A DNA stretch of 60,444 nt from Puniceicoccaceae bacterium (GTDB lineage: Bacteria; Verrucomicrobiota; Verrucomicrobiia; Opitutales; JAFGAQ01): positions 1 to 60,444 of the forward strand of contig JANQOQ010000009.1 in the NCBI GenBank assembly GCA_028285755.1, given 5' to 3'. Shown here piece after piece: positions 1 through 60,444 of this stretch. Below the pieces are notes generated by a model. That model was not told the DNA's origin. It saw nothing but the letters and a program-made list of their open reading frames with translations, and did no database searches. Within the stretch, counting starts at the first letter, position 1; each line of letters starts with the position of its first letter. The position numbers and the translations under genes were made by a program.

Positions 1-512
1 TCGGAAATACCCGATTCAAAATAAAACTTCAGATATCCGCCCCCTGCTTCATCATCAGGAGCGCGTGTGTTGCTGCCCTGGTGCTGACCATATTTGAGGT
101 CTAGCTTACCGTTTGCAATATCATTGCCATCAAAAGATTCCTGGATGATCAGCGCATTGCCCTGGCGAATGCCAACCTGATTGCCCCCGTCAAAGTTAAA
201 TTCGAGGTCAGGATCTTCACCCCCCGTACGATCAGTATCGTAGAGCGAGCCTGCGTCATCGTAGTTATTCGGATTGATCACTTTCAGATCAAAGCCTTGA
301 CCAGGATCAAGATCCGAATTGTTGGATGAACGATAGCGTTGCAAGTAGGTGCGGCTCGTTAAGCTATCGAAACCCACAAGAGTGCCAGAGTCAAAATCGT
401 TAAAGTCGATTTCAATGGCAGTGCCATTCACAATAACCGCATGAGATTGAGAAATTCCAAGCGCTACTGCAAAGAATGACAGCATTAAAAATACTTTTGA
501 GAAAGTTTTCAT
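1..512 (-). CDS. Secreted protein of unknown function, C-terminus cut off by window start
   Basis: The reading frame opens with ATG at 512 and runs off the left edge without a stop, so only about 170 N-terminal residues are visible. The first 25 residues form a clear signal peptide: MKTFSK, a hydrophobic core, then a cleavage site after SHA. The mature part is Asp/Asn/Gly-rich (for example IDFNDFD, DGGNQVG, APDDEAGGG) and looks like a beta-sandwich surface protein. Such short-signal proteins in Verrucomicrobiota often end in a PEP-CTERM sorting tail, but that end is outside the window, so this is a guess. I recognise no catalytic family. Confidence 0.75.
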   Translation of the reverse strand, partial: MKTFSKVFLMLSFFAVALGISQSHAVIVNGTAIEIDFNDFDSGTLVGFDSLTSRTYLQRYRSSNNSDLDPGQGFDLKVINPNNYDDAGSLYDTDRTGGEDPDLEFNFDGGNQVGIRQGNALIIQESFDGNDIANGKLDLKYGQHQGSNTRAPDDEAGGGYLKFYFESGIS

Positions 513-1034
513 GTAAGCCTGTAGTTGAAATGAATTAGCGAGAATAGCGTTGGTAGTTAACAATCATCAACAATTATCAAAAATTTGTCAACTATTCTTT
601 TGGCTATTCGTAGCTATTCAGGTGCCAATTCGATCAGAGTTTGTATAATCGCTTATGAGTTATACTTATACGGCGCTTACCACTCTTTTACCCAATCCGA
701 AATCATTTATCAAAGAATTTTAAATAATATCTATTTTCATGCATTCCTACAATATACGGACGTTATTATTAGGCATGTTGATCTTGTCCGATTTGGGAAG
801 TGATTAGCCCAATGAGGATATTGCAAACATAATGAGAAATCAGGCTATACAGGCAGTTCAATATAGGAAACTTCAAATTTCACAGGGTTACTTAACCCAA
901 GCCGCCTGTTGTAGCAATCGATCACTCATCTGTTTGATTGTTGGAATGCTAGAATAACTCGCTCGCAGTTACTCATCCTGGCTCCTTGGAGCTTATATGA
1001 GAGCAAAGGGCATCTCTCCTCAGAGATGCCTTTT
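513..1034. other. Intergenic stretch without a convincing gene
   Basis: About 520 bases separate the secreted-protein start from the DUF5069 stop. The only longish open frame (585-803, plus strand) starts at TTG, is AT-rich and resembles no family, so I do not call it. The right part contains a small hairpin, GGGTTACTTAACCC, near 885-900. The stretch ends in a strong bidirectional hairpin at 1005-1036. A small RNA ending at that hairpin is possible but unproven. Confidence 0.5.
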
Positions 1035-1036
1035 TT
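1005..1036. terminator. Rho-independent, probably bidirectional terminator
   Basis: The stem GGCATCTCT (1009-1017) pairs with AGAGATGCC (1022-1030) around the loop CCTC. A run of six T follows on the plus strand, and AAA upstream extends the stem. On the minus strand it lies directly after the DUF5069 stop codon, so it most likely ends that gene. The better T tract is on the plus side. Confidence 0.8.
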
Positions 1037-1475
1037 ATGGAATGCGGCCTTCGTCAAAATCGATCATGTCTGCAAAGGAGAGCAGATCGGTGCGGTCAGA
1101 GATTCCCATATCCATCCGGATTTCAGCCAACTTCTCACGCCCGGCCTCGCTCATGCCGATTTGGCAGAGCTGGCGGTTCCACTTGGGCAAATTCAGGTCA
1201 TCGGGAAAGAGTTCCAACAACCTGCGGTCGATTTCTGCATCATCGTGGCTGTCAGCTACAATCTTTTCAACCGCGTTCGGCTCCACTCCCAGGTGCAGGC
1301 ACAGATAGCGATCAAACCCCCGTTTATAGTTACGCTGATAGGATGCAGGTAGCTCCCCTTTGAGATGTTTTTTGATCTTTGCAATAAAACGGGGCAAGTG
1401 GAGTAGGCCACTGCTGTGCGAGATATAGGGTGAAGGCAAGTCGTATAGGATTTCACTATCTTTATAAATAGACAT
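1035..1475 (-). CDS. DUF5069 domain protein
   Basis: This 146-residue protein starts at ATG 1475. It carries the segment LPRFIAKIKKHLKGELPASY followed by a KRGFDRYLCLHLG stretch, the pattern I know from DUF5069 proteins of Verrucomicrobiota and Planctomycetota. Their function is not known. It appears full length and soluble, with no signal peptide or membrane helix. It lies downstream of dnaK on the same strand, but a strong terminator separates the two, so it is probably its own unit. Family assignment is by recall of the motif. Confidence 0.8.
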   Translation of the reverse strand: MSIYKDSEILYDLPSPYISHSSGLLHLPRFIAKIKKHLKGELPASYQRNYKRGFDRYLCLHLGVEPNAVEKIVADSHDDAEIDRRLLELFPDDLNLPKWNRQLCQIGMSEAGREKLAEIRMDMGISDRTDLLSFADMIDFDEGRIP

Positions 1476-1542
1476 AGGCGTAAGCTATTTAATTCCCGCT
1501 CATTGATCAAGCGGGGGGTTCAGTTCAATGGATGAGGACACA

Positions 1543-1570
1543 AAAAAGCCCTCTCTGCAGAGGGCTTTTT
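1543..1570 (-). terminator. Terminator of dnaK
   Basis: A perfect 12-base stem, AAAAAGCCCTCT (1543-1554) with AGAGGGCTTTTT (1559-1570), closes a CTGC loop. On the minus strand it sits nine bases after the dnaK stop and ends in a T run. It is symmetrical and could act in both directions. Confidence 0.9.
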
Positions 1571-1578
1571 GAAAAGCG

Positions 1579-3528
1579 TTACTTCTTTTTATCTTCGTCA
1601 TCGACGACTTCAAAGTCTGCGTCGACCACGTTATCATCCGCAGGCTTGGCTTCCTTTGGCTCACTCTCACCCGCTTCAGGAGGTGGTTGCGTCGGGTCTA
1701 CTCCCTCTGCACCAGCCTGGGCATACATTTCCTGCCCCATTTCCTGCAGAGGCTTCATGAGCTTTTCCTTGGCTTCATTGAGCTCTTCAGTGGATGCTTC
1801 TGTATTTTCTAAAACCTTTTTGGCATCTGCCAGTGCATCGTTGATCGGTGCCTTCTTCTCTTCCGGTACCTTATCGCCCAGCTCACTGAGCTGCTTTTCG
1901 GTCTGGTAGACCATATTATCCAGCTCATTGCGTGCTTCGATTTTTTCCTTCTTCTGCTTGTCCTCGTCTGCGTGAAGCTCGGCCTCTTTCTTGAGGTTTT
2001 CAACTTCATCGCTGCTGAGTCCTGAAGAACCGGTGATCGTGATCTTCTGGTCCTTGCCGCTGCCCATATCCTTCGCAGTGACATGCAGGATACCATTCAC
2101 ATCGATATCAAAGGTCACCTCAATCTGTGGAACTCCACGGGGTGCCGAGGGAATACCCTCCAGGCGGAAATTACCCAGAATTTTATTATCGTTTGCCATG
2201 GGTCGTTCACCCTGAAGCACCTTGATATCCACGGCGGTTTGGTTATCGCTGTAAGTGGAAAAAATCTGGCTCTTCTTGGTCGGGATCGTGGTATTACGGT
2301 CGATCATCGGGGTGGATACACTACCTGCGGTCTCAATGCCCAGCGTCAACGGAGTCACATCGAGCAGAAGCACATCATCGATACCACCGTCGAGCACAGC
2401 TCCCTGGATTGCTGCACCAATGGCTACCACCTCATCCGGATTCACCCCCTGGTGAGGATCCTTACCGGTGAGCCCCTTGGCTGTTTCCACGATCTTCGGG
2501 CTGCGTGTCATGCCCCCTACGAGCACAAGGTCATCGATCTCGCTGGCCGAGAGCCCGGAGTCTTTCAAACAAGCCTCAAACGGAGGAATGGTGCGTGCAT
2601 AGAGCGCATCACAGATTTGTTCGAGTTTCGAGCGGCTGAGTGCCACATTCAAGTGCTTAGGCCCGGATGCATCTGCAGTGATAAACGGCAGGTTGATGTC
2701 CGTGCTCTGTGAAGAGGAGAGTGCGATCTTCGCCTTTTCCGCTTCTTCCTTCAGGCGCTGCAATGCCATCTTATCGCTGCTCAGATCAATGCCCTGTTCT
2801 TTTTTAAAGTCAGTGATGAGCCAGTCGATCAGTGCGCTGTCCCAGTTGTCACCGCCGAGGTGTGTGTCTCCGTTGGTAGCCTTTACCTCGAATACACTGT
2901 CGCCAATCTCGAGTACTGAGATGTCAAATGTTCCCCCACCGAGGTCATAAACGGCGATGGTGCGGTCATTCTTCTTGTCCAGCCCGTATGCGAGGGATGC
3001 CGCAGTCGGTTCGTTGATGATCCGCTCTACCTTCAGCCCCGCGATGGTGCCGGCATCCTTGGTCGCCTGGCGCTGCGCATCATTAAAGTAAGCGGGCACG
3101 GTGATCACCGCACGCTCAACCTTCTCGCCGAGATACGCTTCTGCATCTGCCTTTAGCTTGCCCAGCAAAATGGCTGAAATCTGCTGCGGTGCAAATTGTT
3201 CGGTCTTTCCGTCTGCTTCACATTCAATGTAGGCATCCCCATTCTTCCCCTTCACAATATTATAGGGAAGGGTCTTCGCCTCCTCAGCGACCTCCTCAAA
3301 CTTCCGGCCAATCAATCGCTTTGCCGAAAAAATGGTGTTAGTCGGGTTCGTTACGGCCTGACGCTTGGCGGCTTGCCCGACGAGGCGTTCCCCGTTTTTT
3401 GAAAATGCTACGATGGACGGAGTCGTGCGTGCTCCCTCTGAATTGGGGATAACCACGGGCTCTCCGCCTTCCATGACGGACATACAAGAGTTGGTAGTTC
3501 CTAAATCGATTCCAATTATTTTGCTCAC
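1579..3528 (-). CDS. dnaK: Molecular chaperone DnaK (Hsp70)
   Basis: This is a cytoplasmic Hsp70 chaperone that binds exposed hydrophobic peptides in an ATP cycle. The N-terminal ATPase domain shows the signature [10 protein letters not shown], the [14 protein letters not shown]-type phosphate loop (here [14 protein letters not shown]) and LVGGMTRSP. The substrate-binding domain follows ([13 protein letters not shown] linker region, then [12 protein letters not shown]). The C-terminus is acidic, ending in [13 protein letters not shown], as in bacterial DnaK. The open frame extends to TTG at 3537, but I prefer GTG at 3528 because it gives the canonical [10 protein letters not shown] start and 649 residues. 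No AGGAG-type ribosome site is visible for either. No grpE or dnaJ lies beside it, and I found no CIRCE element upstream. Confidence 0.98.
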
Positions 3529-3628
3529 ATCGAGCAATAATCAGGAACTGTGCCATTCAAATAAAAAATTGTTTAAGCTCCTGTTAATAAACGAATTAAC
3601 GAAATATGTGCCTTGTGAAGCCTAGTCC

Positions 3629-3650
3629 TTGACAGCGCTTTATGGGTCAA
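3629..3650. promoter_or_regulatory. Inverted repeat in the dnaK/Cdd1-like divergent promoter region
   Basis: TTGAC (3629-3633) and GTCAA (3646-3650) form an inverted pair in the 150-base gap between the divergent genes. TTGACA could also be a -35 box for the plus-strand gene, but no good -10 follows at normal spacing. It does not match the CIRCE heat-shock operator. Weak evidence. Confidence 0.25.
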
Positions 3651-3678
3651 AGAGACTCAAAAACTGTCACACTCCATC

Positions 3679-3969
3679 ATGGCACAACCCAAAAAAGAAA
3701 AAAAGACTGACTATGAAGCCCTCGAGTCCCCTTTCATGCGCATCCCGCAGATGAAAGTGGACCTCGCCCGCTGCCTCATAGACCTTGGCTACCGCCAGAT
3801 ATATGACCTCGCAGGTCGCGCACCCGACAGTCTGCGGGACGAGGTGCTCAACCGCCCCAGCGCCAAGCAGATTCCGGATCTGTATCCCCGCCTCAAGCTC
3901 GCCGTCTACTTCGCCGAAACCGACGACCCCGACCCCGCAAAACTCAAACTCACCCACTGGCTGGAGTAA
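3679..3969 (+). CDS. Helix-hairpin-helix protein of the Cdd1 / pathogenicity-locus family
   Basis: This small basic 96-residue protein has a lysine-rich N-terminus followed by MRIPQMKVDLARCLIDLGYRQIYDLAGRAP. That is the helix-hairpin-helix-like core of Cdd1 ('pathogenicity locus' / 'mitomycin resistance') proteins, a family with suspected but unproved DNA binding. The gene is divergent from dnaK. Its last codons (FAETDD..AKLKL.HWL) recur as a degraded copy at 5464-5520, which suggests duplication or insertion just downstream. Confidence 0.75.
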   Translation: MAQPKKEKKTDYEALESPFMRIPQMKVDLARCLIDLGYRQIYDLAGRAPDSLRDEVLNRPSAKQIPDLYPRLKLAVYFAETDDPDPAKLKLTHWLE

Positions 3970-3990
3970 ATAGAAATTGACTTCCGTATG

Positions 3991-4008
3991 TTATAACATA
4001 TGTTATAA
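3991..4008. promoter_or_regulatory. Operator palindrome of the toxin-antitoxin operon
   Basis: TTATAACATATGTTATAA is a perfect 18-base palindrome ending two bases before the antitoxin ATG. A TTGACT box lies at 3978-3983, and the palindrome contains -10-like hexamers (TATGTT at 3999-4004; TATAAT at 4004-4009). Binding of the AbrB-like antitoxin here would block transcription, the usual autoregulation of type II modules. If TATGTT is the -10, the mRNA would be almost leaderless. The operator role is inferred. Confidence 0.7.
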
Positions 4009-4010
4009 TT

Positions 4011-4241
4011 ATGAATACTGCACTAAAACTTAGGAAAATCGGTAATTCCGTAGGCGTACTTTTGTCCAGGGAGGTTTTAAATTCTCTGCAAGTCAAAGAG
4101 GGAGACTCCATTTACCTCACCGAGACAGAAGACTTTGGCTATCGGCTGACAAAGTTTGATCCTGAGTTTGCGGACAAGCTGCAGCGGGCAGACAATATTA
4201 TGAATCGTTACCCGGATGCACTTAAAGAGCTCGCGAAGTGA
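4011..4241 (+). CDS. AbrB/MazE-type antitoxin
   Basis: This 76-residue protein has the SpoVT-AbrB fold signature at its N-terminus: LKLRKIGNSVGVLLSREVLNSL, then a KEGDSIYLTE strand. The acidic and helical C-terminus (DPEFADKLQRADNIMNRYPDAL) would be the toxin-neutralising arm. It overlaps the downstream Doc-like toxin by four bases, which fits a coupled antitoxin-first operon. Doc is classically paired with Phd; pairing with an AbrB-type antitoxin is a known variant in genome annotations. Confidence 0.88.
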   Translation: MNTALKLRKIGNSVGVLLSREVLNSLQVKEGDSIYLTETEDFGYRLTKFDPEFADKLQRADNIMNRYPDALKELAK

Positions 4242-4630
4242 ACGAGCCCACATGGATCCGGCTTGAAGAGTGTCTTGCCGTCCACGAAATGCTAATCTCT
4301 CGTTTTGGTGGCACGCAGGGCATCCGTAATAAGGCTGTTTTGATATCGGCGCTGGATCGCCCGAAAAACCGTTTCCATCACGAAGCCGCCACTATACCCG
4401 AATTAGCCGCTTCCTTGGCCTATGGGATTATTCAAAACCATCCATTCTTGGACGGTAATAAACGCACGGGCTTTGTCTGTGCAGTTATGTTTATAGAGTC
4501 TAACGGATACACCTTCAATGCAGATCAGATATCTGTCGTTCAATATACCCTCGGCCTCGCCGCTAGCCAGATCACCGAAGTGCAATACTCGGAATTCTTA
4601 GAATCTCATTCTTCCAAACTCACCCAATAG
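4238..4630 (+). CDS. doc: Doc-like (death-on-curing, Fic superfamily) toxin
   Basis: The protein has 130 residues, starts at GTG and overlaps the antitoxin stop. It holds the Fic/Doc active-site motif HPFLDGNKRTG at residues 68-78. The NKR form, rather than the NGR of AMPylating Fic proteins, is typical of Doc. P1 Doc phosphorylates EF-Tu and stops translation; the same activity is inferred here. Length and the conserved N-terminal part (GIRNKAVLISALDRP) are normal for the family, so the toxin looks intact. Confidence 0.9.
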   Translation: MNEPTWIRLEECLAVHEMLISRFGGTQGIRNKAVLISALDRPKNRFHHEAATIPELAASLAYGIIQNHPFLDGNKRTGFVCAVMFIESNGYTFNADQISVVQYTLGLAASQITEVQYSEFLESHSSKLTQ

Positions 4631-4729
4631 ATCTTAAGTCTTAAAAAAATATCATAATTGATGGGTTCCTTTTCAGAATCTGAGTCTATTAAGTATTATT
4701 CAAAAAGTGATTATTCAGATAGAAGGGAT

Positions 4730-5419
4730 ATGAAGGGTTTCAAAACATTGGGTAGATTTTTAAGTAAATGGTTTTTAGTGGTGGCTTTGATTACTCCATT
4801 TGCCGTTTTCGACTTATTGGCTAAGGAGGTAACTGCAGATGAACTTGGCAGTGATTGGAGTTTTTATGGTAAGGGTGTAAAGACGGTTGAACGGGGCATG
4901 TTTTACATGAAAGAGGATACCGATAGCCTGGGTGTGATGATCATTAGCCCGGAGGCTTATGATTCCGATGTCGTGGTTACCTACCAAATTATGCCAATGA
5001 ACGCCGCGAGTGTATGCGTGGTTATCCTATCCGCTACGGACGCTGAAAACCCGGAAAGCTTTACCATTCCTGCCGGGTATGATGGCTCTGCAGGTATTTG
5101 GACGAGAAATATTTCAAACTACTTTTTTGCGTTTAATAATGCGGCTCATAATCGGGTTCCCTTTTTAAGACGCTTTACCGATAGGACACTGCTCGGCGAG
5201 TACGAATCGAATGTAATGGTAAGTGGGCGCTTCAACAAGGTTCAGGCCGGTCGTGAGGGAAATAAGATTTGGCTCAAAATCAACGATGAGAAATTAATCG
5301 AAGTAGTAGATGAAAATCCCCTGGGGGGTGGTCACATCGCATTCAGAATTCGCGGGCTCTCCCAGGAACCCGCCGCCTGTCTGATTAGGAACGTGGTTAT
5401 AACTGAAGGCGTCAATTGA
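4730..5419 (+). CDS. Secreted DUF1961-like protein
   Basis: The frame is open from 4658 (TTG) and 4661 (ATG), but ATG 4730 is the better start. It follows AGAAGGGAT and begins a normal signal peptide (MKGFKTLGRFLSKW, then the hydrophobic LVVALITPFAVF), giving 229 residues. The mature part looks like an all-beta lectin/glucanase-fold domain and shares order and motifs with the DUF1961 protein at 25110-25838, notably an 'AAHN' segment after an aromatic strand. I therefore place it near DUF1961 (YesU-like), with moderate confidence. No catalytic residues can be named. It lies between two copies of the Cdd1-like gene tail. Confidence 0.6.
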   Translation: MKGFKTLGRFLSKWFLVVALITPFAVFDLLAKEVTADELGSDWSFYGKGVKTVERGMFYMKEDTDSLGVMIISPEAYDSDVVVTYQIMPMNAASVCVVILSATDAENPESFTIPAGYDGSAGIWTRNISNYFFAFNNAAHNRVPFLRRFTDRTLLGEYESNVMVSGRFNKVQAGREGNKIWLKINDEKLIEVVDENPLGGGHIAFRIRGLSQEPAACLIRNVVITEGVN

Positions 5420-5463
5420 TTGTTTCTAAGATGTTTGATTAGATTGAATGAGGGCCGCTCTAG

Positions 5464-5520
5464 TGTTTTGCTGAAACGGATGACGCCGCTAAACTCAAAC
5501 TCATCCACTGGCTGGGGTAG
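5464..5520 (+). pseudogene. Remnant of the 3' end of a Cdd1-like gene
   Basis: Read in frame, this stretch encodes CFAETDDAAKLKLIHWLG followed by TAG. The end of the intact gene at 3679-3969 is YFAETDD(PD)PAKLKLTHWLE plus stop. The DNA also aligns, with a six-base in-frame gap and scattered changes. A TAG stands directly upstream (5461-5463), so nothing longer is encoded. It is a decayed second copy of the gene tail, 1.5 kb from the first. Confidence 0.8.
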
Positions 5521-5532
5521 ACCATTTTTGGT

Positions 5533-6015
5533 TCAGATAAATGCCGCGATTCTTGAATGGTGCTTATTCCATTTATCAAAAATAAAGCGGGCCCAACGGG
5601 TGACTTGATTTTCGTGTTCCTGCGCACTACTTGCCTTAAGAACACTTAAAACTGTTATTTCGGTCATATCTTGAGGGGGTTCCAGCCACATAAAGTGAGA
5701 TTTATATCTCAGAATATACTGTTTGACTCCTGAAAGCTCATTTAAGGATGCTCCATTTTCGAAATAGCTGTATAGACTCGCAAGATGAACATGGGCTGAA
5801 CTTATCGTTTGCAGGCTTTCTTTGCCTGGGTGTTGCAATGCGTAGGCATCAACTGTAAGTCCATGCATCTTCATGTAATTCATATTCTGGTATTCTCTTG
5901 TGAGCAATTCCCCATATTTCGCCCAGCAACCCGGGGATGAGCCAAGATACTTATGTATTGGCCCCTCAAAAGGCTCTGTTTTTAAACCACAGCTGTAGCA
6001 CTTTTGATATTCCAT
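5533..6015 (-). CDS. DUF5946 family protein
   Basis: This 160-residue soluble protein starts at ATG 6015. The N-terminus has a CYSCG zinc-knuckle-like start, then GPIHKYLGSSPGCWAKYGE and LTREY, followed by HGLTVDAYALQHPGK. I recognise this pattern from DUF5946 proteins, whose role is unknown. Conserved Cys and His residues suggest metal binding. It converges on the Cdd1 remnant and is divergent from the LON-domain gene. Confidence 0.8.
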   Translation of the reverse strand: MEYQKCYSCGLKTEPFEGPIHKYLGSSPGCWAKYGELLTREYQNMNYMKMHGLTVDAYALQHPGKESLQTISSAHVHLASLYSYFENGASLNELSGVKQYILRYKSHFMWLEPPQDMTEITVLSVLKASSAQEHENQVTRWARFIFDKWNKHHSRIAAFI

Positions 6016-6149
6016 AAGGCATATTCATGCAGTGGCTTAACAATGAATCAAGTGAGTATTCATAGCTCAAATTGTTTGTGGGGACTAATAAGCTGATTTT
6101 TCTATTAGCAGCCGTTGAATTCTGGGCAATTGCCATTTCATTGCCTAAT

Positions 6150-6773
6150 ATGGAACGTTTTGTTTTTCCAGAGACGGCGCCGGCCATGGTGTTGCGGCAG
6201 GTGGTATTTTTTCCCAAGTCGATTATGCCGCTCTTTATATTTGAGGAGCGCTACCAGCACATGCTTAGGGAAAGCTTGCAGGGAAATCGTCTGTTTACAG
6301 TGATCAATGCCGCGGAGGATACCCGGGGCCACCCAATCAATGGCGTTCATCAATTTGCGACCCTCGGATACATCAAAGCCTGCAAGGAAAATGAGGACGG
6401 CACCGCCAACCTGCTGCTGGAAGGCATATCACGCATTAAGATACTTCAGGCCATAGAGAGTCGGCCTTACCCCTTTTTCCAGATTCGCCAGGTCTTCGAG
6501 GACTGTCAGGATGTAAAAAGCACTGAGCAATATCGCGAGACCGTTAATAAGATGCTCGATCAAATCTCAGCTGAGCGAGAAGAACTCTCTTCGGACATTG
6601 TTAAGTATCTGCAGTCGATTGACGACGTTTACATGCATGCTGACCATGTCGCATCTTCGATGATCAGCAGTTGTCACATGAAGCAAAGCATACTGGCTAC
6701 TTACGAGCTCGTCAGCCGCTACGAGCTGCTGCTGCAGGCGCTTGAGCAGGAATACTCGCTTAACCGTCAATGA
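6150..6773 (+). CDS. LON substrate-binding-domain protein
   Basis: This 207-residue protein matches the N-terminal substrate-recognition domain of Lon without the AAA or protease parts. Visible pieces are LRQVVFFPKSIMPLFIFEERYQHML near the start, then TLGYIKAC, ANLLLEGISRIKIL and YPFFQIRQV. A helical C-terminal half follows. The frame is open to TTG 6072, but the ATG at 6150 brings the FPKSIMPLFIFE segment to the family's usual distance from the start. Stand-alone LON-domain proteins are thought to bind protein substrates or regulate Lon; the exact role is unknown. It is followed on the same strand by transketolase. Confidence 0.88.
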   Translation: MERFVFPETAPAMVLRQVVFFPKSIMPLFIFEERYQHMLRESLQGNRLFTVINAAEDTRGHPINGVHQFATLGYIKACKENEDGTANLLLEGISRIKILQAIESRPYPFFQIRQVFEDCQDVKSTEQYRETVNKMLDQISAEREELSSDIVKYLQSIDDVYMHADHVASSMISSCHMKQSILATYELVSRYELLLQALEQEYSLNRQ

Positions 6774-6831
6774 ACTTCCTGCCCTGGGTACTGCAAAACT
6801 ACCCTAAAATCTCCATATTTAACTTGAACCC

Positions 6832-8859
6832 ATGCGTGCGGCATTAACAATGCGCCGTATGGACAACGATCGAGAAATTCTCCAATCCGCGGCGACGCAG
6901 GCAAGAGGCCTTGCCATCGATGCAGTCAGCGCTTGTAAATCCGGCCATCTCGGGCTGCCCCTTGGCTCTGCTGAGATGGGTGCCGTGCTCTTTGGCAAAA
7001 CCCTCAGCTACAACCCTGATGAGCCTGAATGGCTCAATCGCGACCGCTTTGTGCTCTCAGCGGGCCACGGCAGCATGTTTATCTACAGTTGGCTGCACCT
7101 CGCCGGCTACGATCTTTCCCTGGATGAGATCAAAAACTTTCGCCAGCTCCACAGCAAGACGCCTGGTCACCCGGAATTTGGGGAGACTCCCGGTGTAGAG
7201 TCCACTACAGGCCCCCTCGGACAGGGTGTAGGTAACTCAGTGGGCATGGCTGTAGCAGCAAAGATGGCCGCTGCAAAATTCAACACCGCAGAGCACACCA
7301 TCATTGACCACAAGATCGTTTGCCTCGCCGGAGACGGATGTTTGCAGGAAGGTGTAGCCGCTGAAGCGATCGCTTATGCGGGTCACAACGGTCTCGATAA
7401 CCTGATTCTTATTTACGATTCCAACGACGTTACGCTCGACGCTATGGCGGACAAGACACAGAGCTACGATACGCTCGCACGTTTTGAAGCCTTCGGTTGG
7501 GAAACTCAACGCATCGATGGACACGATATGGATGCATTCCTCGCCGCCTACGAAAAGGCAAAAAGCTCAACCTCGGGTAAACCCCAGCTCATCGAAGCCA
7601 AGACTCTTATCGGTAAGGGTATCCCCGAGGTAGCAGGCACAGCGGCAGGCCACGGTGAAGGCGGTGCAAAGTTCCAGGATTCCGCGCGTGCAGGTTTGAG
7701 CCTTCCCGCGGATGACCTATTCTACATTTCCGACGACGTGAAGGCCTACTTTGCCAATCACAAGCAAGGTCTGATCGAAGCCTACAACGCTTGGGGGGAA
7801 ACGTTTGCAGCCTGGAAAGCTGCCAACCCGGAAAATGCATCCCTGCTCGAAGGAGCAATGAATAAGGAAGTTCCGAGCACCGAAGAGCTGCTCGTGGCCA
7901 TCCCCGAGGGCGATCCTGAAAAAGCGGTGGCTACCCGTGGTTCCGGGGGTGCGGTGCTTAATGCGATCGCATCGCAGATGCCACTCCTCGTGAGCGGGAG
8001 TGCGGATCTCCACGGCTCCACCAAAAATTACCTGAAGGACATGGGTGACTTCCTGGCGGATAGCCCCGAAGGCCGCAATCTGCTTTTCGGTATACGCGAG
8101 CACGCTATGGGCGCAATCCTGAATGGCTTTGCCTACTACGGCCTGCACAGCGCATCCGGTGCGACTTTCCTGACCTTTGCTGACTACATGCGTCCATCCG
8201 TGCGCCTTGCAGCACTCTCGCATCTGCCGGTTTATTATATTTGGACGCACGACTCCGTAGGGGTGGGTGAAGACGGCCCGACCCACCAGCCTGTAGAGCT
8301 TACAGCAGCACTCCACTGTATCCCGAACCTGGACGTCATCCGTCCGGCGGATCATGAAGAAGTCGCAGGTGCATTCACAGCAGCCGTGACGCGTAGGGAC
8401 GGACCCACAGCACTCATCCTGAGTCGTCAGAATTTGCCGCAAATCAGTAGTATCCCGGCAGCGGATCGTCGCCAGGGCACCCTTAAAGGTGCTTACGTCG
8501 CAAAAGCTGAGACCAGTGAGCTCAAGCTCATCATCCTCGCAAACGGCAGTGAGCTGCAACACGCCGTGGCTGCAGCCGGTGAGCTCGGCGAAGGCGTTCG
8601 CGTGGTATCCATCCCAAGCTTTGAGCTCTTTGATAAGCAGTCTGCAGACTACCGGGAGAGTATTTTACCGGCCTCTTGCCGCAACCGTATTGCCATTGAC
8701 GCAGGGGTCACCCTCACCTGGCACAAGTATGTGGGGATGGACGGAAAGATCATCGGCATCGATCGCTTCGGCATCAGTGCTCCCGGAGGCACCGTAATGA
8801 AGGAGCTCGGCATCACTGCCGAAAACCTGGCAGCACAAGCCAAGACCCTGCTTGGGTAA
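6832..8859 (+). CDS. tkt: Transketolase
   Basis: Transketolase is a thiamine-diphosphate enzyme that moves two-carbon units between sugar phosphates in the pentose phosphate pathway. Landmarks are SAGHGSMF (76-83), TTGPLGQG (125-132), the ThDP-binding start [13 protein letters not shown] (167-179), the catalytic-glutamate loop GIREHAMGA, and [17 protein letters not shown] in the pyrimidine-binding domain. At 675 residues it is full length. Several in-frame ATGs lie near the start (6832, 6850, 6859); MDNDREIL at 6859 resembles the usual beginning and may be the true one. A strong terminator follows. Confidence 0.97.
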
Positions 8860-8884
8860 AACCTTTACCAGAATTATTTCTCAG

Positions 8885-8920
8885 AAACCGGTGATCTCAA
8901 AAATCACCGGTTTTTTATTT
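8885..8920 (+). terminator. Terminator of tkt
   Basis: AAACCGGTGAT (8885-8895) pairs with ATCACCGGTTT (8903-8913) across a seven-base loop, then T6-A-T3 follows. It is 25 bases after the transketolase stop, a textbook intrinsic terminator. Confidence 0.92.
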
Positions 8921-8998
8921 TTAAGATTTGACGCCCCCCGCAAAAACCATTCTAACAGACGTTTCATTACTTCACACGTGTAGTGAAAGCTGATGGAT

Positions 8999-9074
<76 letters not shown>

Positions 9075-9105
9075 TTCATTTTGTATTAGTTCCTGCTTGA
9101 TTGGG

Positions 9106-9924
9106 TTAGTCGATAATGACTTGGGAAGGGTCGTAATCCACTTCAGGATAGCTCAGGTGCATGTCTTCAAGGCATGCGACTACGATTCTTGCGACTAACA
9201 GGTTGCGAGCCCATTTCTTATTCGATGGAATGATGTACCAAGGTGCGTGGTCAAAACTGGTTTCAGCAAAGGCTTCCTCGTAAGCCGCCTCATATTCTTC
9301 CCACTTGCTGCGCGCGACCAGGTCCGAAGGCTCAAACTTCCAGTGCTTTGCTGGAATGTCGAGCCGCTCCTGAAGGCGTTTCTTCTGAGTCTCCTTATTT
9401 ATATGGAGGAAGAACTTCAAGATTACTGTTTCCTCGTCAGCGAGCAGTTGCTCGAAATCGCGTATGTGTCGGTAACGTTTGCGCCAGACTTCTTCAGGCT
9501 TGAGATGATTGACCCTGACAGCCAGCACATCTTCATAATGGCTGCGGTCAAAAATCACAATTTCGCCATTGGAGGGAGTTTGTTTGTGAACACGCCAGAG
9601 GTAATCGTGGGAAAGCTCTCGAGAGGATGGGCGGTCAAAGCTCGCGACGTGCACGCCTTGCGGGTTCACGCCTCTGAAGACATGACGTATCGTGCCGTTC
9701 TTCCCACTTGTATCCATCCCCTGTAAGATGAGGAGAAGTTTTTTCCTTCGGTCTACGAAGAATCGTTGCTGTAAATCGGCCAACTTGATGTGCAAATCGT
9801 GAAGCTCATCTTTAGCATCAGACTTTGCTTTCTGTACGTCCTCCCAAGGATCTGAGGGAACTGTCGCCAGTTGGCTGTTTTGCCCTGGCTGAATACGATA
9901 GTGCTGAAAATTGCTTATGCTCAT
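9106..9924 (-). CDS. ppk2: PPK2-family polyphosphate kinase
   Basis: This 272-residue P-loop protein of the PPK2 family transfers phosphate between polyphosphate and nucleotides. The Walker A-like loop GMDTSGKNG is at 69-77, the Walker B region IVIFDRSHYEDVL lies near 122-134, and the lid region follows with basic residues (WRKRYRHIRDFE). The C-terminal PWYIIPSNKKWARN is typical of the short single-domain (class I/III-like) enzymes. Which direction and nucleotide it prefers cannot be read from sequence alone. It has its own promoter region and converges on tRNA-Phe. Confidence 0.93.
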   Translation of the reverse strand: MSISNFQHYRIQPGQNSQLATVPSDPWEDVQKAKSDAKDELHDLHIKLADLQQRFFVDRRKKLLLILQGMDTSGKNGTIRHVFRGVNPQGVHVASFDRPSSRELSHDYLWRVHKQTPSNGEIVIFDRSHYEDVLAVRVNHLKPEEVWRKRYRHIRDFEQLLADEETVILKFFLHINKETQKKRLQERLDIPAKHWKFEPSDLVARSKWEEYEAAYEEAFAETSFDHAPWYIIPSNKKWARNLLVARIVVACLEDMHLSYPEVDYDPSQVIID

Positions 9925-10104
9925 TCGAGTTGCATTTGAATCTGTTGGGATGTTTCAGCACAGTCAACAGTTGATCTCATCATCTTTTTGTCGGTAAATA
10001 CTCTCAATTAACCTAAACTAAATCACTGAGTCCAAGCAAGTGTGAGCTTGTGGCTTGTAGAATACGGATAATACAATACTAGAGATAGACAACCGGTGCA
10101 AAAT

Positions 10105-10143
10105 ATCGATTATAGTTAAACAATTGGCGAGCGTATAATCGAT
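10105..10143. promoter_or_regulatory. Perfect 10-base inverted repeat upstream of the SIS gene
   Basis: ATCGATTATA (10105-10114) and TATAATCGAT (10134-10143) are exact inverted copies with a 19-base spacer, centres 29 bases apart, in the 268-base gap between the divergent PPK2 and SIS genes. The spacing suits a dimeric or two-site regulator. It does not match the TCTAACNGTTAGA motif found further on, so a different regulator is implied. No other feature is evident in the gap. Confidence 0.5.
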
Positions 10144-10192
10144 TCATATTGCTTGTGCTTATGGTTCTACATCCTAAATAATACCCTACATT

Positions 10193-11266
10193 ATGCCTTC
10201 AGCAGACAATAGAGACAGTGATTTAAATGCAGTGATTAAAGGACCTTACTTTAATGATATAATGGCGCAGCCGGCAGCGATCGAATCGAGCAGCCGAGCT
10301 ATCTCTCCAAACGTAATGAATGCAATCAATATGGATAGCCTAAAGCAAAGGGGCATTCGGCGTATCGTGCTCACCGGGATGGGTAGTTCCTTGCATGCAT
10401 TATATCCTCTGCATTTATGTCTTAACAATGCTGGCATTGTCTCCACCCAGATTGAAACTGCCGAGTTACTGCACGAATACCCTTTGCTGAGAGGAAAGGA
10501 TGTTTTGTTGATTTTAGTTTCGCAGTCGGGTGAAAGTGCCGAAGTGGTTAAACTCCTTCAAAACGGTGATGAATTCGGCATTATTCTCGGGATTACCAAC
10601 AATCCGGATTCCACCCTCGGTAGGAGGGCAGATTACACGCTTTTATTGCAGGCTGGTGAAGAGGCTACTGTTTCCTGTAAAACGTATCTGGCAACGCTTT
10701 CCGTACTCCATCAACTGGGGACGCTCCTTGTCGGTGAAGATGTGGATATAGTCGATAAGTCACTATTAAGAGTAGGAAATTTTGTAAAAGAATACCTGAA
10801 AAACTGGAAGACACATGTGAGTGAGATCCTAGGCCTGCTCAAAGGCGCGGAAAACTATTTTGTGATCGGGCGTTCTTATTCCTTGGCCACAGCGCTTACC
10901 GGAGGGCTTATCTTGAAAGAGTCTACCCGCAAACATGCCGAGGGTATGAGCAGTGCCGCTTTCCGGCATGGGCCGTTTGAAATGCTCAGTGATCGTGTAT
11001 TTGTGCTGGTTTTTGAAGGCAGGCAGGATGTATCATCACTGAATAATCGCATTGCTGAGGACATTCTAAGTGCAGGTGGGCGAACGGCTTTCTCTGCGGT
11101 AAACAATCCAACACACGATGTTTTTAGATTGCCAAAGGTAAATTCTGAGCTTTTGCCAATGGTCGAAATTTTATCAGTCCAAATGATGTCGCTGGCCATC
11201 GCAGCTTTGGATGGAAACGAGGCGGGGGCCTTCGAAAGGGCCACTAAAGTTACCCGGGTTGAGTGA
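10193..11266 (+). CDS. SIS-domain sugar-phosphate isomerase/deaminase (GlmS-like isomerase half)
   Basis: The 357 residues contain two SIS domains and lack the glutamine amidotransferase domain of GlmS. Domain 1 shows the sugar-phosphate-binding GMGSSLHAL and SQSGESAEVVKLL. Domain 2 shows VIGRSYSLATA and then STRKHAEGMSSAAFRHGP, matching the catalytic helix of GlmS-type isomerases (HAE..HGP). Relatives include AgaS and FrlB, which deaminate or deglycate amino-sugar phosphates, so a catabolic role on an amino sugar is plausible. It lies at the edge of the sulfatase/LacI region but has a different upstream inverted repeat, so membership of that regulon is uncertain. Confidence 0.85.
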   Translation: MPSADNRDSDLNAVIKGPYFNDIMAQPAAIESSSRAISPNVMNAINMDSLKQRGIRRIVLTGMGSSLHALYPLHLCLNNAGIVSTQIETAELLHEYPLLRGKDVLLILVSQSGESAEVVKLLQNGDEFGIILGITNNPDSTLGRRADYTLLLQAGEEATVSCKTYLATLSVLHQLGTLLVGEDVDIVDKSLLRVGNFVKEYLKNWKTHVSEILGLLKGAENYFVIGRSYSLATALTGGLILKESTRKHAEGMSSAAFRHGPFEMLSDRVFVLVFEGRQDVSSLNNRIAEDILSAGGRTAFSAVNNPTHDVFRLPKVNSELLPMVEILSVQMMSLAIAALDGNEAGAFERATKVTRVE

Positions 11267-11318
11267 GGTTAGCATTCAGTGATCTTCGATAAACAAAAAG
11301 ATAGCCGTGCAACTGTGT

Positions 11319-12827
11319 TTAATGAGCCTTAGAGGTATTGAGTATATGAGGTATTGGGGCTTGGGTTTCTTTTACCCATTGATCTATTTCAGTTTTGAGT
11401 TCTTTAAATATCGTTGGGTATTGCCTGGATAATTCGCGTGTTTCGCCAGGATCTTTGGCTATGTTATATAGCTCAGCTGAGTTAAATTCATAATACCAAA
11501 TGAGTTTCCAGTCTCCTGATATACATACGGTTGAGGGTACCGCTCTCCATATGTTAGGCGTGCCATCAAAGGCGGGGATAACTAATTCATTGGCATTTCC
11601 TCCTAGATATAGAGGGAAATGAAAAAAGATGTCCCTATCAGGAGGACTATCATTATTTACAAATTGAAATAAAGAATCACCATCCTGGGGTTGGCTTTTG
11701 GGTAAACGCGCACCGGATACTTCGGCGAGTGTGGGAAAAATATCGACACCGGATACAGGGGCCTGGATTCGGTTTTCTGAGATAGCTTTCGATCCCCATT
11801 TCAGGCAGAAGGGTACCCGGATGCCCCCTTCATAATAAGTCCCTTTTCCAGCTCTCAAGGGTGCATTATCCGTGACTGAGGACACGCCCCCGTTATCGGA
11901 GGTAAAGATAACGAGGGTGTTCTCGGTAAGACTCAGTTCCTCAAGAACTTTGAGGATTTCGCCTACGCTACTATCAACTTGTTCCACTTCAGCTGCATAG
12001 GTGGGGTCGAGCTTTTCCCAAAGGCTGTTTTTTGCTTTTTTATCTGAGTAATATTGAATCCGTTCTTCCAACGCGGATAGGGGAGTGTGAACCTCCCAAT
12101 GGGATAGATACACAAAGAAAGGCGTGTTTTTGCTTTCTTTGATGAAGTCTACAGCAGCCTCAGTTAAGTTTTGGGCGACATTGACGTCTGTGTAGAATCG
12201 TTGTTCCGTCCCGTTTACATTCGTTATAAACCCCGGCTCTCCATTGGCAGTTGATACATCAAAACCCTGATTATCATCACCGATATGCCATTTGCCAAAT
12301 CGCCCACTTCGGTAACCCTGCGCCTTCAATAACTCAGCGATCGATACGAAGCTGGGGTCTACCTGATTGATGCTTACATGAAAGGTATTAAAGCTTGCAT
12401 CAGCGCCCTGTGTAGGGGTTTTGAAGCGCATTTTGTCTATAGGGCCTCCCCGGGATAACCCTTGGGGTACATAAACATGGTGTCGGGGAGTGTAGGTGCC
12501 TGTTAGTAGGCTTGCGCGACTGGGGGCACAATTTGCAGCAGATGCATAGAAACGGTCAAAGATCACACCTTCGCTGGCCAGATAGTCTATGTTAGGGGTC
12601 TCATAGAAATTTTGCCCATTGTAGCCTACATCAGCCCAGCCGAGATCATCTGCTATGATCAATACAATGTTGGGGTTTTCAGATGTACTTGGGCTTCCCT
12701 CTAAATAAAGAGAACTTAATGGATGCAGAGTAACGAGCAGGAGACTAATGTAAGAAATTAGCCGGTATTTTCTAAAAAACCTATAAGTGCTAATACCCAT
12801 TATACCAGTGACGAATATACCGGACAT
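11319..12827 (-). CDS. Secreted S1-family sulfatase
   Basis: This arylsulfatase-type esterase hydrolyses sulfate groups, here probably on a polysaccharide. The formylglycine motif CAPSRASLLTG begins at Cys100. Metal-binding IIADDLGWADVGYNG lies near 58-71 and FTSDNGG plus KGTYYEGGIRVP lie further on. The N-terminus has a hydrophobic stretch (ISLLLVTLHPLSSLYL), so export is likely; ATG at 12800 is an alternative start. Activity requires a formylglycine-generating enzyme, which is not in this window. The operator-like palindrome TCTAACTGTTAGA lies 20 bases upstream of the start, and the LacI gene is divergent from it. Confidence 0.93.
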   Translation of the reverse strand: MSGIFVTGIMGISTYRFFRKYRLISYISLLLVTLHPLSSLYLEGSPSTSENPNIVLIIADDLGWADVGYNGQNFYETPNIDYLASEGVIFDRFYASAANCAPSRASLLTGTYTPRHHVYVPQGLSRGGPIDKMRFKTPTQGADASFNTFHVSINQVDPSFVSIAELLKAQGYRSGRFGKWHIGDDNQGFDVSTANGEPGFITNVNGTEQRFYTDVNVAQNLTEAAVDFIKESKNTPFFVYLSHWEVHTPLSALEERIQYYSDKKAKNSLWEKLDPTYAAEVEQVDSSVGEILKVLEELSLTENTLVIFTSDNGGVSSVTDNAPLRAGKGTYYEGGIRVPFCLKWGSKAISENRIQAPVSGVDIFPTLAEVSGARLPKSQPQDGDSLFQFVNNDSPPDRDIFFHFPLYLGGNANELVIPAFDGTPNIWRAVPSTVCISGDWKLIWYYEFNSAELYNIAKDPGETRELSRQYPTIFKELKTEIDQWVKETQAPIPHILNTSKAH

Positions 12828-12846
12828 TATTGCAAATGATAAAATA

Positions 12847-12859
12847 TCTAACTGTTAGA
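12847..12859. promoter_or_regulatory. Putative LacI operator, site 1 (sulfatase/lacI intergenic)
   Basis: TCTAACTGTTAGA is a palindrome with six-base arms around a central T. It lies in the 88-base gap between the divergent sulfatase and lacI genes, close to the sulfatase start. The same motif recurs at 17462-17505 (twice) and 21512-21525, always in front of glycan-utilisation genes. Recurrence in three intergenic regions beside a LacI gene supports an operator; binding itself is inferred. Confidence 0.75.
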
Positions 12860-12897
12860 ATTTGATGTCGCTTGACGGAGGTAATCGATATTTGATT

Positions 12898-12907
12898 GTG
12901 TGATAAT
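12898..12907 (+). promoter_or_regulatory. Possible extended -10 promoter of lacI
   Basis: TGTGATAAT resembles an extended -10 element and lies eight bases before the lacI ATG. No -35 box stands at 17 bases; TTGACG at 12872 is too far. If real, the transcript would be nearly leaderless. Confidence 0.3.
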
Positions 12908-12915
12908 ACTACCCC

Positions 12916-13947
12916 ATGGTGTCGATTCGGCAAATTTCCAAAGAAACTAATTTCAGCATCGCTACTGTTTCTGAAGCGCTCCGCAATACCGGACGTGTAA
13001 AAGAACACACGCGTGCAAAGATTTTGCAGGCGGCAGAAAAATTGGGCTATGAGCGAAATGCGCTTATCGGCGATGTCATGTCCAAGGTTAGACTATCGCA
13101 AATTTCCTCCCTAAAAGGGAATATTGCGGTATTGGAGAGCGAGAATTTTAAGAAGAACAGACAGAGTTCAGATTGGCATATTAAACTCTTTGATGGCGCT
13201 AATTTTCGTGCAAATGAACTGGGCTACAAATTGGATTTCTTTCCCTTCGACTCAACAAACCAATCTTTGAAGCGTTTGAACGATATCCTGTATAACCGAC
13301 ACATCGAGGGGGTGTTTTTGCCGCCCTATACCGGAGCCCGCGATATGGATGCTATTGATTGGAATCGCTTCTCCACGGTTCAATTGGATTATGGTTTGGA
13401 AAAAGTGCGCATGCATACGGTCATGCCTGATCACCACACCTCGATTATCAACACACTCAATAAGCTGGAATCACTGGGCTATCGAAGGCCGGGACTATGC
13501 ACCGAAAACTTTCAGGATAAACGCATTTACATGAAATGGTATGCGGGCTTTAAGGCATACGAAAATTGGTCAACCGTTTGTGAAAAGATACCAGTGTTCG
13601 AACCTGATAAGCTAAGTAAGGAAAATTTCATCAATTGGTATACTGAGAATAAGCCCGATGTTATTCTGGGTCATAATTCGGATCTTATCATGTGGTTGGA
13701 GTCAGCCGGCTTTAGGGTGCCGGAGGATGTTGGGTTCTTTAGCTTAAACCTGCACCATTCCAAGTTAAAAACCGCAGGGTTAAATCTAAGGCCCGATGTT
13801 CTGGGAGCTGCTGCGATCGATATACTGGTTTCCCAAATTCGACTGCAGCAAAAAGGAGTTCCTAAAATTGCATACACGACCGCAATCGAGGCTGAGTGGG
13901 TAGATGGGTATAGCATCAAAGAATCGAAGCCTGGTCTAAAATCCTGA
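12916..13947 (+). CDS. LacI-family transcriptional regulator
   Basis: The protein has 343 residues. The N-terminal helix-turn-helix reads IRQISKETNFSIATVSEALRN, followed by the LacI-type third helix and hinge (RAKILQAAEKLGYERNAL). The rest is a periplasmic-binding-protein-like effector domain with two lobes; GFRVPEDVGFFSLN is the usual late strand. The recognition-helix positions read I-A after FS, unlike E. coli LacI (Y-Q), so a different operator is expected. The stop shares one base with the symporter start (TGATG), so the two are co-transcribed. It probably represses the surrounding sulfatase, receptor and operon genes through TCTAACTGTTAGA sites and is relieved by a glycan breakdown product. 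Confidence 0.93.
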   Translation: MVSIRQISKETNFSIATVSEALRNTGRVKEHTRAKILQAAEKLGYERNALIGDVMSKVRLSQISSLKGNIAVLESENFKKNRQSSDWHIKLFDGANFRANELGYKLDFFPFDSTNQSLKRLNDILYNRHIEGVFLPPYTGARDMDAIDWNRFSTVQLDYGLEKVRMHTVMPDHHTSIINTLNKLESLGYRRPGLCTENFQDKRIYMKWYAGFKAYENWSTVCEKIPVFEPDKLSKENFINWYTENKPDVILGHNSDLIMWLESAGFRVPEDVGFFSLNLHHSKLKTAGLNLRPDVLGAAAIDILVSQIRLQQKGVPKIAYTTAIEAEWVDGYSIKESKPGLKS

Positions 13948-16052
13948 TGAGTATAATAGGCTTACACCCTGCGGATATATTCGTGCTGCTTGTCTATCTG
14001 GGCGTCATAATCTGGCTGGGCAAGAAAACCGCGGAAAAGAATGAGAACACGTCCGACTTCTTTCTGGCGGGAAGATCTTTAGGGAAATTTTATCAATTTT
14101 TCCTCAATTTTGGGGTGGGGACGAATTCAGACCAGGCAGTAGCGGTTACCCGGGAAACCTATCGCCAGGGGGTAGGCGGTATGTGGATACAGTTTATTGT
14201 CTTATTCCTGACTCCGTTTTTTTGGTTTACGACTTTGATGTACCGCAGGGCGCGATTGACCACGATCGGCGACTTTTTTGCCGAAAGGTTCAACAGTAAG
14301 GCATTGGGTGCGGGTTACGCCTGTTTTATACTCTTCTGGGCCTTTGTGGGTGGTGGTGTAGGCTATATGGTCGCTGCTAAGACCATGATGGCAATGACTC
14401 CAAAGAGTGAGGCTGCTCTCACCGTCTACGAGAAACAAGTTATTGCCGAGTATCGGGAGCTCCAGGAGCTGGGCGCGTTGACTATTTCTGAGCGAACGGA
14501 TGTGCAAAATACACGCTTTAATGTCCTTAAGCAGAAAGAGCTTAGGGGAGAGCTAAAGTCCTTTTACTCGCATACCGATCCCATTGTGTTTTATGTGATC
14601 TATGGGATCATTGTCGGCGTTTATACCATGTTGGGTGGTTTTAGGGCTGCCGCGATAACCGATGCTATTCAGGGCATGCTCATTATCTTTTTCTCAATGA
14701 TCCTGATACCCTTGGGCCTGAGTAAAATAGGGGGACTGGATGGCCTCCATGCAACGGTTCCTGAATTCAAATTTGAGCTATTTGGCTCTGCAGCATTAAG
14801 TGATTACGCTTGGTTTACGATTGCTGCGATGGCGATTGCTAACCTGGCGTCCATTATTGCTTTTCCCACGATGATGCAAACTGCGGGCTCTGCGACCAAT
14901 GAACGATCTGCCCGGTTTGGCCAGCTGGGGGGCATGTTTCTCAAGCGATTTTTGATGTTGGCCTGGATAATGACTGGCTTGATCGCGATTGGGCTCTATT
15001 CCGGCCAAATACATGATCCCGATCTGGTGTGGGGGTATATGAGTCGCGATCTTTTATGGCCCGGTTTTTTGGGCCTAATGCTGGTGGGGATACTCGCGGC
15101 GAATATGTCATCCTTGGATGCAATATCGGTTTCCAATGCTGCGCTGTTTATCCGAAATCTCTATCAGCCCCTGTTTCCCTATAAGTCTGAAAATCACTAC
15201 CTCTTCCTGAGTCGCTTAATTATTGCCATCTGCCTGATTGGAGGCATCTTTACCGCAGTCTATGTGGATAATCTGCTCGAGCTATTTAAGTATTTTATAT
15301 CCATTCCGGCTATATTTGGGGCACCGATTTGGCTGGGTTTCTTATGGCGCAGGCTGACAAAGACAGCCGTAGCCGTTGAGGTGATAGTTTGTTTCGCTCT
15401 ATTTGCAGTCATACCCAATTTGTTTTTGTCCCTGGATTGGGCAAAGTATAATCCTCAGTTTTTGGTTCAAACCAACGGTTATTTCCATGATTACAATCAA
15501 CCCGCTACGCTTGAAGATGTGGAGCTTGGACGGGCAGAAGTCGTTGGTGAAACCATAATGAAAGAAGTCTGGATCGAGCCCAAGGGCATTTTCTTTGAAA
15601 GGGTGGTTCGGGTAGATCCGGAAGATCCGGACTCGCCGTTAATGGGCATGGGTCGGTTTGAAGCTGAGATCTGGGTGCTCAGTTTACTGGGTATCGATTT
15701 TACTGATTTCAGGAAGTCCGAGCTGGTGGCCATTCGCTTTATATTTAACGCGCTATTTCCCTTTCTATTATTATTTCTGGTTTCCTGGATTACGAAACCG
15801 GTATCACCCAAGCTTTTGGATTATCTCTCAGCCAAACTGTACACGGAGGTGAATCAAGACCTGGAAAAAGATGCAAAACTTGTGGAAGAAGCTGCAGACA
15901 ACCCGGATACGATTCGCCACAAAAAGTTATTCCCCAATAGTAATTGGGAAATCGCTAAGATGAAGAAAGAGGACTATTGGGGATTTGGCGGCAGTTGCGT
16001 GCTCGTGTTGATCGTACTGCTTGTGCTCTGGGCAATGGTCACAATCCACTAA
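13947..16052 (+). CDS. Sodium:solute symporter (SSS family)
   Basis: This 701-residue inner-membrane transporter of the SSS/SglT type probably carries a sugar or sugar acid released by the neighbouring enzymes. The N-terminus shows VYLGVIIWLGKKTAEKNENT then DFFLAGRSLGKF, the family's first helices, and later helices contain VGVYTMLGGFRAAAITDAIQG and GILAANMSSLDAISVSNAAL. It is longer than usual (about 500-600). Extra length comes from a charged insert near residues 150-205 and a hydrophilic loop near 500-590 before the last helices. It is translationally coupled to lacI. Confidence 0.93.
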   Translation: MSIIGLHPADIFVLLVYLGVIIWLGKKTAEKNENTSDFFLAGRSLGKFYQFFLNFGVGTNSDQAVAVTRETYRQGVGGMWIQFIVLFLTPFFWFTTLMYRRARLTTIGDFFAERFNSKALGAGYACFILFWAFVGGGVGYMVAAKTMMAMTPKSEAALTVYEKQVIAEYRELQELGALTISERTDVQNTRFNVLKQKELRGELKSFYSHTDPIVFYVIYGIIVGVYTMLGGFRAAAITDAIQGMLIIFFSMILIPLGLSKIGGLDGLHATVPEFKFELFGSAALSDYAWFTIAAMAIANLASIIAFPTMMQTAGSATNERSARFGQLGGMFLKRFLMLAWIMTGLIAIGLYSGQIHDPDLVWGYMSRDLLWPGFLGLMLVGILAANMSSLDAISVSNAALFIRNLYQPLFPYKSENHYLFLSRLIIAICLIGGIFTAVYVDNLLELFKYFISIPAIFGAPIWLGFLWRRLTKTAVAVEVIVCFALFAVIPNLFLSLDWAKYNPQFLVQTNGYFHDYNQPATLEDVELGRAEVVGETIMKEVWIEPKGIFFERVVRVDPEDPDSPLMGMGRFEAEIWVLSLLGIDFTDFRKSELVAIRFIFNALFPFLLLFLVSWITKPVSPKLLDYLSAKLYTEVNQDLEKDAKLVEEAADNPDTIRHKKLFPNSNWEIAKMKKEDYWGFGGSCVLVLIVLLVLWAMVTIH

Positions 16053-16083
16053 AACAAAAGAGTAAGATTTTGACTGGGCCAAT

Positions 16084-17394
16084 CTAGTCTCGATTCTCAA
16101 CGAAGTTTAAATTGGAAACATCCTTGGTCTCGAGAAAACCATTCCAGTGATCGACCTCTTCTCCGGCTATTTTTACACTGCTCTCCCGGATGATTAAACC
16201 ATCGACATAGTGGGCAGTAATACACCCCAGATTGCCGGGTGTAAATCCTCCGTGTTCTTCAGAATGTCGGGGTCTCAGGTCATAGTTGGATACAGGGAAT
16301 TTACTTTTTTTAGATATTATGCCTTGTACGCCCTCTAGAACTATATTCTTTATAGGAGAATGCTTTGTGCCTACAATAAATACTCCATTTTCGCTACGAA
16401 ATAATATATTCTTGCAAATAACATTTTTTACAATGCCGGGTTCTTCATAATCGTGCCTCTCCACTGCAGTTATGTATATGGCTTCACCATTTCCCCAGTA
16501 TTTATTATGAAATTTTCGGGTCTCAATTAAACAATTAGTAAACATTATGTTTTCAACAGTTCCTTGATCCCTGAGTTGTATGGATAAGCCCCGATGCGAT
16601 TTCTTGATAATACAGTTGCTGACAATTACATCCCGTATATTATTGTGAGATTCAGTGCCGATTTTAATCGCTGAGGATGTGCTGATAATCGTGCAGCCCA
16701 GTATAACGATATTCTCACTATCTCCATATTCTGAAAATTCCTTGGTTGTCTTAATGACGATGCCATCATCCCCGCATTCAATGTGACAGTTACTAATGCG
16801 AACATTTTTGCAGTGATCCGGATCAATTCCATCACAGTTGGGGATATCGAGGCCGTTTTTAATCGTGACCGAATCAATAACCACCTCGTTACAACCCGTT
16901 AACTGGCAGGTCCATTGAGCTGCATTCTTAATGTATATATCATTGATTTTTATATTGTTACAACCAATTAAGCCGATGATTCTGGCCCTGAATTCTTTGG
17001 GTTTTCGGATGTATTCACCATCGTCGGTCCACCAACCATCCATAAATGCCTCGGCCTGACCGTCGATTGTGCCACTACCCTGAATACTGATGTTTTTGCT
17101 ATTATTGGAGGTAATTAAAAATGAACCACGATTACCTCCATATTCACCTACAATATGGGAGGCTTTATAGTCGGTTTCATTACGACTTGCCTGAAGGGTA
17201 GCACCATTCTCTAGGTATAAATCGACATTACTTTTGAGCTCGATTGTCCCGCTAACGTAAACACCCCCTGAGGGTATAACTACTCTACCTCCACCCTGAT
17301 TGTGACAATGGTCTATCGCTGCTTGAATCGCACTTGTACAAATAGTTTTGCCATCGTTGATTGCATCAAATTTATCGATAGAGTAGATCTTCAT
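16084..17394 (-). CDS. GH28-like polygalacturonase-family glycoside hydrolase, apparently cytoplasmic
   Basis: This 436-residue right-handed beta-helix enzyme belongs to GH28. The N-terminus shows the family start (DAINDGKT..TSAIQAAID..GGGRVVIPSGGVY). The catalytic region has NCDGIDPDHC (Asp188, Asp191) and CGDDGIVIK (Asp209-Asp210), then SSAIKIGTES and HRGLSIQLRD. Bacterial GH28 members cut galacturonosyl or related uronic or rhamnosyl linkages; which one is unknown here. There is no signal peptide, so it should act in the cytoplasm on imported oligosaccharides. It is divergent from the TonB receptor and shares two mirrored operator sites with it. Confidence 0.9.
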   Translation of the reverse strand: MKIYSIDKFDAINDGKTICTSAIQAAIDHCHNQGGGRVVIPSGGVYVSGTIELKSNVDLYLENGATLQASRNETDYKASHIVGEYGGNRGSFLITSNNSKNISIQGSGTIDGQAEAFMDGWWTDDGEYIRKPKEFRARIIGLIGCNNIKINDIYIKNAAQWTCQLTGCNEVVIDSVTIKNGLDIPNCDGIDPDHCKNVRISNCHIECGDDGIVIKTTKEFSEYGDSENIVILGCTIISTSSAIKIGTESHNNIRDVIVSNCIIKKSHRGLSIQLRDQGTVENIMFTNCLIETRKFHNKYWGNGEAIYITAVERHDYEEPGIVKNVICKNILFRSENGVFIVGTKHSPIKNIVLEGVQGIISKKSKFPVSNYDLRPRHSEEHGGFTPGNLGCITAHYVDGLIIRESSVKIAGEEVDHWNGFLETKDVSNLNFVENRD

Positions 17395-17459
17395 TTAAAT
17401 AATTTGGGGTTTTAATACATTATTTAAATATATTCTTATTATAGCGCTATAGTTTCTTG

Positions 17460-17507
17460 AATCGAACAGTTAGATTGATTTTTGATTCAGATTCTAACTG
17501 TTCGATT
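17460..17507. promoter_or_regulatory. Mirrored pair of putative LacI operators, sites 2 and 3 (GH28/receptor intergenic)
   Basis: AATCGAACAGTTAGA (17460-17474) and TCTAACTGTTCGATT (17493-17507) are exact reverse complements with an 18-base spacer. Each contains a variant of the 13-base palindrome (TCGAACAGTTAGA and TCTAACTGTTCGA). Centres lie 31 bases apart, about three helical turns, so two dimers could bind the same face or a tetramer could bridge them. The remaining 200-base gap holds only AT-rich sequence with a small TTAATA/TATTAA repeat at 17522-17538. Confidence 0.78.
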
Positions 17508-17593
17508 TATACTTCGATTGATTAATATTTAGTATTAATAGTAGTATTCCCACAATCGTTTATCCCGATTACCCTATTAATATACTACGAATT

Positions 17594-19870
17594 ATGAAAA
17601 TTAGTGAAAATATATTATATTCTCGTTACTTCACGGTAGGTAATATAATTACTAACTGTATAGCGATCTGCTTAGCGGCTTTACTACTGCTGGATACAGC
17701 AAAGATAAATGCTCAAGATGATGATGATGTTCTCAACCTTGACGCCTTTGTTGTGCAGTCGGACCTGTTGACTACTTACAGGGCACCGGATACGATTTCG
17801 GCGACCGGTATTAACGTGCCCATTTTGGATGTTCCCTTAACTATCAGTGTATTAACCGAAGGTAGGATCGTGGATAACAACGCCTTCGAAATGCACCAGA
17901 TCCTGGATACGATTCCGACGGTTCAAACTTCAATCCGGAATGAGTCCTCCTTTAACCTTCGGGGGTTTTCTGCATTGACCCTTTATCGTAATGGTCACTA
18001 TCGCAGACAGTTGTTCCCCACCTGGAACGTCGACCGTGTTGAGGTCATTAAAGGACCCTCTGCAATTTACCATGGTCAGGCACGTCCCGGGGGTGTGATC
18101 AACTACATCACCCGCCGCCCGAGCTCCGTCAGGAGTACCAGTATTCGTACAAGTATGGGTACCGGGGCAGACGCTAACAGCCAGTGGCGTGCTGAAATTA
18201 CGCATACCGGCGCATTAAACGACTTTATCAGCTATCGTGTGGGTGCTGGCCATTGGGAAGGGGGCGACTGGCACTTGGATTGGCGCAATCGTGAAAATTA
18301 CGTAGGTGGCTCCTTTGAAATAAAGCCGAGTGATCGATTAACCATTCTGCTCGATTTTGAGCATATTGACCGTAATCGTTCAGACGGTGAAACCCTGACA
18401 CAGAGTTTTGATACCGTCAATGGGCTTCGTACACACCTGCCGGATTCATTCTTTGGCGGCCCATCCAGAAGGTATGAATTCAATGTAGGTGGCAGTGAGT
18501 CATTTCGCGATTATCGTTCATGGACTGCTGAAGCGGAAATCAGCTACCAGATCCTTGATTGGTTACTTTTCCGTCAGACCATTAATTATTCGGTAGATGA
18601 TTTTGAAGTTCTCAGAACTTTCATCACTCCCGTACGACCCAACAATAATTCAAATATTGCTTCACTACATGTCGGCCACTTTGCAAATTGGAGAGATAAC
18701 TTCAGCTACGATACTGCGCTAATCGCACAATATAAGGGCGATATCTTTTCAAATACATTCCAGGTAGGTTTGGATATTCAGAGTGTTCATAATACAACCC
18801 CAGGTTTTGGACGCAGAAATGGCCGTCGGGGTCCTGTATTCCGTTACAATATGGCTACCGGCGAATTCCCGGATTTTCCGAATAAGGAGGCCGAGTACCC
18901 ATTGGCTGTACAAACTTACGTGAATGAAATTGAGGGTCTTACTCGTCATGGGCAATGGAATGACCTGCGTCGTCGTGTCGAAAAGGACAATGGTTTCTAC
19001 TTCCTGAACATGACCGACTTAATGGATGAGCGTTTGCGTGTTATCTGGGGTATGCGCTACGTTGAGACTTCCCGTGAGCAGCACTTCGACTCTCAACCCC
19101 CTGAGGAGCGCGGTGAGATCAACTTTGAAAATGATGGCTGGGTGCCCCAAATTGGCTTTAACTTCGACCTCACTGAAGGATTAACATTCTATTCCGTTTA
19201 CAGTGAGTCAGTTGAGAGAAACAACCGTGAAGACGCTCTGGGTGTTACCGGTGAGCCCATTGAGAGTTTCGGCTACGATGTGGGCTTTAAGTTCGAGCTC
19301 CAGGATACTGGGTTGGCGGGAACAGTTAACTACTGGTTGCTGAATCGGGGTAACCAAACTGAGCGTGACTTCGATCGTGAAGCGCGTGAGATGCTTTCCC
19401 CATTCTTCTTTTTCGGCTTGGAGCAAGAAACATCTGGTTTCGAAATTGATCTGTCGTATATGCCTATGCCTAACTGGCAAATGACGTTCGGCTACAGCTA
19501 CTTCCTGAAGCACGAAACGGTGGCTTCTACGCAAAATCCGCAGAATATTGGTCAGGAGTTTGCAGTCGTTCCGCAGCAGTTCAGTTTCTGGAATCGCTAC
19601 AACTTTACAGATAGTGTTGTAGAAGGCTTATCCATCGGTGGTGGCGTTAAGTGGTTGGACGACCGTGAAGATCCGCGTTGGGTGAATGGCGTTAGCAACC
19701 CATCTCTGCTGACTGTTGATATATTTGCAAAATATCAAATACCGGGCACTGGTGAAAAATACCGTCATACAGTGGGTATCAATATCAACAACCTCTTTGA
19801 TAACTACGAGGTATTCTCTACCGCACAGGCCCCTCGTATTTTCTTCGTGAACTATTCACTCGATTTCTAA
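17594..19870 (+). CDS. TonB-dependent outer-membrane receptor
   Basis: The 758 residues form a plug-plus-barrel receptor energised by TonB. A signal peptide ends near INAQ at about residue 40, then an acidic stretch and LNLDAFVVQ, resembling the TonB box of verrucomicrobial receptors. The plug domain shows LTISVLTEG, FNLRGFS, VDRVEVIKGPSAIYHGQARPGG and VINYITRRP. The barrel runs to a C-terminal aromatic end (NYSLDF). Plug motifs resemble siderophore receptors, but the position among sulfatases and GH28, under the same operator type, argues for oligosaccharide uptake. No SusD partner is present, as is usual outside Bacteroidota. Confidence 0.94.
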   Translation: MKISENILYSRYFTVGNIITNCIAICLAALLLLDTAKINAQDDDDVLNLDAFVVQSDLLTTYRAPDTISATGINVPILDVPLTISVLTEGRIVDNNAFEMHQILDTIPTVQTSIRNESSFNLRGFSALTLYRNGHYRRQLFPTWNVDRVEVIKGPSAIYHGQARPGGVINYITRRPSSVRSTSIRTSMGTGADANSQWRAEITHTGALNDFISYRVGAGHWEGGDWHLDWRNRENYVGGSFEIKPSDRLTILLDFEHIDRNRSDGETLTQSFDTVNGLRTHLPDSFFGGPSRRYEFNVGGSESFRDYRSWTAEAEISYQILDWLLFRQTINYSVDDFEVLRTFITPVRPNNNSNIASLHVGHFANWRDNFSYDTALIAQYKGDIFSNTFQVGLDIQSVHNTTPGFGRRNGRRGPVFRYNMATGEFPDFPNKEAEYPLAVQTYVNEIEGLTRHGQWNDLRRRVEKDNGFYFLNMTDLMDERLRVIWGMRYVETSREQHFDSQPPEERGEINFENDGWVPQIGFNFDLTEGLTFYSVYSESVERNNREDALGVTGEPIESFGYDVGFKFELQDTGLAGTVNYWLLNRGNQTERDFDREAREMLSPFFFFGLEQETSGFEIDLSYMPMPNWQMTFGYSYFLKHETVASTQNPQNIGQEFAVVPQQFSFWNRYNFTDSVVEGLSIGGGVKWLDDREDPRWVNGVSNPSLLTVDIFAKYQIPGTGEKYRHTVGININNLFDNYEVFSTAQAPRIFFVNYSLDF

Positions 19871-19889
19871 CATAATTATAGACAACCTG

Positions 19890-19928
19890 AATAGCCCTCC
19901 CGATTTCTTTGGGAGGGCTATTTTTTTA
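19890..19928 (+). terminator. Terminator of the TonB receptor gene
   Basis: AATAGCCCTCCC (19890-19901) pairs with GGGAGGGCTATT (19911-19922) around a nine-base loop and continues into a T run. It is 20 bases after the receptor stop and separates it from the next sulfatase. Confidence 0.92.
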
Positions 19929-19967
19929 CCCAAAATGCAGGCCAGCTTTTTAACTCTTTGTTGCTAG

Positions 19968-19973
19968 TATAAT
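19968..19973 (+). promoter_or_regulatory. Possible -10 box of the second sulfatase
   Basis: TATAAT at 19968-19973 follows the receptor terminator by 40 bases. It overlaps the first possible ATG (19972), so translation should begin at the next in-frame ATG, 19996. The -35 region is only T-rich (TTTTTA). Confidence 0.4.
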
Positions 19974-19995
19974 GGCAAATATTAATCTCAGAACC

Positions 19996-21483
19996 ATGAA
20001 GCGTACTTATTTTCTACTCATCTTACTCCTTACATCGGCTTCCCTGGCTAAAGCAAATGATGCGAGACCCAATGTGATCTTCATTATGGCGGATGATCTC
20101 GGCTATGGGGATCTGGGGGCTTATGGGGCAACCCAGGTTAGCACCCCGCATTGTGATCGCCTGGCAAATGAGGGCATGCTATTTACCGATGCACATTCAA
20201 GTTCAGCAGTCTGCACACCGACACGGTATTCGGTGCTTACCGGTCGCTATGCCTGGCGTACCTGGCTGAAGAACTGGGTGATCTTCGAGCAATACCCTCT
20301 GCTCATAGATACGAATCGACTGACGATGGGGAAGCTTTTCCAGCAAAGGGGCTATCGGTCAATTGCGGTTGGCAAGTGGCACTTGGGGTGGGGCACTGAG
20401 TTTGGCCGAGACTTTAATGGGGACGTGCGGCCCGGTCCACTTGAAGTGGGCTTTGACGACTTTTTTGGAGTTCCCCACAGTCACAACAGTATCGATTCTT
20501 ACCGCGTGTATGTGCGCGATCGCAGAATCATTGGTCTTAAAGACGGTGAGCAATTTGATGATCCTGAGGTAATGAAGCGCACCATGCGGCGCTATGAAGA
20601 TACTGCCATCGATATTTCAAACGAAGCCGTTGCCTATATTGAAAAGCACAAAGGCGAGCCTTTCTTTATGTATTATGCGGCGACCAATATCCACTTCCCC
20701 GTTACTCCGCATGAACGTTTTCAAGGCAAATCCAACGCGGGCCCCTATGGGGATTTTATAGTGGAATTTGACTGGGCAGTGGGTGAGATATTAGCTACTC
20801 TGGACCGCCTGAACCTGGCTGATAATACGATCGTCGTAGTTACCAGTGATAATGGCGCGCGTCCCATGGAAAACATGAATGGGCACCTGCCCAATGGAAA
20901 CTGGCGGGGCACCAAACGCCTTATTTACGAAGCCGGGCATCGGGTGCCATTGATTGTGCGCTGGCCTGGTCAAGTGCAAGCCGGATCCAGCTCTTCAGAA
21001 ACCGTAAGCCTCAATGATTTTTTCCGCACGTTTGCGCATATGTTGGAAGTCTCATTACCTGCCGATGCCGGTGAAGACAGTTATGACATAACGCCGGTTT
21101 TAATGGGTGAGGGCTACGAATCACCCCTGCGTGAAGCGACTGTTCATCACTCCGTGAACGGGACCTTTGCCATTCGCAAGGGTGACTGGAAATTGATTGA
21201 AGGTCCAGGCGATGGTGACTATGAGGGGGATCGCAGTGGTCGCGGTCGCAACCTGCATTATCCGGGCTTTCCTGCAAGAGATCCGGACACCGGCGAATTT
21301 TACCCTATGGAATTTGCGATTCGGCATTTGTATCCAAATCAGACTCCCGTATTACAATTGTACAATCTCAAAGATGATCCCCGTGAACAGGTAAACCTTG
21401 CCAATCGCGAAACGGAAATCGCGAATGAGTTGCTTGATTTATTGAATGAATATCGGCAGTCCGACCGCAGTGCCCCCAAGTGA
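19996..21483 (+). CDS. Secreted S1-family sulfatase
   Basis: Starting at ATG 19996 the protein has 495 residues and a standard signal peptide (MKRTYFLLILLL..LAKA). An ATG at 19972 is in frame but overlaps a -10-like box. The formylglycine site is CTPTRYSVLTG (Cys73). Metal-site segments are FIMADDLGYGDLGAYG, GKWHLGWG and TSDNGARP. A Gly/Asp/Arg-rich insert (GPGDGDYEGDRSGRGRN) sits near the C-terminus. It presumably desulfates the glycan handled by this locus. It has its own promoter after a terminator, but no TCTAAC motif is visible directly upstream. Confidence 0.93.
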   Translation: MKRTYFLLILLLTSASLAKANDARPNVIFIMADDLGYGDLGAYGATQVSTPHCDRLANEGMLFTDAHSSSAVCTPTRYSVLTGRYAWRTWLKNWVIFEQYPLLIDTNRLTMGKLFQQRGYRSIAVGKWHLGWGTEFGRDFNGDVRPGPLEVGFDDFFGVPHSHNSIDSYRVYVRDRRIIGLKDGEQFDDPEVMKRTMRRYEDTAIDISNEAVAYIEKHKGEPFFMYYAATNIHFPVTPHERFQGKSNAGPYGDFIVEFDWAVGEILATLDRLNLADNTIVVVTSDNGARPMENMNGHLPNGNWRGTKRLIYEAGHRVPLIVRWPGQVQAGSSSSETVSLNDFFRTFAHMLEVSLPADAGEDSYDITPVLMGEGYESPLREATVHHSVNGTFAIRKGDWKLIEGPGDGDYEGDRSGRGRNLHYPGFPARDPDTGEFYPMEFAIRHLYPNQTPVLQLYNLKDDPREQVNLANRETEIANELLDLLNEYRQSDRSAPK

Positions 21484-21508
21484 GTGAGGTTAGCCGACCG
21501 AATACCGA

Positions 21509-21527
21509 TTATCTAACTGTTAGATAA
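21509..21527. promoter_or_regulatory. Putative LacI operator, site 4 (ahead of the four-gene operon)
   Basis: TTATCTAACTGTTAGATAA is a perfect 19-base palindrome around a central T, the most symmetrical copy in the window. It lies 26 bases after the sulfatase stop and 130 bases before the ATG of the next gene. It contains the same TCTAACTGTTAGA core as site 1. Confidence 0.8.
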
Positions 21528-21658
21528 GAGCTGGAATTGCTGGTATCCGGTGCCTTGCTTTTAATTCCTACAGTGGGTCAAATAGTTGTTTGCAAACAGA
21601 TATTTTGACCCTCAACCCCTGTTATCCGAGCAACCTCGAACCCTGCTTTTATCCATAC

Positions 21659-23641
21659 ATGAAAAACTTGGCATTTAGTATACTTTTATTGAGCTTATCA
21701 CAATGGAGCATCGCTACAGAATTGATCCCATTTGAATACGAACAGGACTTTAAACCGGAAGGGGATTTAAGCGCCAAAAACATCATGCAATATCCTTTGC
21801 ATTTTGAAGATGTTGCCGAGACGAATCGGAATTCCTTCTGGTGGCCGGAATCCTGCTGGCAGTTAACGGATAATGGGGTGGCAGTCGTTGCCAGTCGAGT
21901 GAGCGAAGTTCATCGCAGAAAGCAGCTCATTTATGACAACAATTATGACAATCCGCCTTTCGCGACGATCCGGGGCTATCGTATTCCCTGGCTAACCCTC
22001 TTTATGGGTGATGAGGCCTGGGCAGACTATGAATTGACGACTACGATTACTCTTCCGGAAGAGGAAACCGCCGGGGAGTTTACGACTGCGGGCGTCGCTT
22101 TCCGATTTAAGAACGCCCGGAACTATTATGCAGCATTACTCGGCAAAGATGATAAAGTACAGGTCGTGTACCGGCCGGACGATCGTGAATTTGAGGAGGA
22201 TCGGCCCGCTTGGGATATTATCGGCTCAGCGGATTATGATTTCAAGCCGGGCGAAACCTACGAGCTCAATATCGAGGTCAACGGCAATCGCATCGTAGTC
22301 ACCATTGATGGTAAGAAACAAATGGAGCTTAGGGATATGCGGCTAAAAACCGGTAAGGTCGCTTTCCTGGCGGATAACCCTGTGGAATTTGGATCCATTA
22401 GAGTAGCTGGTCAAAAGCAAGTAGGAGGAATGGCAGATACTCCGGTCGTGATAAACGAACCTGTCTTACGCCATACGTTAAAACTTCCCGATGCCACAGA
22501 AAGCTCCCGGTTTGGTTTCGAAGATATGAATGGAGACGGTTTATTCGAGGTTCTACAATACTACCCCGCTGAGGACACAAGCTATCACTACCACATCCTT
22601 GAGTTAGACGGTAACCAACTTTGGTCGCTGACCGAGGGAGACTACCGCAGGCAGCATGCGCTGATAGATATTAACAGCAACGGTAGGCATGATCTTGTAG
22701 TGCTCAAGGGGCTTAAGCGCGTCGAAGTGCTGGATGGCAGGGATGGTCATTTTTTCTATGATATCGAGACGCCCAAAGTGAATTATTACTTAGGGAACCG
22801 TGTCATTCATGATGATTTTGATGAAACCAATCCCACGGAAAATAAGGAGTTTCCGACTCACCCGTCGAAACTGACTGAGATATATAGCATTGCACCTGTT
22901 AAGATGAACAAAACCCGGGCCAAGGGTTTTTACCTCAAAGATAACTATTGGAATATCTGGGTGTATGATAATTTTGGCAATTTCCTGTGGCACCGGGCTA
23001 TCAGCACCGGTCATTTCCCGATAACCATTGATTCGAATCAGGATGGCATCGATGAGATCGTCGTCTCCAACTCCTTGCTGGATTCCCGCGATGGTAGCAT
23101 CTTATGGGATCTGGGTCTTGAGGACCATAATGATAAGACGCTTTACACATCGCTAAACCCGGGTCATCAGCCTGAGTATATTTATATTGCTCATGGCGAA
23201 GCCGGATTGCTGGAGATTGATCCGAGAGCCGGGGAGCTGCGCTTCCGCGGTGAACTTGGGCATGTTCAGTCCATTGGCATTGGAAATTTTGTACCGGGCA
23301 TGGAGGGCAAGCAACTGATTGCACAGAACCGATGGCGAGAGGATAATATCCACTTTCTCTATGATAAGGATATGAAACGGATTACCTCCTGGGCGCTCCC
23401 GGTGAAGGTCCTAAAACGGTTCAGCCATCCGGTTGCAACCCGACCTATCCGTTGGGCGGAAAACGGTCACGATGTACTCCTCGATCAGGATGGGAATTTC
23501 ATCAATCCGTTGACCGGTAAGCAGATACGCGAGACTTTGGGAGCTACCGTAGATGTTTTGGACGATACCCCCTGGGGGAATCAAATACTTGTCGTGTTTA
23601 AACCCGAAAAAGGCGAATTGCAGTTCTATTCAAAGGAGTAA
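21659..23641 (+). CDS. Secreted two-domain protein: DUF1080-like lectin fold plus FG-GAP-type beta-propeller
   Basis: ATG 21659 gives a signal peptide (MKNLAFSILLLSLS) and 660 residues; the frame is open to a TTG at 21590. The N-terminal half looks like a laminin/DUF1080-type sandwich (AWADYELTTTITLPEE, TAGVAFRFKNARNYYAALL, YELNIEVNGNRIVVTIDGKK). The C-terminal half has calcium-type propeller repeats (FEDMNGDGLFEVLQYY, DINSNGRHDLVVLKG, DSNQDGIDEIVVSNS), reminiscent of PL11 rhamnogalacturonan lyases. I cannot assign an activity; binding or cleavage of a polysaccharide at the surface is likely. It is the first gene of an operon with a LacI-type operator in front, and its last codons carry the next gene's ribosome site. 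Confidence 0.75.
   Translation: MKNLAFSILLLSLSQWSIATELIPFEYEQDFKPEGDLSAKNIMQYPLHFEDVAETNRNSFWWPESCWQLTDNGVAVVASRVSEVHRRKQLIYDNNYDNPPFATIRGYRIPWLTLFMGDEAWADYELTTTITLPEEETAGEFTTAGVAFRFKNARNYYAALLGKDDKVQVVYRPDDREFEEDRPAWDIIGSADYDFKPGETYELNIEVNGNRIVVTIDGKKQMELRDMRLKTGKVAFLADNPVEFGSIRVAGQKQVGGMADTPVVINEPVLRHTLKLPDATESSRFGFEDMNGDGLFEVLQYYPAEDTSYHYHILELDGNQLWSLTEGDYRRQHALIDINSNGRHDLVVLKGLKRVEVLDGRDGHFFYDIETPKVNYYLGNRVIHDDFDETNPTENKEFPTHPSKLTEIYSIAPVKMNKTRAKGFYLKDNYWNIWVYDNFGNFLWHRAISTGHFPITIDSNQDGIDEIVVSNSLLDSRDGSILWDLGLEDHNDKTLYTSLNPGHQPEYIYIAHGEAGLLEIDPRAGELRFRGELGHVQSIGIGNFVPGMEGKQLIAQNRWREDNIHFLYDKDMKRITSWALPVKVLKRFSHPVATRPIRWAENGHDVLLDQDGNFINPLTGKQIRETLGATVDVLDDTPWGNQILVVFKPEKGELQFYSKE
23632..23638 (+). 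promoter_or_regulatory. Strong ribosome-binding site inside the preceding gene's end
   Basis: AAAGGAG immediately precedes the TAA of the upstream gene, with ATG following directly. Spacing is three bases to the first ATG (23642) and six to the second (23645), so the second may be the real start. Such a good site is rare in this window. Confidence 0.7.
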
Positions 23642-25117
23642 ATGATGCATATTATGCAATCTAAAGTATTAAGGGTAGTCTGTTTGTTTCTCTTTTTGCC
23701 CGGCGGGATTATTTCTGCGTCGAATGGTCCCTATTTGGGTAATTCCATTCACAATGGGTGGGTGGATCAGGATTCAATTGTGATCTGGAGCCGACTTACG
23801 ACGATACCGGATAGGGTATTGGATGGTCCTGATTTCATCTTTTTCTCGCGAGCCGAGATGAATGAATTGGAAAAAGAGCTGGATGATGCGGTTTATCTGG
23901 CCAGGCAGGTACCTGAAGGCGCTGTTTTAAGTGAAATGGTGGGGGCGTGTCCGGGTTCCCCAGGTGAGATACGCATTCATTATTTCCCCAGCGACAACAT
24001 AGGCAAAAAGCAAACGATTGATTGGCAGCCCGTTGATGAAACTAAAAACTACACTTTGCAGTGGAAGCTTGAAAAACTGACTGCCGGCACGGAATACACT
24101 ATCATTGTTGAGGCACGTAGCGGCAAAGATATGCCAGTCAGTGATCAGGTCATCGGTAGATTTAAAACTGCGCCTAAAGAAGATGCCGTAGAACCGATAC
24201 GCTTTAGTGTGGTATCCTGTCATGATTATAACCGGAAGGATCAGCCCAATGGGCATCAGATCTACCGTTCGATGAGCAATCTCGATCTGGACTTCTACAT
24301 CCATACCGGAGATATCGAGTATTACGATGCGGCAACGCCCTGGGCATTGTCTGAGCCGCTTATGTATTTCAAATGGGACCGCTTGTTCGCCCTACCTTTG
24401 CAGCGTGAGTTTTGGGCAAACCACTCCAGTTACTTCATGAAGGATGACCACGATATCCTGACCAACGATGCCTGGCCCGGGATGACCTATGGCACGGTGA
24501 GTTGGGAAAGAGGTATCGAGATTTTCGATAAGGAGCAATTTCCAACCAACCACAAAACTTATAAGACCATCCGTTGGGGAAAGGATTTGCAAATCTGGAT
24601 CACCGAAGGCAGAAATCACCGCAGTCCAAATGATGACCCGGATGGTCCGGGGAAAACCATCCTCGGCGAAGAGCAGAAGCAATGGCTTTTTGAAACACTT
24701 TTGGAAAGCGATGCGGCCTTTAAGGTGATCATCAGCGCGAATCCCATTTTGGGACCAGACCGAACCAACAAGTTCGATAACTATGCAAATGCGAATTTCA
24801 CTCATGAAGGAGACGAAATCCGGGAATTTTTAAGTAATGTGGACAACGTGTATCTGGCCAATGGGGATCGCCACTGGCAGTATGTGACCTACGAGGAAGA
24901 TTACGATTTGTGGGAGTTTGGGTGTGGTGCGGGCGCTGACGAACATGCAGGAGGATGGAGCCAGGATGATTATCGGGACCAACACCGCTTTTTGCGAGTA
25001 AAGGGAGGTTTCCTAACGGTAGAAACCTATCGAAATCAGGGTGCTCCCACCATCAGCTTTAAGCATCATGATGTTGATGGAAACGTCGTTAATGATGTAA
25101 CTTTCACCCATGACTAA
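23642..25117 (+). CDS. Secreted PhoD-like phosphodiesterase/phosphatase-family hydrolase
   Basis: The 491 residues begin with a signal peptide (VVCLFLFLPGGIISA). A fibronectin-like N-terminal domain typical of PhoD proteins follows (SIVIWSRLTT.., YTLQWKLEKL, IGRFKTAP). The metallo-phosphoesterase core then shows VVSCHDY, HTGDIEYYD, MKDDHDILTND and NGDRHW, the metal ligands of PhoD enzymes. PhoD is a calcium/iron phosphodiesterase-phosphatase; within an operon of sulfatases, action on a substituted polysaccharide is more likely than phosphate scavenging, but that is inference. It abuts the upstream gene without a gap and overlaps the next by eight bases. Confidence 0.88.
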   Translation: MMHIMQSKVLRVVCLFLFLPGGIISASNGPYLGNSIHNGWVDQDSIVIWSRLTTIPDRVLDGPDFIFFSRAEMNELEKELDDAVYLARQVPEGAVLSEMVGACPGSPGEIRIHYFPSDNIGKKQTIDWQPVDETKNYTLQWKLEKLTAGTEYTIIVEARSGKDMPVSDQVIGRFKTAPKEDAVEPIRFSVVSCHDYNRKDQPNGHQIYRSMSNLDLDFYIHTGDIEYYDAATPWALSEPLMYFKWDRLFALPLQREFWANHSSYFMKDDHDILTNDAWPGMTYGTVSWERGIEIFDKEQFPTNHKTYKTIRWGKDLQIWITEGRNHRSPNDDPDGPGKTILGEEQKQWLFETLLESDAAFKVIISANPILGPDRTNKFDNYANANFTHEGDEIREFLSNVDNVYLANGDRHWQYVTYEEDYDLWEFGCGAGADEHAGGWSQDDYRDQHRFLRVKGGFLTVETYRNQGAPTISFKHHDVDGNVVNDVTFTHD

Positions 25118-25838
25118 TAAATTATCTTTTTTTCGTTGGGTAGGTTACGCATTCATCCTGATCTATGGGTATACACCCATTCAGGGACAGCAATTTATCT
25201 ATGAAAACCCGCTCCAATCCCTTTCAGATGTGGATGAGTGGATCATGGAGGGACCGGGTAAGCTGAAATTTGAGGATGGCTGGATGCAGATGTGGTCTCC
25301 CAATGAGGAGCATCATCACGTGTTTTGGTGCCCAATCGAATTTCCGGAATCCTTTATTGCAGAGTGGGAAGTCCAGAACTTAAAGACCGAGGCGGGCCTG
25401 TGCATCATATTCTTTGCCTATCAAGCTGAGGATGGTTCCAGCATTTTTGCGGACCATGTGAATGTTCGGGACGGAACCTTCAGGCAATACACGAGGGGAG
25501 ATGTGTGCGGCTACCATATCAGCTATTATGCGAATGCTGCCCATAACCCAGATCGTAAGATCGCGAACTTGCGCAAGAACAGCGGCTTTAACCTGGTTCA
25601 GGAAGGCGGCTTTGGTATCCCGACGAAGAGTCAGGAAATCCATAAGTTGAAGCTGAAGAAGGAAAAGGGATCCATAAAACTCTGGATAGATGAGCGGTTG
25701 GTGATCAATTGGGATGATCCTGAATACAGTGAAGACTCAAGCGGAAACTGTCACCGGAGGGGTTATATCGGCTTCCGTCAAATGCAATGGACTCACTTCC
25801 AATACCGTAATTTCAAAGTTCACTCAATCGATCCTTAA
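25110..25838 (+). CDS. Secreted DUF1961 protein (YesU-like)
   Basis: The 242-residue protein has an N-terminal signal segment (VGYAFILIYGYTPIQG). The fold is a lectin/glucanase sandwich. Family features include MQMWSPNEEHHHVFWCPIEF, GLCIIFFAY, YHISYYANAAHNPD and the late strand YIGFRQMQWTHFQYRNF. DUF1961 proteins occur in rhamnogalacturonan and other glycan operons of Firmicutes and Verrucomicrobiota; no activity is assigned. The start lies within the PhoD-like gene (eight-base overlap), so the two are translated together. A more distant relative is at 4730-5419. Confidence 0.85.
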   Translation: MTNKLSFFRWVGYAFILIYGYTPIQGQQFIYENPLQSLSDVDEWIMEGPGKLKFEDGWMQMWSPNEEHHHVFWCPIEFPESFIAEWEVQNLKTEAGLCIIFFAYQAEDGSSIFADHVNVRDGTFRQYTRGDVCGYHISYYANAAHNPDRKIANLRKNSGFNLVQEGGFGIPTKSQEIHKLKLKKEKGSIKLWIDERLVINWDDPEYSEDSSGNCHRRGYIGFRQMQWTHFQYRNFKVHSIDP

Positions 25839-25858
25839 ATCCTGAGATTCATAATACT

Positions 25859-27484
25859 ATGAAAGCCATAAGCCTGGTCATTTTTGCCTGTATCTTCTTC
25901 ATTGCTGCTTCAGCTAAGCGACAAAACATTATAATCATTCTTGCGGATGATATGGGTTATTCGGATATCGGGTGTTATGGTTCGGAAATTGAGACGCCTA
26001 ATCTCGATTACCTGGCTTCTCAGGGACTTCGCTATAAGCAGTTTTATAACGCAGCTCGGTGTTGTCCCAGTCGGGCATCGATCCTTACGGGCTTATACCC
26101 GCACCAGGCAGGCGTGGGTGAAATGACTGGCGATCTGGGCGTGCCTGCTTATCGGGGCTTCATCAAGCCCAACGCAACCACGATAGCGGAGCAGTTGGGC
26201 AACGCGGGCTACGATACCTTCGTGGTAGGCAAATGGCATTTAGGGGAGTCCCGGGAGCGTTGGCCGGATCAATACGGTTTCGATCGTTATTTCTCGTTTT
26301 TGGGGGGTGCCGGTAGTTTCTTCAATCTGGATGTATGGAGCACGAGCGGTAAACCCAGCCGCATTGTGGAGGCCGGGAAAGACTGGTATCCGGATGAAGG
26401 TTTTTACATGACGACTACGTTTACCGATAAGGCAGTCCAATACATCAATGAGCGTGACCAGGAGAAGCCTTTCTTCATGTATTTGGCATATACGGCGCCT
26501 CATTGGCCGTTACATGCATTGCCGGAGGATATAGCAAAGTATAAGGGACGTTACCTTGAAGGTTGGGATAAGATCCGAGAAAAGCGCTTTGAAAGACTCA
26601 AGGAAATAGGCCTGGTTGACGCGAACTTCGAACTCCCACCCAGAAATCGCGAGGTAGATCCCTGGGAGAGTATACCTAGGGAAGCCCATGAAGAGTGGGA
26701 TATTAAAATGGCGATCTATGCAGCGATGGTTGATAGTATGGATCGCGGAATCGGCGAGGTGATGCAGGCGCTTGAGGAGCAAGAGGTGCTGGAGGATACG
26801 GTTATTTTTTTCCTGTCCGACAACGGGGGATGTCACGAAGAGATTGTGCCATGGAGTAGGATTATTTCACCGCAGGATGGGGAGCCGGGATCCGCTGATA
26901 CCTTTATAAGCTACGATCGCCCCTGGGCAAATGTCAGCAATACTCCCTTTGACTGGTATAAATCCTACAATCATGAAGGTGGGATTGCGACCCCCCTGGT
27001 AGCGTTTGCCCCGGGTATCATTGATGAGTCTATTCGCGGAAGTATTGAGAAGAATCGGGTAGGGCATATCATTGATCTACTGCCCACCTGCCTGGAGATT
27101 GCGGGTGTTGATTACCCCGCTTTCATAGGGGATCGGGTGATTACGCCAACTCCGGGTCGATCCTTAATTCACTCGTTTTCCGGAAATAGTGGCACCCCTC
27201 ATCATGCCCTTTTCTGGGAGCATATGGCCAGCCGGGCGGTGAGGGAAGGGGATTGGAAGCTTGTCGCCAATGGAAAGTCTGCCTGGGTCGAGGATATTCC
27301 GGTTTGGGAGCTCTATAATCTCAAGGATGATCCTTTTGAAACTCAGAACGTGGCCGGAAACTACCCGGAGAGAGTGGAGTATATGCAAAAGTTGTATGAT
27401 AAGTGGGCAGATGAGGTAGGCGTTCTCGAGGCAAAGGCATTTTTCGAGAAAAAGAGAATCGTTAGAATGCAGAGAACTAATTAA
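25859..27484 (+). CDS. Secreted S1-family sulfatase
   Basis: This 541-residue arylsulfatase has a signal peptide (MKAISLVIFACIFFIAASA). The formylglycine motif is CCPSRASILTG with Cys68 as the residue to be oxidised; a second Cys follows it, as is common in this subfamily. Metal-binding segments are IIILADDMGYSDIGCYG, GKWHLGESR and FLSDNGG. The C-terminal YNLKDDPFETQN is typical. It follows DUF1961 by 20 bases and closes the operon. Confidence 0.94.
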   Translation: MKAISLVIFACIFFIAASAKRQNIIIILADDMGYSDIGCYGSEIETPNLDYLASQGLRYKQFYNAARCCPSRASILTGLYPHQAGVGEMTGDLGVPAYRGFIKPNATTIAEQLGNAGYDTFVVGKWHLGESRERWPDQYGFDRYFSFLGGAGSFFNLDVWSTSGKPSRIVEAGKDWYPDEGFYMTTTFTDKAVQYINERDQEKPFFMYLAYTAPHWPLHALPEDIAKYKGRYLEGWDKIREKRFERLKEIGLVDANFELPPRNREVDPWESIPREAHEEWDIKMAIYAAMVDSMDRGIGEVMQALEEQEVLEDTVIFFLSDNGGCHEEIVPWSRIISPQDGEPGSADTFISYDRPWANVSNTPFDWYKSYNHEGGIATPLVAFAPGIIDESIRGSIEKNRVGHIIDLLPTCLEIAGVDYPAFIGDRVITPTPGRSLIHSFSGNSGTPHHALFWEHMASRAVREGDWKLVANGKSAWVEDIPVWELYNLKDDPFETQNVAGNYPERVEYMQKLYDKWADEVGVLEAKAFFEKKRIVRMQRTN

Positions 27485-27570
27485 TAGGTACTGCTACGTA
27501 TTGCTGATCCTTTTTATCGCTCCCCACAATTGGGCTCGATATTTTTGACTTTACGGCTATTTATTGAAAT

Positions 27571-28218
27571 ATGAAGCAAAGTCGACGGTCATTCATAAAA
27601 GGCGGTATTGCCGGGGCAATATCAGGCGCAGGTTTACCTCTTTACGGTTCGGAAGCCTCTGAATCACTTCCGCCCACACCCAACGAAACCGAGGGGCCTT
27701 TCTATCCAGTACAAGCCCAAAAAGATAAGGATTTTGACCTGACCTTAATAGAGGGTTCAAGCCAGTCGGCAGCCGGCAACCACATCTATGTAGAGGGTAT
27801 TGTGGTGGATACGGCAATGAATCCTGTGGAAGATGTAACCATCGAGCTCTGGCAGGCGAATGCAGCCGGTCGCTACCGTCATCCCCATGATACTAATCCA
27901 GCCCCGATAGATCCACACTTCCAGGGCTGGGCCATCGTTCCCAGTGGAGCTAAAGGGGATTTTCGATTTAAAACCGTATTGCCGGGTGCTTATGCTGTAA
28001 GTGGTCGGTGGCTGCGTCCCCCGCATATACATTTCAAGGTCTCAAAAAGAGGCTATGAAGAGCTCGTCACTCAAATGTACTTTCCAGGTAACGAACTCAA
28101 TGAAGTCGATCGCCTTCTGCAAAGAAAAACCCAGGAGGAGCAATCAGCGATGATCTCTGCCAAAATCAAAGATGCCCCGGAAACCTATCAATACCGGATC
28201 GTCATACAGCCGGTTTAG
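27571..28218 (+). CDS. Intradiol ring-cleavage dioxygenase (protocatechuate 3,4-dioxygenase-like), Tat-exported
   Basis: This 215-residue protein of the intradiol dioxygenase fold opens aromatic diols between the hydroxyls using Fe(III). The iron-ligand region is visible: the tyrosine of AAGRYRHP, then YAVSGRWLRPPHIHF with a Tyr and two His. NETEGPFYP near the start is typical of the family. The N-terminus carries a twin-arginine signal (SRRSFIKGG), so a folded metalloenzyme is exported, unlike classical cytoplasmic PcaGH. It stands alone, 86 bases after the sulfatase, without a partner subunit or other aromatic-degradation gene. The substrate is unknown. Confidence 0.88.
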   Translation: MKQSRRSFIKGGIAGAISGAGLPLYGSEASESLPPTPNETEGPFYPVQAQKDKDFDLTLIEGSSQSAAGNHIYVEGIVVDTAMNPVEDVTIELWQANAAGRYRHPHDTNPAPIDPHFQGWAIVPSGAKGDFRFKTVLPGAYAVSGRWLRPPHIHFKVSKRGYEELVTQMYFPGNELNEVDRLLQRKTQEEQSAMISAKIKDAPETYQYRIVIQPV

Positions 28219-28298
28219 TCATTGGTTTTAAACGATGATTGCTCAAGATTAAGAGTGATCGCACTAAATACAGGTTTCTGGCGTGGTTTATTGGGTGC

Positions 28299-31200
28299 TT
28301 ATGGGTTTGCCGATAGGGCTGAGTACGCATTTTTTATGCGATTATACATAGGACTGCCCCTTTCATACTTCAGGAATGTGGCAAGGTCAGATTTTGCGGA
28401 TTCTTTATCCTCAATTTGGGCATATGCATAACCTCGCAGGCCATAAGTGTAATAAAGCTCATCATTAGACTCGAGTATTTTTTTGCCTATTGAGATGACC
28501 TCTTTCCAATCGTGTTGAATAAATGCCATCAAAATTTCGAGTTTCCACTTATCCAGGTTCTCTCCCATTTCGCTGAGCCGGTAGTTAAACAATTCTTCAG
28601 GCAAGATACTGACATCATCCAAAGTAGCGGCTGACCAAAGAATATTTTCAAAACGCAGGGATTCATCAACGAGCCAACACTCAGATGCGGATTTATCAAT
28701 TTCCGTAATAATGAGCTCACGCAGTAATTGAGCTTCATCATTTCGCTGTAGATGCTCAAGCGCACCATGAACTTCAGCCAGCACTTGCAGGCGAATATTT
28801 TCCGTGTAGTTGAAATTATTGAGAATTTGATCCACCTGGTTCCACTGTTCCTCATTATAATAATAGCGAAATTGCATTTCCTTATGTAAGCTATCCGGAA
28901 CATTGGTTTCACTCTCTACTGGAAACAAATCCGCCATTAAAGTGGGGGGTCGAACGCGCATTGATATAAATAGATCAAGAATCTTCAGGATAGACAAAGT
29001 CTGCTTACTGAGACCCGGAGTGCCTTGCATCGTTTTCATGATTTCCAAATAAGCCGGATAAATTTCCGGATTATCAATGTCGGGCATAATCTCAGTGTAA
29101 AGGCGTATTGAGTCCAGTAAGTCGTTACCCAAATGCTCAGCTACCAGTGTGTAATATTGAAGCCCAAAATCACCTTCTTTGTTCATGTAGAAATGGATAG
29201 GTAAATAAATCGCGGCCATCTCATAAATATTTGTAGATTTGAAAATACCTGTCGATACGCTGTATATAATGATTTTGAGCTGCTCCTCATAACTTAAATT
29301 ATCCAAGGTGAGGTGTCTTATTGTTTCGTAGAAGTTTTTAGGTTCCTTTTCTATTGAGTCATTTTTACTTAATATCAGCTCTCTGAATGCTGAGTTAAAT
29401 GTGTATTGCAGCTGTTGAGTATTGATTAGTCGCATCCATTCCAGTCGATAAGCTGTGATATCCTTTTCACTGCTGTTAAACGCCTTCATATCCTCAGTAA
29501 GTTTGAAGATCTCCTGCGCTTTCTCCAATTGCCCGAGATAAATCAAACGAGTAAGCAATTGCGTTATAAAATCACCCATGGCATTAGTGACTGCTGCATA
29601 TTGAATCGGTTCTATACACCCCTCGATTTCTTCATTTTCGAGTGTAAGGAACAACTTTATCGAATCCACGAGCGCTAGGCTGGAATCGATCCATCCCTCA
29701 TCGATATCTTGAGCATAGTCTGACCACAGTATGTCTTCAGCAATATCGTAGTAGAAGTTATTGAATAGCGCCAATGTGAGCCATTCTACCAGATACTCCT
29801 TGTTTTCCTTGGTCAATTGGGGCATTTCCAAAGCCGCCCAGATACCTCTTTCAAGTTTATCGATATCGTTAATGCGTTGGGAGTAGACGATCACTGCATA
29901 TGAGAAGGCAGAGCGTCGCTCATTCAGCGGTTTATTGGGATCCAGCGCAAATAGCAGATTCAGTTTAATCGTGCCGTCATTAAGGGTATCATCAATAATC
30001 GGGCCATGTAGATGACTGGGATTGCTGTAATCGAGACTACTTGGGCCGATGTATTCAAAAACGTCCAAATCTACCTTATCTATCCATTTTTGGACAGATT
30101 TGGTAAATGCTGATCCTAATTTACTGGATTCAACGGCAGCATCCTTGCGAACGTTTAAAAGGTTTCGCAGCTCTTCATCTTCAGATATACTTTGATTTTT
30201 CAGTTCCCTATCTACAAGACTGACAAGGTCTGCAAATTGGTTTAGTAGGTAGTAACCATCTGATAGAATTCTTACCGATAGGGCTCTGTCAGAGAAGGCA
30301 TAATCCGATTGCAGCCATTCCTCCATGATGGTTGCCGGTTCATCAAAATTATCATTTGCCAGGCGTGAACTAATCAACCATAGACGAAGCGCTGCTTCCT
30401 TGATGTCCCGGTCGTAGGTCTCATTCTCTATTAGTTTTTTTGCGATACGAGGAGCGCTTTTATGTCTGCCAAGTTCAATAAGGTTTTGCAGTTCCACTAT
30501 AGCTATATTGCCCGTATATTGAGGGTCTGCGTCGGGAATATCCCGACTCATATCGAGAGCCATTGAGCGCAATCGCTTTAACATGCTTTCGTCGAATGAA
30601 GCCAAATGAGCAATATGCGCATTGAAATCGACTATAAAGATAGGCACCCATCGTGCCACTAATACTATGGGTTTAATGGCTTCTAAAAGCATAGCGGAGT
30701 CCTTGGCTACAACAGCATTCTGAATTCTGCCTTGTATCTGATCGAGCTCATCCATGCTCCAGAGATCTTTTAGGGAACCGGGGTCTACTTTCTTACTGCG
30801 ACAAATTCTTCTCCATTGGGGCCACCATTCCTCAGCGCGTTCCCAATAGGCCATAATGTTATCGGGATGCTCTAAACTTCTTAATAAGTTGAGAGTAACG
30901 ATGTAATACGAGGATTGTTCGATCCATTGCTGCTCCATATTGGGTAGCTTTTTCAGGAGCCTAGCGGCTTCCTCCAATTGATTGTTTTCGAGAGCAAAGA
31001 ATAGATAGAGCAACAAGAAATCGGTGCCGTGTGTGTTGGTTTGGTGTATGGGCTCCAATTGTTTGAAATACTCAAGTGCATTATCGTTGTTGCCAAGCTC
31101 CACTTCAATTTTCGCAAGTTCTATGAGTGCTTGAGCTTTTTGATAATCTTCCGCAAATGGAATCTCGAGCAATCTTCTATAATACTGGATCGCAGCCGAA

Positions 31201-34200
31201 TACTCGCCGTTGTCAAAACGTTCACTTCCCAATTGTACCAACAATTGATACAAGTGACTTTCAGAATCCATCCTTAGTTTAAGGGAAGCTTCCGCCAGGT
31301 CATTATAGACCCTAGGGCTAATGGATTGGTTCTGCATCCACCAGAGGGTCCAACGTAAGTACTGAACCAAATCATCGTATGAAGCTTTGTTACCGAGCAC
31401 GAGAGCTATAAAACTATTTAATAATGTACTGGGATCTCCCTCATCATTGGCTTGCTGAATGCCTGCGATAAGCTCCTCGGCAGAATTGTCTAGCCCGTAA
31501 TCTTTTTCATACCAGCTGGGTCTTTGTTTACGTAGAGACTTTCGAAGGGTTTCCTGGAACTCAGCCCGAATAGCCTGGGTATTGGAATTCGTGCGTATCG
31601 CATTATATTGATTCAAGCTATCTTCCGGCAAATCTTCAATTACATCTGCATATCGGGCTATCATCGCATCTATGGCTGATTTTTGGGTAGATTCGCTAAG
31701 CGTTTCTCTGGAATTATGCATTGCGTCTATGATAGCCATAATACGATCTGTTGCGCTGCTGTTGGGTGCGATTTTCAGACCCTCAAGATATTCAGCAAAT
31801 TTACTAATATCATCGTCATTAAGTACTATAGAGGTATACAATTGATCCAGATAGTAGCGCGCTTCGCTCGCATAACTTATATTATCAAGAATGATCGATT
31901 TCGCTTTTTCGGGATTAATGTCACTTAAATAATACGCCGCATAATAGGCTGACCAACCACGCCTGTATTCATTCAAGCTGGTATTTTGACTTAAGGATAT
32001 GAGCTTTTCCATAGCCGGTTGATCTTGGTCGCTCTCCCATTTGCCACGAGCCCACAAATACTCTGCCCAACTTAAATTGGCTAATGACACATGGTTTCTA
32101 TGCATCGAGATTGCCTTTTCCAGGCCTTCTATAAATTTCTGGCTGTCATCTTCCCAATCCAGGATTGCAATTTTTACTTTTGCTTCAAACACGGTCTCGG
32201 GGTCATTTTCGAACCATTGGATCGTTTTATCAAGAGCGTCACGTCGAGCGATATTGTTGTTTCCTTCAGGATAGCGCTCTTCTATGAGTGCAAGCTGACC
32301 GGAGCCGGTGCTAAGCATTGGTAAATCCCGAATAACGGTATTCTGATTAGCGGTGTAGGTCTTAATATTCTCGATATCAGCCGTTAAAAGCATCGGCTTG
32401 GTCAACCAGGACTTAGCTGCATTAATTACAGTGTGAAAATTTTGATATTCGTTCGGTGACAACACCATCTTTTTAGGGTAATACTCAAAAACTGCAGATA
32501 TTTTGCCCTCATCATTCACCCATTTTGCATCGATGGATGAGGACACCGAATTAATATTCAAGGCTTGAGGATAATCTTGGGTATAGACGCCCTCAGGCAG
32601 TTCAACAGAAGCTTCTACCGAAAGGATTCTTCGCGTTGTTCTGTATGGGGTCAGACGGGTTTTCTTTGCTTCAAAATCAGGTAACCAACTTACTGGAAAT
32701 GGGAAATTGATGATATCGGGTAGTTCGGAGCCTGGATCTGTAATAATGTAAGCGCTGAGCGAAAACTGATCATCGATTTGCGATTCTTCGTCATACTTCA
32801 AGTCAATCACTCGCGCGTCAGGCATGAAATCCTGAACGATACTTTGAAAGCGATTTTTTTGGATATCAATTTGAACTTCCTCGAAGTATGACTGGTAGCT
32901 GGCTGCATCTACATCTTTTGTAGTTATGGTCACCCAGCCATTGTATTCGCCATTGAGCTCAAGCTTTAGGTCGAAATTCAAATGGATTTGACCGACGAGC
33001 AAATCGGGGGTGGTTGCCCACTCAATTCCATCATCCTTAATAATGAGTATATCTCTGCCACTATCACCATAACTCAGTTTTCCTGCAGAAATGTTCTCTA
33101 TTGTTGGATCAACATAAGTGTAATTACCGTCGCTTTGAGGAATTACCAGAATGGCGTGGTTGAATTGCCCATATCGGGGGATATCCTTTTCCAATACACC
33201 GTGCCCTTTGGTATAGAGTAGGCCAAAGTGGGAATCAATGCTCTTTTGTTTTAATAGCGCACGTAGCAGATTGGTTTTATCTTTACAGTCGCCATACCTA
33301 TTTTTCCAGACTGTAGAGCAACTGTATGGCTGATAGCCTGCCAGACCAAATTCTAGACCAGTATACCTGACTTCATTGCTGACCTTTTCAGCAAGTATTT
33401 GGATGATCTCATCTGTGTTTTCAATACCGTCGGTCCATTCTTCAACTAAATCAATGAGCTCCTGATCTAGCGATTCTCTTTCACTGACTAAACCGCGGAA
33501 CCAGTCCCCAAAGGCGTTCCAATCCGGGAGAGTCGATGTGATTAAGTAAGGTAAAATTCTGGAAGATCGTATACTGGCATACTCATACTCGTAATCAGGT
33601 AATTCTTTGACATCCCACTGGAAAATAGTGTTCCCTTCCGAGTATTCCCGAATACTGGGCTCAGGTATTAGGCTTGAGTTTTTTTTAAACCGAATGCGAT
33701 CTGCATAGGAATTTGGGGTAATGTAGGTAAGCTTACTACGGAAAGTGGGCCAGAAGTTTGAGAAAGTTTTACCTAGGCTTATCTCTCCTGGGATAATCTG
33801 TTCAAATGTTTCAACGATCGTTATCGACTGGGTTATTGTGCCGATATCAACATTCGGGAAAATTATAGTCAGTTCCGCTTCGCTCGTGTATAATGAGTTC
33901 TCTGCTTCGTGCTGGGGTGTTTGGATAAATGCTGCGCTCTCATCTACTTCCTGATAGGTTAAATCGGGCTGATAAGTACCTGCACTTATCAAATAGATGA
34001 GTTGGCGGTCTTTGTCGTAAGTATGTGTATATTCCTTGTTGTATTCGATGCCGGATTCGTTGCGGGTGTAGTCGATGCGGTGATTAAGACTGTAGCGCCT
34101 GCCATCTTCGGCAATATACGTTATGTTTTCTTTGAGTAAGACAACACCCCCATCGGAACTCTCTTTATATGCGGATTTACCTTCAAGGACTTCCTCAAGA

Positions 34201-34322
34201 GGTGTTAATAAGGGTTCCAGGTGTTCTTTGTAAACATCAGGAGGTATCCTTGAGACCTCTAAAGCGTGAGACGAATTTGTACATAACAAGATTAAAACCG
34301 CGTATTTGAGAAATGGGCGCAT
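28299..34322 (-). CDS. Giant DUF3857 - transglutaminase-like - TPR protein, secreted
   Basis: The protein has 2007 residues and a signal peptide (MRPFLKYAVLILLCTNSSHA). Residues roughly 60-260 match DUF3857. Then comes a transglutaminase-like domain with a complete catalytic triad: Cys346 in YGDCKDKTN, His389 in FNHAILVI and Asp405 in YVDPT. The remaining 1500 residues are helical and acidic, with degenerate TPR-like repeats (YRRLLEIPFAEDYQKAQALI, YTYGLRGYAYAQIEDKESAK). Known DUF3857-transglutaminase proteins are around 600-1200 residues, so the helical tail is unusually long. Function is unknown; a periplasmic peptide-handling or scaffolding role is a guess. It is a single-gene unit. Confidence 0.9.
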   Translation of the reverse strand: MRPFLKYAVLILLCTNSSHALEVSRIPPDVYKEHLEPLLTPLEEVLEGKSAYKESSDGGVVLLKENITYIAEDGRRYSLNHRIDYTRNESGIEYNKEYTHTYDKDRQLIYLISAGTYQPDLTYQEVDESAAFIQTPQHEAENSLYTSEAELTIIFPNVDIGTITQSITIVETFEQIIPGEISLGKTFSNFWPTFRSKLTYITPNSYADRIRFKKNSSLIPEPSIREYSEGNTIFQWDVKELPDYEYEYASIRSSRILPYLITSTLPDWNAFGDWFRGLVSERESLDQELIDLVEEWTDGIENTDEIIQILAEKVSNEVRYTGLEFGLAGYQPYSCSTVWKNRYGDCKDKTNLLRALLKQKSIDSHFGLLYTKGHGVLEKDIPRYGQFNHAILVIPQSDGNYTYVDPTIENISAGKLSYGDSGRDILIIKDDGIEWATTPDLLVGQIHLNFDLKLELNGEYNGWVTITTKDVDAASYQSYFEEVQIDIQKNRFQSIVQDFMPDARVIDLKYDEESQIDDQFSLSAYIITDPGSELPDIINFPFPVSWLPDFEAKKTRLTPYRTTRRILSVEASVELPEGVYTQDYPQALNINSVSSSIDAKWVNDEGKISAVFEYYPKKMVLSPNEYQNFHTVINAAKSWLTKPMLLTADIENIKTYTANQNTVIRDLPMLSTGSGQLALIEERYPEGNNNIARRDALDKTIQWFENDPETVFEAKVKIAILDWEDDSQKFIEGLEKAISMHRNHVSLANLSWAEYLWARGKWESDQDQPAMEKLISLSQNTSLNEYRRGWSAYYAAYYLSDINPEKAKSIILDNISYASEARYYLDQLYTSIVLNDDDISKFAEYLEGLKIAPNSSATDRIMAIIDAMHNSRETLSESTQKSAIDAMIARYADVIEDLPEDSLNQYNAIRTNSNTQAIRAEFQETLRKSLRKQRPSWYEKDYGLDNSAEELIAGIQQANDEGDPSTLLNSFIALVLGNKASYDDLVQYLRWTLWWMQNQSISPRVYNDLAEASLKLRMDSESHLYQLLVQLGSERFDNGEYSAAIQYYRRLLEIPFAEDYQKAQALIELAKIEVELGNNDNALEYFKQLEPIHQTNTHGTDFLLLYLFFALENNQLEEAARLLKKLPNMEQQWIEQSSYYIVTLNLLRSLEHPDNIMAYWERAEEWWPQWRRICRSKKVDPGSLKDLWSMDELDQIQGRIQNAVVAKDSAMLLEAIKPIVLVARWVPIFIVDFNAHIAHLASFDESMLKRLRSMALDMSRDIPDADPQYTGNIAIVELQNLIELGRHKSAPRIAKKLIENETYDRDIKEAALRLWLISSRLANDNFDEPATIMEEWLQSDYAFSDRALSVRILSDGYYLLNQFADLVSLVDRELKNQSISEDEELRNLLNVRKDAAVESSKLGSAFTKSVQKWIDKVDLDVFEYIGPSSLDYSNPSHLHGPIIDDTLNDGTIKLNLLFALDPNKPLNERRSAFSYAVIVYSQRINDIDKLERGIWAALEMPQLTKENKEYLVEWLTLALFNNFYYDIAEDILWSDYAQDIDEGWIDSSLALVDSIKLFLTLENEEIEGCIEPIQYAAVTNAMGDFITQLLTRLIYLGQLEKAQEIFKLTEDMKAFNSSEKDITAYRLEWMRLINTQQLQYTFNSAFRELILSKNDSIEKEPKNFYETIRHLTLDNLSYEEQLKIIIYSVSTGIFKSTNIYEMAAIYLPIHFYMNKEGDFGLQYYTLVAEHLGNDLLDSIRLYTEIMPDIDNPEIYPAYLEIMKTMQGTPGLSKQTLSILKILDLFISMRVRPPTLMADLFPVESETNVPDSLHKEMQFRYYYNEEQWNQVDQILNNFNYTENIRLQVLAEVHGALEHLQRNDEAQLLRELIITEIDKSASECWLVDESLRFENILWSAATLDDVSILPEELFNYRLSEMGENLDKWKLEILMAFIQHDWKEVISIGKKILESNDELYYTYGLRGYAYAQIEDKESAKSDLATFLKYERGSPMYNRIKNAYSALSANP

Positions 34323-34520
34323 AGTGAGACGGGTTGATAGAAGAACCCCTTTCTAAAATGCGCCAACATGGCAAATCAAGTCGAATTCTGTATTAACAGA
34401 AGCACTAATTGTAGGGATAAATGGTCCTTGAAGGCCAGGAAACGAATTGTTCGCAGCAGCAAACTGTTCCCAATGTTGCGAAGGCTGAGTTCTGAGTGAA
34501 GTCAGCCATGCATGAAAATA
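34323..34520. other. Gap upstream of the giant gene with no gene seen
   Basis: The 198 bases lie between the giant gene's start and the stop of the sugar dehydrogenase, both on the minus strand. They should contain the giant gene's promoter and the dehydrogenase's terminator, but I see no clear hairpin or consensus box. Confidence 0.4.
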
Positions 34521-35693
34521 TTACTTAGTCGGCACGATTTGGATGAGCTGACCTTGTTGAGAGTCAGTCAAGACGAAGAGATGACCTTTGTGATCCTGGC
34601 GAACATCACGTACGCGCTGACCGATAGCTATGCGGCTCTCAGTTGGGCGTTGTTCGCTCTCACCTTGTTTGATCATGCGGATATCGCGCGTAATAAGACC
34701 TCCGGAAAGAACGGCGCCATTCCAATCAGGAAATTCTTCTCCCTGATAAATTACGAGGCCGGAAGGGGCATGGGTGTCCAGCCAGACCACCCGTGGATCT
34801 TTCATGCCCGGAAGTTGGGTCTTGTCAGAGATAAGCGTACCACTTCCATAGTTTCGTGAATAAGTGGCTGCCGGCCAGCCATAGTTGGTGCCGGGTTCGA
34901 TTATGTTGAGCTCATCTCCGGCGGCCGCACCGTGTTCATTGGCCCAGATCACTCCGGTCTCCGGATTTCGCGCCAAGCCCTGAATATTACGGTGTCCGTA
35001 GGTCCAAAGACCGGGTAGGGATTCTCCTTCAAAGCTCGGATTATCTTCAGGTATGGAACCGTCAGGATTGAAGCGAAAAGTCTTACCAAAGGCGGTTGCG
35101 GGGTTTTGTGCCTGCTTACGGATCTCATCCCCTTTCAACATAACGGGAGGGTTGCCGCCGTCTCCAACAGAAGCGAGGAACGTGCCATCCGGGAGGAATA
35201 AAATGCGTGCACCAAAGTGTTGACCACTTCTTTTGGTGTCAGGGTTTTTCCACAATACCTCAAAATTCTTAAGTCCTTTACCATCCCATTGCCCACGGGC
35301 AATTTCAGTGCGATTGGCCGAAGAATCTCCTGTAGAATAGGTAAAGTACAGTAGCTTGTCTTTCTTGAAATCGGGGCTTGCCACCACGTCCATAAGCCCT
35401 CCCTGGCCTCGTGTAATGCCTCCTGAGCCGCCTGAAGTCACTTCGACCGGAAAGTCGATAGCGTCACTCAATTTGCCGTTCTTAAACGTCCTGAGTGTGC
35501 CGCGTTTCTCAGTTATGACAGCAGAACCATCGGGCAACCAGGCAATCCCCCAGGGCAGGAATAGATCTTCTGCCAATACCTTTAGTTCGAAGCCGGTCTC
35601 GGAAGCGATACGGCCGCGGGATACGCGATAATCAGCAATAAGGCTGTAAGTGAAAGTTGAAAAAAGTAGGTAGATGAATATTCGCTTAATCAT
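34521..35693 (-). CDS. YliI-like PQQ-dependent soluble sugar dehydrogenase
   Basis: This 390-residue secreted beta-propeller protein has a signal peptide (MIKRIFIYLLFSTFTYSLIA). The six-bladed GSDH/YliI fold shows LPWGIAWLPDGSAVITEKRG, GQGGLMDVVASPDF, RILFLPDGTFLASVGDGG, GHRNIQGLARNPETG, WANEHGAAAGDELN and GTNYGWP. YliI oxidises the anomeric carbon of aldoses using PQQ; cofactor synthesis genes are not in the window. It is divergent from the amine oxidase gene. Confidence 0.93.
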   Translation of the reverse strand: MIKRIFIYLLFSTFTYSLIADYRVSRGRIASETGFELKVLAEDLFLPWGIAWLPDGSAVITEKRGTLRTFKNGKLSDAIDFPVEVTSGGSGGITRGQGGLMDVVASPDFKKDKLLYFTYSTGDSSANRTEIARGQWDGKGLKNFEVLWKNPDTKRSGQHFGARILFLPDGTFLASVGDGGNPPVMLKGDEIRKQAQNPATAFGKTFRFNPDGSIPEDNPSFEGESLPGLWTYGHRNIQGLARNPETGVIWANEHGAAAGDELNIIEPGTNYGWPAATYSRNYGSGTLISDKTQLPGMKDPRVVWLDTHAPSGLVIYQGEEFPDWNGAVLSGGLITRDIRMIKQGESEQRPTESRIAIGQRVRDVRQDHKGHLFVLTDSQQGQLIQIVPTK

Positions 35694-35775
35694 GCGGCAG
35701 GTTAACTAAATAATTTTAGATAATCAAATGCTTGAAACTCATTTTTAGAATAAATAGTGCTAATTAAACGCTGCT

Positions 35776-36984
35776 ATGGCCCTGACCCGTAAAGATTTTA
35801 TAAGAAATGCTATCCGTTGCGGTATAGGTGTCTCTTTGTTGCCAATGGGGTTTAAATCAGGTGATTTGTATGGCAGATTGAGATTACCTGGACTTAGCTA
35901 CTCGGGAAAAATAGTAATTATAGGTGCGGGGACGGCCGGGCTTTTTGCGGGCTACTTGTTAAAGATGCTTGGCATTGAATTTGAAATTTTGGAAGCGTCT
36001 TCAAAAATAGGTGGCCGTGTTCAAAAGCTTGAGGGGTTTGCTGATTTCCCAATTGATATCGGGGCAGAGTGGATACATACGAATCCGTCCATTCTCTCAA
36101 CACTTCTTGGCAATGCTCATTCAGGGGTCGATATAGATTTCATCGACTACAATCCGCGGGATATTAAGATACTTCGTGATGACACCCTGAAAAATGCTTC
36201 ATTCCTCAAGCACTTTTACCGCGAGCATAAGTTTAAAAAAACAACCTGGTTTGATTATCTTGAGGAATACATATATCCCCATGTCAAAGATGATATAGTA
36301 TTCAATGCACCTGTGAAGATCATCGAATATAAGGCGAATCAAGTCCTTTGCCACTTGGAATCGGGGCAGGTATACCAATCCAGTAAAGCAATTGTTACCG
36401 CTCCGCTATCGATGATCAAATCAAGGAAAATCCAGTTTGCCCCCGAGATGCCCGCAGCTAAGTTACAGGCTCTGGAAAATGTCGAAATGCCAGTGGGACT
36501 CAAGGTGTTTGTAGAATTTGAACATGACTTCTACCCGGATGTGATTGTTGGTAATTATGAGGCGATGCAGGAGTACGATTACTACACGACGTACTATGAT
36601 GCTGCTTTCAGGAAAGATACTCAGCAAAATATTTTTGGCTTTTTTGCTACCGGTGTCGGTGCTACGCCCTATGCGAAGCTCAAGAGTGATGAGTTGATTG
36701 CTGAACGCCTGATTGATCAGCTCGATGCTTTATTTGATGGGCAGGCAAGTCAGTATTACCGTAAGCATTTTGTGCAAAACTGGTCAAAAACCCCATACAT
36801 AGAAGGTTCATATTCACATCCGATGAAACGTGTTTCCCGTACGCTCAAGACACTCGCCAGGCCATTAGGTAATGAAGTGTTTTTTGCAGGCGAAGCATAC
36901 AATTTGAGAGGCAATTATGCAACCGTGCATGGAGCGGCGGAAACAGCCTATGACGTCATCGAGCAAATATCGAAAACGCTCTGA
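35776..36984 (+). CDS. FAD-dependent amine oxidase-family flavoprotein
   Basis: The protein has 402 residues. The Rossmann dinucleotide motif IVIIGAGTAGLFAGYLL with the ribose-binding EILEAS is near residue 45, then GGRVQ and IGAEWIH. The C-terminal FAD loop FFAGEAYNLRGNYATVHGAAETAYDVIEQI is the amine-oxidase signature. The N-terminus (TRKDFIRNAIRCGIGVSLLPMG) resembles a Tat/lipoprotein-like export segment but lacks the second Arg, so the compartment is uncertain. The substrate cannot be read from sequence. Confidence 0.9.
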   Translation: MALTRKDFIRNAIRCGIGVSLLPMGFKSGDLYGRLRLPGLSYSGKIVIIGAGTAGLFAGYLLKMLGIEFEILEASSKIGGRVQKLEGFADFPIDIGAEWIHTNPSILSTLLGNAHSGVDIDFIDYNPRDIKILRDDTLKNASFLKHFYREHKFKKTTWFDYLEEYIYPHVKDDIVFNAPVKIIEYKANQVLCHLESGQVYQSSKAIVTAPLSMIKSRKIQFAPEMPAAKLQALENVEMPVGLKVFVEFEHDFYPDVIVGNYEAMQEYDYYTTYYDAAFRKDTQQNIFGFFATGVGATPYAKLKSDELIAERLIDQLDALFDGQASQYYRKHFVQNWSKTPYIEGSYSHPMKRVSRTLKTLARPLGNEVFFAGEAYNLRGNYATVHGAAETAYDVIEQISKTL

Positions 36985-37057
36985 AAGCATATCACTTGAT
37001 AATAATAACTCAAATTTTCATGTTGTAGTAGGACCCTATCTATCTAATTTTTGACTC

Positions 37058-37708
37058 ATGAAATCTATATATAGTTTATTCACTCTTCTATTTATTCTTA
37101 TTTCCTCCATGTATGCTAGGTACGATACCGATACGGAGATCACTGAGTTTTCGGAGAAGGGCTTTGTGCAGCTCTTTAACGGTAAAAATTTAGAGGGTTG
37201 GCAGACTACCGGCAACTGGCAGGTCAAGGATGGGGTCATCACTCTGTATCCGCGTGAAGGTGAAACCGGTTGGCAGCGGTATGATGCATACCTGACTACG
37301 GAAAAGAAATATGGTAACTTTGTGTTGGATGTGGAATTCAAGTTCGTTGAGGAGGGGAACTCAGGGGTTTTCCTGCGCGTGGGTGATCTTGAGGATCATG
37401 TGGTCAGTGGGTTTGAAATCCAGATTTTGGATACCCATGGACTCAACAAACCGGGGCATCACGATGGCGGAGGAATCATCAGAACAGCGGCACCCTTGAA
37501 AAATATGATGAATCCTGCCCATGAGTGGAATCGTTATCAAATTATTCTCATCGATTCACATTTGGTTGTATACCTGAATGGAGGTCTCATTCATGCACTG
37601 GATCTCAGCAAAACAGCGATTCGAGGGCGCCCGATGGTAGGCTACATCAGTTTCCAGGATGAGGCAAAAGTAGTATCCTATCGCAACATTCGCATTAAGG
37701 AACTATAA
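37058..37708 (+). CDS. Secreted DUF1080 (3-keto-disaccharide hydrolase) protein
   Basis: The 216 residues start with a signal peptide (MKSIYSLFTLLFILISSMYA). The family's entry motif is FVQLFNGKNLEGWQTTGNWQV, followed by YGNFVLDVEFKF, EGNSGVFLRVGD and a C-terminal GYISFQDEAKVVSYRNIRIKEL. DUF1080 domains are lectin-like sandwiches; some hydrolyse 3-keto-glycosides. A small hairpin (TTAGCC 37714-37719 with GGCTAA 37727-37732) follows, lacking a T run. It converges on the GH9 gene. Confidence 0.92.
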   Translation: MKSIYSLFTLLFILISSMYARYDTDTEITEFSEKGFVQLFNGKNLEGWQTTGNWQVKDGVITLYPREGETGWQRYDAYLTTEKKYGNFVLDVEFKFVEEGNSGVFLRVGDLEDHVVSGFEIQILDTHGLNKPGHHDGGGIIRTAAPLKNMMNPAHEWNRYQIILIDSHLVVYLNGGLIHALDLSKTAIRGRPMVGYISFQDEAKVVSYRNIRIKEL

Positions 37709-37755
37709 TTATATTAGCCTGCTAATGGCTAACTCTAGTGAGCGATTTTTTGGAG

Positions 37756-40047
37756 CTAGAGAGACTGTAGGTAGCCATACAGCACGATCTTTTGCCGGAA
37801 CGTTTGTTGTGGGGTAGTTTCACTGTTAGGCACGCAGTATCGGCTGTTCCAGAAGTGCTCCCCAAGGGGCCAGACTTCTTTATCGGTGGGGTAGTTGCGA
37901 TTGGTATACCACTCACAGCGGTGAATATCGTCTGCATTCTTCCAACCGTCCCGCATCATGTAGGGAGACCAGCCTGGGGTCAGGCCGGGTGCACCATCAC
38001 GTCTGCCGGGTGCGAAAGTCTGCGTATAACTTCTTTCACCCAGGCCTGTCATCATGACCATACCCAGAGGGTTTCGCCCCAGCGTCCACTCTGCCTCAGA
38101 ATAGAGGCCTTCAGTGAGGGCATCCCGTTCCTCAGCGTCTTCTGATATTTGGTGTGCGATTGCTACCAGCGACATTTCACTTGATGTCATGCGTATGCCA
38201 TCTGCATTGACTGTCCAGCGTGCTGCTTTGGTAGGGCTTTTATGCATGGGAGCCACGTAGTCTGACATTGCCTGGTTAATAATAGATGCTTTCATGTTTG
38301 CCTGCAGCTCCGGGAAATTAACCGTCTGGGGTGTCGCAATGTAGGCAATGGTAGCAAATTGTTGACCTATTTTTCCGATTTCACGAACCCGGGAATAGGC
38401 ATCTTCCACCACACTTTCGTCGGAGATCACTTGTTCATATTCAGGGTTTCCCGTCAGATTATAAAGGAAGGCAGCAGCGGTCATTTTAAGATCCCTACCC
38501 CTAAGCTCGTAGACAGTTGTATCTAGCATGGGGTCCTCTTGCCTGCTTGCCCAGTTATAAGCTGCTATAGCAGCATCGGTATATTTCCACTGCAGGGAGG
38601 ATTGCCCATTAAGGCGGAAGCAGTCAGCGACCATTGCGGCTCCTGCAGCAACACACCAGCCTTGCCATGCGCAGGCCGCCCCTGCATAGTTTTTTGTCAT
38701 CGGCGGCTTCATGTTACAAAGGCCGGTGAGATAACCGCCATCACGCGGATCACGCATACGCAGCCACCAATCGATTTCCCAAAGTGCTTCATCCAAAATA
38801 TCCGGGATTTGATTGTTCCATTCAGGGATATAGAGCTGATTATCGGAGAAAGCCGTGGGTTGCAGATAGTAGGTCAGCAATAAGTCAAATACACAAATAA
38901 AGTTCACAGGTCTTTGATCATTGTCGTATGCATCACTCCAGCCTCCCCAGGTTGCATCGAGCAAAATACCTGAAGCGTCTTCAGCATACCATTTCATATT
39001 GTCAGGATTGGTGCCGGTCACCATGTTCCGGTTTGATAATTCGACAACGAAGCCCTCAGGTTCTACACCCTGCTTATAGAGCGGCCTGCGCGCTTTGGGG
39101 TATCCGCCGGCAGGTGCTTCCTCACAGCCCATGCGTTGGTAGAACATACCTTGCATCGCTACTTTAAACGCTTCCTTGTATATGTCCTTTTTAATCGGGA
39201 ATGGATGACTGGAACCGATACCTTCTATAACCAGAACATAATTGCCGGGTGTTTTAAAATCAGAGAAGTCGCAGTGCCAAACGGAAGCCCCCACAAAGTC
39301 ATGATCATATCTGGGTTCCGGAACATTTTTCATGTGAAATTCGAGCTCTCCGCTAAAGGCGATATCCCGGGTAGATGCATCTAACAAGTGAAAAGTATTT
39401 CCTGTGTGGCGGTCAAAATCCCTGGCTCCCCCATCTCCCATCCACAGATAGACATCTGCAAATTTGTGATTTGCTGAAGGCGTATATCCGATATTCGAAA
39501 TTTTGATGCTCGGCGACAGAATCTCCTTTTCTTCGAACTGCCAGTTATACTGCTGGATGTCAGAGTTACTGGATTCGGGGATGGCCAATGTGTATTGAAT
39601 GCCTCGGCGCATGGCATGAGGCAACTCAAGATATATCCAATGGTGCATGGCAGGCTTGCGCTCATCATGGCTTGCTTCCCAGACTTTGGATTTTCGATAC
39701 ACAGCCTTGGGAGTAATGCCCTCAGGGCCATAGCGGCTATCCTGACTCGATGTTATCTTGAATTTCTGGACATCGGTAACCACGCTCAGCTCCAGTGGTT
39801 CGCCATAGGGTATATATTGGTCCTTATCGGGACAGAGAGCCCATCTTTCGGTGTGATAATAATCCCAGCCATTGCATGACCCGCTGGTCAAATCATCGTG
39901 GTTGTATTCGACTGTACCGTCCTGCCAATGAATCACCAGACAGCGATCGTCCACGACCTGAACATCGACGAGCTTGGATGCTCTAACGTTGTAGGCGCAT
40001 AGGCAGACGAAAAGTGAGAGTAAGGGGAAGGTTAATTTGAGATTCAT
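37756..40047 (-). CDS. Secreted GH9-family glycoside hydrolase with N-terminal Ig-like domain
   Basis: The protein has 763 residues and a signal peptide (MNLKLTFPLLSLFVCLC). Residues about 20-175 are an unassigned beta domain. A cellulase Ig-like domain follows (near 180-290: IKISNIGYTP, ADVYLWMGDG, GNYVLVIEGIGSSHPF). The (alpha/alpha)6 catalytic domain has WGGWSDAYDNDQRPVN, corresponding to the GGW.DAGD base motif with Tyr in place of Gly, then NQIPDILDEALWEIDWWLRM and TLGRNPLGMVMMTGLGERS. GH9 enzymes are mostly endo-beta-glucanases or glucosaminidases. Divergence in the usual 'PHHR' loop (here YTQTFAPGRRDG) makes cellulase activity uncertain. Confidence 0.88.
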   Translation of the reverse strand: MNLKLTFPLLSLFVCLCAYNVRASKLVDVQVVDDRCLVIHWQDGTVEYNHDDLTSGSCNGWDYYHTERWALCPDKDQYIPYGEPLELSVVTDVQKFKITSSQDSRYGPEGITPKAVYRKSKVWEASHDERKPAMHHWIYLELPHAMRRGIQYTLAIPESSNSDIQQYNWQFEEKEILSPSIKISNIGYTPSANHKFADVYLWMGDGGARDFDRHTGNTFHLLDASTRDIAFSGELEFHMKNVPEPRYDHDFVGASVWHCDFSDFKTPGNYVLVIEGIGSSHPFPIKKDIYKEAFKVAMQGMFYQRMGCEEAPAGGYPKARRPLYKQGVEPEGFVVELSNRNMVTGTNPDNMKWYAEDASGILLDATWGGWSDAYDNDQRPVNFICVFDLLLTYYLQPTAFSDNQLYIPEWNNQIPDILDEALWEIDWWLRMRDPRDGGYLTGLCNMKPPMTKNYAGAACAWQGWCVAAGAAMVADCFRLNGQSSLQWKYTDAAIAAYNWASRQEDPMLDTTVYELRGRDLKMTAAAFLYNLTGNPEYEQVISDESVVEDAYSRVREIGKIGQQFATIAYIATPQTVNFPELQANMKASIINQAMSDYVAPMHKSPTKAARWTVNADGIRMTSSEMSLVAIAHQISEDAEERDALTEGLYSEAEWTLGRNPLGMVMMTGLGERSYTQTFAPGRRDGAPGLTPGWSPYMMRDGWKNADDIHRCEWYTNRNYPTDKEVWPLGEHFWNSRYCVPNSETTPQQTFRQKIVLYGYLQSL

Positions 40048-40161
40048 AAGATAGGGGATTTAGATATTGAGCTGCTATTCTGAGCATTCGACTACTTCAA
40101 GAAGCCTAAATCCGCCTGATCCACCAAAGTAAATTTTGGATTTTTATACTATTAAGAGAAC

Positions 40162-40372
40162 TAAATGCCTGAATTAGGGAATATGTTTAAATATATCCTA
40201 AAGGCACGAGTAATAAATCTTGCAGATCACGTACCACTACGATCTTGATGCCGGAGTTAATCAATCCGGGTAAAGAACCTTGATAATCAATGGATTGACA
40301 GGCTCGCAGACCAAGGCTCATAAATAGCTTCCAGAGTTTAGGCTTCATTTCCATATTTGATAAATGCCTGAA
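40162..40372. repeat. Short direct repeat flanking a small open frame
   Basis: TAAATGCCTGAA occurs at 40162-40173 and again at 40361-40372, 199 bases apart, on either side of the small minus-strand frame at 40187-40354. It may be chance in AT-rich DNA or the footprint of a small insertion. Confidence 0.35.
40187..40354 (-). CDS. Possible small protein of 55 residues, unrecognised
   Basis: In the 333-base gap between the GH9 start and the membrane-protein start there is an ATG-to-TAA frame on the minus strand. It encodes MEMKPKLWKLFMSLGLRACQ followed by SIDYQGSLPGLINSGIKIVV and a leucine-rich end. Composition looks protein-like, with alternating hydrophobic and charged residues, but I know no family and see no clear ribosome site. 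It could be a decayed fragment. Nothing else is seen in the gap. Confidence 0.3.
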   Translation of the reverse strand: MEMKPKLWKLFMSLGLRACQSIDYQGSLPGLINSGIKIVVVRDLQDLLLVPLGYI

Positions 40373-40380
40373 ATTAATTT

Positions 40381-42567
40381 GTGAAAGCCATCAATCCAGC
40401 CATTCTAACGCGTTTTGCCATTATCGCAGGTGGAGTATTTGCGGTGTGCCTATTTTTTCGGGAAACGGTATTCTCCGGCTTTGATTTAGTACCGGGCGAT
40501 CGGGGTGATGCACGACTTAACATTTATATATTTGAGCATTGGTGGCGAGTGATCCAGGGAAAAGCATATTGGCTGGACCCCGCTTACTTTTACCCGACTG
40601 AACATACCCTGGGGTATACGCACGCGCTGTTTCTAAATGGGGTAGTTTATAGTGTATTTCGTATCCTTGGCTTTGATATGTATGCCGCATTCATTGCAGC
40701 GATGATGGCCTTATGCGCATTTGGTTATGCCGGTATGTTCCTACTGTTACGGCGAATACTGGTTGTGCCTGTCGGTATAGCCATTGCAGTTGCCATACTG
40801 TTTATCAATGCAAATTCCTTTTTTGTATCGTTTGCTGTGTCACACCCGCAGTATGTGACGATCGTTTTTTTACCATGGATTCTCTACGGGATGGGCCTCT
40901 ATTGGAAAAATCCTGACAAGCTCGGCCGGGCAGGGTGGATCCAGGGTATTGCGACGTGCCTACTACTTGCCCTCGTTTTTTATACTTCATTTTACACGGG
41001 CTGGTTTTTCGTTTTTTGGCTGGGACTGGCATCTGTCTGGGGAGTCATATTTGCATGGCTTCGCTGGGGTGGGGTGCCCTGTATACAGGCGATGCTCTCT
41101 ACAATTCCTAAGTATGGACTGCAGTGGCTGGGCTTCGCAGGTAGTTTTGCGGTTGGGCTAATTCCATTTCTCATTACCTATATACCGGTGCTCAAACTGA
41201 ATGGAGCCCGTCATTTCGAGTCTGAAGTGCTGGGGACCTTGCCGACTCTATTTGATTTTATAAATACCGGGCATGAAAATGGAGTATGGGGTTCTTTCCT
41301 GTTGGCTTTAAACCCGGGTATGAACAACCGGCCGCTCGCCCACGAAATGTGGTATGGGTATCCAGTGCTCTTTTTGATAGCCTTTGCGATTTGTCTCCTC
41401 GTAGCGATTGTGAATGTGCGCTCTCTTATCCATGCGAATGTAAGGACGTCCTTCATCAGCAATACCCAGAATTACGTAATATTTGCGCTCAGTGCGATGG
41501 CGACAGCGACCTTCTTCCTGTTGGTTGCCAATTTCGAAATTTTCTATCTTTGGAAGGTGATCTTTAAATATGTGCCGGGAGCGAGTGCCCTGCGCGTGAT
41601 CAGCCGCTCTCTATTGATTCTGGGCATTCCAATGTTTCTATGCATTGCGCTGCTCGCAGGTGCGGTTTTTCAGAATGCGATCCGTTTCCATTCAAAGAAA
41701 CACAGGTATGCCCTGCAATCCGGAGTAATAATCCTTTTGAGCTTTTTCCTGATAGAGTCACTTACGCGCATCCAGTTTGCTCGCTTCAGTGCCGGTGAAG
41801 AACGTGCATTTATGCGGAGTATACCCATACCGCCGGAAGGCACAAGCAGCTTTCTGATTACGGAAGTACGCGAGGCAGAGATCGCGGATACCTTCGCCCA
41901 GATAGATGCAATGATAATCGCTCAGTCGAATGACATTGGCACTTTTCATGGGCAGAGCGGGATGACTCCAGCCGGATGGGCCTTTTTTGGCATAGGAGGT
42001 GAGCGTTATCTGGCCAATGCACGTTCCTGGATGTGGCGGACCGGTACGGTTGAGGATGTATACGCGCTGGATTTAGAGACTAAGGAATGGAGTGAATTCG
42101 AAGCAGCAGATTTATCCAGGGTTGATATTGAAATCGGTGAGCGAGTGCCTGGCAATAGTCTCGATCTGTTTACACGCTACGGTATACAAGGGTGGAGCAT
42201 CCCGGAACCCTGGGGCGTGTGGAATGATGGAGATGTTGCCACTTTGGTATTCCGATTGGCAGAGCGTTCTCAGAATCTTGAACTCCATATTGAGCGACAG
42301 TTTTTCCTGCATCCGGACGTTCCCTTACAGCAATATAGCTATCGGGTGAACAATCAACCCGTGCTCGATGTAGTGAGTAATGAGGCGGGTGATAGCAAAG
42401 TAGACATTTTGCCGATTCCTGCGGACCTATTGAATCAAAGTGAATACACGACAATTACAATCGATTTCAGGAATGCAACGAGTCCGTTATCACTCGGCAC
42501 AGCCGATGACGGTCGTAAGCTTGCAATAGGGCTTATTGCGCTGGAGTGGCGAATAGCTCCGCAGTAA
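40381..42567 (+). CDS. Multi-span membrane protein, GT-C glycosyltransferase-like
   Basis: The 728 residues start at GTG; no better start is evident. There are about 11-13 hydrophobic helices over residues 1-465, then a soluble C-terminal domain of about 260 residues. An acidic segment in the first extracytoplasmic loop (VPGDRGDARLNIYIFEHWW) fits the Asp-containing loop of GT-C enzymes that use lipid-linked sugars. The later SALRVISRSLLILGIP resembles YfhO/GT39-like proteins. Sugar donor and acceptor are unknown. It converges on the beta-helix protein gene. Confidence 0.72.
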   Translation: MKAINPAILTRFAIIAGGVFAVCLFFRETVFSGFDLVPGDRGDARLNIYIFEHWWRVIQGKAYWLDPAYFYPTEHTLGYTHALFLNGVVYSVFRILGFDMYAAFIAAMMALCAFGYAGMFLLLRRILVVPVGIAIAVAILFINANSFFVSFAVSHPQYVTIVFLPWILYGMGLYWKNPDKLGRAGWIQGIATCLLLALVFYTSFYTGWFFVFWLGLASVWGVIFAWLRWGGVPCIQAMLSTIPKYGLQWLGFAGSFAVGLIPFLITYIPVLKLNGARHFESEVLGTLPTLFDFINTGHENGVWGSFLLALNPGMNNRPLAHEMWYGYPVLFLIAFAICLLVAIVNVRSLIHANVRTSFISNTQNYVIFALSAMATATFFLLVANFEIFYLWKVIFKYVPGASALRVISRSLLILGIPMFLCIALLAGAVFQNAIRFHSKKHRYALQSGVIILLSFFLIESLTRIQFARFSAGEERAFMRSIPIPPEGTSSFLITEVREAEIADTFAQIDAMIIAQSNDIGTFHGQSGMTPAGWAFFGIGGERYLANARSWMWRTGTVEDVYALDLETKEWSEFEAADLSRVDIEIGERVPGNSLDLFTRYGIQGWSIPEPWGVWNDGDVATLVFRLAERSQNLELHIERQFFLHPDVPLQQYSYRVNNQPVLDVVSNEAGDSKVDILPIPADLLNQSEYTTITIDFRNATSPLSLGTADDGRKLAIGLIALEWRIAPQ

Positions 42568-42570
42568 GTC

Positions 42571-45500
42571 TTACCAATTCCACCAACCCTTGCCGTATGG
42601 CACAGAAAGCGGGCGGGTCCAGAAGGAGTTGGACCGTAGATTCCAATCCCAGGTAAAACGGGCATTTCCAATATTGCGAACTTCTAGGAATTCACCGTCC
42701 ACCATGATGTAGGCAACGATCACGCCTTCTCCATTCACCAAAAGTATATCCTCCGTAGAGTTACCGTCCACATCTGCAATACCAATCGGCTTATAATCGC
42801 CATTATGAAGGGAAGTAAGCCCCCAGCCAAGCTGACTGACCGGATTGCCCACATTCACGGCAGGGAGTAATTCTGAGCCGGATGCATCTACGCGGAGCAA
42901 ATTCCCGGCGAGGTCTACGAATAACAGTTCACGATCTCCATCTCCATCAAAATCCCCGGAGCCAATGCCCTTGATAGGGGAGTCTAGATTAGAGTTCATA
43001 CCGGCTAGATTGAGGCTTGCTGCATTGCCAAACTCCGGATTGCCTGCGAGTCCATTCGTATTGATTAGACCCGCTTCAAGATTTCCATTGCGATCAACAA
43101 CCACTAGATCCTCTCCATCGGTGTCACCGAGATTGATAAAGCCAACGGGTTTTTCCCAGGAGTCCGATTGGTTGGTAATATCCCACTGCCAGATATTGCG
43201 CATACTACCGAGGTTCACAGCGTTATTGAATCCATTTCCATCATTGATGAGGATAACCAATGCTCCGTCACTCTGGAGCACAGCCATATCCTGATCACCA
43301 TCAGCATCGTAATCGGTAAAGCCCATGGGGCGTCCCGGAGATTGATCGTCGGAGAATAAATCCAAACCGATCATTGCCTTGAAATTGCCCAGTGAGCGGT
43401 TCTCGCTTAGTTGGCTAAAGGCGATCCCCATTTGATAAATTTCACCGTAGGGATCCATGAAAGTGAGCAATGGCCCCTGGGTGTTCACGGCTCTATGCTC
43501 AACTTTGTTTAATACCCACCCGTTTTCAATATCCTGGGCGTTCGCGGAAAGTGTGACCTGAGTGGAGGGATCCCGGGACAAATAATCACCGGTAGCACTG
43601 TTATAAAAACGAACTCCACCACTTACATGGCCTGAGTTGCCGGGTTCGAGCTTCCAATATTGGTTGAGCTGGCTGGTATAAACATTGGTGGCGATGCCGC
43701 CATCCGTGGCTTCCAATACACGGTGCGTGCGGCGGTTGGTGATTGTGTAGTGCCTTTCCCCATCTCCAAAATCCCGGTGAGAGGGGATAATAATCCAATC
43801 CGCATTTCCATCGCTCTGCGCTTCGACAGTATTGGACAATTTGGCGATTGTGTCATCAATCACCAGTTTCTGGCTGCGGTTGTTCGCAGCAAACAGGTTA
43901 AAGTTACCGAATACAAAACCATTGGATTTGGGGCGCAGAGTTGCCCAAAGCTCGTGTGTTATGAAGCCGGGCTGGATCGCTGAGTTTCCAGATAAAGTTG
44001 TGCGGGAAGGATCCAGAATCAGCGGGAAAGAATAAAAGGAGACCAGTGACTGGTCCAAGTTCAGATGGAAAGTATTGTTGAGTACGATGGGGTCCTTAAT
44101 TCCTGATATGACCAGACCTGAGGCAGTGTGCAATGGTTGCTCCGGAGTGCCTACCGTATTATTAATTACCTGAGCGCCCTGTCCAAACAGAGGTAATCCC
44201 CAGGGGTGCACACCCATGGAAATACCGATGTTCGTATGATTGGAATTACTGCTGAAAATGACGTTATTCTGCACCAGATTTACCGAGTAGTCTGATGTGA
44301 TAGCCGCTATTGTGGTATCGTGGCAATTGTAAGGACCATTAGGTGCAATGCCCTCACAGAGTTCGAACATGCCGATGGAGTGATCCAGAACGATGCCCCC
44401 CCAACCATTAACTCCGGCAAAGAAAACGATATTATTCGTAACTTGTGAGTTCTGAGGAACCGCCAAACCAGAATTAAAGATAACAATCCCAACGTCTGAG
44501 GAGTCAACGACCTCATTGTTATCAATGATCGCATCCGATGTGGAGCTACTAATGCCATCTGTAAAAAATGCTCCATTTAGGTCACGATCCGCCTCATAGC
44601 TGGATACTACGTTTTGAGTAACACGGGTGAAACCTACGACACGGTCTCCCTGGTTGCCAATACTGTGAACGGTTGTCCAACCGCAGGAATCACTAAGCTT
44701 GGAATATGAGATTTCCGCTTCCTGGCCTAGATTCAGCCCTCCCCGCAAGCTTACATTGTGGGAGAATGTGAAGCGCTCGGTTGTGCTTAAGCCTAGGATC
44801 TTTAAGACAGGGTCATTATATCTCAATTCGCTACGACGCCCATCTACCCATACCCCCAAAATGCGCCCGCCGGGATTTACGCTGATCAAGGGTTGATTGA
44901 AGAGGCGGGTGCGTACGATACGTGCCATTCGTGCATAAGCCCTTTTGAGTCTAAATATATTATCCACAGGATCCGGGGCATAGGTTGCGAGTGTGACTCC
45001 ATAGGGTATAACCAGTTGCTCATCCACACGGATCAATGCGCCCTGTGCCAAAAATACAGTATCGCCGGGTGAGGCCGCATCAAGCAATGCCTGGAGTTCG
45101 GTGCCGGTCATATTGCCTTCGCCTCCGTCACCGCGGATATCCGGACGTTCAAATGGACTGGAGGGCACAAAACCGTTTTTCTTATGAGAGCGTAAGCGAC
45201 CGTTAAATAGATTGGTATATTCTTCAGAAGCCAGCAGACCGTTCACTACGGTGCTAATGGAAATGCCCTGGCGCATTCGATTGGCCTGAAAACTCATCTC
45301 ATCCGTATTGGGTTCGCGTAGCATCAGGGCACGATAGAGTATGTATGCACGCTCTGTCTCATTGTAGCCAATTTGCTGGAACTCAGAGGAGTTAAACATG
45401 GAGTTTACGAGGCTCTGCACATTGGGTACTGACAGCGTCTGCTGTGTGAAATTGGGCTCATGAGTTGCCCATTCAGCCGGGGTAGGCAAGCGTCCCAAAA

Positions 45501-45624
45501 TCTCAGTATAAAGCTGAGACAGGTATTGCTCAGGCGAAGCTTCAGAAAGTGAAGCGAGCATCAAACCCAGAGTTAAAGCGGTACAGCGGAAACGCAGCAT
45601 CAGGAGTTGGGAACAAAGCTTCAT
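42571..45624 (-). CDS. Secreted multidomain protein: DUF4214, beta-helix, ricin-like and VCBS repeats
   Basis: The 1017 residues begin with a signal peptide (TALTLGLMLASLSEA). Residues about 30-150 are a DUF4214-like helical module (YLSQLYTEILGRLPTPAEW, SMFNSSEFQQIG, YILYRALMLREPN, GLLASEEYTNLF). About 165-590 form a parallel beta-helix (IDNNEVVDSSDVGIVIFNSG, VTNNIVFFAGVNGWGG, VQNNVIFSSNSNHTNIG). About 640-720 look ricin-type (HYTITNRRTHRVLEATDGG, YWKLEPG). The C-terminus carries FG-GAP/VCBS repeats (FTDYDADGDQDMAVLQSDG, GSGDFDGDGDRELLFVD). The beta-helix suggests a polysaccharide lyase or hydrolase, but no catalytic residues can be named. Confidence 0.88.
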   Translation of the reverse strand: MKLCSQLLMLRFRCTALTLGLMLASLSEASPEQYLSQLYTEILGRLPTPAEWATHEPNFTQQTLSVPNVQSLVNSMFNSSEFQQIGYNETERAYILYRALMLREPNTDEMSFQANRMRQGISISTVVNGLLASEEYTNLFNGRLRSHKKNGFVPSSPFERPDIRGDGGEGNMTGTELQALLDAASPGDTVFLAQGALIRVDEQLVIPYGVTLATYAPDPVDNIFRLKRAYARMARIVRTRLFNQPLISVNPGGRILGVWVDGRRSELRYNDPVLKILGLSTTERFTFSHNVSLRGGLNLGQEAEISYSKLSDSCGWTTVHSIGNQGDRVVGFTRVTQNVVSSYEADRDLNGAFFTDGISSSTSDAIIDNNEVVDSSDVGIVIFNSGLAVPQNSQVTNNIVFFAGVNGWGGIVLDHSIGMFELCEGIAPNGPYNCHDTTIAAITSDYSVNLVQNNVIFSSNSNHTNIGISMGVHPWGLPLFGQGAQVINNTVGTPEQPLHTASGLVISGIKDPIVLNNTFHLNLDQSLVSFYSFPLILDPSRTTLSGNSAIQPGFITHELWATLRPKSNGFVFGNFNLFAANNRSQKLVIDDTIAKLSNTVEAQSDGNADWIIIPSHRDFGDGERHYTITNRRTHRVLEATDGGIATNVYTSQLNQYWKLEPGNSGHVSGGVRFYNSATGDYLSRDPSTQVTLSANAQDIENGWVLNKVEHRAVNTQGPLLTFMDPYGEIYQMGIAFSQLSENRSLGNFKAMIGLDLFSDDQSPGRPMGFTDYDADGDQDMAVLQSDGALVILINDGNGFNNAVNLGSMRNIWQWDITNQSDSWEKPVGFINLGDTDGEDLVVVDRNGNLEAGLINTNGLAGNPEFGNAASLNLAGMNSNLDSPIKGIGSGDFDGDGDRELLFVDLAGNLLRVDASGSELLPAVNVGNPVSQLGWGLTSLHNGDYKPIGIADVDGNSTEDILLVNGEGVIVAYIMVDGEFLEVRNIGNARFTWDWNLRSNSFWTRPLSVPYGKGWWNW

Positions 45625-45756
45625 AACATACTATAAGAGTTTCTAACTACTGTGACAATATCAGGATTTGCAACCTCAAAGTCATATTTATCATCGATCT
45701 GTTATTGCAAAGCATGAATTGTTCCAGCCCGGTTAAGGAAATCCGTCGCAATCGGT

Positions 45757-46725
45757 TTACTTTTGGGATTGCTTCATCATGTGCTCGATGAGGCGCTCAT
45801 TGAAGTCTTTTGCAGAGTCATAACCCATGAGTTTAAGGGCCTGAACCATGGCTGCGACTTCCACGAGCCTTGCCATATCCCGCCCGGGCCGTACGGGTAA
45901 CTCTGCATGAGGCACGTTCATTCCAAGGATATCCAGGTAATTTTCCTCAAGACCGGTGCGTTCTTCATCCATGCCTTGTTTCCAGAGAATAAAGGTGATT
46001 ACCAGATCTATCTTTTTGTAGAGACGAACCGCGCGCACTCCAAAAAGCTGGCGAATATTAATGATACCGATCCCCCGGCATTCCATGTAACCGCGGTTGA
46101 GCTCTGAACTGGTGCCCACGAGCTCCTGATCGCGCAGCAGGGAAACGTAAGTGGTATCATCGGCGACCAGGCTGTATCCACGCTCTATAAGCGCCAGCGC
46201 ACATTCACTCTTACCCACACCACTGGCACCCCGTATCAGTACACCGATTCCCTTAATATCCAGCAATGTACCATGCAGCATGACCCTTGGGGAGAACATT
46301 TCATCGAGCATGACTGCTGCATCGGTGGTAAAGTCCTTGGAGCTTAGGGGTGTTCGGAAAAGAGGGATCTGGTATTGTTCGGCAATTTCAACCATCGCCG
46401 GTGTAGGGTCAATACAGCGGGTGGTTACCATGCAGGGTATTTCTCTTTTTGCGAGCTCATGCATGACCTTTAGTTGATCTTCATGAGTCATATCCTGCAG
46501 ATAGGCCATTTCCCCGGCACCAAATACTTGCAGACCGCTTGCCGCAAAGTGCTTAAAATACATAGTGAGCGCAAGTGCAGGGCGATTGATGGATTTGTTG
46601 TGGATGACTTTATCCATGCCCTCTGTACCTGCAACTTTGTCGAGTTTCAGGATTTCGTGGCTGCGGTCGTAATATTCTTTAACTGTAATCGACTCGACCG
46701 TATTGGGGATGGCTTCGGGTATCAT
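45757..46725 (-). CDS. hprK: HPr kinase/phosphorylase
   Basis: The protein has 322 residues. HprK phosphorylates and dephosphorylates HPr on a serine. The N-terminal domain shows [22 protein letters not shown]. The kinase domain has the Walker A loop GASGVGKS (166-173) and the signature [16 protein letters not shown] (214-229). Length and both domains are normal. It is the last gene of a minus-strand operon, 12 bases after lptB. In Proteobacteria hprK/ptsN genes also lie near lptAB, but the usual rpoN and hpf in between are missing here, and no HPr gene is in the window. Confidence 0.96.
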
Positions 46726-46737
46726 GTTGGCTAGGGG

Positions 46738-47481
46738 TTACATTTGGAAATTCTGCCCCAGATACAATCTACGGCATTGTTCATCGTTTACTAAGTAATC
46801 TTTACTGCCTTCTGCCAGCACCTGACCATCATAAAGCAAATACGCACGATCGACTATGCTGAGGGTTTCCCTTACGTTATGATCGGTGATCAATACACCA
46901 ATTCCCCGTTTCTTGAGGTTGGAAATGATGTTTTGCACTTCCTGGACATTGATGGGGTCGACACCGCCGAAGGGCTCATCCATGAGCAGGAAACGCGGTT
47001 GCGTAACCAAAGCGCGTGTAATCTCCAGCCGTCTGCGCTCGCCTCCGCTAAGCGTATATGCCTTTTGATCGGCCAAATGGCTGAGACCAATGTCGTTAAG
47101 GTGAAACTCGAGCCGCTGCTTGCGATCCTTGCGCGGGATGTTCATCGACTCCAGGATGGACATGATATTTTGCCGGACCGTCAGTTTTTGAAATACGGAG
47201 GGTTCCTGAGGCAGGTAGCCGATACCAAGACGTGCACGCTTAAACATGGGTTTGCGTGTGATATCCTGCTCCGCGAAAAAGATTTTGCCATCCGAAGGGG
47301 GGATGAGCCCGGTAATCATGTAAAACACGGTGGTTTTGCCTGCTCCGTTGGGTCCCAGCAGGCCAACGACTTCCCCGGCTTCGATGGACAGGTCAACCCC
47401 TTTAACGACTTCCTTTTTTCCGTATTTCTTATGGATGTCGTTTGTTTTTATGGATGGGCTGGTGGATTTAAGGATTTCCAT
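46738..47481 (-). CDS. lptB: LPS export ABC transporter ATPase LptB
   Basis: ATG at 47481 (MEILKSTS) gives 247 residues; the frame is open to 47532 but the extra residues overlap lptA and look non-native. LptB powers transfer of lipopolysaccharide across the envelope by ATP hydrolysis. Walker A is GPNGAGKTT, the Q-loop region is LGIGYLPQEPSVF, the ABC signature is LSGGERRRLEI and Walker B is FLLMDEPFGGVDP, all matching LptB closely. It overlaps the end of lptA by 14 bases. Confidence 0.97.
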   Translation of the reverse strand: MEILKSTSPSIKTNDIHKKYGKKEVVKGVDLSIEAGEVVGLLGPNGAGKTTVFYMITGLIPPSDGKIFFAEQDITRKPMFKRARLGIGYLPQEPSVFQKLTVRQNIMSILESMNIPRKDRKQRLEFHLNDIGLSHLADQKAYTLSGGERRRLEITRALVTQPRFLLMDEPFGGVDPINVQEVQNIISNLKKRGIGVLITDHNVRETLSIVDRAYLLYDGQVLAEGSKDYLVNDEQCRRLYLGQNFQM

Positions 47482-48073
47482 CTTCGTTTTCCACTTGCTC
47501 TGCAATGGGCTCTTCGCCCAGTAGGTTGCCAATTGCAGCTATATCCTTTAAACTGATTCGGGAACGTGGTTGATCTTCACCACTTTCGATGCGTATTTTG
47601 CGTTCTCCCTGTAAAAATACAATGCGATGCCCGCTTACGGTCCCGCGCTCATCAATGATCCTGGGGCTTTCTTCCAATACGAGTCGTCTTTCAAGCGGGT
47701 ATATTTCAGCCTTACCTGCGAGTGCACGAGTGCCCATTTGCTCGATTTCGACATTGCCGGTTGCGAGTATAAATTCAATTTGCCCGAGACCATCTACCAC
47801 AGCTTCATTATTTGTGTCGTCAGAGTCTTCTCCTTCAGGCTGACGATTGATAAGTATATCGGCGCGGTCGCACTTTACGACCATCGTTTGCTCGGTCATG
47901 ATCACATTGCCGATAAATCGCAGCCTGCGGACGTCCCCTTCGTATTCAAACTCCAGGCGGTCAGAAACAATGTCCGGGCCCGTACTTTCCGCTTCAGCAT
48001 CTTCTTGTGAAATAACCGGAATGAGCAGGCTAATGCCTAACAAGAGGATCGCGCTGGTGCGTATGAATGCCAT
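47468..48073 (-). CDS. lptA: LPS transport periplasmic protein LptA
   Basis: ATG 48073 gives 201 residues with a signal peptide (MAFIRTSAILLLGISLLIPV). The mature protein has the LptA/OstA beta-jellyroll pattern: DIVSDRLEFEYEGDVRRLRF, GNVIMTEQTMVVKCDRADIL, ATGNVEIEQMGTRALAGKAE and ERRLVLEESP. Another start at 48097 would overlap lptC. It forms the periplasmic bridge between LptC and the outer-membrane LptD. It begins 11 bases after lptC and overlaps lptB, so it is co-translated. Confidence 0.92.
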   Translation of the reverse strand: MAFIRTSAILLLGISLLIPVISQEDAEAESTGPDIVSDRLEFEYEGDVRRLRFIGNVIMTEQTMVVKCDRADILINRQPEGEDSDDTNNEAVVDGLGQIEFILATGNVEIEQMGTRALAGKAEIYPLERRLVLEESPRIIDERGTVSGHRIVFLQGERKIRIESGEDQPRSRISLKDIAAIGNLLGEEPIAEQVENEDGNP

Positions 48074-48083
48074 AAAATGGTGA

Positions 48084-48536
48084 CTATAAGACTCCATTGA
48101 GTTGAAAGTCGAGTTTTTGGTAAAACTGGATTCGGACAGATTCATTAATGACCATATTCTTATTTTCGAGATCGAGCTCCCAGTCATTACCTTCCAGTTG
48201 AAAGTTATCATCCTCGATCTCAATAGTTCCCGGACCGGATATTGTGTTCGTCTGGATATCGTAAAATGCCTGATTACTGGTCATTCGGGAGGTGAGGGTC
48301 TGCTGTTCGTCACCGGAAAAAACATCGACGGTAATATCCGTTACCTCGATGGCTTCTTCCCCCTGCAGAATGCCTTCCATGCCACTGAGAATATATGCGC
48401 GATAGCCCTCTTCATTAAAGAGGGGTAGCTTGAAGTTTCTCAGTTTCGAGTAGGGTGCGATTTGTGCGAATACGATGAGGCTGAACCCTACAACTATGGT
48501 GGCCACTAGGATCAATCTAAGACTATCGAGCTTCAT
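48084..48536 (-). CDS. lptC: LptC-like LPS export protein
   Basis: The 150 residues begin with a single N-terminal membrane anchor (LRLILVATIVVGFSLIVFAQI), followed by a small beta-rich periplasmic domain (GYRAYILSGMEGILQGEEAI, TSNQAFYDIQTNTISGPGTI, DDNFQLEGNDWELDLENKNM). This is the LptC layout, and its place directly before lptA-lptB supports the call. Sequence similarity to E. coli LptC is weak, as usual. It shares one base with the upp stop. Confidence 0.88.
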   Translation of the reverse strand: MKLDSLRLILVATIVVGFSLIVFAQIAPYSKLRNFKLPLFNEEGYRAYILSGMEGILQGEEAIEVTDITVDVFSGDEQQTLTSRMTSNQAFYDIQTNTISGPGTIEIEDDNFQLEGNDWELDLENKNMVINESVRIQFYQKLDFQLNGVL

Positions 48537-49168
48537 CAGGTATTGTAATAACGATCACCAAAATCGCCGAGGCCAGGCACAATGAATTTCTGCGTATTGA
48601 GCTCACGGTCAAGTGCGCCTGCGAGTATTTGAACGTCTGGATATTTCTCTTGAATACAATGGACCCCTTCGGGGGCTGCTACGATAGCAAGCATGCGTAT
48701 ATCCTTACCCCCGTAATTCTTAACGCGTTTGATGGTTTCGCATGCGGAGCCTCCGGTAGCAAGCATTGGATCAAGGATGAATATCGGATATACACTTAGA
48801 TCATTCGGCAGCTTTTCATAATAGAATTCAGCTTCTGCGGTATCTTCGTTGCGCTGGAGCCCTAAGTGCCCAACTGTGCTCTCCGGAAACAACTCGAGTG
48901 CAGGCCCCAACATACCCATACCTGCACGCAAAACGGGCACCCAGAATGGCATCGGATCAATCTGTTGTGCGGCCATTTCTTCCAGGGGGGTAGTGATGGT
49001 CTTTTCAGTCGTTGATAAATGCTTTGTCCCCTCGGCGATCAACAAATAGGAGATACGATGGCAGTGATCCTTAAATACAGATGAGGGGGTTTTTTCATCA
49101 CGCAGTATGGCGAGGGAATGGCGACCGAGTGAGTGGTCGAGGAGTGTAAGATTGGGAAATGCGCTCAT
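48536..49168 (-). CDS. upp: Uracil phosphoribosyltransferase
   Basis: This 210-residue salvage enzyme makes UMP from uracil and PRPP. The N-terminus LTLLDHSLGRHSLAILRDEK and the middle WVPVLRAGMGMLGPALELFP are typical of Upp. The PRPP loop is PIFILDPMLATGGSACETI, and the uracil-binding end is VPGLGDFGDRYYNT. It overlaps the deoxyribosyltransferase-like gene by four bases, which pairs two nucleobase-salvage functions in one operon. Confidence 0.97.
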   Translation of the reverse strand: MSAFPNLTLLDHSLGRHSLAILRDEKTPSSVFKDHCHRISYLLIAEGTKHLSTTEKTITTPLEEMAAQQIDPMPFWVPVLRAGMGMLGPALELFPESTVGHLGLQRNEDTAEAEFYYEKLPNDLSVYPIFILDPMLATGGSACETIKRVKNYGGKDIRMLAIVAAPEGVHCIQEKYPDVQILAGALDRELNTQKFIVPGLGDFGDRYYNT

Positions 49169-49800
49169 ATTGAATTTCGGAGATGCAGCACCTTTTCATA
49201 GAGTGCGTGGATTTCAGTGTCGGTTTTATCAAAATTGAACAGTTTTTCCATCCAGCGAAAAACGACCGCCTGATCATTGCCCATGAGTAATGCAGGTTGT
49301 GCTAATACCTTCTCAAATGCATCGATAATCTCCTGAGCCAGCCGGTTATTCAGGTTTTTTACACGCTCCATTGGGCTTTGGCCGGAGGGTTGGCTTTTAT
49401 AAACTTCCAGCGTTTTGAAAACGACCCGTTCCGTGCGTGGGTAGAAGCTGAGCATAAGGTTCCAGGGGTCGATCTCCTGATCCCCGGCGGCCCTGAAATC
49501 GCTGCGTAGGATAACCGATGGGATATCTGCAAATTTCGCGATCATAAACTCACTCACGGTACCGGAGTCCAGCTCGGTTCCATCGAAATGGAACAGGGCA
49601 AGCGGGCAGCTAAGGAGTGCGAGGATGTCCTCGTCACGAATGTCGTGGGCTTTGGCTGATCGGAATTCCAAATCCTGTGGCAGCACGGGTTTATATTTAC
49701 CCGCCGAAAGGGTTGCAATGGCATCCGCCAGCATGGCGTTGCCGGTCAGGTGCTTGGCGTCGAATAACTCTCCTGCGAAGTAAAAATCAGTGGTATCCAT
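49165..49800 (-). CDS. Nucleoside 2-deoxyribosyltransferase-like protein
   Basis: The 211 residues open with FYFAGELFDAKHLTGNAMLA, the N-terminal motif of nucleoside 2-deoxyribosyltransferases, and later have LALFHFDGTELDSGTVSEFMIA, which carries the Asp and Glu expected for base binding and the nucleophile. A helical C-terminal part is longer than in the smallest members. These enzymes swap bases between deoxynucleosides or hydrolyse them. The four-base overlap with upp supports a role in pyrimidine salvage. Confidence 0.85.
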   Translation of the reverse strand: MDTTDFYFAGELFDAKHLTGNAMLADAIATLSAGKYKPVLPQDLEFRSAKAHDIRDEDILALLSCPLALFHFDGTELDSGTVSEFMIAKFADIPSVILRSDFRAAGDQEIDPWNLMLSFYPRTERVVFKTLEVYKSQPSGQSPMERVKNLNNRLAQEIIDAFEKVLAQPALLMGNDQAVVFRWMEKLFNFDKTDTEIHALYEKVLHLRNSI

Positions 49801-49827
49801 CGAAAACTAATTCATGCATTAAGGGGG

Positions 49828-50910
49828 CTAACGCAAACGGTCAATCACCCTTTTAATGTCTACTGCAGGGGGGAGGGGTGATCCTTCAAAAATGTGGCCG
49901 GTAAATGTCTTGCTCAGATAGGGTATATAGAGTGACCCTTTGCTGCTGAAACCGCCAAAGAGATGCATGTTTTTCAGTGAGGGGTGTTCACCCAGGTAGG
50001 GCAGACGATCCTTGCTGCTGGGGCGAACCCCGGCGCGATGTTCCAACACCTGGAGAGAGCTCGAATTTTTAAGACTTTCCATGAGCCATTGCATGAGTTG
50101 CTCCCGGGCGTCTTCGGTAGGTTGTTCATCGAGGTTAGTCCATTCCCAGGTGGAACCGAATGAAAACGTTGTGAGATCGTGAGAGGGGATTATCCACTTA
50201 CTGCGGAGGTTGATCTCTTCGCTATCCATGCGAACCCCGCAGGCTTTAAGGATTTCGCCTTTGGAGGGTTCGAAGGGGAGTTCCCTGAAAAAGGGGTTAT
50301 ACATGGAGCGAAAACCTTCGCAAAAGATGACCCGGTCAGCCTGGTAACTTTTCCACTGGAAGAATTCAGGTTGGATATCCAGGGAATCATGGTCGAAATG
50401 GGCTTCGATGTAGGCGGAGCGGTCGAGCAGCCATTGCTTTAGGGCATTGAGCAGTGTTGTAGTATCGAGCACGCCTGCATGTTCGATGTGGAAGCTGCCG
50501 TCAGGATCTGAAAGGAGGCTGGAATTATTTGGGGGCAGGGGAATGCCTGGCAGATAAGGACTGTATTCGTGCAAATCGAGTCTGCGTTTCCAGAGTTCTA
50601 TTTCCTGAGGACCGTTGAAGTAGCGACGGATGCGCATGGGCCGATATACCTGGATGTTTAGTTTGCTTTCAATTTCGCGATAGCGTGCAACGGCTGCGGG
50701 CAAGAGTTGATCGAGCTCCCAGGTCTTGACGAGGCGCTTTCCGGTTACCGGGTTCATCAGCCCGGCAGCGACCCGGGAGGCGCTGCTCGGGTTGCCATTG
50801 TCGATGACGAGCACGCTTTTGCCGTGATGCTCTATGAGCTCCCAGGCAAGCAGGCAGCCCGCCAGACCGGCGCCCACAATGAGCGTATCGATTTTAGCTT
50901 CTGGATTCAT
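49828..50910 (-). CDS. FAD-dependent oxidoreductase of the DAO family
   Basis: The protein has 360 residues. The N-terminal FAD motif DTLIVGAGLAGCLLAWELIE with the ribose end VLVIDNG is at 8-37, then SSASRVAAGLMNPVTGKRLV. The late segment EHRAGVRPSSKDRLPYLGEH with LFGGFSSKGSLYIP closes the FAD site as in DAO/MnmC-like oxidases. The substrate is unknown; MnmC-like or amino-acid oxidase activities are possible. It lies 27 bases before the deoxyribosyltransferase gene and is probably first in the seven-gene operon. Confidence 0.88.
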   Translation of the reverse strand: MNPEAKIDTLIVGAGLAGCLLAWELIEHHGKSVLVIDNGNPSSASRVAAGLMNPVTGKRLVKTWELDQLLPAAVARYREIESKLNIQVYRPMRIRRYFNGPQEIELWKRRLDLHEYSPYLPGIPLPPNNSSLLSDPDGSFHIEHAGVLDTTTLLNALKQWLLDRSAYIEAHFDHDSLDIQPEFFQWKSYQADRVIFCEGFRSMYNPFFRELPFEPSKGEILKACGVRMDSEEINLRSKWIIPSHDLTTFSFGSTWEWTNLDEQPTEDAREQLMQWLMESLKNSSSLQVLEHRAGVRPSSKDRLPYLGEHPSLKNMHLFGGFSSKGSLYIPYLSKTFTGHIFEGSPLPPAVDIKRVIDRLR

Positions 50911-51018
50911 CGGAGGGAGTCATACGTTTTTGTAAGCAAAAGAGTTGCACTTCTTGCACGAATATTCACTTATTAAAGGGTTTTATATATCTATAACTAC
51001 CTAAACTCTATTAGTATT

Positions 51019-52203
51019 GTGACTCAATCCAGTTTATCACATTGGGCTCTGAATGTGTCTCCCTCACCCACACTTGCGGTGGATGCGATGGCCAAGTCCA
51101 TGAAGGCAGAAGGTAAGGATGTGTGCGGCTTTGGCTCCGGCGAGCCCGACTTTGATACGCCTGCATTCATGAAAGAAGCCTGTATTCAGGCGATCCAGGA
51201 GGGTAAAACCAAATATACACCTGCTCCCGGTATTCTGCCACTGCGCGAAGCGCTTGCTGAAAAATATACGAATGAATACGGGATCGCAGACCTGACGTTT
51301 GCGAATACGATCGTAAACCCGGGTGGCAAATTTTCATGTTATCTGGCAATTCTGGCACTCTGCCAGGAAGGGGATGAGGTCATTATTCCTGCGCCGTATT
51401 GGGTAAGTTATCCGGAAATGGTGAAGCTCTCGGGGGCGACGCCTGTCGAGGTTTTTGCGGGGATTGATCAGGAATTTAAAATGACTCCGGAGCAGCTTGA
51501 AGGCGCCATCACAGAGCGCACAAAGCTGGTGATCATCAACAGCCCTTCAAATCCTACGGGCTCAGTGTATTCCGAGGCAGAGCTGCGCGCGCTCTATGCG
51601 GTGTGTGAAAAGCATGATATTTGGATTCTGTCCGATGAGATCTACGAGTACCTGCTCTACGGGGGAGAGAAGCATTTTTCAATAGCGAGCATTGGGCCTG
51701 AGGCGTTTGCACGTACGGTTGTGGTATCCGGTTTCAGCAAAAGTTTTTCAATGACGGGCTGGCGCCTGGGCACTGTGGTAGCCCCGCTGGAAGTGGCAAA
51801 GGCCATCGCGAAGTTGCAGAGCCAGACAAGCTCGAACCCGACGACTTTTGCCCAATGGGGGGCACTTGCCGCTATGCAGCAGCCGGAGTTGGCAAAGTCG
51901 GCAATTGCTGAGATGCTCGCAGTATTTGATCGCCGTAGGAAATATCTGCGCGAGCAGCTATTATCGACTCCGGGGGTAGTTACGCCCAATCCTTTAGGTG
52001 CTTTCTACCTGTTTCCGGATATCTCAAGTTTTGGCATGAGCTCAAATGATTTCGCAACGAAAATCCTCCAGGAGAAGCTCGTAGCCGTGGTTCCTGGAGA
52101 AGGCTTTGGAGCACCCGGCTACTTGCGCTTCAGCTACGCCACCAGCGACGAAGTCATCGAAAAAGGTGCCGCCCGCTTCAAGGAATTCTGCGCCGGACTG
52201 TAA
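51019..52203 (+). CDS. Class I pyridoxal-phosphate aminotransferase (aspartate aminotransferase type)
   Basis: The 394 residues begin at GTG 51019. PLP-site landmarks are [14 protein letters not shown], the NPTG motif [13 protein letters not shown] (177-189), [10 protein letters not shown] with Asp206 and Tyr209, and the Schiff-base lysine Lys241 in [21 protein letters not shown]-type ends ([10 protein letters not shown]) supply the carboxylate-binding Arg. This is the group 1-beta aspartate/prephenate aminotransferase pattern; the precise substrate is not fixed by sequence. It is divergent from the lpt operon. Confidence 0.94.
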
Positions 52204-52279
52204 AAATTCTTGTTAATATATTCTTATAAGAAGTGGTATTAAGTAATTTAGTACGAATCTGTTTCAGTTTTTTATCTTG

Positions 52280-52855
52280 TTACAACCACTTCTCCGTATT
52301 ATCCGGCACGTATTGGCTCATTTTGCCGAGCAGGGCAGTAGGATCGCTATCGATAGCAAGTGATTGCAGGTGGCGGTCTTTCAGAAAACCTTCGGTGACG
52401 ACGTGACGCAGAAAGCGGGCGAGGTCGTCATAATAACCCGCAACGTTTAGAATACCGCAGGGCTTTTGGTGGTATTTGAGCTGGTTCCAGGTGAGCACTT
52501 CAAATAACTCTTCAAACGTGCCGATACCGCCGGGCAGCGCGACAAAGGCGTCAGCATGCTCGGCCATCATCTGCTTGCGCTGGTGCATGGTCTGAACCGT
52601 GATGAGCTCCGTAATGCCATGGTGGCCGACTTCCTTTTCCTTCAGCTTCTCGGTGATGATGCCGGTAACCTGTGCTCCGGCACTCATCGCTCCATCGGCC
52701 ACTGTGCCCATGAGGCCCACCTTGCCACCCCCGTAAACCAGATTATGTCCACGCTCTGCAAGTGTTTTGCCAAAATTATAGGCGGCTTCTTTATAGTCCT
52801 CACACGTTCCCATTGAGGAGCCGCAATATACGCATACGGTTTTAAAATCTGCCAT
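52280..52855 (-). CDS. LOG-family nucleotide phosphoribohydrolase (TIGR00730)
   Basis: This 191-residue Rossmann-like protein belongs to the 'lysine decarboxylase-like' LOG family; characterised members release base from nucleoside monophosphates (cytokinin activation). It shows VCVYCGSSMG, LVYGGGKVGLMGTVADGAM and ALPGGIGTFEELFEVLTWNQ, the PGGxGT motif that marks the family. It shares one base with the upstream methyltransferase gene. Confidence 0.94.
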   Translation of the reverse strand: MADFKTVCVYCGSSMGTCEDYKEAAYNFGKTLAERGHNLVYGGGKVGLMGTVADGAMSAGAQVTGIITEKLKEKEVGHHGITELITVQTMHQRKQMMAEHADAFVALPGGIGTFEELFEVLTWNQLKYHQKPCGILNVAGYYDDLARFLRHVVTEGFLKDRHLQSLAIDSDPTALLGKMSQYVPDNTEKWL

Positions 52856-53856
52856 TACTCAATATCTCTTTTGCCATACAATACTTGAAATTTTTGCCCA
52901 AAATAGCCAGGTGAAATCAGTTCCAGGAGTTGGCTCTTTAACGCTGAGGCGAGAGTCGCCGTACCTTCGACGATTTGCTTAATGGTATTCTGCGAATGCA
53001 ACATAAAGAAGGCCTCCTGGCTTTTGAGTTGAATACTGGTAAATCCGTTGCGCACGAGCACGCTCTTTAAGAAATCCCAGCACACATGGCTGGTGAGGTC
53101 TTGCTCACCGGGACGTTCTAAGAGATTAGGAACCTGCTGATGCTTATAATAAGCACGTGCAGTGCCCTCGGGAAATTCGGTTAGCAGCGTATTCCACATA
53201 TGACCGTAATCGATAGCAATAAATAGGCCGCTCCAGGATTGCCTGACAATTTTCTCCAGAAGTTGCTCAGCCCTGTAGCTGATATCGAGACGATAACCTT
53301 CTGCAGCCGGAGTGGGCAGCCGATCTAGGACGGCGGCTTCATTTTCAGTGATTTTCTTAGTGCCCTCCACGGTTTCCGATAGCAAATTGCCTTCCAGTTT
53401 AAGTCGTAGCGGTTGCCATTGACCCTCTAGATAAATCCATCTTTGGAAAGGTTGCGCATCGAATAATTCATTCGAAAAGACCACTGCTCTTTCGGGGATA
53501 TGCAAGGGATCGCCCAGCTTAAGAGTTTGAACATCCTCGAAACGGCTTTCGAACGGGGACGAACCGGACTCAGCTCCAATCTCAACGAAAGTGTGAGATT
53601 CCATATTGCTCAAGTTAGAGACAGCACAGCGCACCAGTTCAGGAAAAACAGCATTGTGCGAACTCGATGTGTAAAAATCACTGCGATGAGACTTGCCTAC
53701 ACGATCTAACAGCTTCGCATAATAGCCGAGTCGAGGATCATAGAGCGCGGCTTCGGTAAAGGCTTCATAGGGGATAGCTTCAGTGTCAGATTGAATCCTG
53801 TTGAACATCGAAATCCATTCGTCTGAGAGCTCTGCCTTTAAAGCCTTAAAATCCAT
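52855..53856 (-). CDS. MidA/NDUFAF7-family SAM-dependent methyltransferase
   Basis: The 333 residues show YEAFTEAALYDPRLGYYA, typical of the family start (usually F...LYHPEFGYY), then FVEIGAESGSS at the SAM site, AVVFSNELFDAQPFQRW, LFIAIDYGHMWN and GTARAYYKHQ..PGEQDLTSHVCWD. Eukaryotic NDUFAF7 methylates an arginine of respiratory complex I; bacterial targets are not established. It is followed without a gap by the LOG gene, so the two form an operon. Confidence 0.92.
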   Translation of the reverse strand: MDFKALKAELSDEWISMFNRIQSDTEAIPYEAFTEAALYDPRLGYYAKLLDRVGKSHRSDFYTSSSHNAVFPELVRCAVSNLSNMESHTFVEIGAESGSSPFESRFEDVQTLKLGDPLHIPERAVVFSNELFDAQPFQRWIYLEGQWQPLRLKLEGNLLSETVEGTKKITENEAAVLDRLPTPAAEGYRLDISYRAEQLLEKIVRQSWSGLFIAIDYGHMWNTLLTEFPEGTARAYYKHQQVPNLLERPGEQDLTSHVCWDFLKSVLVRNGFTSIQLKSQEAFFMLHSQNTIKQIVEGTATLASALKSQLLELISPGYFGQKFQVLYGKRDIE

Positions 53857-53939
53857 TAACCGCTAACTTGAAAAGAGTATTTATCAGTTGACTTTAAATA
53901 GCTGAGTAGCAAGCCTCAACGTTTATAAATTGAGCAGCA

Positions 53940-54031
53940 GGAGAGATGGCAGAGTGGTCTAATGCGCTGGTTTGCTAAACCGGTGAACTGCAAAAGCGGT
54001 TCCGGGGGTTCGAATCCCCCTCTCTCCGCCA
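53940..54031 (+). tRNA. tRNA-Ser (anticodon GCU)
   Basis: This is a 92-base class II tRNA. The acceptor stem GGAGAGA (53940-53946) pairs with TCTCTCC (54021-54027). The anticodon loop TTGCTAA carries GCT. A long variable arm follows, then a T arm GGGGGTTCGAATCCCCC, discriminator G and an encoded CCA. Transposon remnants begin directly downstream. Confidence 0.96.
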
Positions 54032-54060
54032 GTATTATATAAAGCTACACCTTCACCAGC

Positions 54061-54078
54061 GAGTTGTCACAACTCCTT
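54061..54078 (+). terminator. Palindrome after tRNA-Ser, possible weak terminator
   Basis: GAGTTGTCACAACTC is a perfect 15-base palindrome 30 bases after the tRNA, followed by CTTT. As a hairpin it has a five-base stem and a five-base loop. GAGTTGTC recurs at 54216-54223 and inverted at 54296-54303, so it may instead belong to the transposon-end repeats. Confidence 0.4.
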
Positions 54079-54164
54079 TAAACCTGAAATACGGTGAAAT
54101 ATCCTGAAATTAACGGGTTATGAAGGCTGAAAAATTGGAAACCTTAGATATATTTCAATCCAGA

Positions 54165-54303
54165 TGTCGCAGACAAAATCCATTTGTCGTAAAAGTGAAT
54201 TGAAGTGTCCAGAACGAGTTGTCCAAATGAATTTTACATAAGTCTTTGATGTGTAAATGTCACTTATATGACCTTGAAGAGCTCCTGTAAACTGCGACAA
54301 CTC
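54165..54303. repeat. TGTC-containing repeats resembling a transposon end
   Basis: TGTCGC (54165), TGTCGT (54185), TGTCC (54206) and TGTCC (54220) occur in direct orientation about 14-21 bases apart, and an inverted GCGACA lies at 54294-54299. Transposons with TniA/TnsB-type transposases carry several spaced transposase-binding sites at their ends, often beginning TGTC. The transposase fragment follows directly at 54319. No matching array is seen after the ATPase gene. Confidence 0.45.
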
Positions 54304-54318
54304 GGTTGAAATCGAAAG

Positions 54319-54849
54319 GTGGTCAAAGTCACCCGAAATGGAATTCGTTTAACTTTAAAGGGAAATACAGTCCATTACCGTAATGAGTATACCGGCAAGC
54401 TAATCGGTAGGAATGTAGCGGTTTGGTTGAACACCGAAGAAGTGATCCCGGATACTATAACGGTTACAGATACCCACAACCGAAATCCTCTGATAGTCGA
54501 AAAGGAAGTGGTATTACCCTCAATGACTGCTTCAAACGAAGACTTTGAAAAAGCTCAGGCCCAAGTGGATGCTCATAATGAATATGGTAAGACACTCTAC
54601 AGGACGATTACGAATCTTGAGAAGGACACCATGTTCAGAAGGACGAACTATATTGATCCCAGAACAAAGAATCTGGGTGAACGTATGCGAACCGGAAAGA
54701 AGAAGGTGAGTACTAAAAGGCAAAAGCAGAGGTTGATCTCAAGGAAAGAACAACAGCTTGGCCTCTCGGGAGAAAAGACAAATCAAGATTCGAACGATCT
54801 AGACCGCAAGCAAAGGGGCTTAAAGCTCATAGAGGAAGCAATCAAGTAA
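54319..54849 (+). pseudogene. C-terminal fragment of a Mu/TniA/TnsB-type transposase
   Basis: The 176-residue frame starts at GTG. Its first half (GIRLTLKGNTVHYRNEYTGK, then VAVWLNTEEVIPDTITVTD) matches the beta-barrel that follows the catalytic core in Mu-type transposases. A basic tail follows (KKKVSTKRQKQRLISRK), as in the part that contacts the partner ATPase. The DDE catalytic core and N-terminal DNA-binding domains, some 400 or more residues, are missing: a stop lies ten bases upstream and only 287 bases separate it from tRNA-Ser. It is therefore a truncated gene, although the remaining frame is still open. Its stop shares one base with the ATPase start (TAATG). Confidence 0.75.
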
Positions 54850-55953
54850 TGCCGGCGACCCGAATAGCAAAGAACCCTACTAAACTGAGACCCGAGCGCT
54901 TTATATCTCATGAAGCTTATTCGAATTACTTACCACTCAACCTCGTTGCAAAGCGCGCAGAACTATTGAGTGATCCGAATCAGCGTAGATTACTCTATTT
55001 CCTTCAAAACCAATCGTTGCAAACCGGAGGACTCTCAGTACTAAGCTCTGAATTAGCTGAGCAGTTTAATATGGATGCAACTCAGCTTCAATGTGAGTTG
55101 GAGCGTTTGTGTTTAGATCCGGATTTTGGGTTTAAGAACATTACCGGTAGTCGAGATCTCGTAGTTGTTATAGAAAAGTACAGACAAAAACTAAACAAAA
55201 CGGTGTCGCATGATTTGGCAGAAACCAGTATTAAACGACAGATCTTTGATTGTTTGGATTATGCTCTCGATGAAAAAGCCTTTGTTATTATTGAAGGTGA
55301 TAGTCGCATGGGTAAGACAGTTTCGGCTCAAAACTGGTGTGAACAGCATCAGGGTGAAGCTATTTATATAAAATTGGAACCCTGTGCGGATGAAAAATCC
55401 TTCTTCAGAACCATTGCACGCGCTATTGGAACTTCGTATAGCGCAGGACGTAAAAGCATTGAAATCAGACACCGCATTGAAGATGCACTTCATCTGACAA
55501 AGCAGCTACTTGTAATTGATGAAGCTCACTATATTCATAATTTGGCCAGACGACCGTCTTCAGAACCTCGAAAACTCGAATGGTTACGTTCCAGCCTTAT
55601 AGATAAAGGCGTTCCAATCGCCTTAATAAGCACACCTCAATGGGATCAACGCATCGCCTCAGCAGAGTCAGTCGATTGGATGGAATTCAAGGCAGATTAA
55701 GGGCCGTATCGGTCTCAAGAAAATGCTGCCTGCTAAACTCAATGAGAAAGACATAAAGGCAATCGTTAAACATCTTTACAAAGGTAATGACGAATGCGTC
55801 ATCAAACTCCTAACCGGCACTGGCTTTTACTACGATGAACATATTGCGGCTGTTGAACGCCTAGTCAAAAGAGCGAAATACTTCGCCAAGTTGGAGAAAA
55901 CCCAAGAGCCTATATTCGAGCACTTCCAAGAAGCATTTATGGGAATCAAATAA
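54849..55953 (+). pseudogene. Frameshifted TniB/TnsC/MuB-like AAA ATPase
   Basis: The first part (54849-55700) encodes 283 residues. An N-terminal helical region with an HTH-like segment (SVLSSELAEQFNMDATQLQC) precedes an AAA domain with Walker A GDSRMGKT and Walker B LLVIDEAHYI. It ends abruptly at VDWMEFKAD. In the next frame the protein continues as QIKGRIGLKKMLPAKLNEKD, which runs to 55953 as an open frame and supplies the missing C-terminus. One extra base near 55691-55692 (AAGG) accounts for the break. This ATPase normally directs the transposase to its target. No TniQ gene follows. Confidence 0.82.
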
Positions 55954-55988
55954 ATACGATTAGGTTTTGTTATAATAAGTATATTTTT

Positions 55989-56591
55989 CTATTCCATTAA
56001 GTTCCATTCTGGTATTTTAGAGCAAATAAGTAAGTTTAAAGACAATATAATATAGAGCGATATGAATATCAGCAGCGAATATAGCAAATTTAGATCAAAT
56101 ACCCTTTGAAAGGAGTTTTCTTTTGGTATGTCTGTAAGTATTAATATTGGATCACCTGCAATTGATTCAAATTCTAATATCCTGCTATTTTGCTTTTTTA
56201 TTACCAAGTGCTGAATGGATAATAGTTCGTTCATGTCAACAGACTGCCATAGTCCCTTTTTGTATCTTACCTGAATTGATTCCAAATATCCTTCACCAAT
56301 ATGAGTAGATGGATCAATTCTTATACTTTTTATTTCTTTTTCACTTATGAAAGCTCTGATAACTGTTTCTTTATTTTCTAAAATCTCATAGCGACTCGAG
56401 CTCTCTTCATTGTAACTATTACCCGAATCATAAAAAATCTGGACTATTGTTGGCGTCTCAAATGAGGCCCTGAATTCTATATGCATTCCGTTAAGCGATA
56501 AATCAGGGAGAAATCTATAGCCATACAAAGTCGCACAGAGGCAAATTAACCCAATTGTCAGATATTTTAATGATTTTAATAACACTTTCAT
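55989..56591 (-). CDS. Unrecognised membrane-anchored protein
   Basis: The 200 residues have a membrane helix at each end (residues about 8-26 and 170-190) with a beta-rich extracytoplasmic middle (THIGEGYLESIQVRYKKGLW, LVIKKQNSRILEFESIAGDP). I know no family for it. It overlaps the upstream membrane-protein gene by four bases (ATGA), so the two are translated together and probably work together. The gene is AT-rich compared with the core region. Confidence 0.75.
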   Translation of the reverse strand: MKVLLKSLKYLTIGLICLCATLYGYRFLPDLSLNGMHIEFRASFETPTIVQIFYDSGNSYNEESSSRYEILENKETVIRAFISEKEIKSIRIDPSTHIGEGYLESIQVRYKKGLWQSVDMNELLSIQHLVIKKQNSRILEFESIAGDPILILTDIPKENSFQRVFDLNLLYSLLIFISLYIILSLNLLICSKIPEWNLME

Positions 56592-58639
56592 CGGGATAAA
56601 TTATTATTCGAATCATATTTACGTTTATTGAGCCAAATATATTTAGAATAATTTATTAACACTATCAGGCTAATAATGAGCGCAATTTCCCAAAATATGA
56701 GTGCAAATCTTCCGCTGGGCTTTAGTACAAATAGAGTTAAGTGGGATAAGATAGTCGCTAGAGCAATTATTTTGATGCCAAGGTCAATTTTCCTGATAAA
56801 TAAGGTTAATAGAGTAATGCTTATAATTGAAATTTTTAGTACAAGATTTGGCAGGTATAGAGATTCCCAGAATTCCCTTTGAAACGGTGAAATTGGGATA
56901 CTAGTAATCCACTCCTTGAGATGACTACTTATTAGTGAAATCGAAGGATTATCGAGATCCAACTTTAATATAGAGACTGCTGCCTCAATATAAATAGAGG
57001 GAGAAACCAGAGTATTAACACCTACAGATCTGGTTAGCAGAACAAATTCATTGCCGTAGATGTAGTTATGTAAAGGCATCATTGACATAGGAATAGCGAA
57101 TGCAGAAATAACGATGAGTATACCTGGTTTACTACTTGATTGCCACAATTTGAAGATAGTATACAGTAGCAATAATCCGGCAATTATAAGATAGTTTGGT
57201 CTGAAAAATACTACAATTCCCAGTAAAAAAAATCCAAGCGTTAGTAAATTGAGATAGTTGCTTTCCTTATCTATATTTTTGTATGCATCAAATAGCATAC
57301 CTAATGCCAGCATTAGGTATGTAAATGCCATTGGTTCTGCTAATCCCCATGCCGCATACTCCATATATCGAGCGTAGCTTAAATACCAGGGGTTCATTAA
57401 GAAAATCAGGGTAATAATCAGAGCATAACTTGGTATAATGAATTGACGTAAAAAGTAGAAGAAAGCTAAGGGCATCATAACCATAGTTAGTACAACTAAA
57501 TAGTTGGTGTCTCCAAAAAATATATCTTCTATCGATCTATAGAATCTATAAAATGGTACATAAAAGAATATTTTTTCCCCACCTTGCAGTGCCTCATAAA
57601 TATTGCCATTTGCCAGATCCTTAGTTATTTGATATCCAAGTCCTTCATGAAATAGACCATCACTACCTCCCCACAATGGTGGATGTTCATAGGTGAATAT
57701 TTCATACTTATGAGAAAACAAAACAAAAGCGATAGCTGCTAATTGAAAATAAATTATAAAGCGTTTAACAGAAATTTGGTAGCAAAGAATATAGGCAATT
57801 AAGATGCCTGTTATAGAAACTATCAGGTGAAGATAATCTAGGAATACAAGCGATTGACTTTTGATTAAAAATACGGGCTTCCATTCACTTGCATCGAATT
57901 TGGCAACCCATAGTCTCTTACCAACATCCTCCTGGTCAATGATGTATGAGTTTCTACCTTGACCATTCCACTCTTCAATACTGCCATCTTCCAATTCCCA
58001 AACGAACGGGCCATAATAAATTAATTCACTGCCGATCAATGCATTGTTAATTTCCCACATAAGGAAATAGGGCATCCGATCTCTAGGGATTTCGGAAATA
58101 TGATCATAAAAAGCATATCTTCTATCATTTACAAAACCAAATTTTTGACCCCCCAAATACGAAAATTCAATCTTTCTCGTTTGTCTTGAATATTTAGCAT
58201 CTTGCCAAAACGAATCACTGGAAAAAGCGTAAGTTTCTATTGGAATTCCATAGGGTTTCCATGAACCTGTTTTACCAAAGCTAGCATCTTCGACAGGGGG
58301 GAAAAGCTCATGAAATGCATTGCGATATTTTTCGTAAATGGGTTGAGGTAGTTCGTCCTTAAATGGATCCCTGTCTTCCCAGATTAAAAATGTGTTATGG
58401 CCTTCCTCAATCGTATAGAATGGAAGAATCATTCTCAGTAAGATGGTAAGCAACAATACCCCAGTTCCTAATGCGAGGCATTTCAAACTGCTTTTTAGCT
58501 GCGAAGCGGTTATAAGAATAATTAAAGTAGCCAAGATTAGCCACTTTTGGAAAATTACGATCGGTAGTCCAATTACTAGTATAGCTAAAAATAGAAATAA
58601 CCCAGTGAATAAAAATGTTTTCCAATTCCAATTTACCAT
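56588..58639 (-). CDS. Multi-span membrane protein, possible GT-C glycosyltransferase
   Basis: The protein has 683 residues. Three or four N-terminal helices precede a soluble extracytoplasmic domain of about 180 residues (around 85-265). Eight to ten more helices follow, with short loops such as LFHEGLGYQITKDLANGNIY that recall GT39/ArnT-like enzymes. Known catalytic motifs are not clear, so the glycosyltransferase idea rests on layout and on the divergent GT2 gene 75 bases away. The DNA is markedly AT-rich. Confidence 0.7.
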   Translation of the reverse strand: MVNWNWKTFLFTGLFLFLAILVIGLPIVIFQKWLILATLIILITASQLKSSLKCLALGTGVLLLTILLRMILPFYTIEEGHNTFLIWEDRDPFKDELPQPIYEKYRNAFHELFPPVEDASFGKTGSWKPYGIPIETYAFSSDSFWQDAKYSRQTRKIEFSYLGGQKFGFVNDRRYAFYDHISEIPRDRMPYFLMWEINNALIGSELIYYGPFVWELEDGSIEEWNGQGRNSYIIDQEDVGKRLWVAKFDASEWKPVFLIKSQSLVFLDYLHLIVSITGILIAYILCYQISVKRFIIYFQLAAIAFVLFSHKYEIFTYEHPPLWGGSDGLFHEGLGYQITKDLANGNIYEALQGGEKIFFYVPFYRFYRSIEDIFFGDTNYLVVLTMVMMPLAFFYFLRQFIIPSYALIITLIFLMNPWYLSYARYMEYAAWGLAEPMAFTYLMLALGMLFDAYKNIDKESNYLNLLTLGFFLLGIVVFFRPNYLIIAGLLLLYTIFKLWQSSSKPGILIVISAFAIPMSMMPLHNYIYGNEFVLLTRSVGVNTLVSPSIYIEAAVSILKLDLDNPSISLISSHLKEWITSIPISPFQREFWESLYLPNLVLKISIISITLLTLFIRKIDLGIKIIALATILSHLTLFVLKPSGRFALIFWEIALIISLIVLINYSKYIWLNKRKYDSNNNLSR

Positions 58640-58714
58640 TTGAGGAGATCTGAGGAATGATTTTTGCTTGCTTGATTAATGTTGTTTAAAACTTAAGCAT
58701 GCAATTTTTGAATA

Positions 58715-59437
58715 ATGCAAGACTACTCTATTAGATTATGCGTAACTACTCCAATCGCAAATGAGGAAGAGACTATTGAGCGCTTCATGTCAGAGGTTTG
58801 TGCGCACTTATCAGAGGATGATCGGTTCATCATGGTAATTGATGACGTGAGCACTGATAGAACGCGTGCGATGGTTAATAATTATATTAAAAATAAGAAT
58901 GAAACGCGTATTAGTTTAATTGAGGCTCCAGAAAACCGTAATGTAGTAGATGCATATGTTCGTGGTTATAGGGAGGCATTATTATTGAATGCCCGGTGGG
59001 TGCTTGAAATGGATGCCGGCTTTAGCCACGAACCTTCACAGATTCCTAATTTTATCCAAAAAATGCAAGAGGGTTACGAGTATGTGGGAGGGAGTCGGTT
59101 TATACGCAATGGAAGCTATAAAGGTAGTACATATCGTCGCCTTCTGAGTGGAGGTGGGAGTTGGATAGCACGTTTGTTACTTGGCACAAAGATGACGGAT
59201 ATGACAAGCGGTTATCAATGCTTCACCCAGGAGGCCATTCAGTATGTGCTTGATCGTGGGATACAAAGTAAAGGCGCTTTTTTTCAAACTGAAATGAAAT
59301 ACTGGGTATCTAAGTTCAGGTGGTTCGAAATCCCAATCAACTATGGTAATACTGCAGCTACAGTACCAACTAGATACTTAAGTGATGCAACTAAGGGGTT
59401 TGTACGATTACTTAAATTGCACTATTTCAAGGGCTGA
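58715..59437 (+). CDS. GT2 family glycosyltransferase (dolichol-phosphate mannosyltransferase-like)
   Basis: This 240-residue GT-A fold enzyme transfers a sugar from a nucleotide donor. It shows PIANEEETIERF, the nucleotide-binding VIDDVSTDRTRAMV, the DxD-like EMDAGFSHEPSQIP, and DMTSGYQCFTQEAI, as in DPM1/polyprenyl-phosphate sugar synthases. No C-terminal membrane helices are present. It probably makes a lipid-linked sugar used by the neighbouring membrane protein; the donor is unknown. Confidence 0.9.
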   Translation: MQDYSIRLCVTTPIANEEETIERFMSEVCAHLSEDDRFIMVIDDVSTDRTRAMVNNYIKNKNETRISLIEAPENRNVVDAYVRGYREALLLNARWVLEMDAGFSHEPSQIPNFIQKMQEGYEYVGGSRFIRNGSYKGSTYRRLLSGGGSWIARLLLGTKMTDMTSGYQCFTQEAIQYVLDRGIQSKGAFFQTEMKYWVSKFRWFEIPINYGNTAATVPTRYLSDATKGFVRLLKLHYFKG

Positions 59438-59702
59438 GCCTTTTCTATGTTTTGCAGAATTATTGTGAGAGTACTGAATTGCAAAATTTTGAATAGTTAA
59501 ATTGTTAACTTTGATCTGTGAACAAGTTTTTATTGTGTTGATATTAATGGTATTAGGTTATTCTTAAGGGTATAATGAAATAAATATCATTGACGCTGTA
59601 ATATATTATTATAAGAATTTTTAATCGTTAGCTAGCTGTATTGTAACGATAAGGCCAGTTAATACCTCTCCTCTTAAACTCAATTCTCAATACAGGTCAT
59701 TT
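59438..59702. promoter_or_regulatory. AT-rich gap with an inverted repeat upstream of the LamG gene
   Basis: The gap has no gene. ATCGTTA (59624-59630) and TAACGAT (59644-59650) form a perfect inverted pair with a 13-base spacer, about 50 bases before the next ATG, and may be an operator. TTGACG and TATAAG nearby are too close together for a good promoter. The end of the GT2 gene carries only a weak hairpin. Confidence 0.4.
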
Positions 59703-60444
59703 ATGAAAATCTCTTTGCCTTCGAAGGGTTTACTAGGCATTTTAGTATGCTTATCATTAACTTTATTTCATGAAAACCTTAATCTAGTACATGCGGACAT
59801 TACAACGGGTTTGCGATTTCATGCTGACTTTGAAAGCCCAAATCCATTGCATGATAAATCGACCTACAGCCACAATGGAACTGCACACAATGGTGCATCG
59901 CTGGTTAGCGGAGGTGGGGTAGGTAACTCAGATTGTTACACCTTTGATGGGATTAATGATTATGTGAGTTTCATTAATACGCATTTTAGTGGAGGGAATG
60001 ATCATAAATCTTTGTCGGGTTGGTTTAAGATGGATCAGTTGCCCCCAACTTATAGTGTGGCGTTTTGGGGGTACGGATCCGGAAATGATAACCAATTTCA
60101 GGATTTTAGGTTGGGTATAATTCCAAATGGTGCTGTGGGAGTTATGTATAACGGAGGGGGGCTATATTCGAGTCCAAATAGCTTTCAGTTAGGAACCTGG
60201 AACCATGTGGTTGCTACCTTTGCCGGAGGCACGAATGGAGTCGTCAAACTATACTTAAACGGTGTAGAAGTAGCGCAGGAAAATCGAACATTAAATCCAT
60301 TTATCTGGAACGTAACAGCAGGAAGATATTTCGATAATCCGAACCATTATTTTAAGGGAGAAGTCGATGAGTTGCGGCATTATGCCAGAGAGCTTTCCGC
60401 AAGTGATGTTTTAGAACTCTACAATTTGCATACCCCTCAGGAAA
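59703..60444 (+). CDS. Secreted LamG-domain protein, cut by window end
   Basis: ATG 59703 opens a frame that runs to the window end without a stop (247 residues seen). The signal peptide is MKISLPSKGLLGILVCLSLT and onward to VHA. The next 200 residues are a laminin-G/concanavalin-like domain: LRFHADFESPNPLHDKS, DGINDYVSF, SLSGWFKM, GTWNHVVATFAGG, VKLYLNGVEVA, GEVDELRHYARELS. Such domains bind glycans or surfaces; the rest of the protein and its function are outside the window. Confidence 0.88.
   Translation, partial: MKISLPSKGLLGILVCLSLTLFHENLNLVHADITTGLRFHADFESPNPLHDKSTYSHNGTAHNGASLVSGGGVGNSDCYTFDGINDYVSFINTHFSGGNDHKSLSGWFKMDQLPPTYSVAFWGYGSGNDNQFQDFRLGIIPNGAVGVMYNGGGLYSSPNSFQLGTWNHVVATFAGGTNGVVKLYLNGVEVAQENRTLNPFIWNVTAGRYFDNPNHYFKGEVDELRHYARELSASDVLELYNLHTPQE

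Follow-up and report, generated by a model that had tools for sequence, protein, structure and literature searches.

Why do the remains of a Mu- or Tn7-type transposon lie directly behind a tRNA-Ser gene? The locus belongs to a stretch of 60,444 nucleotides (the window), which is the whole of contig C6 of its source genome (G000; 4.25 Mb in 15 contigs). A first-pass annotation had described a wrecked element that starts at 54319, with only the C-terminus of the transposase left, its core gone, and with a broken ATPase gene. On the evidence below, the window probably holds a decayed member of a Mu-type lineage whose homing sites are class II tRNA genes and which has turned into a carrier of catabolic islands. 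The placement at a tRNA gene is surprising, since Mu is thought to insert almost anywhere.

A decayed transposition module

The transposase (A) fragment, 54319-54849, is an open frame of 176 codons. Against an intact 807-residue relative, its third residue pairs with position 623, so that it starts at about residue 621-623 and the N-terminal ~620 residues, including the catalytic region, are absent. The annotated loss of the core is borne out, and the claim of lost autonomous mobility is correct for this copy, which retains only the C-terminal quarter of a MuA-type transposase. The Pfam model Mu-transpos_C matches the fragment below its cut-off (E 0.007), and a transposase profile retrieved nothing significant from the PDB, where Mu transposase came up at E 0.8. 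A search for an intact copy, as the annotation had advised, revealed no intact A or B (ATPase) gene in the source genome; intact transposases were found only in other genomes, and the transposase and ATPase fragments of the window are the only sizeable ones in the source genome at the protein level.

The ATPase gene opens at 54849, meets a stop at 55700 and goes on in a different frame as far as 55953. Elsewhere in the source genome, a further copy (C15:878473-878135) reads through the break position in a single frame, and therefore the break near 55690, correctly annotated as such, would be a real difference between copies, a sequencing error being the other possibility. The protein matches the Pfam families AAA_22 (3.7e-16) and TniB (25.0 bits, cut-off 22.4) as well as PHROG 296, 'DNA transposition protein' (E 9.4e-21). 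Against the PDB, the family profile retrieves phage Mu B first (5.4e-12), followed by ShTnsC (3e-4) and Tn7 TnsC (1e-3). Of the original label 'Mu/Tn7-type', the Mu half is thereby favoured over the Tn7 half. The N-terminal extension, previously considered unusual, is a family trait, as all seven aligned ATPase relatives have sequence before the AAA domain. A helix-turn-helix within it is unconfirmed, the single-sequence AlphaFold model being poor (mean pLDDT 36); the models of the two window proteins (mean pLDDT 36 and 49) are too weak for use. No relatives of the window ATPase were found in GTDB contigs, IMG/VR, plasmids or phages.

Table 1. Features of the element and its surroundings in the window.
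Feature	Position	Strand	Evidence or remark
tRNA-Ser (GCT), putative target gene	53940..54031	+	ARAGORN, Rfam tRNA model; CCA ends at 54031
Native spacer, 14 bp, from tRNA CCA to element terminus	54032..54045		Sequence differs at other tRNA sites
Left end (LE)	54046..54310	+	Terminus TACACCTTC..; 82% identical LE on C9; genome copies; alignment; site spacing and enrichment
MuA-type transposase, C-terminal 176 residues only, fused directly to LE	54319..54849	+	
MuB-type AAA ATPase, N-terminal extension and most of AAA domain; frame broken near end	54849..55700	+	
MuB-type ATPase, C-terminal part in second frame	55708..55953	+	tblastn to intact relative and to copies on C15, C2 and C11
First part of cargo, up to contig end	55989..60444		No right end within window
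Membrane-type ORF (cargo)	55989-56591	-	
Membrane-type ORF (cargo)	56588-58639	-	
Family 2 glycosyltransferase (cargo)	58715-59437	+	
Contig-end 86 bp identical to ends of C9 and C10	60359..60444		Join inferred

A family of about ten copies with two kinds of end

The element begins at 54046 and not, as annotated, at 54319; its left end (LE) had been missed. When the DNA behind the tRNA gene (54032-54330) was used as a query in its own genome, it returned one copy (C9) with 82% identity to the window LE over 265 bp and several partial matches. With up to three mismatches, the terminal 22-mer of the LE occurs at nine places in the source genome, against none for the reversed control, and a tenth, degenerate LE on C1 emerged from the LE alignment and the right-end search. 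The element is wrecked, as the annotation held, but it is not a lone one: about ten LE-bearing copies exist in the same genome.

The aligned LE copies open with TACACCTTC, one of them with AACACC. In the window LE, TGTC points inward at LE positions 20, 120, 140, 161, 175 and 213 and is inverted at 251, and these places are nearly kept in the LE copies on C9 and C15. Shuffled LEs average about one TGTC, and of 5000 shuffles 0, 0 and 0.6% gave counts as high as those observed; a motif common to the surroundings of the TGTC sites is visible. A second type of end (right end, RE) adjoins five of the LEs, while elsewhere REs diverge sharply after ..GGTGCA. The LE and the reverse complement of the RE form an inverted repeat (T[AG]CACCTTCGTCG...). 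The first TGT stands at position 20 in 17/17 ends of the source genome (for C2:399 after its terminus was re-set by 6 bases) and in 6/7 ends of the relatives described below; the second stands at 41-42 in 8/8 right ends (with the same 6-base shift for C2:399) and in 3/6 MuB-side ends of relatives. Right ends start with TG in 8/8 cases, and left ends with TA in 8/9 and with AA in one. The source genome thus has the Mu-type arrangement of paired ends that bear several transposase sites and TG...CA termini. The spacing, too, is similar to that of Mu attL and attR, with a terminal site, a gap and an inner cluster on the left and two sites 22 bp apart on the right.

The possibility that the LE was a small standalone MITE was dropped after the right ends were found. 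The LE pattern had no matches in GTDB contigs. Among 372 genomes of the order it occurred, at up to three mismatches, in 92; outside the source genome the listed matches are single, scattered and mostly at three mismatches, and we read them as chance. One right end, C2:399192-399345 (-), is an orphan for which no left end was found, and a tRNA-Arg gene 9 kb upstream of it is without an LE. On C9, part of the right-end region, 250 bp long, occurs twice side by side (C9:12823-13073 and C9:13354-13603; 98% identity).

Left ends lie at class II tRNA genes, tRNA fragments or other copies

The adjacency to tRNA-Ser noted in the first pass holds: the terminus of the element lies 14 bp behind the CCA. 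All ten LEs occupy one of three contexts. Three follow an intact tRNA gene, Ser-GCT (window), Ser-GGA (C2) or Leu-TAG (C11), with the LE terminus 14, 15 and 16 bp behind CCA at the three genes; two follow exact 3′ fragments of tRNA-Ser, of 17 and 16 nt; and five (on C9, C10, C7, C15 and C1) abut the RE of another copy. In 2000 random contig stretches, the longest match to a tRNA fragment was 12, and none of the 2000 reached 13.

We read the 3′ flanks of all 38 tRNA genes of the source genome, one of which is only 26 bp long at a contig end. An LE is present in three, with scores of 22, 23 and 26 of 26, and the other 35 flanks score 15 or less. All three LE-bearing tRNAs are class II, a class that makes up 9 of the 38 (P 0.01). 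For the window alone, random insertion within 20 bp behind one of the 38 genes has a probability of ~2e-4 (38 x 20 / 4.25 Mb). In place of the near-random target choice of Mu-type elements, the copies in the source genome show a preference for tRNA flanks. The tRNA is the putative target site of the element and not a chance neighbour; a lone wreck beside a tRNA by chance was rejected, since 10/10 LEs adjoin a tRNA, a tRNA fragment or a tandem partner. A search for 5-bp target duplications gave nothing convincing: tandem arrays have gaps of about 4-6 bp, which differ from the outer flanks. In the related element of genome G027 (below), CAGT stands on both sides, offset by one.

Genes for tRNA-Ser and tRNA-Leu are common integrase sites, and a tyrosine integrase might have placed the islands at tRNA 3′ ends, with the A/B remnants and the TGTC-rich ends as mere passengers. 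The two LEs behind tRNA 3′ fragments without a 5′ half look as an attachment-site copy would. However, the shared block starts 14-16 bp behind the CCA after an unrelated spacer, not inside the tRNA, and it is bounded by an inverted repeat that carries spaced TGTC sites. No integrase is present among 29 island proteins scanned (many island ORFs lie outside that scan), nor among the scanned proteins of the G027 and G302 elements, which carry A and B. By eye, no tRNA repeat is seen in the right-end flanks. We consider placement by an integrase very unlikely and rejected it as the main reading.

Two of seven intact relatives occupy the same position in other genera

An ATPase search of the 372 genomes of the order gave eight with a match at E 1e-12 or better, namely the source genome and seven others. 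By ORF reading, all seven possess whole or nearly whole A and B genes. Where tested, the neighbouring genes are of phage type (tape measure, Mu portal, capsid GP7), and two of the three whole-length transposases tested match PHROG 310. The element in G027 spans 12,953 bp (4735 to 17687 of its contig), is bounded by an inverted repeat and contains capsid and tape measure genes; 14 bp separate its start from the CCA-equivalent of tRNA-Ser(CGA). For a second G027 copy (C99), the LE would lie beyond the contig. The G302 element has its MuB-side end next to tRNA-Leu(CAA), likewise 14 bp behind the CCA. That terminus is weak by sequence (15/24, against a background of up to 16) but has TGT at 1, 20 and 41, and the case rests on position and spacing, not on terminus sequence. 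Orientation varies, with the LE at the tRNA in G027 and the MuB-side end in G302.

Phylogenetic analysis of the ATPase (9 rows) and of the transposase C-terminus (8 rows) gave unrooted trees with long branches and with G042 outside, in which MuB and MuA both split {G000, G027 a and b, G302} from {G082, G024, G279, G368} (97/98 and 100/99); the two relatives with an element end at a tRNA thus group with the window proteins, away from relatives that have no tRNA nearby. The ATPase N-terminal motif ER[FY]..xEA[YF]..LVAKR is shared by G000, G027 and G302, whereas G082, G279, G368 and G042 lack it (G024 was outside the test). Proteins of the G027 and G302 elements had one distant match only in IMG/VR; against phages and plasmids they gave 28% matches, one of them to a protein named transposition protein B.

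These relatives bear on whether an ordinary, randomly inserting Mu-like prophage simply decayed beside a tRNA by chance. Most of the related A/B pairs lie in prophage-like contexts, and in five of the seven genomes (G024, G042, G082, G279 and G368) no tRNA lies in the stretches scanned, the far ends in G368 and G042 being undelimited. Set against this, the contexts of the ten LEs and the equal spacing in three genera make chance scarcely credible. In G082, Zot-like and filamentous-phage-type genes, identified by eye, lie beside the Mu-like A/B genes (C2, about 254950-258146).

Relation to Mu and Tn7-like elements

Like phage Mu A and B (PHROG 310 and 296), the lineage combines a MuA-type transposase that has a Mu-type C-terminus with a MuB-type ATPase downstream, has ends with clustered sites and, beside the intact relatives, prophage genes. 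Unlike Mu, the window clade sits 14-16 bp behind Ser/Leu tRNAs, and the copies in the source genome carry catabolic cargo. The available sections of PMC7350765 describe Mu as 'one of the most indiscriminate' elements in target choice and as avoiding mature tRNA sequence, and they include a proposal that derives Mu from a targeted, Tn7-like ancestor through the discarding of its selectors. The Mu branch is separate from the Tn7 branch in the accessible parts of four papers (PMC10293859, PMC8649781, PMC11406308, PMC7350765). At the level of titles and listings, we found nothing fitting on Mu-like elements with tRNA target sites or on such cargo carriers in Verrucomicrobia.

For Tn7-like elements, excerpts of PMC10293859 and PMC11406308 document tRNA homing through TnsD/TniQ or guide RNAs, and the latter names tRNA genes as common sites for phages, Tn7-like elements and ICEs. 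As far as these excerpts go, Tn7-like elements with tRNA att sites (CAST I-B2, I-D and V-K) resemble the copies described here in fixed-distance insertion, an unbroken tRNA, large cargo and end arrays. They differ in using TniQ/TnsD or a guide RNA, none of which was found here. This is a weak negative, for TniQ gave no match in the source genome but 14 control genomes were equally silent, so that the search shows little. CAST I-D (CyCAST) inserts 30-33 nt behind tRNA-Leu (PMC10293859, excerpt), compared with 14-16 here, and the ATPase here is nearer to Mu B. The Tn5053/Tn402 elements (TniA/TniB) resemble the window element in the above-cut-off Pfam TniB match of its ATPase; their target is a resolution site (PMC11406308, in the part available), whereas it is a tRNA flank here, and the TniQ search, whose controls were silent too, found none.

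A Tn7-like element proper, whose now lost TniQ/TnsD selector read the tRNA, would agree with the documented tRNA homing, with CAST I-D behind tRNA-Leu (PMC10293859, PMC11406308, both in part) and with the TniB match. Yet the closest solved relative is Mu B, PHROG 296 and 310 are phage transposition families, none of ten proteins of the G027 and G302 elements is a TniQ, and the spacing differs from that of CAST I-D; this origin therefore appears unlikely.

We favour a Mu-type lineage with tRNA homing. In its intact ancestor, genes for a MuA-type DDE transposase and for a MuB-type AAA ATPase would have lain between two ends of spaced transposase-binding sites. From what is known of MuA/MuB and Tn7, A would bind the TGTC sites and join the ends to target DNA; the ATPase would capture the target, with its own N-terminal domain or a partner guiding it to the tRNA flank, and the complex would pick a point 14-16 bp behind the CCA of a class II tRNA gene (Ser, Leu) without damage to the tRNA. 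Seen directly are the end family with its inverted repeats, the tRNA position, the A/B remnants and intact A/B at the same tRNA spot in two other genera; we infer that A/B made the insertions in the source genome. More tentatively, and with appreciable doubt, the MuB-type ATPase itself (through the clade-specific N-terminal domain) or a small partner might recognise class II tRNA genes with neither TniQ nor a guide RNA and so place the element 14 bp behind the CCA, and the element, freed of phage life, might carry polysaccharide-degradation islands between genomes.

If true, a MuA/MuB module can be site-specific, with the kind of tRNA homing so far known for Tn7-like elements, which bears on the origin of Mu from a Tn7-like targeted ancestor proposed in the available part of PMC7350765. 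Target choice by MuB is directly open to test through a comparison of homing and non-homing N-termini.

Islands, cargo and copy history

Same-orientation LE/RE pairs delimit islands of 34.1 kb (C2) and of 18.5 and 17.9 kb (C15, in tandem). The ends of the window, C9, C10, C1, C2, C7, C11 and C13 overlap exactly by 86-99 bp, and pairs across such contig ends give islands of 9.5 kb (C2/C7) and 34.7 kb (C11/C13, with a weak RE). For the window element, C9 and C10 hold the nearest right end in the right orientation; joined across contig ends, the element would measure 22.4 kb through C9 or 31.4 kb through C10. These two contigs are alike at both ends, as in an assembly bubble, hinting that the sequenced population contains two variants of the island downstream of the window. 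C9 and C10 share 74% identity over the first 3.6 kb.

A Pfam scan covered 29 island proteins and one cargo protein of the window, many island ORFs lying outside it. Matches include sulfatases, TonB plug proteins, sodium:solute symporters, FecR, ECF sigma factors, MGH1-like glycoside hydrolases, an ILVD/EDD dehydratase and others; virion structural genes are absent among the 29 island proteins. A pair of ECF sigma and FecR genes, in some cases assigned by order and size only, lies behind the LE on C2 (twice), C10 and C1; on C9 it lies deeper inside. The islands hold five sulfatases in 70.4 kb, compared with about 2.4 expected from the 143 matches in 4.25 Mb. This is not clearly denser, and an enrichment was rejected; with 143 matches in the genome as a whole, sulfatase-type cargo is therefore not special to the islands. 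The source genome is unusually sulfatase-rich for its 4.25 Mb, all 143 matches being to PF00884.

The C-terminal part of the ATPase lies behind the LE in five copies (window, C15 twice, C2 and C11). By codon position, the window differs from the C15 copy at 11, 10 and 38 sites and from other copies at 11, 14 and 41 and at 14, 10 and 30; dN is 0.15-0.18 and dS above 1 or saturated. As differences pile up at third positions, the ATPase copies diverged as working genes. The copies on C2, C15:860 and C11 have one short LE-to-ATPase junction in common, a pattern that the spread of a derivative lacking A would leave. The relation of the three is not fully clean, since between C2 and C15:860, too, most differences fall at third positions.

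A history consistent with these data would begin with a lineage that includes small prophages, whose members in the source genome became carriers of 10-35 kb blocks, partly of polysaccharide-utilisation genes, arranged in tandem behind the same tRNA. A and B would have decayed later, in the window through an internal deletion that fused the LE to the last quarter of A and through the frame break in B, and copies without A/B would have been moved in trans by a helper. If so, the element would be a vehicle that moves sulfatase/TonB gene blocks between degraders of algal polysaccharides. Very long ORFs, of 2869 and 2130 residues on C9 and 3500 and 2334 on C10, lie near the right-end side of the islands.
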